Shown here: in pieces, positions 1 to 33,901 of the stretch
Layout: the number at the start of each line of letters is the position of its first letter
Numbering within the stretch: the first letter of the stretch is position 1
Source: Nitrospirota bacterium
GTDB taxonomy: Bacteria; Nitrospirota; JACRHL01
Length of the DNA stretch: 33,901 bases
Direction of reading: 5' to 3'
Assembly: GCA_029881725.1 (NCBI GenBank)
Contig: JAOUMB010000030.1
Location: 1-33,901, forward strand
Program-made: the position numbers and the translations under genes
The notes under the pieces: model-generated
Databases searched by the model: none
Told to the model about the DNA's origin: nothing
The model's input: the letters and a program-made list of their open reading frames with translations, nothing else

Positions 1-2
1 GG

Positions 3-743
3 CGCGCGGCCCGGCACCATCAGGCGGCGCGCCGGCTTCCCGGATGGGGCACGGTGGCCCAGGTGGTGGTGGCCTTTTCGGTGGCGTTTTCGTTGGCCGG
101 AATGCTGTTCATGGCGCCGCTGGCCAGCCACCTGTGGCGCACCGCGTTCGCTTCCGGGCAGATCGACCGCTACCGGATCATGGTGCTGAAGGGGGGGGAG
201 TTGCTGGTGGAGGGCGGGATCGGCTGGGGGCTGGCCAGGGATCTGGAGGGGGTGCTCACGGTACACCGGCGGATCCACACGGTGGTGCTGGACAGCCCCG
301 GCGGGTGGCTCACCGAGGGGCGGCGGCTGCGCGACCTGCTGGCCAGACGCCAGGTTACCGCGCGGGTGGTGCGGCGCTGCTTTTCCGCCTGCGCCGTCGC
401 GTACATGGGGGCGCCGCACCGGGAACTGCGCGCCGGGGCGCTATTGGGATTTCACCTGCCCAGCGCCACCGGCCTGTCCCTGGGGCGCGGCTATGTGTGG
501 AGCGAGGCCTACCGCAAGCTGGTGGATGACCAGGGGCAGATGCTGGCGCAGGGGGTCCACCCGGATTTTGTACGGCACGTGTTCACCACCCCGCACGAGG
601 GCATGTGGGTGCCCCCGCTGACCGACCTGGTGGCGTCGGGGGTGGTGACCCGGGTGTTGCCGCCGATGCTGTTCCCTCCCGCCCCGGAGGGGGCTCAGAC
701 CCCATCCACCGGCGGGGCGGGGGAGGGTTCCTCCGTCAACTGA
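3..743 (+). CDS. ClpP-fold membrane protein, 5' end outside window (copy 1)
   Basis: The reading frame is open to the left window edge, so the true start is probably upstream; a GTG at 54 is the first internal candidate. Numbering from that GTG, residues 1-22 form a membrane segment, followed by a crotonase/ClpP-like domain of the COG3904 type. It shows a beta-strand ending in DSPGG, a CFSAC motif with candidate nucleophile Ser111, then LGFH with His134. The Ser-His spacing and surrounding pattern resemble the ClpP active site. The C-terminal tail is Pro/Gly rich. The protein is clearly paralogous to the product at 11253-12131, whose extra N-terminal membrane helices suggest what is missing here. 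Its last 49 bases overlap the convergent portal gene. Protease activity is inferred from the fold only; a phage head protease is unlikely given the membrane segment and opposite strand. Confidence 0.75.
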   Translation, partial: RAARHHQAARRLPGWGTVAQVVVAFSVAFSLAGMLFMAPLASHLWRTAFASGQIDRYRIMVLKGGELLVEGGIGWGLARDLEGVLTVHRRIHTVVLDSPGGWLTEGRRLRDLLARRQVTARVVRRCFSACAVAYMGAPHRELRAGALLGFHLPSATGLSLGRGYVWSEAYRKLVDDQGQMLAQGVHPDFVRHVFTTPHEGMWVPPLTDLVASGVVTRVLPPMLFPPAPEGAQTPSTGGAGEGSSVN

Positions 744-2566
744 CCCGACAGGGAGGTGGGGAACGCCGCGGCTTCCGCCTCCAGCCGTTTGGCCTCCGCT
801 TCCGCCTTGCGGGCGCGGGCGTGGGTTTCGTGAATCTCGTGAATGCGCCGCTCGATCTCCAGCCGGTCCAGGGTTTCGGATTTTTCCGCGTCGCGGGCGG
901 CGCTGGCCGGATCGCCGTTCAGGGCCTTCAGGATCTCCTCCTTGCCGCGCAGGCTGCTGGCCTCGATCAGCGCCGCCGGGGGAATCGGCACCCCGCTTTC
1001 GGCCAGCCCGGCCAGAATCCGGAACTCCTCCTGACGCACCGCCACCGTGTCCGGCAGTTCACCCACCACGATGTCCACGTCCAGCGCCGCCAGGTGGTTT
1101 TCGGTGCGCACGATTTCCGACAGGCGCGGGTCGCCCTCCAGTTCCGGGGGGATGGCGCCCAACTCGGCCCGCAACTGGTCCCCCAGGGTGACCGGGCGGT
1201 TCAGGCCGACCCAGGACGGGGCCTCCGGATTGTCGGTCACCCGCACCCAGCGGGCGGCGGTCCAGAAGTGGCGGATGCGCCCCCAGGCCTTGCGGCAGAT
1301 GCGCTGGTGCCAGTGGCGCAGGGTGTCGAACAGGGGGCCCAGTTCGGTCTGCCCCCCCTGCTGGCGCACCTGCATGGCGCGCCCGGAGGCGTCGTCGAAC
1401 GCGCGCCCGGAAAGGGCGGCGGTGGCGCCCACCGTGTCGATCTCGTCCTTGGCCTCGGCCAGCAACTGGAACTGGGCCTGGGCCATGTCCCCGGTGGGCA
1501 GCAGCTCGAACGCCATGCCGGGCACCGTCTCCACCCAGCCGTCGGGGCGGGTCAGTTCCCGGCGGGCGGCGGCCACGTCCTCCACCGCCCCTTTCTCGCT
1601 GCGCACCTGGCGCACGGAAAGCAGGTGCAGGGCCTTGGAGCGGCGTTTGTTGATCTCGTCCTGAATGCCGATCAACTGGCGCACCACGCCATACCGCTCC
1701 CCCTGACGGCTGATGAATGCGGCGCAGGCCACATAGGGGTCCTCCGGCCGTCCCTCGTCGTCCACGTACGGGCTTTGCACCGGCCCGGACAGCAGCCCCC
1801 CCTTGCAGAAGACGGCCTGCCACACGGTGCCCCGGTCCCGGTACCAGATTTCCACCACCCGCACCCGGCGCCGCTTGCCGTCGGCCCAGCGCTCCCGGGA
1901 ATCGCCGTGGGTGCCGCCGGAGGCGGCCGGGTGAGCGGCCAGGGCGCCATTCAGCAGGTCCGCGTGATCGGGGAACTTTTGCAGGGCCTCGTCCAGGTCC
2001 ATCCAGATCACCTGCCCCCGGTAGCGGGCGTCCTCCAGGTCCCGGCGGCGGGCGTGGGGGTCCACGAAAAAACGCTCCCACGGGATGTGGTGGATGGTCA
2101 CCCGGGTGCCGTGGCCGTGGGGTTCGGCGATGACCTCGGCAAACCCGGCCCCCTCGATGAGCAGATTTTCAAACGCCTCGGAGCGCACTTCGTCGAAGCG
2201 GTTGTTGTCCAGCACGTAGCGCAGGGCGTCAGTGGCGGCGGTGGCGGCGGCGCGGTCCGCCGGGTTGCGCGGATGGGCGCGGCCGCCCACCCGCATGCGG
2301 CGTTCCATGCCGAGCAGATAATCCACCTTGGGCTTGATGCGGTTGACCACGATGGGGGCCTGGCCGCGCTGGGCCAGGGCGGCCTCCTCGGCGGCGGTCC
2401 ACTGCCGGCCGTCGTAATAGTCCCGGTCCCGTTCGGCGCGGCGGCGGCTTTCGCGGGTGGCGTCGTCGGCGGCGTTGAACCACGTCACCAGACGGGTCAG
2501 CAGGGCGGCTTCGGCTTCGGCAGGGACGCGGGGGTCTGGCATGGGGGATCCTGTGGTGGTGGTCAT
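695..2566 (-). CDS. Phage portal protein, P22-like family
   Basis: This 623-residue protein would form the dodecameric portal through which DNA is packaged into a phage head. The N-terminal third carries the hallmarks of P22-type portals: a DYYDGRQW segment, VVNRIKPKVDYLLGMERRMR, a block rich in A/T leading to TDALRYVLDNN, then the PWERFFVDPHARRRDLEDAR region. The C-terminus is a charged Ala/Glu-rich helix (about 560-600) followed by a Pro-rich tail. Length matches full-length family members, so the gene looks intact. It lies 130 bases downstream of the large terminase gene on the same strand, the usual late-operon order. What should follow (scaffold, major capsid) does not: the next gene is on the other strand and overlaps its end by 49 bases. 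The Shine-Dalgarno before the ATG is weak (GGAACG). Confidence 0.9.
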   Translation of the reverse strand: MTTTTGSPMPDPRVPAEAEAALLTRLVTWFNAADDATRESRRRAERDRDYYDGRQWTAAEEAALAQRGQAPIVVNRIKPKVDYLLGMERRMRVGGRAHPRNPADRAAATAATDALRYVLDNNRFDEVRSEAFENLLIEGAGFAEVIAEPHGHGTRVTIHHIPWERFFVDPHARRRDLEDARYRGQVIWMDLDEALQKFPDHADLLNGALAAHPAASGGTHGDSRERWADGKRRRVRVVEIWYRDRGTVWQAVFCKGGLLSGPVQSPYVDDEGRPEDPYVACAAFISRQGERYGVVRQLIGIQDEINKRRSKALHLLSVRQVRSEKGAVEDVAAARRELTRPDGWVETVPGMAFELLPTGDMAQAQFQLLAEAKDEIDTVGATAALSGRAFDDASGRAMQVRQQGGQTELGPLFDTLRHWHQRICRKAWGRIRHFWTAARWVRVTDNPEAPSWVGLNRPVTLGDQLRAELGAIPPELEGDPRLSEIVRTENHLAALDVDIVVGELPDTVAVRQEEFRILAGLAESGVPIPPAALIEASSLRGKEEILKALNGDPASAARDAEKSETLDRLEIERRIHEIHETHARARKAEAEAKRLEAEAAAFPTSLSGQLTEEPSPAPPVDGV

Positions 2567-2639
2567 CGTTCCGGTCTGATGGTTCGCGGGGGGCGCCTGA
2601 AAACGCTTCGAACCCGCGCTCGGCGAGGCTCAATCTAGA

Positions 2640-2660
2640 GGGCAAAAAAGGGCGTTGCCC
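2640..2660 (-). terminator. Possible weak terminator between terL and portal
   Basis: Read on the minus strand this is GGGC-AAC-GCCC followed by six Ts, 37 bases past the large terminase stop codon. The stem is only 4 bp (or 6 bp in an alternative pairing of GGGCAA with TTGCCC), so it may attenuate rather than stop transcription into the portal gene. Confidence 0.3.
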
Positions 2661-2683
2661 TGCGCTTGTGGTGAATCCGGCGT
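2661..2683 (-). promoter_or_regulatory. Dispersed motif, copy A (upstream of portal)
   Basis: On the plus strand the core reads TTGTGGTGAATCCGGCG preceded by TGCGC. Closely matching cores occur at 4155-4190, before large terminase, and 6655-6697, before the endolysin. Its position 95-120 bases ahead of a phage gene suggests a shared regulatory or processing site. I do not recognise it as a known binding site. Confidence 0.35.
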
Positions 2684-2696
2684 ACCGGTGCATGGC

Positions 2697-4121
2697 TCAG
2701 ATGGTCCGCCAGTTGTCCGTCGCGGGGCCGGTGAAGGCCCGGTTCCAGCGGTCCCGTTCCCGGCTGGCCACCCGCGAGGGGCTGGCCACCCAGGGGCGGC
2801 TCATGCAGGCATAGCGGGCCTCGTCGTAGGCGTGATCCTCCTGGGTGGTGTCCACGTCCTCCGGGTTGTGGGTGTCCAGCACCAGATTGGGAACGGTGCG
2901 CAGGAAGCCGTCGGTGCAGCCGGAAAAGACAACCAGCATGGGGCGCCCGTCCATCCCGGTCAGGCGCGAGCGCATTTCCTGAAATCCCGCCGCGCGGTCG
3001 TTCACCGCGCGCTTGAAGGCGAGGCCGTGCCGGGCCATGCGCTCCGCCACCGAGGGGCCGTCGTGGCTGCCGAAAATGGCCGGATCGGCCACCGAATAGG
3101 CAATCGATTCGTCGGGCCGTTCCCGTTTCAGAATGCCTTCGGCCAGTTCCTCACTGGTGATGCGCAGGCCGGTGTCGGGCTTGCCGTTCCATCCGTACCA
3201 CTCCCGGTAGCGCACCAGGGCGCCGGGAGGTACTCCGGCGGTGGTGCCGTCGGCCACCGCCCACCACCCCACGGAAAACGGCTTGGAACTGCCCCAGTCC
3301 ATGGCGCGGAAGCGGGTCCACGCGGGGGGAATCGGGAACGGGTCGATCACGTGCCGCTCCCGCTGCCACATTTCGAACGCCTGCCCGGCCACGATGTCCC
3401 AGTCGCCGTCCTTCATGGCGCGCACCAGTTCCGGGGTGGCCAGCCCCTTGAGCCGCCGGAGGTAGCCGGGGTCGTTGCCGGTCAGGGTCGGGTTGTCGGC
3501 GATGCGGGCGGGGAGGTACTGGCGGTGCATGCCGCCCTCGTCGGCGGGGGCCTTCCACACCGTCCGTTCCGGCACCGGGGTGACGAACCCGGCCTTGACC
3601 CACTGGTGGCCCACGGAGCCGGGGTTGCTGGCGCACTCGATGCGCGGCAGCACCCCCTCCAGCCCCGCCGGGAGGTCGTGCCCGCCCAGGCGCACCCGGG
3701 AGCGCAGAAAGCGGTACTGGTGGGCGGTGAAATGGGTCAACTCGTCCATCAGCAGCACATGGATTTCCGCCCCCTGGTACTTGTGCAGGTCCCCGTCCCG
3801 TTGCAGGTGGCACAGGTGCACCACCGAGCCGTTGGCGAAGGTGAATTCGGCGGCGGTTTCCGAATAGCGCACCAGGCCCCGGGCGATGGACGGGCCCAGC
3901 AGTTCCAGAAAACTGGAAGGGCCCCGCAGGTGGTTGGCCTTCAACTCCGGCTGGGTTTTGCGGAACAGATAGATCTGGCAGCCGGGCGCCGACAGGGCCC
4001 AGCGGATGGCCGAGGCGCGCAGGTAGTAGCTTTTTCCGCCACCGGCCGCGCCGCCGTAGAGGATTTCGGTGGCTCCGGAGGTGTACGCATGGGATTGGCG
4101 CGGGTGCAGGGGGATGCGCAT
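2697..4121 (-). CDS. Terminase large subunit
   Basis: This is the 474-aa packaging motor of a tailed phage: an N-terminal ATPase plus a C-terminal RNase H-like nuclease that cuts concatemeric DNA. The Walker A motif GGAAGGGKS has its lysine at residue 30. Walker B is LLMDE, with Asp126 and Glu127. The nuclease acidic residues are visible as MDWG (Asp275), ADPAIFG (Asp346) and DHAYDEARY (Asp433). All the expected active-site groups are present, so the enzyme looks intact despite the incomplete prophage. The start ATG at 4121 is followed by a basic, short N-terminus usual for this family. The gene sits between a 57-aa membrane-protein gene upstream and the portal gene downstream on the same strand. 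Confidence 0.93.
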   Translation of the reverse strand: MRIPLHPRQSHAYTSGATEILYGGAAGGGKSYYLRASAIRWALSAPGCQIYLFRKTQPELKANHLRGPSSFLELLGPSIARGLVRYSETAAEFTFANGSVVHLCHLQRDGDLHKYQGAEIHVLLMDELTHFTAHQYRFLRSRVRLGGHDLPAGLEGVLPRIECASNPGSVGHQWVKAGFVTPVPERTVWKAPADEGGMHRQYLPARIADNPTLTGNDPGYLRRLKGLATPELVRAMKDGDWDIVAGQAFEMWQRERHVIDPFPIPPAWTRFRAMDWGSSKPFSVGWWAVADGTTAGVPPGALVRYREWYGWNGKPDTGLRITSEELAEGILKRERPDESIAYSVADPAIFGSHDGPSVAERMARHGLAFKRAVNDRAAGFQEMRSRLTGMDGRPMLVVFSGCTDGFLRTVPNLVLDTHNPEDVDTTQEDHAYDEARYACMSRPWVASPSRVASRERDRWNRAFTGPATDNWRTI

Positions 4122-4154
4122 GGGCCCATTTTCGAGTTCGGGCGGGAGACGTCA

Positions 4155-4190
4155 CCCTGCGCAAACAGCGGTTGTGGTGAATGTGGGCGG
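4155..4190 (-). promoter_or_regulatory. Dispersed motif, copy B (upstream of large terminase)
   Basis: On the plus strand this contains TGCGC, an 11-base insertion relative to copy A, then TTGTGGTGAATGTGGGCG. It begins about 35 bases upstream of the large terminase start codon. See copies A (2661) and C (6655). Confidence 0.35.
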
Positions 4191-4227
4191 GCGGTCCGGG
4201 TGGTGGCGGGCGGCGCCGGGGAGGGGC

Positions 4228-4268
4228 AAAAAACGGCGGCCCTCCCGACCGGGGCCGCCGTCTTTTTT
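4228..4268. terminator. Strong bidirectional intrinsic terminator
   Basis: A 10-bp G+C-rich stem pairs 4233-4242 with 4252-4261 around a 9-base loop. It is flanked by AAAAAA on the left and TTTTTT on the right, so it can act in both directions. On the minus strand it lies directly after the 57-aa membrane-protein gene, separating it from large terminase. Large terminase should therefore need its own promoter. Confidence 0.85.
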
Positions 4269-4284
4269 GCCTCCGGGCCCCGCC

Positions 4285-4458
4285 TCAGGCGGCGGGACGA
4301 GGCTTGCTCATGCGGGCGGCGGATCCGGGTGGCGACGCCCCCTCGCGAAACCCTTCCGACGGCGCGGTGGTGCCTTTGTAGCCCATCCAGCAGGCCCAAC
4401 CGAACAGCCCGGCAAGAGTGATGATGAACAGCCACGCCTGCATGGTCATCTGCCCCAT
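4285..4458 (-). CDS. 57-aa single-pass membrane microprotein with FREG motif (copy 1)
   Basis: The start ATG at 4458 is chosen because AGGAGG lies 6 bases upstream (4466-4471). The 57-aa product has one hydrophobic helix (about residues 7-28, AWLFIITLAGLFGWACW), then MGYKG, a short polar linker with FREG, and a Pro/Gly/Ala-rich tail ending in basic residues. The product at 12191-12385 shares the same plan: membrane helix with LF-W, MG-KG, FREG, a PG dipeptide and a basic tail. The two are evident paralogues. Its place between small and large terminase would suit a phage accessory membrane protein such as an antiholin. The paralogue, however, sits beside a ClpP-like gene away from phage genes. 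No function is assigned. Confidence 0.7.
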   Translation of the reverse strand: MGQMTMQAWLFIITLAGLFGWACWMGYKGTTAPSEGFREGASPPGSAARMSKPRPAA

Positions 4459-4663
4459 GGCGTGTCCTCCTCGTGGCAGTCGGGCCGGGCCGGGCGGCCC
4501 AAGGTCCTTCCCTGTCCGATGGCCGCCCGGGCCCTTCCCGCGTGTGGTGGATCGGCGGGGCGCGTCCCTCGCGCCAGCCGCCGTGGAAGCGGGGACGAAA
4601 ATTCCCTTTCCGCCCCGATTTCTAACAGATAGCGCACCCGGATTCGGAGCGCAAAGACTAAAC

Positions 4664-4704
4664 AGTTGTTTTTTTATAAAGAGGGTGTGTGACAGGCCGG
4701 GTGA
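4664..4704 (-). promoter_or_regulatory. Possible A+T-rich promoter before the 57-aa gene
   Basis: On the minus strand a TTTATAAA stretch (near 4675-4682) follows two direct TGTCAC repeats spaced by six bases. This is the only A+T-rich stretch between the small terminase gene and the microprotein gene, which are separated by 289 bases. No good -35 box is visible at standard spacing. Confidence 0.25.
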
Positions 4705-4739
4705 CACGCCGCGGGCCATGGGTGGCGGCCCGCGGCGTG
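4705..4739 (-). terminator. Hairpin after small terminase gene
   Basis: A perfect 13-bp G+C-rich stem (4705-4717 with 4727-4739) with a 9-base loop begins 8 bases past the small terminase stop codon. No U-tract follows directly, so it could be a terminator of the non-canonical type or an mRNA 3' stabiliser. Confidence 0.45.
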
Positions 4740-4747
4740 CCTTCAGG

Positions 4748-5176
4748 TTATGCCCCGGAGGGGCCGGGCGGTCCGTAACCGCGCTGTCTGCGTGGTGCGC
4801 GTACTCCGAACGGGAGCCCCTTGCGGGTGGGGCGTCCCTGGGGCAGGGCGGGCACCGATCCGCTGCCGCGGAATTCGGCGCGGCCCACCAGCCACATCAG
4901 GCCCTTGATGCGCACCTGTTTTTCCGGCGGGCTCAGGTCGTCCCCGCGGATCACCTGCAACACCTCGTGGGCCAGGGCGTCCGCCTGGTGGCGGGCGGCA
5001 TCCAGAAGGCGTTGCTGAAGCTCCGGGCGGGACTCCAGCCATCCGGCCAGTACCTCATAGGGCGGCATGTCCTTCCGCTGGCAGACTTCGAACAGGTTCT
5101 TTCCCGTCACCACCTGCGCAACGATCCGTTGCGCCAGTTCGTCCGAATATTCGGTGGGGCGGGTGGGCCGGGTCAA
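4748..5176 (-). CDS. Terminase small subunit
   Basis: This is the DNA-recognition partner of the large terminase. Residues about 8-95 follow the small-terminase helix-turn-helix pattern: YSDELAQRIVAQVVTGKNL, EVCQRKDMPPYEVLAGWL, then a helix with ADALAHEVLQVI and a final VRIKGLMWLVGRAEF strand-helix. The C-terminus is basic and Gly/Pro rich. No ATG lies at a sensible N-terminus. The best start is the TTG at 5176, which overlaps the TGA of the preceding gene in the four-base sequence TTGA and gives 142 aa, the usual family size. This implies translation by re-initiation after the upstream gene. The stop codon is TAA. Confidence 0.8.
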   Translation of the reverse strand: MTRPTRPTEYSDELAQRIVAQVVTGKNLFEVCQRKDMPPYEVLAGWLESRPELQQRLLDAARHQADALAHEVLQVIRGDDLSPPEKQVRIKGLMWLVGRAEFRGSGSVPALPQGRPTRKGLPFGVRAPRRQRGYGPPGPSGA

Positions 5177-5466
5177 CCGCGCCCCGCGCGGCGGACGGCT
5201 CGCGCGGGCTTGAGGTGGTGCTCGAAGTAACGGTCCAGCTTGACGTTGAGCCGCTCCAGTTCCTCCTTGATCTCCTCTCTGAGGCGTTGGGTTTCGTTGT
5301 CCTGCCGGGTGTCCATGGTGACCTGTCGCGTCGCGCCTTCCTCCATAAGGGCGATGCGGGTTTCCAGGCGGGCACCCCACATGATCATGGCCACCAGAAA
5401 GGTCATGGTGGTGACCAGGTGACCAACTGAAATACGTCTGTCGAGTTGCCAGTTGCTTTTGTGCAT
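5173..5466 (-). CDS. Small phage membrane protein, one TM plus coiled coil
   Basis: The 97-aa product begins at the ATG at 5466, which has AGGAG 8 bases upstream. A same-frame ATG farther upstream lacks any ribosome-binding site. One hydrophobic helix (about residues 14-32) is followed by a long charged helix rich in Glu, Arg and Leu (about 40-85), predicted as coiled coil. The plan is that of small lysis-cassette or holin-accessory proteins found beside 3-TM holins, but I see no motif naming it. It lies 154 bases after the holin gene and its stop overlaps the TTG start of small terminase, so the two are probably co-translated. Confidence 0.65.
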   Translation of the reverse strand: MHKSNWQLDRRISVGHLVTTMTFLVAMIMWGARLETRIALMEEGATRQVTMDTRQDNETQRLREEIKEELERLNVKLDRYFEHHLKPARAVRRAGRG

Positions 5467-5531
5467 CGACGTGACTCCTGTTATGCGCTCGGAGCCTGAC
5501 GACGGCGGCGGGGTGGCAATGCCCGCCCTGG

Positions 5532-5547
5532 CCGGGCAAACGCCCGG
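5532..5547 (-). other. Hairpin between holin and coiled-coil gene
   Basis: A perfect inverted repeat CCGGGC-AAAC-GCCCGG lies 74 bases past the holin stop codon. It has no T-run on either side, so it is at most an RNA stabiliser or attenuator. I see no gene in the 154 bases around it (5467-5620). Confidence 0.3.
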
Positions 5548-5620
5548 TGCGATTCGCCGCGGCGATACGCGGAGCTTCCGGTGGTGGCGGATGCGGGCGC
5601 GGTTCGCCATCGGCGGCGGA

Positions 5621-6028
5621 TCAGGTTCTGGGGGTCCGGAGCAGTTCGGGAGCGATCTTCTCCACCGAACGTCCCACGACATACCCCCCCATTCCAATCT
5701 GCAACAGGGTCCAGGCCTCGTCGGCCAGGCGGAACGGCAGCCAGCCGAAGGAATCGCACACCACCAGGATCAGAAAGGTCAGCATGCTCACCGGGCGCCA
5801 GTTGCGTTGCAACCCGCTTTGCCCCTGGGCCTCTGCCTGAATGATCGTGGCGCGGGATTCGGACAGCTTCTGCTCGTAGCTCATCAGGCCGCTGAATACC
5901 TCGGATTGCAGGGCGAACAGCTTGCGTTTCGCCTCCAGGCGCTCCTCCTCGCTGGTGTGGACCGAGTCGATCAGTCCCGCCAGCGGTTCGATGGCGCGGC
6001 TGATGGTGCCGAACAGGTCACCGATCAT
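5621..6028 (-). CDS. 3-TM holin (GTA_holin_3TM family)
   Basis: This 135-aa product would permeabilise the inner membrane to release the endolysin. The N-terminal half is amphipathic and charged (EEERLEAKRKLFALQSEV). It is followed by the family signature around residues 67-80 (IIQAEAQGQSGLQRNWRP), hydrophobic segments MLTFLILVVCDSFGW and WTLLQIGMGGYVVGRSVEKI, and a short tail. The start ATG has GGAGG at 7 bases and overlaps the preceding gene's stop by ATGA. It belongs to the lysis cassette with the M15 peptidase two genes upstream. The family is typical of alphaproteobacterial prophages and gene transfer agents. Confidence 0.9.
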   Translation of the reverse strand: MIGDLFGTISRAIEPLAGLIDSVHTSEEERLEAKRKLFALQSEVFSGLMSYEQKLSESRATIIQAEAQGQSGLQRNWRPVSMLTFLILVVCDSFGWLPFRLADEAWTLLQIGMGGYVVGRSVEKIAPELLRTPRT

Positions 6029-6213
6029 GGCGCGCCCTCCGTTTTCCGGTGGCCCGGCGGCGCGGCGGCCTGCTTCAGATAGCGGGCCAGCATGCGATTC
6101 TGGGCCTTCACGTCGGTGCGCAGCCGTTCGCAGTCGATGCATTCGCATTTGCCGCCCGGATCGTCGTCTCCGGTGCGGGCGGATGACATTCTGCGCAGTT
6201 GGAATTCCCCCAT
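6025..6213 (-). CDS. 62-aa Cys-rich phage protein of unknown function
   Basis: The start ATG at 6213 has AGGAG 8 bases upstream. The soluble 62-aa product contains a Cys cluster CECIDC near residue 25, then a helix with Arg, Asn and Gln, and a Pro/Gly-rich tail. The cluster could bind metal, but only three cysteines are present. It lies 2 bases after the endolysin stop and overlaps the holin start by four bases, so it belongs to the lysis operon. No family is recognised. Confidence 0.6.
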   Translation of the reverse strand: MGEFQLRRMSSARTGDDDPGGKCECIDCERLRTDVKAQNRMLARYLKQAAAPPGHRKTEGAP

Positions 6214-6215
6214 GG

Positions 6216-6617
6216 TCAGGTCTCCTTGTGGTTCCAGATGCGGGGCCGTGGAAACCGGCCTCCGCACAGATCGTCCAGATGAATGGCGCGTCCCCCGGAA
6301 GGCCCCGACTGGCCGACGCCGATGCCGGTAAAGCCGTGGCGCAGGGCGGTGGCCACCAGGCGGAGGGCGTCGGTCCCGCAGATGCGGATATCGACGGCCC
6401 GTCCGGTGGTGTGCGCTCCGCTGCCGCCCACGGCGGCATCGTGTTCCGGGCACCGGTAACCGGCCAGGACCGGAAGGTCCCGCCCCATGGCTTCCCGAAC
6501 GACCTCCAGGCGGTCCAGGAAGCGGGGGTGCATTTCCACGCGGCCACAGTGGCCGCAGGCCAGATCACGGGCCGAAAATACGGCCCGGCGGGTTCCATGG
6601 CTGGGTGCACGCTCCAT
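6216..6617 (-). CDS. Peptidase M15-type endolysin
   Basis: This 133-aa enzyme would cleave peptidoglycan peptide stems at lysis. The zinc ligands of the M15A/VanY-like fold are visible: His69 and Asp76 in SGAHTTGRAVDI, and His113 in AIHLDD. The upstream GYRCPEHDAAVGG loop is also typical. Two N-terminal cysteines (CGHC, residues 21-24) are common in phage members of this family. There is no signal peptide, consistent with release through the holin encoded downstream. The ATG at 6617 is preceded by AGGAG at 5 bases. It is the first gene of the phage block, facing away from the TPR operon at 6819. Confidence 0.88.
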   Translation of the reverse strand: MERAPSHGTRRAVFSARDLACGHCGRVEMHPRFLDRLEVVREAMGRDLPVLAGYRCPEHDAAVGGSGAHTTGRAVDIRICGTDALRLVATALRHGFTGIGVGQSGPSGGRAIHLDDLCGGRFPRPRIWNHKET

Positions 6618-6654
6618 CACGGCTCCTGTTGTACCGCTGGAACCGGGTGCGCCG

Positions 6655-6697
6655 TTTGCGCTTGTGGCCGGGGTGGTGAATCTGGCGTTCGTGGGCG
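6655..6697 (-). promoter_or_regulatory. Dispersed motif, copy C (upstream of endolysin)
   Basis: On the plus strand TGCGCTTGTGG is followed, after a short insertion, by TGGTGAATCTGGCG, matching copies at 2661 and 4155. It lies 38-80 bases upstream of the endolysin start codon, at the head of the phage block. Confidence 0.35.
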
Positions 6698-6736
6698 AAG
6701 CGGGGAGAGCGGCACAAAAATGAACGGCCGTACCGC

Positions 6737-6764
6737 TTGAGTTGCCTAAATACTGACCGATAAG
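6737..6764 (+). promoter_or_regulatory. Candidate sigma70-type promoter of the TPR operon
   Basis: TTGAGT and GATAAG are separated by 16 bases in the only A+T-rich stretch between the divergent endolysin and TPR genes. This would give a leader of about 48 bases before the ATG at 6819, which has its own GGAGG. The match to consensus is partial. Confidence 0.35.
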
Positions 6765-6818
6765 TGCAGTAAGTACTTTTTTGACGGATTCCGGACCCCC
6801 AGGTGGAGGTAAGACTCG

Positions 6819-8054
6819 ATGTTTCGTATTGCGTTGCTGATGTTGATGGTTGCGATTGCCATTCCGGGGGCGCCCGGCTGGGCGGCAAAACCGAGTGCCG
6901 CGCCATGTCAGCAGCCGGGCGTGCCGATGGACAACGCCGAGGCGTGGGTGAAGCTGTCGGACGCGCGCCTGAAGGCGGAGGACCTGAAAGGGGCCATGTG
7001 CGCCCTGAAGAGCGCCCTGGCCCAGGGCAAGAAGGACAGCGACACCTACGGCATCGCGCTGGCCACCTACGGCATGGGCGACCTGCTGGTGCAACTGGGT
7101 GAAGCCGACCGTGCCATGGAAACCTATCGCAACGCCCTGTCCCTGTTCGAGGCGCTGGACAACAAGCCGGGAGTGGCCAACGCGGCCAACACCCTGGCCC
7201 GGCTGCACGCGGAAAAGGGCGAGTACGATCAGGCGGTGACGCTGTACACCAAGTCCCTGGAGATTTACCGGACCCTGGGCCACACCGGCAACCAGGCGGT
7301 GACCCTGTCCAACCTGGCGGGCATTCACCTGAAGGCCAAGCGCTTCGCGGAAGCGGTGGCGACGCTCAAGGAAGTGGTGACCATTCACACCCAGTCGGGC
7401 AACAACGTGGCCCTGGCCGAGGCCCACCTGTCCCTGGGCGAGGCCCTGGAGGGGACCGGGGAGCTGAAACCGGCCGAGGCGTCCTTCAACAAGGCGCTGG
7501 AACTGTTCGACGGCATGAACAACGTGCCCGGCAAGACCCGGGTGTACGCCAGCATGGCCGGAGCGGCCGCCGAGCGCGGCGATCTGGCGCGGGCCGAGGA
7601 ACTGTACAAGAAATCCGTGGCGCTGGACGAGGCGCTGGACCGCAAGCCGCAACTGGCGGCCACCTACAACGACATGGGCAAGATGTACCGGGACCGGGGC
7701 AATCTGGCCCGCGCCGTGGAATGGTACCGCAAGGCGCTCGAGGTGTTCGAGTCCATCGGCCGCACCGATGCGGTGGCGGTGATCGCCACCACCCTGGGCA
7801 ACGTGCACTCCAAACAGGGCGAACTGTCCGACGCGGAGGCCATGTACCGCAAGGCGATGGAGATTTACAAGGCCAAGGGTGACGAGCGCCGCGCCGCGGG
7901 ACTGCTGCACAGCCTGGCCAGCGTGGTGGCCCGCATGGGCAACTACGCGTCCGCCCGGGATCTGGCCCGCGAAGCCCTGGCCCTGTATCAAAAGAGCGGC
8001 GACAGCCAGCGCGCCGGTCAGGTTCAGGAACTGCTGGGCAAGCTGGGCGGCTGA
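6819..8054 (+). CDS. Exported TPR-repeat protein
   Basis: This 411-aa protein starts at an ATG with GGAGG 10 bases upstream. Residues 1-23 form a signal peptide with a hydrophobic core and a plausible cleavage after WAA, so it is likely periplasmic. The rest is an array of about eight or nine TPR units of the 40-residue kinesin-light-chain-like spacing, each with YxxALxxxE/L-type helix pairs. Examples are AMETYRNALSLFEAL, AVTLYTKSLEIYRTL, AEELYKKSVALDEAL, AVEWYRKALEVFESI and AEAMYRKAMEIYKAK. Such scaffolds bind other proteins; the partner is unknown. Only 19 bases separate it from the next TPR gene, so they form an operon. Confidence 0.85.
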   Translation: MFRIALLMLMVAIAIPGAPGWAAKPSAAPCQQPGVPMDNAEAWVKLSDARLKAEDLKGAMCALKSALAQGKKDSDTYGIALATYGMGDLLVQLGEADRAMETYRNALSLFEALDNKPGVANAANTLARLHAEKGEYDQAVTLYTKSLEIYRTLGHTGNQAVTLSNLAGIHLKAKRFAEAVATLKEVVTIHTQSGNNVALAEAHLSLGEALEGTGELKPAEASFNKALELFDGMNNVPGKTRVYASMAGAAAERGDLARAEELYKKSVALDEALDRKPQLAATYNDMGKMYRDRGNLARAVEWYRKALEVFESIGRTDAVAVIATTLGNVHSKQGELSDAEAMYRKAMEIYKAKGDERRAAGLLHSLASVVARMGNYASARDLAREALALYQKSGDSQRAGQVQELLGKLGG

Positions 8055-8073
8055 CCCCGGAGCCCTGAACCCG

Positions 8074-8724
8074 GTGCAACCGAAACAGACGACGGTGCTG
8101 GCCGTTGCCCTGGCGACCCTGGTGGTCGGGGTGGCGCTGGCGCTGAGCCATTACTCGCTGGGCCCCGCCGGGCTCGGCCTGCCCACCCGCCCGGAACTGA
8201 TTCTGGAACTGGAGCGGAAGGGCGTCGAGCTGCTGGAGGAAGGTCACGCGGAGGAGGCCATCATCGAGTTCGGCAAGGCGCTCGGCTATGCCAAACAGAG
8301 CAACCGGAGCGACACGGTGGCGCGCATGATCCGCCGCCTGGCGGACGCCTATCAGTCCCAGGGGCAGTTGACCATGGCCGAGGTGCAGGTCAAGAAGGCG
8401 GTGGCGGTGAGCGCCGTGGGCGACGACCGCCCCGGCCTGCTGGCCGCCTACCGGCATCTGGCCTCCGTGTACATGCAGCAGGAGGACCCGGTGCGCGCCG
8501 AGGACGCCCTGCGCCGGGCGCTGGCGGTGGCCGAACAGCAGGGCGACTCGCATGCCATGGCCGAATCGTGCATCGCCCTGGCGGAAGTGCTGGAACTGAT
8601 GGGCCGTGATCCGGAGGCCGGCGAACTGTACCGCCGCGCCGCCACCCTGCACGACTCCGCCGGAGACCCGGAGGCCGCCCGCCAGACCCGTGCCCGGCTC
8701 GACCGGCTGGGCGCCGATACCTGA
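8074..8724 (+). CDS. Membrane-anchored TPR protein
   Basis: The best start is the GTG at 8074, preceded by GGAG at 11 bases, giving 216 aa. Residues about 5-25 form one membrane helix (TVLAVALATLVVGVALAL), and the remainder is four or five TPR units. Examples are AEEAIIEFGKALGYAKQ, MAEVQVKKAVAVSAV, AEDALRRALAVAEQQ and AGELYRRAATLHDSA. The topology places the TPR domain on one face of the inner membrane, most likely the periplasmic side by analogy with its secreted neighbour, but the charge bias at the N-terminus is small. It follows the exported TPR gene in the same operon and could be its membrane partner. Confidence 0.75.
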   Translation: MQPKQTTVLAVALATLVVGVALALSHYSLGPAGLGLPTRPELILELERKGVELLEEGHAEEAIIEFGKALGYAKQSNRSDTVARMIRRLADAYQSQGQLTMAEVQVKKAVAVSAVGDDRPGLLAAYRHLASVYMQQEDPVRAEDALRRALAVAEQQGDSHAMAESCIALAEVLELMGRDPEAGELYRRAATLHDSAGDPEAARQTRARLDRLGADT

Positions 8725-8892
8725 CCCGGACGAAGGCCCGGGCAAGGCCCATCGTCCCCCCGCCGGACGTTACCTGTTTTGAAACCATAACAACCATTCA
8801 AGCCGTCCCCCGGGGTTGCCGAAGGGACGGTATGCAACCTGGCGCGCCACTGTTCCCCCCCCGGTGCCCGCCCGAAAATCCATGGGAGGGAT

Positions 8893-10230
8893 ATGCACGA
8901 CGTTATCGAAGCCGAGGCCACCACACCGGCGAGGTCCTCATTGTCTAATTCCGCACAGGAAGCACGCGCCGAAATGGACCGCCTGCGCAATGAAGCGGCG
9001 GCCCATCCGGACAGCGTCGAAGCCTGGAACTCGCTGGGCACCACGCTGGCCGGATACGGCGCGCTGGAGGAGTCGGCCCAGGCGTTCGAACTGGTCGCCG
9101 GCATCGCCCGGGAGTCCGGCCGCTGGGAGGAACTGGCGCAGGCCGTTGGCGGGCTGGCCTGGGTTCAGCACATGCGCATGAACCTGGACGCCGCCGAAGG
9201 GCACTACCTGGACGCCATCCGCATCTGCACCGAAAACCACCTGGACCCGTCCCTGCAGGCCCAGTGGTGCGGCCGCCTGGGATACCTGTACGAATCCCTG
9301 GACGAACTGGACCGCGCCGAGGTGGTCTACAAGCAGGCCCTGGCCCTGGCGGAGCAGGCCGAGTCCGCCGATCAGCGGGCGCGGCTGCTGGGGGATCTGT
9401 CCGACGTCTACCGCAGCCGGGGCAACGAGGAGAAGGCCACCGAGGCCCTTCTCCAGGCCCGGGAACTGGAGGGGCAGGGGGCCGGGGAAGAGGACCCGGA
9501 GGACGACGACACCGAGCGCCGGGTGATCCGGGACATGGCCCTGTGCGAGGCCCTCGGCCACCGGGAAAAAATGGGCTTCAACTATTTCAGTTACGGCGTG
9601 ATGCACGAATTGCAGGGGGATCTGCTCCGCGCCGAGGACATGTATCTGGCGGCGCTGGAGGTGTATGCCTCGGTGGGCAACCTGCACGGCATGGCCGAAC
9701 TGTCGGCGCACATCGGCGGGCACGCCTACCTGCGCGGCGAGTTCGAGCGGGCCTCCGAAATGTATTCCCGCGCCCTGGACCTGGAAACCAGCCTGGACCG
9801 GAACTGGGGCATGGCCCGTGCCTGCCGGGGCATGGGCATGGTGTGCCAGGGGGAGCAACGGTGGGAGGAGGCGCGGGATCTGTACGAACGCGCCCTCACC
9901 CTGGTGGGCACCGACGGCCCGCGCAACCGGGTGGCCGCCCTGTGCGGCGACCTGGCGGTGGTCTACAAGGAGCTTGGAGACGGCCGCAAGGCCGAGGCCA
10001 TGTACCGCAACGCGCTGGAAGTGGGAGAAGGGGTCAGCGCCTGGGAGGTGGCCGCCCGCGCCGCCGCGGGACTGGGAATCATGTACCTGGAAACCTCTCC
10101 CCAGGGGGATGCTGCTGCGCGGCCGATGCTGCTGCGCGGCCTTTCCCTCTACCGGCGCGCCGGTGACGCGCGCATGATCGACAAGCTGGAGCGGCTTTTG
10201 GAGATGCTCGACTCCGGGGGCGAACCCTAG
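8893..10230 (+). CDS. Cytoplasmic TPR-repeat protein
   Basis: The product of up to 445 aa has no signal peptide or membrane helix. Two TPR arrays (about residues 45-195 and 220-435) are separated by an acidic stretch EEDPEDDDTERR near residue 200. Repeats such as AEVVYKQALALAEQA, AEDMYLAALEVYASV, ASEMYSRALDLETSL and AEAMYRNALEVGEGV are clear. The start is uncertain: the ATG at 8893 has GGAGG only 3 bases upstream, and a TTG at 8941 is a same-frame alternative. It follows the membrane TPR gene after 168 bases that include an A+T-rich patch near 8771-8800, so it may have its own promoter. Its stop codon shares CTAG with the convergent gene. Confidence 0.8.
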   Translation: MHDVIEAEATTPARSSLSNSAQEARAEMDRLRNEAAAHPDSVEAWNSLGTTLAGYGALEESAQAFELVAGIARESGRWEELAQAVGGLAWVQHMRMNLDAAEGHYLDAIRICTENHLDPSLQAQWCGRLGYLYESLDELDRAEVVYKQALALAEQAESADQRARLLGDLSDVYRSRGNEEKATEALLQARELEGQGAGEEDPEDDDTERRVIRDMALCEALGHREKMGFNYFSYGVMHELQGDLLRAEDMYLAALEVYASVGNLHGMAELSAHIGGHAYLRGEFERASEMYSRALDLETSLDRNWGMARACRGMGMVCQGEQRWEEARDLYERALTLVGTDGPRNRVAALCGDLAVVYKELGDGRKAEAMYRNALEVGEGVSAWEVAARAAAGLGIMYLETSPQGDAAARPMLLRGLSLYRRAGDARMIDKLERLLEMLDSGGEP

Positions 10231-11126
10231 GGCAGCAGCCGTTTCTCCTGCATCCAGTTGCGGATGCGCGCGGCGCGGCGGGCGTCGCCCACCTGATCGA
10301 ACAGGGCGGCGGCCTTCTGGTAGGCCGCAAAGGCGCGGAACGGCTCGTCGAAATACTCATAAAAACGGCCCAGCAGTTCCCACTGGCGGGCCTGCGCCCC
10401 GGTGTCGCCCAGGGTTTCCAGAACCTGAAGGGCTCGGTGGTGCATGCCGGCGGCGGGGATTTTTTCGGCGATCTGGCCGTACAGCTCGCCCACCGCGTTC
10501 ATCCGCTCCACCATCTCGTAGGGGTGTTCGAGTTTCCCCTGCGCGTGGGCGGCCTTCAGCACCCGGGCGCGCTCGTCCAGCAGCGCGATGAGCGGGGCCA
10601 GCGCCGCGCGGCGCGCCGCCGGGTCGCCGGGGGTGTGGTTGATCACCTGCCGCCAGGCGGTTTCCGCCGCCACCAGATCGCCTTGTTGCACCAGCACCGC
10701 CGCCAGCGTTCCCTGGGCGGCCAGATGGTCCGGGTCGTGCCGGGCGGCGGCCTCGGCGGCCCGCCGTTCCAGCGGCGCATCCCCGGTCAGGCGCGCCAGC
10801 GCCAGCAGGATGCGGGCGGCCTGCGCCGCCTGCGGATTTTTTTTCTTCCGGGCCAACGGCTCCAGGGCGTCGGTCAATGCCCGGATGGCGCGTTCCGCGT
10901 CCCCCTTCTTGAGGGCCTTGAGCGCCGCGTCGTAGCCGGCGGCCTCCCGGTTGGCATCCACCGCCTCGGAAACGGCACGGGCCGCCGCCCGTGCGGCCTC
11001 CGGGTCCGCCCCCTTGCGGTCGGCCAGGCGTTCCACGGCGGCCGGGTCCAGCTCCCCGGCCAGGGAGGGCGCGGGCAGGGAGAAAAAGAGGGCCAGCAAT
11101 AAAGCCCCGATGGCGATGCGTATCAT
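10227..11126 (-). CDS. Exported helical-repeat (TPR-like) protein
   Basis: The 299-aa product begins at the ATG at 11126 with GGGAG about 6 bases upstream. Residues 1-23 form a signal peptide (IRIAIGALLLALFFSLPAPS) with cleavage likely near SLA. The mature part is Ala/Arg/Leu-rich and folds into TPR-like helix pairs: DAERAIRALTDALEPLA, QAARILLALARLTGD, LVAAETAWRQVINHTPGD and AFAAYQKAAALFDQV. It probably acts in the periplasm as a binding scaffold. It is the mirror-image neighbour of the cytoplasmic TPR gene: the two genes end in one shared CTAG, with stop codons overlapping by three bases. Confidence 0.75.
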   Translation of the reverse strand: MIRIAIGALLLALFFSLPAPSLAGELDPAAVERLADRKGADPEAARAAARAVSEAVDANREAAGYDAALKALKKGDAERAIRALTDALEPLARKKKNPQAAQAARILLALARLTGDAPLERRAAEAAARHDPDHLAAQGTLAAVLVQQGDLVAAETAWRQVINHTPGDPAARRAALAPLIALLDERARVLKAAHAQGKLEHPYEMVERMNAVGELYGQIAEKIPAAGMHHRALQVLETLGDTGAQARQWELLGRFYEYFDEPFRAFAAYQKAAALFDQVGDARRAARIRNWMQEKRLLP

Positions 11127-11252
11127 GGCGTCTCCCGCATTCAGGCAAAACAAGCCGCTTTCCGGCGGCGGCCAGAATAGCATACGCGACCGGCAATCCG
11201 GGCCGGGGGCGGGGGGGCGTATTCCGGGTGCATCCTGCCGATAAGAGCGGAT

Positions 11253-12131
11253 ATGCCGCCTGCATGGATTCATATCTTCCGCGCCCGGATCACCGACCAC
11301 TGGATGGGGCGGGTGTCCATGCGCTCCGCCCTGTGGGTGAACGTGGTGGCGGTGAACCTGGTGCTGGTGGCCCTGTCGCGGTTGATTTACCTGCCCGGCC
11401 TGTACGGCTACGACACGCTGGTGCAGGTGCGCGTGCTGGTGGCCCTGTTTCCGCTGGCGGTAACGGTCACCGTGTGGCAGTTGGTGGGGTTGTGGCGGGC
11501 GGCGGGGCTGGACCCGCGGGCGGTCCGCCTGCGCCCCCTGATCCGCGTCATCGTGGCGGCATGCGCGGCGGGGCTGGCCGTGCTGGTCCTGTTCACCAGC
11601 GCCTCGGCGCTGGACGTGGCCCGGTCCGCCGCCGGCTACGACGGGTTGGGCGATTACCGGTTGCAGGTGGTGGCTGGCGATACGCTTCAGGTGGAGGGGG
11701 ACATCGGGTTCGGTCTGGCGGGCCGGGTGCGGGAACGGCTGTCCGCGCAACCGGCCATCCGCCGGGTGCGCCTGAACAGCATCGGCGGGCGCGGCAGCGA
11801 AGGGGTGTTGCTGGCGCGGGTCATCGAGCAGGCCGGGGTGGATACGGAGGTCACCCGCGGCTGTTTCAGCGCCTGTTCATTCGCCTTTCTGGGGGGGCGG
11901 CGGCGCACCCTCACCCCGGGCGCCCTGCTGGGGTTTCACTGGAAACGCCCCGGCTCGTTCATTACCGATCTGGAACTGGGGTGGCATCTGCGCGCCCTGT
12001 TTGAACGCGCCGGTGTGGACCCGGCATTTGCCGGGCATACCTTTCAGGTGACCATCGACGATCTGTGGATTCCCTCCCACGCGCAACTGCGCGCGGCGGG
12101 CGTCACCACCGGCCCCGATTCAGGGATATGA
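11253..12131 (+). CDS. ClpP-fold membrane protein (copy 2)
   Basis: The 292-aa protein has three predicted membrane helices (about residues 26-47, 61-83 and 97-118) followed by a ClpP/crotonase-like domain (about 128-285) of the COG3904 type. The domain shows LNSIGGRGSEG, then GCFSACSFAFLGG with candidate nucleophile Ser206, then LGFH with His229. The Ser-to-His distance of 23 residues equals that in the partial paralogue at the left window edge. A Ser-His dyad or triad in this arrangement resembles ClpP, but no activity has been shown from sequence. The start ATG at 11253 has only a modest ribosome-binding site. A strong terminator follows, then a convergent FREG microprotein gene. Confidence 0.8.
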   Translation: MPPAWIHIFRARITDHWMGRVSMRSALWVNVVAVNLVLVALSRLIYLPGLYGYDTLVQVRVLVALFPLAVTVTVWQLVGLWRAAGLDPRAVRLRPLIRVIVAACAAGLAVLVLFTSASALDVARSAAGYDGLGDYRLQVVAGDTLQVEGDIGFGLAGRVRERLSAQPAIRRVRLNSIGGRGSEGVLLARVIEQAGVDTEVTRGCFSACSFAFLGGRRRTLTPGALLGFHWKRPGSFITDLELGWHLRALFERAGVDPAFAGHTFQVTIDDLWIPSHAQLRAAGVTTGPDSGI

Positions 12132-12134
12132 CAA

Positions 12135-12176
12135 CCCCTGGCGGTGCGGCGTACCGCACCGGCAGGGGCCTCGTTT
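12135..12176 (+). terminator. Intrinsic terminator of ClpP-like gene
   Basis: A 15-bp stem with one mismatch (12135-12149 with 12154-12168) closes on a CGTA loop and is followed by CCTCGTTTT. It starts 4 bases after the ClpP-like stop codon and lies between convergent genes. Confidence 0.75.
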
Positions 12177-12190
12177 TCGGGTGGCCGGAC

Positions 12191-12385
12191 TCAGGCGGCC
12201 TTGCGGGTGCCGCCGTGGGGATGGAGCAACGGGTCAAAGGTCCCCTTCGCGCCGGGGGCATGGCCTCCTTCGCGGAACGGCGGGGCCTCGGTCATGATGC
12301 CCTTCGCGCCCATATAGACCCCCCACGCGAACAGCACCAGGGTGATCCCGGTGGCCATCAGTCCGGCAAACGACATTCCAAACAT
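12191..12385 (-). CDS. 64-aa single-pass membrane microprotein with FREG motif (copy 2)
   Basis: The ATG at 12385 has AGGGGGG 7 bases upstream, and this start gives 64 aa. One hydrophobic helix (about residues 6-28) is followed by MGAKG, a FREGG segment, PGAKG and a His/Lys/Arg-rich tail. Shared features with the 57-aa product at 4285-4458 are the LF-W pattern in the helix, MG-KG at its end, FREG about nine residues later and the PG dipeptide. The two are therefore paralogues with no recognised family. It is convergent with the ClpP-like gene, 59 bases away, a pairing that recalls copy 1 if the intervening phage genes are ignored. Confidence 0.7.
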   Translation of the reverse strand: MFGMSFAGLMATGITLVLFAWGVYMGAKGIMTEAPPFREGGHAPGAKGTFDPLLHPHGGTRKAA

Positions 12386-12537
12386 CGTGTTTCCCCCCTT
12401 TCCAATTGTCGCGTTCCCGAAGGCCCCGCGTGCCACGCCGCCACTGGCGCGGCAACGGTGGAGATCGGGATGAGCGGTGTGCGTCCCCCCTTAACTCATT
12501 TTATCCCACCATCCGGGGGAACGCGAGGGGCGGAGCG

Positions 12538-13416
12538 TTACCGTTCCGATTCGATATGGCGTTGCAGCCGGCGGGTCAGTTTGTGGCGCGGGTCCAGGGA
12601 TTCCATGGCCGCCAGGATGTCCGCTTCCGCGTGACGGTAGGCGTCCGGCGCGATGCCGTAACGGATGGCGCCGCCGTGGTAGGCCATGGCCGCATCGTAG
12701 TACAGGCGCAGGGCCTGATCCGGGTCGGCGGGAGCGCCGATGCCGTTGGCGGTGGCGCGGGCCAGGGCTTCCAGCGCGGGGGGGTAGGCGCCCTCCGACG
12801 CGGCCTGGCCCCACAGGGCGCGGGCGCGGTCCGGCTGGAAGGTGACGCCCGACTTGTCCGCATACATCTGCGCCAGACGGTCGGCGGCGGCCCACTTCAT
12901 CCGGGGAAATTCGGAGGCGGACGGGTTGTCCAGCAGCGCTTCGTACCACTCCGCCGCGTGTTCCGGGTCGGCGGGCAGCAGGGTGCCGTCGGCATACAGG
13001 TTGCCCAGTATGGACTGGGCCTCCGGGTCGCCCAGTTCGGCGGCCCGTTGCAGCCAGGTGACGGCCCGCTGCCGGTCGCGGGGCACCATGGTGCCGTCCA
13101 TGAACAGGGTTCCGGCAAACCGGGCAGCGGGTGCGTAGCCGCTTTCGGCGGCGTTCGAAATCAGGGCCAGCCCCCGGTTCAGGGCGGCGCCGTCACCGGC
13201 GTTGGCCGCCTGAATCAGCTCGTAGCGCCCGGTGATAAAGGCCATTTCCGGGTCGTTGGAAACCTCCGCGGCCACCGAAATGGTGGTGCCCGGCTGGGCG
13301 CCGTTGGCCAGGGCGGGGGCGGCGGACAGGAGCAGGGTCCACGGAAGGGCGATGAACAGGGAAATAAAATTCAGCCCGTGGGCAAAGCGGTAGGTCGGCA
13401 CGATAACGGTCTCCAT
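12538..13416 (-). CDS. Exported Sel1-like repeat protein
   Basis: The product of about 292 aa has an N-terminal export signal with a long basic n-region and the hydrophobic core FISLFIALPWTLLLSAAPALA (about residues 17-37). Sel1-like repeats follow: AARFAGTLFMDGTMVPRDR, AVTWLQRAAELGD, AQSILGNLYADGTLLPADP, AAEWYEALL, and a less regular C-terminal pair. Such repeats form an alpha-solenoid for protein binding. The start is uncertain: the ATG at 13416 and a TTG two codons upstream both lack a Shine-Dalgarno. It is one of two exported Sel1 proteins flanking the 1265-aa chimera gene. Confidence 0.75.
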   Translation of the reverse strand: METVIVPTYRFAHGLNFISLFIALPWTLLLSAAPALANGAQPGTTISVAAEVSNDPEMAFITGRYELIQAANAGDGAALNRGLALISNAAESGYAPAARFAGTLFMDGTMVPRDRQRAVTWLQRAAELGDPEAQSILGNLYADGTLLPADPEHAAEWYEALLDNPSASEFPRMKWAAADRLAQMYADKSGVTFQPDRARALWGQAASEGAYPPALEALARATANGIGAPADPDQALRLYYDAAMAYHGGAIRYGIAPDAYRHAEADILAAMESLDPRHKLTRRLQRHIESER

Positions 13417-13760
13417 CTTCAAACAATACGGGTAATCGGTTCCGGTAAATAGAGCGGCTGGCTGCGGGCGGGCCCGGTGGCACGGTTGGGGGAACCGGGA
13501 TTGTCATGAACCACCGGGAACGGACCCGCAACCAGCCGCCGACCGGTCGCCCCGGAATCCGGGGCGGAGCCAAAAAAGGCGGTGGTAGCGAATTTCGCTT
13601 CCGGGAGGTTAGACGAGCGGCGCGGTCAAAAGGTTCCATTCCCTCCAAAAAAACCTGCGGGCGGCCGCGGTGGAATCCGTTCCGTCCTTTGGGTAAAGCC
13701 CGGCCCCGTATATGCCGAAACGACAGTTACGGGAAGCGTGTGTCCGTTGGGCGGGCACAC

Positions 13761-13789
13761 TGGAAACCCATAGTGAGGGACAGTTTCCA
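13761..13789 (+). promoter_or_regulatory. Hairpin holding the ribosome-binding site of the 1265-aa gene
   Basis: TGGAAAC (13761-13767) and GTTTCCA (13783-13789) form a perfect 7-bp inverted repeat. The GAGGG ribosome-binding site lies in the 15-base loop and the A of the ATG is the last paired base. This arrangement could tune initiation. The 366 bases upstream of the gene hold no other feature I can support. Confidence 0.4.
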
Positions 13790-16700
13790 TGGGTAAGGCA
13801 ATTGGCTATTTCCGGGTGCCGGGCAGCGGCGGACCGGTGGGCCAGGGTGGCGATCCGGAACAAACCATCCGGCACTGGTGCAGCAGCCATCAGCATCAGG
13901 TGGCGGCGGTGCACAGCGATCGCGGTGCCGCCACCGACGGCCTGGACAGCGCCCTGGGCGCGGCGGTGGACGCCGCCCTGCTGGTGGTGGACACGGTGGA
14001 GAGCCTGGCGGCGGCGGGAGGTTCCGCGCAGTCGGTCTACAAGCGCCTGAAATCCGCGGGAACGCGGCTGGTGGTGCTCAAGGAACACTTGGACGACCGT
14101 GCCGACCCGCAGGCCGTTCTGCGCGCGTTGGGGGTATCCGACGGTGCCGGTCCGGACGTGCGCATCACCTTTTCCCCCGCCGACGACGACGCGGAACAGG
14201 CCTCCGCCGGAGGCGGCTATGCGCTGCCGGAGATGGACGGCGACGAAGTGGCCGACGAGTATGCGGTGCCCACCCTTTCGCTGGATGATCTGGATGGGGA
14301 GTTGAGCGCGGAGGAACTGGCGGAACTGGCTCCCGCCCCCACCTTCGGCGACGAACAGGAAGCCGGCGTGGTGCCCGCGGACGACAACGAGGCCGTCGGC
14401 GTCTGGTCCCTGGACGACGAGGGGGACGAGGAAGCATCCGACAGCGACGCGGATGAGCCGAAGCTTTCCATTGCCACGGATCAGGACGACATCGACGCCC
14501 TGCTCGCGTCCCGCGCGGACAGCGTGAATTCCGCCGCCGCGGCCGGAACCAAACCGGCCGAACAGGGGGATATCGACTTTTTGATGGCCATGCATGCCGG
14601 GCGTCCGGCGGCGGAACCCAAGGCGGCCGCGCCAGCGGCGCCCCAACCGGCTGCCGCTCCTCCGCAGGAACCCGCGCCGGCCATGCCCGAACCGCCGGCC
14701 ACACCGCCTTCCGCCATGGAGATGGCCCCGCCCGCCGGAATGCCGGGCGAAGTGCCCGCGGCGGACCCGGGGGCGATTTCGCTGGACCTTTCCCCTGCCG
14801 ACGGCTCCGGGAATACGCCCGCGCAAGCCGCCGCGCCCCCCGCGGCGGAGGAAACCGACCTCAACCTGGACGAGGACACCGGCAACGGCACCTTCCCGCC
14901 CACGTTCAACGACGACGGCAAAACCACGGTGCCGACCCCGGCCCAGCAGACCGACATTGATTTTCTGGTGGCCATGCACGGCGCGCGCCGCAACGTGCCC
15001 GCTCCGCTCAACCCGGCGGCGAACAAAGCACCGGCCTCCAAGCCCGCGGATGACTTTTCGTTGCCACCGTCCACGGCGGCCCCGCTGGGGGTGGCCCCGG
15101 CAGATGCGCCGCCCCTGGGTGGAACCCCCCTGGAGGGCGATCCGGCCCCATCCGGGGAGACCGGCGTGGACGCCCCGGCGTCCGGATATGACCTGACCGT
15201 TCCGCCTTCCGCCGCGCCCCCTCTGGGCGGCGTCAGCACCGCCCCCGCGACGCCCGGCGAGCGGGTGATTTATCCGGTGGACGACGATTATGGTTACCAG
15301 GTGCCGCCGCGCCGTCCGCAGGGCAGTGCCCCGGTGGAAAGCGCCCCCGAACCGGCCGCGTCCGACACGGAAGGCGGGATGGATCTGGTGATCGACAACC
15401 CGTTTGAGGATCTGGCCCGGGAAATGGCCGGTGACGCGACCATGCAGATGGCCCGCGAACTGACCGGCGGGTTTGGCGATGACGCCACCCTGGAAGCCGC
15501 ACCGGAGCAGGGGAACCGGGAAGAATCCGTTGAAGAGGATGCCCGGCGCTCGATGACCATTCCGCCGCCTCCGCCCGGCGTGCCGCAGCGAAACCTGTCC
15601 CGTCCACGGGGCGACCTGTTCCAGGCCGGGCAGTTGCGCGAGGCACCCAAGTCCTATTCCCCGCTGGCGCCGATTTCCGGCATGGAGACGGAGCAGCCCG
15701 CGCCGCCCGCACCGAGTGCGCCCGCCGAATTTTCCGCCGATGCCCTGGCCGCGGAGGCGCCGGTCGCCGGTGCGCCGGAGGCCGGAATGCCGGCCACGGA
15801 CACGCCGGACACCGCCGGTGCGCCCGCTGAATTTTCCGCCGATGCCCTGTCCGTTGACACGCCCGCCGCGACCCCCGCGGGGGAGCCGCCCATGGCCGAT
15901 TTCCTGGAACTGGGCGGAACCGCCGAGGCCCAGGCGGTTCAGCCGCCGGCCACCCCGGCGGAACAGCCCCCGGTGGCCGTGACGCCGGAGCCGTCCGCGC
16001 CCACGGGGATGACCCTGCCGGAATCGGACCCGATGGCGTTTGGCGCGCCACCCGTGCCGGACCCGGCCACCGAACCGGCCGAAGCGCACGATCAGGGGAG
16101 CGACGGGGTACAGCTCAAGCCGCTGCAAAGCGGCACCGGCCGCATGGTGCATGGCGAACTGGAGGGGCAGGTTCCCAAGACCGTTACCCCGGTGGGCATG
16201 TTCGGCAAGGCGGTGCGGGATGACGACGATACCGGGCCGGACAGCGACATGGAGGGGGTTCAGCTCAAGCCGTTTCAGAGCGGCACCGGTCACATGGTGC
16301 ACGGTGAACTGGAAGGGCAGATCCCCAAAACCATTACCCCGGTGGGCAGTTTTGCCAAGGCCGTGCGGGACGACGATGGAATCGAGCCGGATTTGTCCGT
16401 GGGCATGGAGGAGGATGAAATTCCCGTCGGCCTGATGAGCGATGAGCCCGCCGGTCCGCCCCAGCCGGTGCTGGCCGGTGCCCCTTCCGGCGACGATCCG
16501 GGGCTGGATGTGGCCGGAGCCATTGCCCGCGCCCGCGCCGAGCTGCTCGGGTATACCGGGGTTCCCACCGGGCTGGAGAATTCCCGTCCGGCGGACTGGC
16601 CGGCTTCCATGTCCGGGGGCGGCATGGCTTCGGTGCAGGCGCCGGCGGCGCCGCCGGTGGCCGTGCCTCCGCACGCGGGGGGTGCTTCCCCTGCCGGCGG

Positions 16701-17586
16701 CCCCGCCGCCTGGGACCGCCGGGCGCGGGTGGGGCATGTTCCCGCCAGCGTGAGCGGCGCCAATGTGGTGGACCTTTCCCAGTCGAGGGAAATGGCCGAA
16801 CTGAGCCGCCTGCGCCGCCATTCGGACTACATTCCGGTGGCCGAGGCCGCCTCGCAGCAGGTGGCGCGCGGGCATTTTGCCCGGGCGGTGGAAATGTGGC
16901 AAAAATTCCTGCCTTCGGCGGAGGGGCACAACCGTGGCATGGCCATGAACGCCATCGGGGACGTTTACGTGCGCACCGGGGATGTGGCCACCGCCACCGC
17001 CCATTTCGAGCAGGCCATCCGGTCGTTCGAGGAATCGGGCTACTACACCAAGGCCGTGGCGGCGCTCAAGAAGATTCGCAAACTGTCTCCGGCGAATGCA
17101 AAACTCCACCTGCAACTGGGCGAACTGGCGGCCCGTTGCGGCCGTCTGGGAGATGCGGTGGACGCCTACCTGCACTATGCCCGGCGCATGGTGGACAAGG
17201 GCGACGTGTTCGCGGCGCGCGGCATCTTCGACCGCATCCGCATCCTGGATCCGATCAACGCCCGGCACCGCCTGCAACTGGCGGCGGAGCTTCAGGATTT
17301 CGGCTTTCTGGATGAGGCGGTGGCCGAGATCATCAACGCGGCCGACATTCTGATGGCCCAGGGGCGCCAGGAGGAGGCGCAACGTCACCTGACGCGCATG
17401 ATGGATGCGGCGCCCGGCAACGCACCCCTGCAAAAGGCGCTGGAACGGGTGGCCGCGGGGCAGGTTCCGGTGGAGCCGGAAGCCCCGCTGGAAGACGGCC
17501 TGTGCCCCACGAACACCGACCTGGAGGGGGACGACGGCTCCTTCTGGCACCGGCCGCTGGAAACGGACGGCGGTCCACCGGCCTGA
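13789..17586 (+). CDS. 1265-aa chimera: recombinase-like N-terminus, low-complexity middle, C-terminal TPRs
   Basis: Residues 1-105 follow the fold pattern of the serine-recombinase catalytic domain: AIGYFRV at the first strand, then ALLVVDTVESL and YKRLKSAGTRLVVLKEHLDD. The nucleophile position is Pro11 and the expected DRLxR arginines are absent, so it cannot be an active recombinase. Residues about 125-1010 are acidic and Pro/Ala-rich, probably disordered. This stretch contains three DIDxL motifs (residues 233, 261 and 389), two AEFSADAL copies and a 50-residue tandem repeat. Residues about 1020-1240 are TPR units ending in a charged tail. No signal peptide is seen, so it is cytoplasmic. 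Function is unknown; a scaffold or regulatory hub is inferred. It stands alone between a Sel1 gene and a strong terminator. Confidence 0.85.
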   Translation: MGKAIGYFRVPGSGGPVGQGGDPEQTIRHWCSSHQHQVAAVHSDRGAATDGLDSALGAAVDAALLVVDTVESLAAAGGSAQSVYKRLKSAGTRLVVLKEHLDDRADPQAVLRALGVSDGAGPDVRITFSPADDDAEQASAGGGYALPEMDGDEVADEYAVPTLSLDDLDGELSAEELAELAPAPTFGDEQEAGVVPADDNEAVGVWSLDDEGDEEASDSDADEPKLSIATDQDDIDALLASRADSVNSAAAAGTKPAEQGDIDFLMAMHAGRPAAEPKAAAPAAPQPAAAPPQEPAPAMPEPPATPPSAMEMAPPAGMPGEVPAADPGAISLDLSPADGSGNTPAQAAAPPAAEETDLNLDEDTGNGTFPPTFNDDGKTTVPTPAQQTDIDFLVAMHGARRNVPAPLNPAANKAPASKPADDFSLPPSTAAPLGVAPADAPPLGGTPLEGDPAPSGETGVDAPASGYDLTVPPSAAPPLGGVSTAPATPGERVIYPVDDDYGYQVPPRRPQGSAPVESAPEPAASDTEGGMDLVIDNPFEDLAREMAGDATMQMARELTGGFGDDATLEAAPEQGNREESVEEDARRSMTIPPPPPGVPQRNLSRPRGDLFQAGQLREAPKSYSPLAPISGMETEQPAPPAPSAPAEFSADALAAEAPVAGAPEAGMPATDTPDTAGAPAEFSADALSVDTPAATPAGEPPMADFLELGGTAEAQAVQPPATPAEQPPVAVTPEPSAPTGMTLPESDPMAFGAPPVPDPATEPAEAHDQGSDGVQLKPLQSGTGRMVHGELEGQVPKTVTPVGMFGKAVRDDDDTGPDSDMEGVQLKPFQSGTGHMVHGELEGQIPKTITPVGSFAKAVRDDDGIEPDLSVGMEEDEIPVGLMSDEPAGPPQPVLAGAPSGDDPGLDVAGAIARARAELLGYTGVPTGLENSRPADWPASMSGGGMASVQAPAAPPVAVPPHAGGASPAGGPAAWDRRARVGHVPASVSGANVVDLSQSREMAELSRLRRHSDYIPVAEAASQQVARGHFARAVEMWQKFLPSAEGHNRGMAMNAIGDVYVRTGDVATATAHFEQAIRSFEESGYYTKAVAALKKIRKLSPANAKLHLQLGELAARCGRLGDAVDAYLHYARRMVDKGDVFAARGIFDRIRILDPINARHRLQLAAELQDFGFLDEAVAEIINAADILMAQGRQEEAQRHLTRMMDAAPGNAPLQKALERVAAGQVPVEPEAPLEDGLCPTNTDLEGDDGSFWHRPLETDGGPPA
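16105..16404 (+). repeat. In-frame tandem duplication, 150-base period
   Basis: Two adjacent 50-codon units start at 16105 and 16255. Both encode GVQLKP-QSGTG-MVHGELEGQ-PKT-TPVG-F-KAVRDDD with few substitutions. The divergence is mostly conservative (V/I, R/H), which suggests an older duplication kept under constraint. Confidence 0.9.
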
Positions 17587-17603
17587 TCTCATGCATTCCC
17601 GAA

Positions 17604-17630
17604 GGGGGGCCGAAAGGCCCCCCTTTTTTT
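17604..17630 (+). terminator. Intrinsic terminator with GAAA tetraloop
   Basis: An 8-bp all-G+C stem (17604-17611 with 17616-17623) closes on a GAAA tetraloop and runs into seven Ts. It lies 17 bases past the stop of the 1265-aa gene and isolates it from the Sel1 gene. Confidence 0.92.
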
Positions 17631-17687
17631 GGTCCGCGCTCACGGGGTGGAGGGTGGTAAAGTCGGGATAGGGGGGAAAGGAACCGC

Positions 17688-18404
17688 ATGCGCGTACGGC
17701 TGATATCGGTGGCACTGGCGCTATGGATGGCGGGGGCGTGCATGGCCGCGCCGCGCCCGGCATTCGCCCAGGCGGGCAACTGGGTGCGCCCGGTAACGCC
17801 CGAAGACGTGGTGCATGCGGTCCAGTGGGTGGAATATTCCGCGGAACAGGGAATGTCCTGGGCCGAGTACATGCTCGGCACCCTGTATGAAACCGGGCGC
17901 GGCGTCACCCGCGATCCGGCCCGCGCCGCCGGATGGTATACCCGTGCCGCCGCCCAGGGCGAAGCCCCGGCGGCCTACCGGCTGGGGCTGCTGTATTACC
18001 GGGGCGAGGGGGTGGCGCAAAGCGACGGCACCGCCCTGGAGTGGTTCCGCCACGCGGCGGATCAGGAGCTTTCCGAGGCCCAGGCGGCACTGGGGGACAT
18101 GTATGCATTCGGGCGCGGGGTCGCTCAGGACGCCGCGATTGCCGTGGGCTGGTGGCGCCAGGCGGCGGACGGGGGCATTGCCGACGCCCGCTTCAACCTG
18201 GGCATGGCCGCCGCCTACGGGCGGGGGCTGGAGGTCGATCCCCGGCGCGCGGGCGAGTGGCTGTACGCCGCGGCCCTGCACTTCATGCAACAGGGCCAGC
18301 CGGATCAGGTGGCGCGCTGCCTTCAGGCCATGCGTCAGGCAGTGCCGGATCATCCGCTCACCGCGCAACTGGCCGACCGCCTGAGTGCCCCGGAAACACC
18401 CTGA
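17688..18404 (+). CDS. Exported Sel1-repeat protein
   Basis: The 238-aa product starts at the ATG at 17688 with AAAGGA 5 bases upstream. Residues 1-27 form a signal peptide with cleavage probably after AFA. Four regular Sel1 units follow (about residues 45-200): AEYMLGTLYETGRGVTRDP, AAYRLGLLYYRGEGVAQSD, AQAALGDMYAFGRGVAQDA and ARFNLGMAAAYGRGLEVDP, each leading into a W/Y-rich helix. The C-terminal 40 residues form a further helix pair. The predicted location is the periplasm, as a protein-binding solenoid. It is bounded by strong terminators on both sides, so it is a single-gene unit. Confidence 0.82.
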   Translation: MRVRLISVALALWMAGACMAAPRPAFAQAGNWVRPVTPEDVVHAVQWVEYSAEQGMSWAEYMLGTLYETGRGVTRDPARAAGWYTRAAAQGEAPAAYRLGLLYYRGEGVAQSDGTALEWFRHAADQELSEAQAALGDMYAFGRGVAQDAAIAVGWWRQAADGGIADARFNLGMAAAYGRGLEVDPRRAGEWLYAAALHFMQQGQPDQVARCLQAMRQAVPDHPLTAQLADRLSAPETP

Positions 18405-18477
18405 AAAAACATCGCAACAGGCTGTAATTAAACAATAATTCCAGATTTTTCCGGGGGGGGTGGAAGGCGGGCAAAAA

Positions 18478-18516
18478 AAAGCGGACTCCCGGAGAGGGGT
18501 GGGAGTCCGCTTTCTG
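18478..18516. terminator. Intrinsic terminator after Sel1 gene
   Basis: A 13-bp stem (18478-18490 with 18501-18513) with a 10-base loop is flanked by an A-run on the left and TTT on the right. It starts about 70 bases past the Sel1 stop codon and could act from both sides. Confidence 0.75.
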
Positions 18517-18802
18517 GTGTGTGGGTACACACGCATTGGAGACGGGCACACGCCGCCAGTCTTGGGGGCCCCGGGGTCGGCGGAACGGCGGAGGGGACAT
18601 CCTGCCCGTGCCATTGGCACCAAAAAAGGGGTACGCGACTCCAGCCCGTCTCCGGCCCATCGGAGCACGCGTCATCCCATATCGCCACTCCCATTTTGGA
18701 GCGCGCCTTGGTACCGCAGTCAGGGACTTCTCCGTCCCGCCGGCCACCCGGGGCCAGTCAAGCCACAAACACACGCTTGGCGGATGTCCACAACCTAGCA
18801 AG

Positions 18803-18836
18803 TCCCGCGCCGAAGCGGGGAATTCCTGTTTTATTT
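18803..18836 (+). terminator. Terminator-like hairpin in the gene-free block
   Basis: CCCGC-GCCGAA-GCGGG is followed by a loose T-rich run ending in TTTTATTTTTG. It has no gene to terminate and could mark the 3' end of an unrecognised small RNA starting within 18520-18800. Confidence 0.35.
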
Positions 18837-18906
18837 TTGTAACATTTTGTTTATTTGTTGGTTTTAATCACGTCCGGTGGACGGGCTCTGGAGCGGGCAT
18901 CTGTGG

Positions 18907-19009
18907 AGTGGGAAGAAAAGTTCTCACTTAGCGAAATGGAGTACGAAATGACGTGGTTTTGCGGTGGATTTTGGTAATTGTAAAATTTCCACCTAACATT
19001 TAAAATGTG
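18907..19009. repeat. A+T-rich core with three clustered inverted repeats
   Basis: Inverted repeats lie at 18907-18928 (AGTGGGAA with TTCTCACT), 18963-18993 (GGTGGATTTT with AAAATTTCCACC) and 18997-19009 (ACATTT-A-AAATGT). A hand count of 18961-19020 gives 19 of 60 G+C, against roughly 70% in the neighbouring genes. TAATCACGT occurs on both sides of the core (18865 and 19014). Confidence 0.6.
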
Positions 19010-19236
19010 TTTGTAATCACGTAACAGAACAGTTAAAGTGTTGCTTGTTCGCATGACGACGGGCAAGGCCTGTCCGCCAACCCGGAGGTTGGCGCGTGCA
19101 TGTGGCAATGGGCTTGGGGACCCATGGGGGGAGGTTCCAACAACTGTGCGGCGGCGGACCGGGGCGGTTGCGCGATACCCCCCCACCCACCTCGCGGACG
19201 GCCCAATGGCCGCCGCCGCACTCTTCCCCGCCCCAC

Positions 19237-19258
19237 TTTCCACAGTCGGTTATCCACA
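19237..19258 (+). promoter_or_regulatory. DnaA-box-like pair
   Basis: TTATCCACA at 19250-19258 is a perfect match to the DnaA consensus. TTTCCACAG at 19237-19245 is a near match in the same orientation, starting 13 bases earlier. Both lie about 230 bases from the A+T-rich core. A third weaker site, TGTCCACAA, occurs near 18785. Confidence 0.45.
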
Positions 19259-19358
19259 GACACTTCCGGCCGGGCATTTCCGGCACCAGGCGTTTCGCAA
19301 CCGGGCGAAATGGGGGTGTTTTCGTGGTTTGGGAGGCAACGGGGGCCTGAAACGGGAA

Positions 19359-19399
19359 AAGGGAGCGACCCGGCCGTGTGTGGCCGGGTGCGCTCCCTT
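19359..19399 (-). terminator. Large hairpin, terminator-like on the minus strand
   Basis: A stem of 17 bp with one bulge closes on a six-base GTGTGT loop. On the minus strand it continues into TTTTCCCGTTT. No gene precedes it on that strand nearby, so its role is unclear. Confidence 0.45.
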
Positions 19400-19863
19400 C
19401 GCTTCCCCTCGCTTTGACCCCCCGTTTTTCGACCGCCCGTCGCGGCCCTGCCCCTCTCGCAGGTGAATGCACGGCGGCGGCCCGACCCCTTCCGACTGGC
19501 GGGTGGGGGGGGGAAGCATGACGGAAGGGATCCGACCCCGGAGGGTCGATCGGGTCCGCCACCGGCGTTCACAAGGAACTTTTCGGAATCCGGGCGGGAA
19601 CCTTGATAGAAAATCTGCAATCAATCGCACATTTCCCGTCCGGGTCGCCTTCGGGCCGCGGTTCCAGGTCGGGCATCGCCAGACGGGGGACGGGGCGGGG
19701 CCGTACCCACCCGTGAGCCTGCGGCATGCCGCTCGCCCGTTCCCTTCCCGCGTCCGGTTCATTTCCCGATAAATCCCCCGTGCGGAGATTGCGCGCGCGG
19801 GGGGTTCCTGCCGATAAGACACCACCCCCGCCCGCTGCGCGGGGGCGTGATCGGGGAGATGCC

Positions 19864-21015
19864 GTGGCCACCTTACGCATGCACATCCAGCGCGCCGCGG
19901 CGCGTTTTCCCCACCGGGGTCTGGCGCCGCTGATCGCCGGAATCGGCGGGGTGTCGCTGGCCGGCGCGGTGCTGGCGGCGGGGCCCGTGTTGCCGTTCAC
20001 CCCGGTCGCGGCGCTGGTGCTGCATGCCGCCGCCGCGTTGGCCCTGCCGGGGTTGTGGATGGCCTGGCGCATGGCCCGCCATGCGGATCCCGGCTCCCAG
20101 GCCATGAGCGCCGACGGCTGGCTTCAGGTGGTGCTCGGGCAACTGGCGGTGGGCATGGCCGGATGCATCCTGCTGGCCCGCTGGGAGGGGCTGATCGTCC
20201 TGCCGTTGATGCTGCCGGGGCTGCTGGCCCTGCGCGCCGCCACCGAACCGCCCCCCACCGCCACCTTTCCGTGGACCCTTGCCAGCCGCCACCGTCTGGC
20301 CTGGGTGACCCTGGTGGATATGTACCTTTTGCTGGCGGGCCTCAAGCTGGTGTGGACGGCGGCCACCCCCATCGACGACCTGTTTCTGGGCCCGGCCTGG
20401 GCGCTGGCCTCCCTGTGTGTGGTGGCGGCGCTGCGTTTCGGATCGCCCGGGGCGCTGCTGCTTTCGGTTCAGCGCATGGCGGAGGACGACCGGCTGGTGG
20501 TGGACGGCCGGGTGTTTGCCCGCGAGCGGGTAACCACCTTGTTGCCGGGGGTGCTGGCGTTTGCCTCCGGCGTGGCCTGGCTGCTGGGTTGGCGCCAGTG
20601 GGTGCGCCCGGCGGAGCTGTTCGGGATGCCCCTGTGGCCGCACCTGTTCCTGCCGCTCAACCTGCTGTGGGCGGCGGCCTTGATGGCGGTGGGCGTCGGC
20701 CTGTGCCGCACCCGGACGGCGGCACCGCTGGCCGGCATCGGTCTGGCGATTGCCGCGCTGTTTCTGGTGATGGGCCGCCCGTCGCTGTGGACGGCCATCC
20801 CCCGTCACCTGGCCGCCTGGACCGGCCTGCCCCCCCAGCCTGAATGGTGGCGCGAGCCCCTGGCGCTGCTGGCGGTGGCGGCGTTGCTGCTGTTCGGCTG
20901 GACGGTGGTGGCCCTGGGCGCGGCGTGGGTGCGGTTCCGCGCCATCGATTGCCGCGAACGCCCCGCCGTCACCGGGGAGAGCCGTCCGCCCCTGTTTCCG
21001 TACTTCCCCGGCTAG
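19864..21015 (+). CDS. Polytopic membrane protein of unknown function
   Basis: The GTG at 19864 is preceded by GGAG at 5 bases and gives 383 aa. After a short basic N-terminus the product has about nine or ten hydrophobic segments. Among them are LIAGIGGVSLAGAVLAAG, LVLHAAAALALPGLW, VTLVDMYLLLAGLKLVW, VLAFASGVAWLLGW, LLWAAALMAVGVGL and LLAVAALLLFGWTVVALG. A cytoplasmic loop around residues 205-225 is charged (RMAEDDRLVVDGRVFARER). I recognise no transporter or enzyme motif. It is a single gene after the gene-free block, with no clear terminator in the 29 bases separating it from the convergent flavoprotein gene. Confidence 0.75.
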   Translation: MATLRMHIQRAAARFPHRGLAPLIAGIGGVSLAGAVLAAGPVLPFTPVAALVLHAAAALALPGLWMAWRMARHADPGSQAMSADGWLQVVLGQLAVGMAGCILLARWEGLIVLPLMLPGLLALRAATEPPPTATFPWTLASRHRLAWVTLVDMYLLLAGLKLVWTAATPIDDLFLGPAWALASLCVVAALRFGSPGALLLSVQRMAEDDRLVVDGRVFARERVTTLLPGVLAFASGVAWLLGWRQWVRPAELFGMPLWPHLFLPLNLLWAAALMAVGVGLCRTRTAAPLAGIGLAIAALFLVMGRPSLWTAIPRHLAAWTGLPPQPEWWREPLALLAVAALLLFGWTVVALGAAWVRFRAIDCRERPAVTGESRPPLFPYFPG

Positions 21016-21044
21016 CCCCCGCCCGGAAAGGCGCGGCCCCTCCC

Positions 21045-22265
21045 TCAATCCCTTCCGAGGTCGCTGTCGGCCACGCCGACACCCGCCGCCCAGCCGCTCG
21101 CCCACGCCCACTGAAAATTAAATCCCCCCAGGCGCCCGGTCACGTCCACCACCTCGCCGATGAAATACAGCCCCGGCACGTCGTTGGCCATCATGGTTTT
21201 GGACGACAGGGCGCGCGTATCCACCCCGCCCACCGTCACCTCGGCCAGCCGCCAGCCCGCCGTGGAATGGGGAACCACGGTCCAGCGGGTCAGCGCTTCG
21301 GCAATCCCGCCGATGGCCTTGTCGGAAAGGCGCGCCAGTTGATCGTCCGCGATCACCGTTTCGCACAGGATCTCCGCGAGCCGCTTGGGCACCTGACCGG
21401 ACAGCAGGTTGTGCAGCGCCTTTTTCGGGTGGCGGGCCCGTTCGGATTTGAGCCAGTGCCCCACATCCATGCCCGGCAGCAGGTTGATGCTCACCGGGTC
21501 GCCGGGGGACCAGTGGCACGAGGCATCCAGCACCGCCGGGCCGGACAGCCCCTTGTGGGTGAACAGCAGGCCGCCGGTAAAGGTCTTGTTTTTGTTCACT
21601 GTCACGGCGGCGGTGACGCTCACCCCGGCCAGGGCCTCCCAACGGGCCCGGTCGGGATCGTTAAACACAAACGGCACCAGGCCGGGACGGGGCGGCACCA
21701 CGGGAATGCCGAACTGCTCCGCGATGCGGTAGCCGAACGGGGTCGCCCCCAGCTTGGGCAGCGACAGCCCGCCGGTGGCGATCACCAGATGGGGCGCGGT
21801 GACCGCCCCGCGCGGCAGGGACAGGTGAAACCCGCCATGGTCGGCGCGGCGCACCTCCTGGACGGTCTGATGGGTGCGAATCTCCACTCCCGCGTCCCGG
21901 CAGTCCTTCACCAGCATGTCGCGAATGGCCCTGGCCCCCTGGTCGCAGAACAACTGCCCGGCGTCCTTTTCGTTCCAGGTGAGGCCGTGGGCGGTCATGC
22001 GCTCGCAAAAATCGTGGGGGGTGAAGCGGGCCAGGGCCGAGCGCACAAAGTGGGGATTGTCGGAAATGAAGTCGGAGGCGGCGGTTTCCAGGTGGGTGAA
22101 GTTGCACCGCCCGCCGCCGGAAACCAGAATCTTGGCCCCCGGCTCCCGCCCGTGCTCGAGGATTCCCACCCGCTGGCCGCGGGAGGCGGCGGCGTGCGCG
22201 CACATGAGCCCGGCGGCGCCCGCGCCGATCACGATCAGGTCAAATGGGGGGGAACCCTCCTGCAT
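21045..22265 (-). CDS. FAD-dependent oxidoreductase, BaiN/RdsA (HI0933) family
   Basis: The flavoprotein of about 406 aa has the N-terminal dinucleotide-binding motif VIGAGAAGLMCA, the family signature KILVSGGGRCNFTH near residue 50, the ATGGLSLPKLG motif, and the C-terminal FIGEVVDVTGRLGGFNFQWAWASG. These are diagnostic of the HI0933/YhiN/BaiN group. E. coli YhiN has been renamed RdsA, while BaiN is a clostridial bile-acid enzyme, so the substrate here is not assigned. The start is uncertain: ATG at 22265 or GTG at 22283, neither with a good ribosome-binding site. It lies 34-52 bases downstream of a PilZ gene on the same strand and is probably co-transcribed. Confidence 0.88.
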   Translation of the reverse strand: MQEGSPPFDLIVIGAGAAGLMCAHAAASRGQRVGILEHGREPGAKILVSGGGRCNFTHLETAASDFISDNPHFVRSALARFTPHDFCERMTAHGLTWNEKDAGQLFCDQGARAIRDMLVKDCRDAGVEIRTHQTVQEVRRADHGGFHLSLPRGAVTAPHLVIATGGLSLPKLGATPFGYRIAEQFGIPVVPPRPGLVPFVFNDPDRARWEALAGVSVTAAVTVNKNKTFTGGLLFTHKGLSGPAVLDASCHWSPGDPVSINLLPGMDVGHWLKSERARHPKKALHNLLSGQVPKRLAEILCETVIADDQLARLSDKAIGGIAEALTRWTVVPHSTAGWRLAEVTVGGVDTRALSSKTMMANDVPGLYFIGEVVDVTGRLGGFNFQWAWASGWAAGVGVADSDLGRD

Positions 22266-22317
22266 GGGAGGGGAATGGTACACTGGAACCGGGTTTCGCA
22301 GGGGGCCGGGGGGCGGC

Positions 22318-22683
22318 TCAGGTCACGCTGAAATACATTGCCACCAGGCTTTCCACCACCGTCAGCATGTGCGCGTCCAGATTGGAAAACTGGATGCCCA
22401 TGCCCTCGTTGTCGGTGCGCGCCACCCAGCCGTCGATGATCACCTCCACCGGGGATTCCGCCTCCCACACGATGAACTCGATCCGTACCGGGGTGTCCTC
22501 CGGAAAGCGCGCCTTGTTTTCCACATAGGCGCCGCCGCCGCTCAGGTTGCGCACCCAGCCGCGCACCACCTCGCTGCCGTCGGTCAGAAACACCGCCGCG
22601 CGCAACGGTACACGCACGTCCATGCGCTGTTCGCGGTTCCAGGGGGTGGTGGCCGGACGTTCCGGCCGCTCTGATTCCGACAT
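22318..22683 (-). CDS. Single-domain PilZ protein (c-di-GMP receptor)
   Basis: The 121-aa protein has the PilZ c-di-GMP signature: an arginine cluster REQRMDVR (about residues 17-24) supplying the RxxxR element, and NLSGGG (about 46-51) for the (D/N)xSxxG element. The barrel ends with GWVARTDNEGMGIQFSNLD. Both binding motifs are intact, so c-di-GMP binding is likely. The ATG has GGAGG 7 bases upstream. It is preceded by a consensus TATAAT element and followed closely by the flavoprotein gene. Diguanylate cyclases or phosphodiesterases are not encoded in this window. Confidence 0.88.
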   Translation of the reverse strand: MSESERPERPATTPWNREQRMDVRVPLRAAVFLTDGSEVVRGWVRNLSGGGAYVENKARFPEDTPVRIEFIVWEAESPVEVIIDGWVARTDNEGMGIQFSNLDAHMLTVVESLVAMYFSVT

Positions 22684-22729
22684 GGCTGTGCCTCCACCCC
22701 ACTTGTCGGTCTGAAAACTCCTTTACTTG

Positions 22730-22735
22730 ATTATA
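22730..22735 (-). promoter_or_regulatory. Perfect -10 element of the PilZ gene
   Basis: On the minus strand TATAAT lies about 47 bases upstream of the PilZ ATG, in an A+T-rich stretch. No good -35 is seen at 17 bases, so an activator may be needed. Confidence 0.5.
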
Positions 22736-22919
22736 AAACATGCATTTTTGGTCGATGTTGGCACCCTGACCCGGGAGAATTGCAGGCGTTTCAAATTCGA
22801 AAAAATGCCGCGTGCACCCGTGCAACGTGCATGCTATGCTCAGTTTTTCAAGGGAAACAGGCACCCGCCCTTCGCACCGGGGACGTGGAATGGGGGGCGG
22901 ATCCGGGAACATCAGGGAA

Positions 22920-22947
22920 TTGGCCGCGCGTCCCGGCCAGATACAAT
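22920..22947 (+). promoter_or_regulatory. Candidate promoter for the kinase operon, suggesting a leaderless mRNA
   Basis: TTGGCC and TACAAT are separated by 16 bases. The -10 ends 5 bases before the ATG at 22953, so transcription would start at or next to the start codon. No Shine-Dalgarno precedes the ATG, which fits a leaderless message. Three GTGCA repeats at 22812, 22820 and 22827 lie farther upstream. Confidence 0.4.
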
Positions 22948-22952
22948 ACGCC

Positions 22953-25637
22953 ATGCCGGATGCACGCAAACAGGCGTTTTTAAAGCGCCTGGAAGAGATC
23001 AAGCGGAATTTCCACGAGCAACTCCCGGAGCGGGTGCGCCAGATCGAGCGGGATTGGGAAGTGGTCGCGGTGGGGCAGGCCGACCCCGCCCTGCTGGGGG
23101 AGCTGTATCGAAACGTGCACGGGCTGGCCGGGGCGGGGGGCAGCTTTGGCGCCGACGGGGTCAGCTCCGCCGCGCGGGAACTGGAACTGGTGCTCAAGGG
23201 GCTGGTGGACGAAGACCGCCCCCCCACCGACGAAGAGCGCGATCAGGTGCCGCCGCTGATTGCCCTGCTGGCCGCCCAGGCCCTGGGCGAAACCGAAGGC
23301 GTGGCCGCCTTCACCGCCGAACTCACCGAGCGGGGCAAGCGGCTGGTCTATCTGGTGGATGACGACGGCCTGCTGGCCGCCAAGCTGGCCGCCACCCTCA
23401 CCAGCCACGGCTACGAAGTGCAGTCCTTCGAATCCACCCCCGACCTGCTGGCCGCATGCCGCGCGGAAACCCCCAAGGCCATCGTTACCGACATGGTGTT
23501 CCCGGAAGGGGGCACCGCGGGGGCGCGGGTGGTGGACGAGTTGCGGGGCAAGGTGTACCCCATGCCGCCGGTGGTGCTGATTTCCGTGCGCGGCGACATG
23601 GAGGCGCGGCTGGCGGCGGTGCGCTCCGGGGTGGACCGCTACCTGACCAAGCCGGTCACCGGCAGGCAACTGGCCGCCGCGCTGGACAGCCTGACCGGGC
23701 GCACGCCGGACCGCCCCTACCGGGTGCTGGTGGTGGACGATCAGGAGAGTCTGGCCTCCTTCTATACCGAGGTGCTCAAGGGCGCCGGCATGGAGGTGGA
23801 GACCGTCACCAGCGCCTTGCTGGGGCTGGAGGCGGTGGAGCGGTTCCGGCCGGAGCTGGTGCTCACCGACGTCTACATGCCGGGCTGCACCGGCCTGGAA
23901 CTGGCCGCGGTGCTGCGCCAGGACGATCGCTGGTCGCGCATGCCCATCGTGTTCCTGTCCACCGAGCACAACCTGGACCGGCAGATGGCCGCCATGAATC
24001 TGGGCGGTGACGAGTTTCTGACCAAGCCGGTGACCCCGGCCCACCTGGTTTCGGCCCTGTCGGCGCGCCTCAAGCGGGCCCGCCACATGGCCCACCTGAG
24101 CGATGACCTGCGCGCGGCCCTCACCGAAAGCCGCCAGCGGCTGGAGGCGGTCAGCCGCCACTGCATGGTGGTCACCGCCGACGGCGACGGCACGGTCACC
24201 TCGGTGAACCGGCGTTTCGAGGCCGTGTCCGGGCGGCGGGCGGAAGCCCTGGTGGGCAGCCCCCTGTCGGAACTGTTCGGCCAGGGGTTTACCGCCATGT
24301 GGGCCCATGCCGGGCAGGGGCAGACCTGGAACGGCGAGGTGGAGGCCCTTCCCGGCGAAACCCCGTTTGTGCTGCACGCCACCCTGGTGCCGCACCTGGA
24401 CCGCACCGGCTCCCCGCACCAGTACATGCTGATCGCCACCGACGTGACCGAACACCGTCAGGCCGAGGCGGGCGCCATTCAGGCCAACCGCGCCAAGAGC
24501 GAATTCCTGTCGCGCATGAGCCACGAACTGCGCACCCCGCTGAACGCCATTCTCGGGTTTTCGCAACTGCTGGAAATCGACCCGGAAGTGCCCGACGGGC
24601 CCCGGCAGGCGGTGTCGGAGATTACCCAGGCGGGCAGCCACCTGCTGGACCTGATCAACGACGTGCTCGACCTGTCGCGCATTGAAGCCGGCAACCTGAA
24701 CCTGCGCATGGGGCCGGTGCCCTTGGAACCGCTGCTGGCGGCGGCCATCACCCTGGTGCAACCGCTGGCCGACCGGTATCAGGTTCACATCCATGCGGAG
24801 CCGCTGCCGGACCCGGAGGCCACCGTCCGCGCCGACCCGGTGCGGGTGCGTCAGGTTCTGGTGAATCTGCTGTCCAACGCGGTCAAGTACAACCGGCCCG
24901 AAGGCTCCGCCACCGTGCGGGTGACGGAGGCGTCGGGCCACTGGCGGGTGGAGGTCATCGATACCGGCCAGGGCATTCCCAAGCATCGGGAGGCGCTCCT
25001 GTTCGAGCCGTTCGAGCGGCTGGGGGCGGAGGACAGCGCCGTGGAGGGAACCGGCATCGGCCTGAATATCGTGCGCCATCTGGTGGGCGACATGGGCGGC
25101 GAGTTGGGGTATGAATCCACCGAAGGGCAGGGCAGTTCCTTCTGGTTTACCCTCCCGGCCACCTCCCCGCTAAGCCGCCAGGACGGAGATCAGGCCCAGG
25201 TGGCCGCCGAAGTTGCCGGGGCCGCTCCGGAGCCGGTGGAAACCGGTGCCCCGCGCACGGTGCTGTACATCGAGGACAACCCGGCCAACCTGCGGCTGGT
25301 GAGCGAACTCATGGGGCGCCGCCCGGAGCTCACCCTGCTCACCGCCAGCCAGCCGGAGGAGGGCATCGAACTGGCCCGTACCCACCGGCCGGCGCTGGTG
25401 CTGCTGGACATCGGCCTGCCGGGCATGGACGGCTTCGAGGTGCTGCGCAGGCTGCGCAAGGAGGACGCCACGCGGAACATTCCGGTGGTGGCCGTCACCG
25501 GCAACGCCATGCCCGCCGACCGGGAGCGGGGTGAACAGGCCGGGTTTGACGACTATCTGGTCAAGCCGTTCCGGCTCAACACCTTTTACGCCACCCTCAA
25601 CCAGCACCTGAACAACGACATGCCGGAGACCCCGTGA
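22953..25637 (+). CDS. Soluble hybrid sensor kinase, Hpt-REC-REC-PAS-HK-REC
   Basis: The 894-aa cytoplasmic protein begins with an Hpt domain (about 1-105; phospho-acceptor His56 in NVHGLAGAGGSFG). Two receiver domains follow (about 120-240, Asp180; about 252-370, Asp306), then a PAS domain (about 385-500). The HisKA domain carries His524 in SHELRTPLNAILGFSQLLE, and the HATPase has DTGQGIP and GTGIGLNIV. A third receiver (about 765-885) carries Asp819. All phospho-acceptor residues are present. The first receiver has Pro-Glu-Gly-Gly instead of the usual MPGMDG after its Asp. Having Hpt, kinase and three receivers on one chain makes a complete internal phosphorelay possible. An upstream same-frame start exists, but the ATG at 22953 fits the domain boundary. 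Its stop overlaps the next gene's GTG. Confidence 0.87.
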   Translation: MPDARKQAFLKRLEEIKRNFHEQLPERVRQIERDWEVVAVGQADPALLGELYRNVHGLAGAGGSFGADGVSSAARELELVLKGLVDEDRPPTDEERDQVPPLIALLAAQALGETEGVAAFTAELTERGKRLVYLVDDDGLLAAKLAATLTSHGYEVQSFESTPDLLAACRAETPKAIVTDMVFPEGGTAGARVVDELRGKVYPMPPVVLISVRGDMEARLAAVRSGVDRYLTKPVTGRQLAAALDSLTGRTPDRPYRVLVVDDQESLASFYTEVLKGAGMEVETVTSALLGLEAVERFRPELVLTDVYMPGCTGLELAAVLRQDDRWSRMPIVFLSTEHNLDRQMAAMNLGGDEFLTKPVTPAHLVSALSARLKRARHMAHLSDDLRAALTESRQRLEAVSRHCMVVTADGDGTVTSVNRRFEAVSGRRAEALVGSPLSELFGQGFTAMWAHAGQGQTWNGEVEALPGETPFVLHATLVPHLDRTGSPHQYMLIATDVTEHRQAEAGAIQANRAKSEFLSRMSHELRTPLNAILGFSQLLEIDPEVPDGPRQAVSEITQAGSHLLDLINDVLDLSRIEAGNLNLRMGPVPLEPLLAAAITLVQPLADRYQVHIHAEPLPDPEATVRADPVRVRQVLVNLLSNAVKYNRPEGSATVRVTEASGHWRVEVIDTGQGIPKHREALLFEPFERLGAEDSAVEGTGIGLNIVRHLVGDMGGELGYESTEGQGSSFWFTLPATSPLSRQDGDQAQVAAEVAGAAPEPVETGAPRTVLYIEDNPANLRLVSELMGRRPELTLLTASQPEEGIELARTHRPALVLLDIGLPGMDGFEVLRRLRKEDATRNIPVVAVTGNAMPADRERGEQAGFDDYLVKPFRLNTFYATLNQHLNNDMPETP

Positions 25638-28600
25638 CCGACGCGCCGGAGACGCCGATTCCCCCCTCCACCGACCCGCTCCACCCGCTGCCGCCGTTTG
25701 CCGGCCGCACGCACCTGTCGGGCTTTCTGGCCGCCACGGCGGTACCCGTGCTGCTGCTGGCGGCGCTGGCCTCCTACCTGATCGGCGGCCTGCTGGACGA
25801 CCTGGAGCATTCCCGTGGCGAGCGGAGGGGGCTGCACATCGCCCACGCCCTGTACCACGTGATGGGGCGTTTTCAGGAACTGCGCGGGCTGGAATTGATG
25901 TACGACAGCGGGTCACGCGGGGTGGAGGAACAGATCCGCGGGGCGCAGGAGGAACTCGCCGCCGCGCTGGATGAACTGGCGGACGATGCGGCCACGGCGG
26001 AGTTCGGCATCCGGGTCGAGATCGAGGAGTTGCAGCGGCACAACGTGCCGGAGTTCGGGGCCACCAAGGGCAACACCCCGGATACCGGCAAGCGGCATTA
26101 CGCCCTGCTGTCGGAGGCCATTGCCGAGGTCCGGGTGGCGCAGGCGCTGGTGGCCGACCGCTCCGGGCTGATCCTGCCGCGGGAACTGGACGGCCGCTAT
26201 CTGGTGGACCTGGCCGTGTACCGGCTGGGAGAATTTTCCGACTCCGTGGGTGAAACCCGCGCCATCGCCGCCGGGATTCTGGCCACCGGGCGGGTGACCC
26301 CTCCCGATCTGGCCACCCTGCACGGGCTCACCGCCCGCATGGAGGGGGCGCTGGATCAGGTGCGCCACGACATGGATGTGGTCACCGCCACCGCCCCGCA
26401 TCTGGCGGACGTGTTCCGTCCGTTCCGTGTGCAGATCGAGCGCCGCTCCGAGCTCTTTTCCAAAGAACTGGGCCGGGTGGAGGCGGGGATGCCGGGCATC
26501 CCCATGGAGCGCCTGTTCGAGCTTTCCACCCCCATCCTCGCCATCACCGAAGTGCTGCACGACCGCGCGGTCGACCTGATGGACGGCATTCTCGCCCACC
26601 GGGAGGCGGAACTGCGGGGCAACGTTCAGGCGGTGGTGGCGGCGGCCGGGGTCATCGCCCTGGTGATGATCCTGCTGATCACCTTTTATTACCGCACCAA
26701 CCAGCGCAGCGTCCGGCAACGGGACGAAACCATCCACCTGCTGGACGTGATCGGGTCGGCGCAAACCGAATTCATCAACCGCAAACACCCCCAGGAGGCC
26801 TTCGACCTGCTGCTGACCGGGCTGCTGGACCTGACGGAAAGCGAATACGGTTTCATCGGCGAGGTGCTGCACGGGGACGATGGCAATCCGTATCTGAAGT
26901 CCCGCGCCATCACCAACATCGCCTGGAATGAGGAGACCCGCCGCTTTTACGATCAGGAAGCCCCCAGGGGGCTGGAGTTTTTCAACCTGAAAACCCTGTT
27001 TGGCGCGGTGATGACCAGCGGGGAGCCGGTGGTGACCAACGATCCGGCCAACGACCCGCGCCGGGGGGGGCTGCCGGAGGGGCACCCGGACCTGAACGCC
27101 TTTCTGGGGGTGCCGATCTACAAGGGCGCCGAACTGATCGGCATGGCGGGCATCGCCAACCGGCCGGGCGGGTATTCGCGGGCGATGATCGCCGGCCTGC
27201 GTCCCTACCTGTCCACCTGCGCCCACCTGATTTCCGCCCACCGCACCGAACGGGCGGTGGCCGACAGCGACGAGCGTCACCGGGCGGTGATCACCACCAT
27301 GGTGGACGCGGTGGTGGTGATCGACGACATGGGCACCATCGAGCGCTTCAACCCGGCGGCGGAGCGCATGTTCGGCTATGCGGCGCGGGAGGTCATCGGC
27401 CAGAACGTCAACATCCTGATGCCGGAGCCGTACCACTCGGAGCACGACGGCTACCTTGAGCGGTACAACACCACCGGCGACGCGCGCATCCTCGGCATCG
27501 GCCGCGAGGTGTCCGGACGCCGCAAGGACGGCAGCGTGTTCCCGCTGGATCTGGCGGTGAACCAGATGGAGGTGGCCGGCAGCCGCATGTATGTGGGCAT
27601 CCTGCGCGACATTTCGGAGCGCAAGCGCATGGAGGCCATGAAGGGTGAGTTCATCTCCACCGTCAGCCACGAGTTGCGCACCCCGCTCACCTCCATTCGC
27701 GGCGCGCTGGGCCTGCTGCGCGGCGGAGCGGCGGGCCCCATTCCCGACAAGGCGGCGGAGCTGCTGGGCATCGCCCACAACAACACCGAACGGCTGCTGC
27801 TGCTGATCAACGACATTCTGGACATCGACAAGATTGAGTCCGGCAACATGCCGTTCCGCTTTGTGCCGACCGAACTGGCCGCGTTCATCCAGGAGGCGGT
27901 CACCTCCCATGAGGGGTATGCCCAGCAGCACGGGGTCACGTTTTCCATCACCGGGGTGGACACCGGGCTGGCGGTCAACGCCGATCCGGACCGGATGATG
28001 CAGGTGCTGGCCAACCTGCTCTCCAACGCCGCCAAGTTTTCACCGGAAGGGGGCGTGGTGGAGGTCAGCGCCCGGCGGCGAAATGGCATGGTGCGCATCT
28101 GCGTGACCGACAGCGGCCCCGGCATCCCGGAGGAATTCCAGGCCCGCGTGTTCGAAAAGTTCACCCAGTCCGACGCCACCGATACCCGCGTGTCCGGCGG
28201 CACCGGCCTGGGCCTGAGCATCGCCCGCGCCATCGTGGAAAAACACGGGGGCACCATCGGTTTTTCCACCGTGGTCGGGGCGGGCACCACCTTCCATGTG
28301 GACCTGCCCGAAGTGGGCGATTCCAGTCCCTCCCGTCCGCAGGGGGAACCGTCGGTGGATGAACGGTCCTCGGTACTGATCGTGGAGGACGACGCGGACG
28401 TGGCGCGCATCATCAGCCGGATGCTCGCCACCGACGGCGTGCGCAGCGACGTGGCCACCAGCGGCGAGGCAGGCCTGAAGATGCTGGAGCGCCACCCGTA
28501 CAAGGTCATCACCCTGGACCTGCGGCTGCCCGGCATGAGCGGGGTGGAGTTCATCAACGCGCTGCGCCGCAAGCCACACACCCGCCGGGTGCCGGTGGTG

Positions 28601-29077
28601 GTGGTTTCCGCCTATGCCGGCACCGCCCAGGGGGAACTGGAGGGGGGTGCGGCGGATATCTTCGACTGGCTGGAAAAGCCCATCGACGAAACCCGCCTGC
28701 TGCTGGCGGTGCGCGAGGCGGGGCAGGGGGGAACGGCCCGCGTGCTGCACGTGGAGGACGAGCCGGACGTGCGCCGGGTGGTATCCCTGCTGCTGGAGGG
28801 CAAGGCCACGGTCCGCGCGGCGGCCACCCTGGCCGAGGCCCGAAAGGCGCTGGCGGAGGATGCCTTCGACCTGATTCTGCTGGATCAGGGGCTGCCGGAC
28901 GGAAACGGGGTGGATCTGCTGGAGGACGTGCAGAAGCTGACCGCCGATAAACCCCGCGTGGTGGTGTTTTCCGCCCTGGAGGTCACCCGCGAAACCCAGG
29001 AGCGGGTGGACGCGGTGCTGATGAAATCCACCACCAGCAACGCGCGCCTGTTTGATACAATCAAGGCCTATCTGTAA
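25634..29077 (+). CDS. Membrane hybrid sensor kinase with GAF and FixL-like PAS, two C-terminal receivers
   Basis: The GTG start overlaps the upstream TGA (GTGA), giving 1147 aa. Membrane helices at about 30-53 and 331-351 enclose a helical periplasmic domain. A GAF domain (about 372-540) and a PAS domain (about 550-655) follow. The HisKA has His679 in SHELRTPLTSI, and the HATPase has DSGPGIPEEF and GTGLGLSIA. Two receivers follow, with Asp962 and Asp1084. The PAS contains EHDGYLERY and ILGIGR: His604, Arg610 and Arg624 fall exactly where FixL has the haem ligand His200, Arg206 and Arg220. Oxygen or redox sensing is therefore plausible but not proven. It probably shares a phosphorelay with the Hpt protein upstream and the receiver downstream. 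Confidence 0.88.
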   Translation: MTDAPETPIPPSTDPLHPLPPFAGRTHLSGFLAATAVPVLLLAALASYLIGGLLDDLEHSRGERRGLHIAHALYHVMGRFQELRGLELMYDSGSRGVEEQIRGAQEELAAALDELADDAATAEFGIRVEIEELQRHNVPEFGATKGNTPDTGKRHYALLSEAIAEVRVAQALVADRSGLILPRELDGRYLVDLAVYRLGEFSDSVGETRAIAAGILATGRVTPPDLATLHGLTARMEGALDQVRHDMDVVTATAPHLADVFRPFRVQIERRSELFSKELGRVEAGMPGIPMERLFELSTPILAITEVLHDRAVDLMDGILAHREAELRGNVQAVVAAAGVIALVMILLITFYYRTNQRSVRQRDETIHLLDVIGSAQTEFINRKHPQEAFDLLLTGLLDLTESEYGFIGEVLHGDDGNPYLKSRAITNIAWNEETRRFYDQEAPRGLEFFNLKTLFGAVMTSGEPVVTNDPANDPRRGGLPEGHPDLNAFLGVPIYKGAELIGMAGIANRPGGYSRAMIAGLRPYLSTCAHLISAHRTERAVADSDERHRAVITTMVDAVVVIDDMGTIERFNPAAERMFGYAAREVIGQNVNILMPEPYHSEHDGYLERYNTTGDARILGIGREVSGRRKDGSVFPLDLAVNQMEVAGSRMYVGILRDISERKRMEAMKGEFISTVSHELRTPLTSIRGALGLLRGGAAGPIPDKAAELLGIAHNNTERLLLLINDILDIDKIESGNMPFRFVPTELAAFIQEAVTSHEGYAQQHGVTFSITGVDTGLAVNADPDRMMQVLANLLSNAAKFSPEGGVVEVSARRRNGMVRICVTDSGPGIPEEFQARVFEKFTQSDATDTRVSGGTGLGLSIARAIVEKHGGTIGFSTVVGAGTTFHVDLPEVGDSSPSRPQGEPSVDERSSVLIVEDDADVARIISRMLATDGVRSDVATSGEAGLKMLERHPYKVITLDLRLPGMSGVEFINALRRKPHTRRVPVVVVSAYAGTAQGELEGGAADIFDWLEKPIDETRLLLAVREAGQGGTARVLHVEDEPDVRRVVSLLLEGKATVRAAATLAEARKALAEDAFDLILLDQGLPDGNGVDLLEDVQKLTADKPRVVVFSALEVTRETQERVDAVLMKSTTSNARLFDTIKAYL

Positions 29078-29119
29078 GAACGTGTTTGCAAACTACCGGG
29101 GGGGGAACCGGGAAGCACC

Positions 29120-29509
29120 ATGTCCGACCTGAATCGCATTTTGTACGTGGAAGACGAGGCGGACATCCGCACCGTGGCCCAACTGGCGCTGGAGAGTGTG
29201 GGGGGCTTTCAGGTGATGGCCTGCCCCGGCGGCAAGGAAGCGGTGGCCGCCGCGCCGCAATTCGCCCCGGACCTGATTGTGCTGGATGTGATGATGCCCG
29301 GCATGGACGGCCCCACCACCCTGGCCGAACTGCGCAAGCTGGATGGCCTGGAAAAAACCCCGGTGGTGTTCATGACCGCCAAGGTGCAGCCGCCGGAAAT
29401 CGATTTTTACAAGTCGCTGGGGGCGGTGGAGGTGATCGTCAAGCCGTTCGATCCCATGGCCCTGTCCGATCAGGTGCGCGCCGCCTGGCGCACCGCCACC
29501 GGCGCTTGA
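29120..29509 (+). CDS. CheY-like single-domain response regulator
   Basis: The 129-aa protein is a stand-alone receiver. It has the acidic pair in YVEDEAD (residues 9-15), the phospho-acceptor Asp56 in LIVLDVMMPGMDG, the switch Thr in VVFMTAK, and the lysine in VIVKPFDP. No output domain follows. GGGAAG lies 4 bases before the ATG. It begins 42 bases after the membrane kinase gene and most likely exchanges phosphate with the two hybrid kinases, possibly through the Hpt domain of the first. Its TGA overlaps the TTG start of dtd. Confidence 0.9.
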   Translation: MSDLNRILYVEDEADIRTVAQLALESVGGFQVMACPGGKEAVAAAPQFAPDLIVLDVMMPGMDGPTTLAELRKLDGLEKTPVVFMTAKVQPPEIDFYKSLGAVEVIVKPFDPMALSDQVRAAWRTATGA

Positions 29510-29943
29510 TTGCCCTGATCCAGCGCACCAGCGGCGCCACCCTGTGCATCGCCGGAGACGAAACCGCCCGCATCGGCCCGGGCCTGGTGGCGCTGATCGG
29601 CGTGGTCAAATCCGACACCGAAGCCAATGCCCGCCGCCTGGCGGAGCGGGTGCGCACCTACCGGGTGTTCCCCGATGCGGACGGGCGCATGAACCGCAGC
29701 CTGGCCGACACCGGCGGCGGGCTGCTGCTGGTGCCCAACTTCACCCTGGCGGCGGATACGGACAAGGGCACCCGCGCCGGGTTCTCCACCGGCGCGCCGC
29801 CGGAGGCGGCGGAACAGCTGTTCAACCAGCTGGTCCATCATGCGCGCGCCGCCCACGGTGAAGTGCAGTGCGGCGTGTTCGGCGCCCATATGCAGATCAC
29901 CCTCACCAACGACGGCCCGGTGACCTTCTGGCTGGAGGGGTAG
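29506..29943 (+). CDS. dtd: D-aminoacyl-tRNA deacylase
   Basis: This enzyme removes D-amino acids mischarged onto tRNA. The start TTG at 29506 overlaps the receiver gene's TGA within TTGA and yields 145 aa beginning MIALIQRTSGATL, which aligns with the conserved DTD N-terminus. The motif that is usually SQFTL reads PNFTL here, and the cross-subunit Gly-cisPro motif is intact in TNDGPVTFWLE near the C-terminus. RIF is YRVF, and MNRSLAD is conserved. It is the last gene of the signalling operon by position. The coupling is probably positional rather than functional. The 220 bases after it hold only a short GGCG-CTAAA-CGCC hairpin (29999-30011) and the tRNA-like scar. Confidence 0.9.
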   Translation: MIALIQRTSGATLCIAGDETARIGPGLVALIGVVKSDTEANARRLAERVRTYRVFPDADGRMNRSLADTGGGLLLVPNFTLAADTDKGTRAGFSTGAPPEAAEQLFNQLVHHARAAHGEVQCGVFGAHMQITLTNDGPVTFWLEG

Positions 29944-30045
29944 GCGCGTGCAAGTCTTCTGTGTCTGGCGTCGTTTGATCGCAAGGGAACACAAGATTGG
30001 CGCTAAACGCCTATTGACTTCAGCAAATCGGTGATTAAACAACAA

Positions 30046-30116
30046 GGAGCGGGATGAAAATATCAGCAGATAGGGTGCGATAAAAAGGTTGAGGATTCGA
30101 TTCCCTCCCCGCTCCA
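30046..30116 (+). other. Degenerate tRNA-like sequence (possible integration scar)
   Basis: GGAGCGGG (30046-30053) pairs perfectly with CCCGCTCC (30108-30115), like an acceptor stem. Directly inside the 3' strand is a T-arm-like GAGGA-TTCGATT-CCCTC with one mismatch. The D-arm is missing, the anticodon arm is at best 3 bp and the interior is only 54 bases, so this is not a working tRNA. It lies 48 bases before the low-G+C ATPase gene. A tRNA 3' fragment in this position is typical of an integrase attachment site or its remnant. Confidence 0.45.
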
Positions 30117-30163
30117 GACGTTATTAGGCCCAAGAGAGTCAATATTTAGGCGGAGGTGCCACC

Positions 30164-32824
30164 GTGAGTAGTGGAGCGGATCCCACCAGTAAAATTCTGG
30201 AATGGGCGGCGAAACAGGATTTGTGGTTGCAAGATGCGTTGCGCCGCCTCACCCAAACCCGGACGCTATCGGAAACTGATCGGGCCGACATTTTGCAAAT
30301 GGTCAAGGCACGGCACGATCTGGTCAAACCGGAAAGTGCTCCGAAAGCCGTGCCTATTAGCCTGGATCACCTCACCGATTCGGCCGAGCACCCGGACACC
30401 CTCCACCTCAAGTCGCTTGGCAACATACAACACGCAAACAACCTTGCCCCCGGACAAATTCTGCCCTTTTGTTCCACCCTTACGGTTGTTTACGGAGAGA
30501 ACGCCAGCGGCAAGTCGGGTTACGCTCGGATTATCAAGAATGCGGCTGGGGCGCGGGGGTGGGAAAATCACCCTGTTCTTGGGAATGTATTCGAGATGGA
30601 TGAGGATGTCCCCCCTTCCCCACAGGCGACCTTTGTCGTGCGTTTCGGTGACGCCGAACCAATAAATCTGCCCTGGATAGACCATGCGATTCTACCGGAT
30701 ATGAAACGAGTACGGGTTTTTGACACCCGGACCGCAACGATCTATGTCGGTTCAGAATCAGAACTCGCATTCGAACCGTTCGGGCTGGACCTTTTAGAGT
30801 CGCTGACGGGAGAACTGAACCTGATCAGGGAACACCTGGGGGGTGAAATCCAAACGGAGGAGAAAAACTGTATCAGGCTCGTCGATTCCCTTCCAAAGGT
30901 GGGAACCGCCGCAGACTTTGTACAAGGACTGACCTCCCAGACTACCGCGGCACAAATTGCGGCAGCTACAGCCTGGACCGAAGAAAAGGACGAACAGAGA
31001 CTCTGCGAGGTCAAAAACCTGATTGAACAGGCCGGGTCTGTGGCGCGGGGACTGCGCAACCAAAAGGCCCGCTGTGTGGTTTTGCTTGCTCGGGTCAAGG
31101 CGTTGGAGACCTTTCTTTCCGAAAACTGGGCAGCCACCTTGCAGGAACTTGTGACCGACGCAGTCACCAAGCGTCAGGCAGCAGTCGAATTGTCCACGGA
31201 GGCATTCGGGAGGGAACCGCTACCAGGTGTTGGGGGAATCCCATGGCGGATCATGTGGGACGCGGCGGTGGATTATCACAAGGGGGCGGCCTACCCGGAC
31301 CGCGAATTTCCTGTCACAGAGGGGGACGATGCTTTCTGCCTTCTGTGTCAGCAACCTCTGGGTGAGCCAGCGCGGCAGCGATTCCAGCGATTCCACGACC
31401 ATGTCGCTGGCGTCATTGCGCGTCAATCCCAAGAGGCGGAGCGAAAGTATCAGACTGCGTTGGACACCCTAGGGGAACTCTCCCCAGGGATCACGGCTGA
31501 CGATATTGCCTTGTTTGACGATGTGGGGAAGGACAATCTGGCTCTGGCTGACGCCCTCAACAAATTCTTTCTCGCGGCAGGGAATCGGAAGAGTGGGCTT
31601 GAGCGTGCACTGCAGACGCAAGATTTTACTAACCTGGAGGGTGTCCCCTCCCAAGTTTCTGCGGGGTTGTCCACCTATATTAACGACTTGGAGAAGAGAG
31701 CTACGGTTGCGGACGGTGCGGTCAAGCCGGAGGAACAACAGAAGCTACTCGACGAGCACAACGAGCTGGCAGGACGAAAGGCCCTGAAAGGCCACATCAC
31801 CACCATTAAGGGGGTAGTGAAAGGCAAGCGGGCGGTTGCTTCCCTTAACGTATGCCACGCGGCACTGAAAACCAACGCTATATCCAAGGAGAAAGGCAGG
31901 CTCAGGGAGCTTCTGGTAGACACAGAATTTAATACCAAGCTTAAAGGGGAATTGAAGGAACTCGAGGTACGGCAGAACGTCAAACTCGGTTTCCGGTCAC
32001 CAAAGGACGGAACCAAGCAATATACCCAGTTCCAGGGTGCAAAGGTAAAACCAAAAGAAATGGAGGACGTGCTTAGCGAGGGAGAGTTCCGCGCCGTGGC
32101 GCTTGCGTGCTTCCTGGCGGAGGCTGGTCAAGTCCCCGGTAACGCTCCGCTGGTGATCGACGATCCAGTATCATCACTCGACCATGAGCGACGGAAGCTG
32201 GTAGCGAGGCGCTTGGCGCGGGAGGCGAAAGACCGCCAAGTGATTGTCTTCACCCACGATCTAGCTTTTTATAACGATCTGGCGGATGCGGCGGGTGAGC
32301 TACAAGTGCCGTGGAAGCAGGTGGAGGTAACCAATTCACCCGAGGGATATGGGTATGTGCGCGCAGACGAAGTCCCCTGGGAGAGGCAATCTGTTACAAC
32401 TCGCCTCAAAAAACTCGAGGATGATCTGCCCCGCTTGGAGGCCTTGTATAACAGTGGTGACTCAAGCTACGCAGAGCAGTCCGAGCATTTCTGCGTTCAG
32501 TTGCGAAAGACTTGGGAGCGGTTTGTCGAAGCGGATGTCCTTAACGGTGTGGTAACCCGATTTGGGTACGAAATTAAAACCCTAAGCCTCAAACGAGCGG
32601 TGGTGACCGACGATCTGTACGAGAAGATATTTTGGGGGGTGAAGCGCGTGAACCCGGGGGCCCATGACGGTGCACCGGCTGCCAAGCCGCCCCCCCTCAA
32701 GCCGACTGAGTTGAAAGAGTGCATCGCCAGCCTGCGGCAGTTGCGGGAGGATACAAAACAAGCCGCGAAAAAAATGGAAGAGGAGCGGAAAAAGAGGGAG
32801 AACCCACCGAAAGCGAAGGACTGA
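30164..32824 (+). CDS. Rad50/AAA_13-type ATPase, RloC-like anticodon nuclease candidate
   Basis: The GTG at 30164 has GGAGG 7 bases upstream and gives 886 aa. The ABC-type ATPase head is split across the protein. Walker A is YGENASGKSGYARI (Lys117), the signature-like LSEGE is at 637-641, Walker B plus D-loop is VIDDPVSSLD (Asp666-Asp673), and the switch His698 is in FTHDL. Between the halves are coiled-coil segments and a zinc-hook-like CLLC (Cys392, Cys395). After the head, Arg781, Glu785 and His834 match the R-x3-E...H order of the PrrC/RloC ribonuclease triad. RloC enzymes cleave tRNA anticodon loops in phage or DNA-damage responses. Hand counts of 31501-31560 and 31861-31920 give 52-53% G+C versus 72% at 28381-28440, suggesting transfer. 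The ATPase call is firm; the nuclease call is tentative. Confidence 0.83.
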   Translation: MSSGADPTSKILEWAAKQDLWLQDALRRLTQTRTLSETDRADILQMVKARHDLVKPESAPKAVPISLDHLTDSAEHPDTLHLKSLGNIQHANNLAPGQILPFCSTLTVVYGENASGKSGYARIIKNAAGARGWENHPVLGNVFEMDEDVPPSPQATFVVRFGDAEPINLPWIDHAILPDMKRVRVFDTRTATIYVGSESELAFEPFGLDLLESLTGELNLIREHLGGEIQTEEKNCIRLVDSLPKVGTAADFVQGLTSQTTAAQIAAATAWTEEKDEQRLCEVKNLIEQAGSVARGLRNQKARCVVLLARVKALETFLSENWAATLQELVTDAVTKRQAAVELSTEAFGREPLPGVGGIPWRIMWDAAVDYHKGAAYPDREFPVTEGDDAFCLLCQQPLGEPARQRFQRFHDHVAGVIARQSQEAERKYQTALDTLGELSPGITADDIALFDDVGKDNLALADALNKFFLAAGNRKSGLERALQTQDFTNLEGVPSQVSAGLSTYINDLEKRATVADGAVKPEEQQKLLDEHNELAGRKALKGHITTIKGVVKGKRAVASLNVCHAALKTNAISKEKGRLRELLVDTEFNTKLKGELKELEVRQNVKLGFRSPKDGTKQYTQFQGAKVKPKEMEDVLSEGEFRAVALACFLAEAGQVPGNAPLVIDDPVSSLDHERRKLVARRLAREAKDRQVIVFTHDLAFYNDLADAAGELQVPWKQVEVTNSPEGYGYVRADEVPWERQSVTTRLKKLEDDLPRLEALYNSGDSSYAEQSEHFCVQLRKTWERFVEADVLNGVVTRFGYEIKTLSLKRAVVTDDLYEKIFWGVKRVNPGAHDGAPAAKPPPLKPTELKECIASLRQLREDTKQAAKKMEEERKKRENPPKAKD

Positions 32825-32842
32825 TGGCAACGAGGGTAGGCG

Positions 32843-33403
32843 CTACCGGGGCCGGCAGATGAACCGGTAGCCCGCTGCAGATTCGATCTCCCAGCAACCG
32901 GATTCGAGAATCGCCGCCCTTGCGGCCTTCGGGGACAAATGCCCACTGTCGGCGAGGAGCACGCCGTCCGGCTTCAGGATGCGGTGCATCTCGCGGTAAT
33001 ACAGGTCGCGGCGGGTGACCATGTGCACCACGTCGAAGGAGATCACCACATCCGCCACCCGGTCCGGCAGGTCGCAGTGCTGGTCGGTCACCAGCGCGGT
33101 GCGGACGTTGCTCAATCCCTCGCGCCGGACACGCGCCCGGACATCCGCGAGGGCCAGTTCGTGCACGTCCGCGGCGTATACGGTTCCCGCATCCCCCACC
33201 GCACGCGCCAGCGCGGGGATGAACCGGCCGGGGCCGCAGCCGTAATCCACCACCGTCATGCCGGGTTTCAGGCCCATCTCCGCCACCTGCGCGGCGGCCC
33301 GGTTCACGCGGTCCACCCCCCGGGTGAGCAGGAAGGCCATCACCCGATACAGGGGCGCGGGCAGGCGGTCTACGCGGGCGTGGATCAGGGTGTCCAGGTT
33401 CAC
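32843..33403 (-). CDS. Class I SAM-dependent methyltransferase
   Basis: The 186-aa product has the Rossmann-fold methyltransferase motifs: motif I VVDYGCGPGRF near residue 52, an acidic residue ending strand 2 (YAADVHE), VISFDVVHMV as motif IV, and MHRILKPDGVLL as the post-II strand-turn. This places it in the Methyltransf_11/25 group acting on small molecules or lipids; the substrate cannot be told. An N-terminal helical segment (DRLPAPLYRVMAFLL) precedes the fold. The GTG start at 33403 overlaps the upstream TGA as GTGA, so translation is coupled to the DksA/TraR-like gene. It faces the ATPase gene tail to tail, 18 bases apart, and resumes the high-G+C composition. Confidence 0.85.
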   Translation of the reverse strand: MNLDTLIHARVDRLPAPLYRVMAFLLTRGVDRVNRAAAQVAEMGLKPGMTVVDYGCGPGRFIPALARAVGDAGTVYAADVHELALADVRARVRREGLSNVRTALVTDQHCDLPDRVADVVISFDVVHMVTRRDLYYREMHRILKPDGVLLADSGHLSPKAARAAILESGCWEIESAAGYRFICRPR

Positions 33404-33756
33404 GATTCCAGCGCCCCCTGGCAGACCACGCAGAACGGCGTTTCCGGACGGGCGGACAGGCGTGGAAAGCCGACCGGCTCGCCGCATTCCCGGCATGCGC
33501 CGTACTCGCCGTCGTCCATGCGGGCCAGGGCCAGTTTCACCTGCGCCAGCTGGCGTTCGTAGTTGGCGCGCCCGGCGGCGCTCATCTGCTGTTGCTGAAT
33601 GGCGTCCATGCGGCTCAGGCGGCCAATGGGAAGGCCCAGGTCCACCGGTTTGGCGTCGTCGGCGGTGGCCCGCAGCCGGGCTTCCAGTTCGGCCCGCAAG
33701 CGGGTCAGCCGCTCCCCCAGGGTGGCCCGTTGCGGTTCGCTCAGTTCTTCGGCCAT
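33400..33756 (-). CDS. DksA/TraR-family zinc-finger protein
   Basis: The 118-aa protein has a long N-terminal coiled-coil region (about 5-35 and 55-82) and a C4 zinc finger made by Cys88, Cys91, Cys109 and Cys112. This is the layout of DksA/TraR proteins that enter the RNA polymerase secondary channel. It is shorter than E. coli DksA. The coil-tip region reads IGRLSRMDAIQQQQM and lacks the DxxDxA acidic motif of DksA, so ppGpp-linked activity is doubtful. The ATG at 33756 has AAGGGG upstream. An inverted repeat lies 24 bases before the start. The downstream methyltransferase start overlaps its stop. Confidence 0.88.
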   Translation of the reverse strand: MAEELSEPQRATLGERLTRLRAELEARLRATADDAKPVDLGLPIGRLSRMDAIQQQQMSAAGRANYERQLAQVKLALARMDDGEYGACRECGEPVGFPRLSARPETPFCVVCQGALES

Positions 33757-33779
33757 GGCCCCGTTCCCCTTTCTTCGCA

Positions 33780-33823
33780 GCCCCGATTCACGGGCTTCGG
33801 AGAAGGGTAACAGGAATCGGGGC
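33780..33823 (-). promoter_or_regulatory. Perfect 10-bp inverted repeat upstream of the DksA/TraR-like gene
   Basis: GCCCCGATTC (33780-33789) and GAATCGGGGC (33814-33823) are exact inverted copies with a 24-base spacer. Placed just upstream of the ribosome-binding site, they could be an operator or a 5' leader hairpin. Nothing else is evident in the remaining bases to the window end. Confidence 0.5.
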
Positions 33824-33901
33824 GTCCCGCGCCGGGCGGCATGGCACCAGAGAAAGCCCCCCCCGAGACCGCTCCCCCCTGCGGCCTCTTTGGGGCCCCC
33901 A

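Follow-up and report, generated by a model that had tools for sequence, protein, structure and literature searches.

A long-form RloC-like gene without a recognised restriction-modification partner in a low-G+C insert of a Nitrospirota genome

A 33,901-nucleotide contig of a Nitrospirota bacterium, referred to here as the window, carries near its right end a single long gene in DNA of lower G+C content, which a preliminary description had put forward as an orphan RloC-like defence ATPase. The locus raises the question of what kind of protein this is, and of how it might act with no restriction-modification (R-M) gene beside it.

The gene and its low-G+C insert

The open reading frame proposed at 30164-32824 on the forward strand is real; it runs for 886 codons from a GTG start, a few bases downstream of GGAGGT (30152-30157, +), which we read from the sequence as a probable Shine-Dalgarno-like element, and GUG starts are not unusual among RloC genes (PMC2610378, PMC3874168). 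The G+C content of the gene is 55.9% versus 68.5% for window positions 1-29943, and the lowest value among stretches of equal length before the gene is 64.9%, so that the lower-G+C setting first noticed by eye is borne out. The composition shifts at about 29950 and again between 32800 and 33100, delimiting an insert of 56% G+C within DNA of 69% G+C, in which the RloC-like gene is the sole gene and which was probably acquired horizontally. To the left of the insert lie a response regulator (29120-29509) and a D-aminoacyl-tRNA deacylase-like frame, and to the right a methyltransferase and a DksA-like gene, the deacylase and DksA assignments coming from reading of the translations. A 10-bp direct repeat, GGGTAGGCGC, is found at the left border (29938-29947, +) and at the right border (32834-32843, +) and is possibly a target or core duplication; since about 1.5% of random 61-bp pairs have some 10-mer in common, and the repeat was spotted post hoc, we regard it as no more than suggestive.

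Integration at a tRNA gene was also considered. The stretch at 30046-30116 (+) contains an 8-bp arm (GGAGCGGG/CCCGCTCC) and a T-arm-like sequence, GAGGATTCGATTCCCTC; by eye it resembles the 3' half of a tRNA, and it had been called a tRNA-like scar. ARAGORN called no tRNA at these positions, Rfam returned no match there even at a permissive threshold, and a search of the host genome (2.96 Mb, 98% complete, 126 contigs), in which 44 tRNAs were found, revealed no second copy with up to three mismatches allowed. A tRNA of any kind is present at 7 of 54 homologous loci, one of the seven having it about 0.5 kb or less upstream, and tRNAs are thus not typical of such loci. The proposed scar is unsupported on these grounds and gives no reason to postulate integration at a tRNA gene, and the stretch is described here as a stem with a T-arm-like sequence that is not confirmed as a tRNA remnant.

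No R-M gene was recognised among the ten main open reading frames of the window, and HsdM_N was not detected anywhere in the 98%-complete host genome, which makes a type I R-M partner acting in trans unlikely. The gene does therefore stand alone in this respect, as had been claimed, and this is the normal state for RloC, linkage to type I or III R-M having been found in 8 of 73 cases in the original survey (PMC2610378). An empty insertion site was sought in the close relatives examined, none of which contains the right flank; one relative (G001) retains the kinase and the regulator, and the deacylase part, the methyltransferase and the DksA-like gene were not found in the 16 kb examined there. 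No relative was found in three further genomes of the host's family. This last result, together with the single copy and the failure to detect type I R-M in the host, is what might be expected of an inactive remnant left behind by horizontal transfer, yet the frame is full-length, the ribosome-binding site is plausible and the ATPase, hook and triad residues described below are all retained, and we consider a remnant most improbable.

Elsewhere in the window, 22812-25637 and 25634-29077 encode, side by side, two hybrid histidine kinases of multidomain build that carry several receiver domains, the second of which is the kinase retained in G001, at 54% identity. Four long open reading frames, 13612-17763 (-), 605-2638 (+), 2655-4421 (+) and 19726-22331 (+), had no Pfam match at 1e-5 and are either unknown proteins or frames that arose spuriously in high-G+C DNA.

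ATPase head, zinc hook and C-terminal tail

The full protein was modelled with AlphaFold2 at a pLDDT of 90.6, from an alignment built of the window, genome and viral loci. In the domain layout obtained, residues 1-77 form a small helical domain, residues 78-200 and ~600-720 each supply one half of an ABC/Rad50 ATPase head, and residues ~208-599 are predicted to be a mostly helical insert between them. The head contains, all on the forward strand, Walker A (GENASGKS, residues 111-118, 30494-30517), the ABC signature (LSEGE, residues 637-641, 32072-32086), Walker B with the D-loop (DDPVSSLD, residues 666-673, 32159-32182) and an invariant switch, or linchpin, histidine, H698 (32255-32257). The coiled-coil insert carries the CxxC zinc-hook motif C392-L-L-C395 (31337-31348, +), both cysteines of which are invariant among 96 nearly full-length sequences. 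Foldseek matched the whole model to SMC and Mre11-Rad50 heads (5xei, 8.5e-10; 7zr1, 3e-9), and with the motifs in place the Rad50-type split ATPase and CxxC hook suggested initially are confirmed. The N-terminal helical domain (residues 7-71, 30182-30376, +), with W14 conserved at 93% and W21 at 99%, is typical of what we call below the long branch; it has no Pfam match and, in a search of plasmids, was confined to the long-form RloC-like family.

Residues 744-879 (32393-32800, +) are predicted to form a C-terminal four-helix, HEPN-like domain (AlphaFold2, fold search, PADLOC). AlphaFold2 on 77 such tails gave a pLDDT of 94.7 and a pTM of 0.87, with helices predicted at 744-764, 768-792, 816-832 and 847-879 and an insert separating helix 2 from helix 3. 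The predicted nuclease triad consists of R781-X3-E785 (32504-32518, +), whose two residues are each 99% conserved and are placed by the model in helix 2, and H834 (32663-32665, +), placed at the end of helix 3, just after its last turn, whereas the near-invariant R799 (98%; 32558-32560, +) falls between helices 2 and 3. In HEPN domains an acidic residue sits in helix 2 and helix 3 ends with a histidine, and the nuclease domains of PrrC and RloC have been assigned to HEPN (PMC3710099); the modelled tail shows this same layout of a four-helix bundle, helix-2 acidic residue and helix-3-end histidine. A fold search of the PDB with the tail gave an archaeal HEPN protein, 1wol, as the top match, which is not significant (E 0.23, probability 0.72), and also listed the HEPN toxins 7ae6 and 7bxo, YutE (1ylm) and AbiV (9bj6); the TM-scores of these HEPN matches are ~0.3-0.4 and unrelated RORgamma helical folds are interleaved with them. 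One of the 77 tails matches HEPN_RiboL-PSP (E 0.025), and R828-X5-H834 can be set against the HEPN Rx4-6H motif; at the aligned column 39 of the 96 sequences have R and 37 have K. No PrrC was found when the PDB was searched by sequence with a PrrC query. Taken together, the data are consistent with an HEPN-like RNase fold without proving it, and the modelled tail is compatible with the fold to which PrrC and RloC are assigned.

Conservation of the tail is concentrated in few positions. R781, E785 and H834, which occupy the positions first claimed for them, are invariant in an alignment of 18 sequences. Every one of the 96 nearly full-length sequences has H834 and both hook cysteines; 95 have R781, 95 have E785 and 94 have R799, the complete triad being found in 94 of 96. 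The mean column identity of the tail is just 29%, and near-invariance within an otherwise poorly conserved domain indicates that the triad behaves like an active site. The two exceptions, L071 (E to D) and L088 (R to S), are natural candidates for an altered or inactive nuclease.

Relation to RloC and PrrC, and the long branch

The 2008 definition of RloC by Davidov and Kaufmann combines ABC motifs and a coiled-coil insert holding CxxC with a C-terminal Arg-X3-Glu-X36-52-His, in which Ser often precedes the triad His, and a size of 658-897 residues; on the functional side RloC is an anticodon nuclease that excises the wobble nucleotide and is regulated by zinc and DNA ends (PMC2610378). The arrangement R781-X3-E785-X48-H834 and the length of 886 residues both fall within these limits, and the ATPase motifs, the switch histidine and the CxxC coiled-coil insert are present as judged by sequence and model, the zinc hook being predicted. 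By hhalign with full-length profiles, residues 82-861 align with 3-713 of short RloC-like proteins (99.8%, E 2.9e-28), these being the comparators on which homology to RloC rests, in place of the assayed anticodon nucleases GkaRloC (Geobacillus kaustophilus) and AbaRloC (Acinetobacter baylyi) themselves. R781 and E785 are in register in this alignment, and H834 misses the RloC histidine by one or two columns. Alignment of the isolated-tail profile with the tails of short RloC-like proteins or of PrrC was not significant, so that the case for homology depends on the register at full length and on the triad. PADLOC placed residues 8-865 in PDC-S06 (PDLC04891, E 5e-167; PDLC04893, 6e-150), and all 77 scanned tail domains match PDLC04891. 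The match to this family (PDLC04891, 04893, 04888, 04892) is near full-length, but its label is broad and also takes in short RloC-like proteins, and PDC-S06 is itself a candidate defence family, a caveat on any reading of the gene as defensive. With these matches, and with the triad conserved, the description of an RloC-like defence ATPase is supported.

PrrC is alike in joining an ABC ATPase to a C-terminal R-X3-E...H nuclease assigned to HEPN, but PrrC proteins have 341-416 residues, no coiled coil or CxxC, and linkage to type Ic R-M (PMC2610378), whereas the protein here has 886 residues, a CxxC hook and no recognised R-M genes, and is not a PrrC; the PADLOC PrrC model matches part of the ATPase only (residues 663-710, E 1.5e-6). 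GkaRloC and AbaRloC share the split Rad50-like ATPase, the coiled coil, the CxxC hook and the C-terminal R-X3-E...H tail, and RloCs usually have no R-M linkage. The hook cysteine is at 291 in GkaRloC and at 314 in AbaRloC (YP_044948), a protein of 826 residues (PMC2610378, PMC3874168), compared with 392 here, and the present protein has an extra N-terminal helical domain.

The distance from E to H separates these proteins further. It is 48-52 residues in 93 of 94 long-branch members and 64 in the other. The 11 short RloC-like proteins have 37-40, and the two PrrC-type proteins encoded on viral contigs have 35; the published values are 31 for E. coli PrrC (E324, H356) and 40 for GkaRloC (E696, H737), versus 48 here (PMC2610378). 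A tree of 50 sequences, built without GkaRloC and AbaRloC, sets the long branch apart by a fully supported split (SH-aLRT 100) and gives the short group a support of 94; some long-branch joins were flagged by the software. Judged by their geometry, the assayed GkaRloC and AbaRloC seem to belong to the short branch; we found no biochemistry on the long branch in the literature. The X36-52 spacing and the 897-residue limit suggest that the RloC set of 2008 already included long-branch proteins. The preliminary description had remarked on a histidine 53 residues from the arginine and on a possibly distinct subfamily. The distance is indeed greater than in PrrC, but X48 does not lie outside the published RloC spacing; likewise, the separate, well-supported branch and its longer spacing stand, but the spacing falls within RloC as first defined and the branch had already been catalogued. 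The protein is an ordinary, well-formed member of the known RloC kind. Its features are not surprising, since all lie within the 2008 definition and the family is already in PADLOC; what the locus adds is a member of a broad, apparently unassayed long branch in a host where type I R-M is not detectable.

Proposed mechanism, distribution and neighbours

We propose, with a rough probability of 0.68, that the gene encodes a stand-alone long-branch effector of the RloC type, in which a DNA-triggered Rad50-like ATPase would free an HEPN-like RNase and so abort phage growth, GkaRloC and AbaRloC (PMC2610378, PMC3874168) serving as the template. Two Rad50-like heads would dimerise around ATP, and the head and the coiled coil with its zinc hook may, by analogy with RloC biochemistry, sense DNA ends or damaged DNA. 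The ensuing ATP- and DNA-driven change, with the zinc hook as a presumed switch, would free the C-terminal domain bearing R781, E785 and H834 to cut RNA; the assayed RloCs make tRNA anticodon loops the most probable target. Translation would be halted and phage growth aborted, an anti-phage effect likewise modelled on RloC, and an R-M partner would not be needed. In this respect the locus is a clean example for the idea that RloC has a DNA-damage switch of its own, and it supplies a short list of residues for mutation.

The same ATPase trigger could also be coupled to a long-branch HEPN tail that cuts RNA other than anticodons, whether mRNA, rRNA or another, since HEPN RNases include both tRNases and mRNases (PMC3710099) and the long branch is marked by a spacing of its own (E-X48-52-H versus X37-40), by the additional near-invariant arginine R799 and by the extra N-terminal domain. 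The identity and order of the triad residues, however, match those of the tRNA-cutting PrrC and RloC, and the homology with RloC-like proteins extends over nearly the full length, which renders a non-anticodon target rather unlikely. A related and wider proposal, that the long branch as a whole (E-X48-52-H, an N-terminal W-x6-W helical domain, near-invariant R799, many phyla) forms a class of hook-gated HEPN RNases of separate function, with a trigger and an RNA target of its own and no need of R-M, is put forward tentatively and is at present doubtful. Our preferred reading remains the RloC-type effector that aborts phage growth.

Homologues are found at 80 genome loci in many phyla by an alignment-based scan, which succeeded where a single-sequence scan of genome contigs returned none, and at 46 viral-contig loci, part of them only distant. 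In the phylum Nitrospirota 8 of 396 genomes carry one (the host and seven more); 316 plasmid records contain homologues, and none was found in 50,697 phage records. This distribution bears on the alternative that the protein is a DNA repair ATPase like Rad50 or SbcC, with R, E and H in a structural role and no nuclease of its own. Rad50 and SbcC do share the SMC-type ATPase head, the coiled coil and the zinc hook, and a minority of homologues adjoin Mre11/SbcD-like and SbcC-like pairs. Rad50 and SbcC, however, lack such a C-terminal triad tail (PMC2610378), the triad is near-invariant in an otherwise diverged domain, no Mre11/SbcD gene was seen adjoining the RloC-like gene here, and the spread is patchy, mobile and defence-linked, making a repair function very unlikely.

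No partner gene is conserved among 88 loci, the commonest neighbour family, a resolvase, being present at 7; an HsdM family occurs at 6 and an HsdR family at 5, and pairs of an Mre11-like with an AAA_27 protein are found at 5 loci, those of SbcD with SbcC at 4. On plasmids, the neighbours of homologues include Qat genes, BREX brxL, a restriction endonuclease, AbiEii, Abi and SAVED proteins. Pairs of an Mre11/SbcD-like phosphoesterase and an SbcC/AAA_27-like ATPase were noted near the long-branch homologues L013, L015, L027, L086, L090 and L201, and near L029, L050, L052 and L109, where they might contribute to the sensing or processing of DNA ends.
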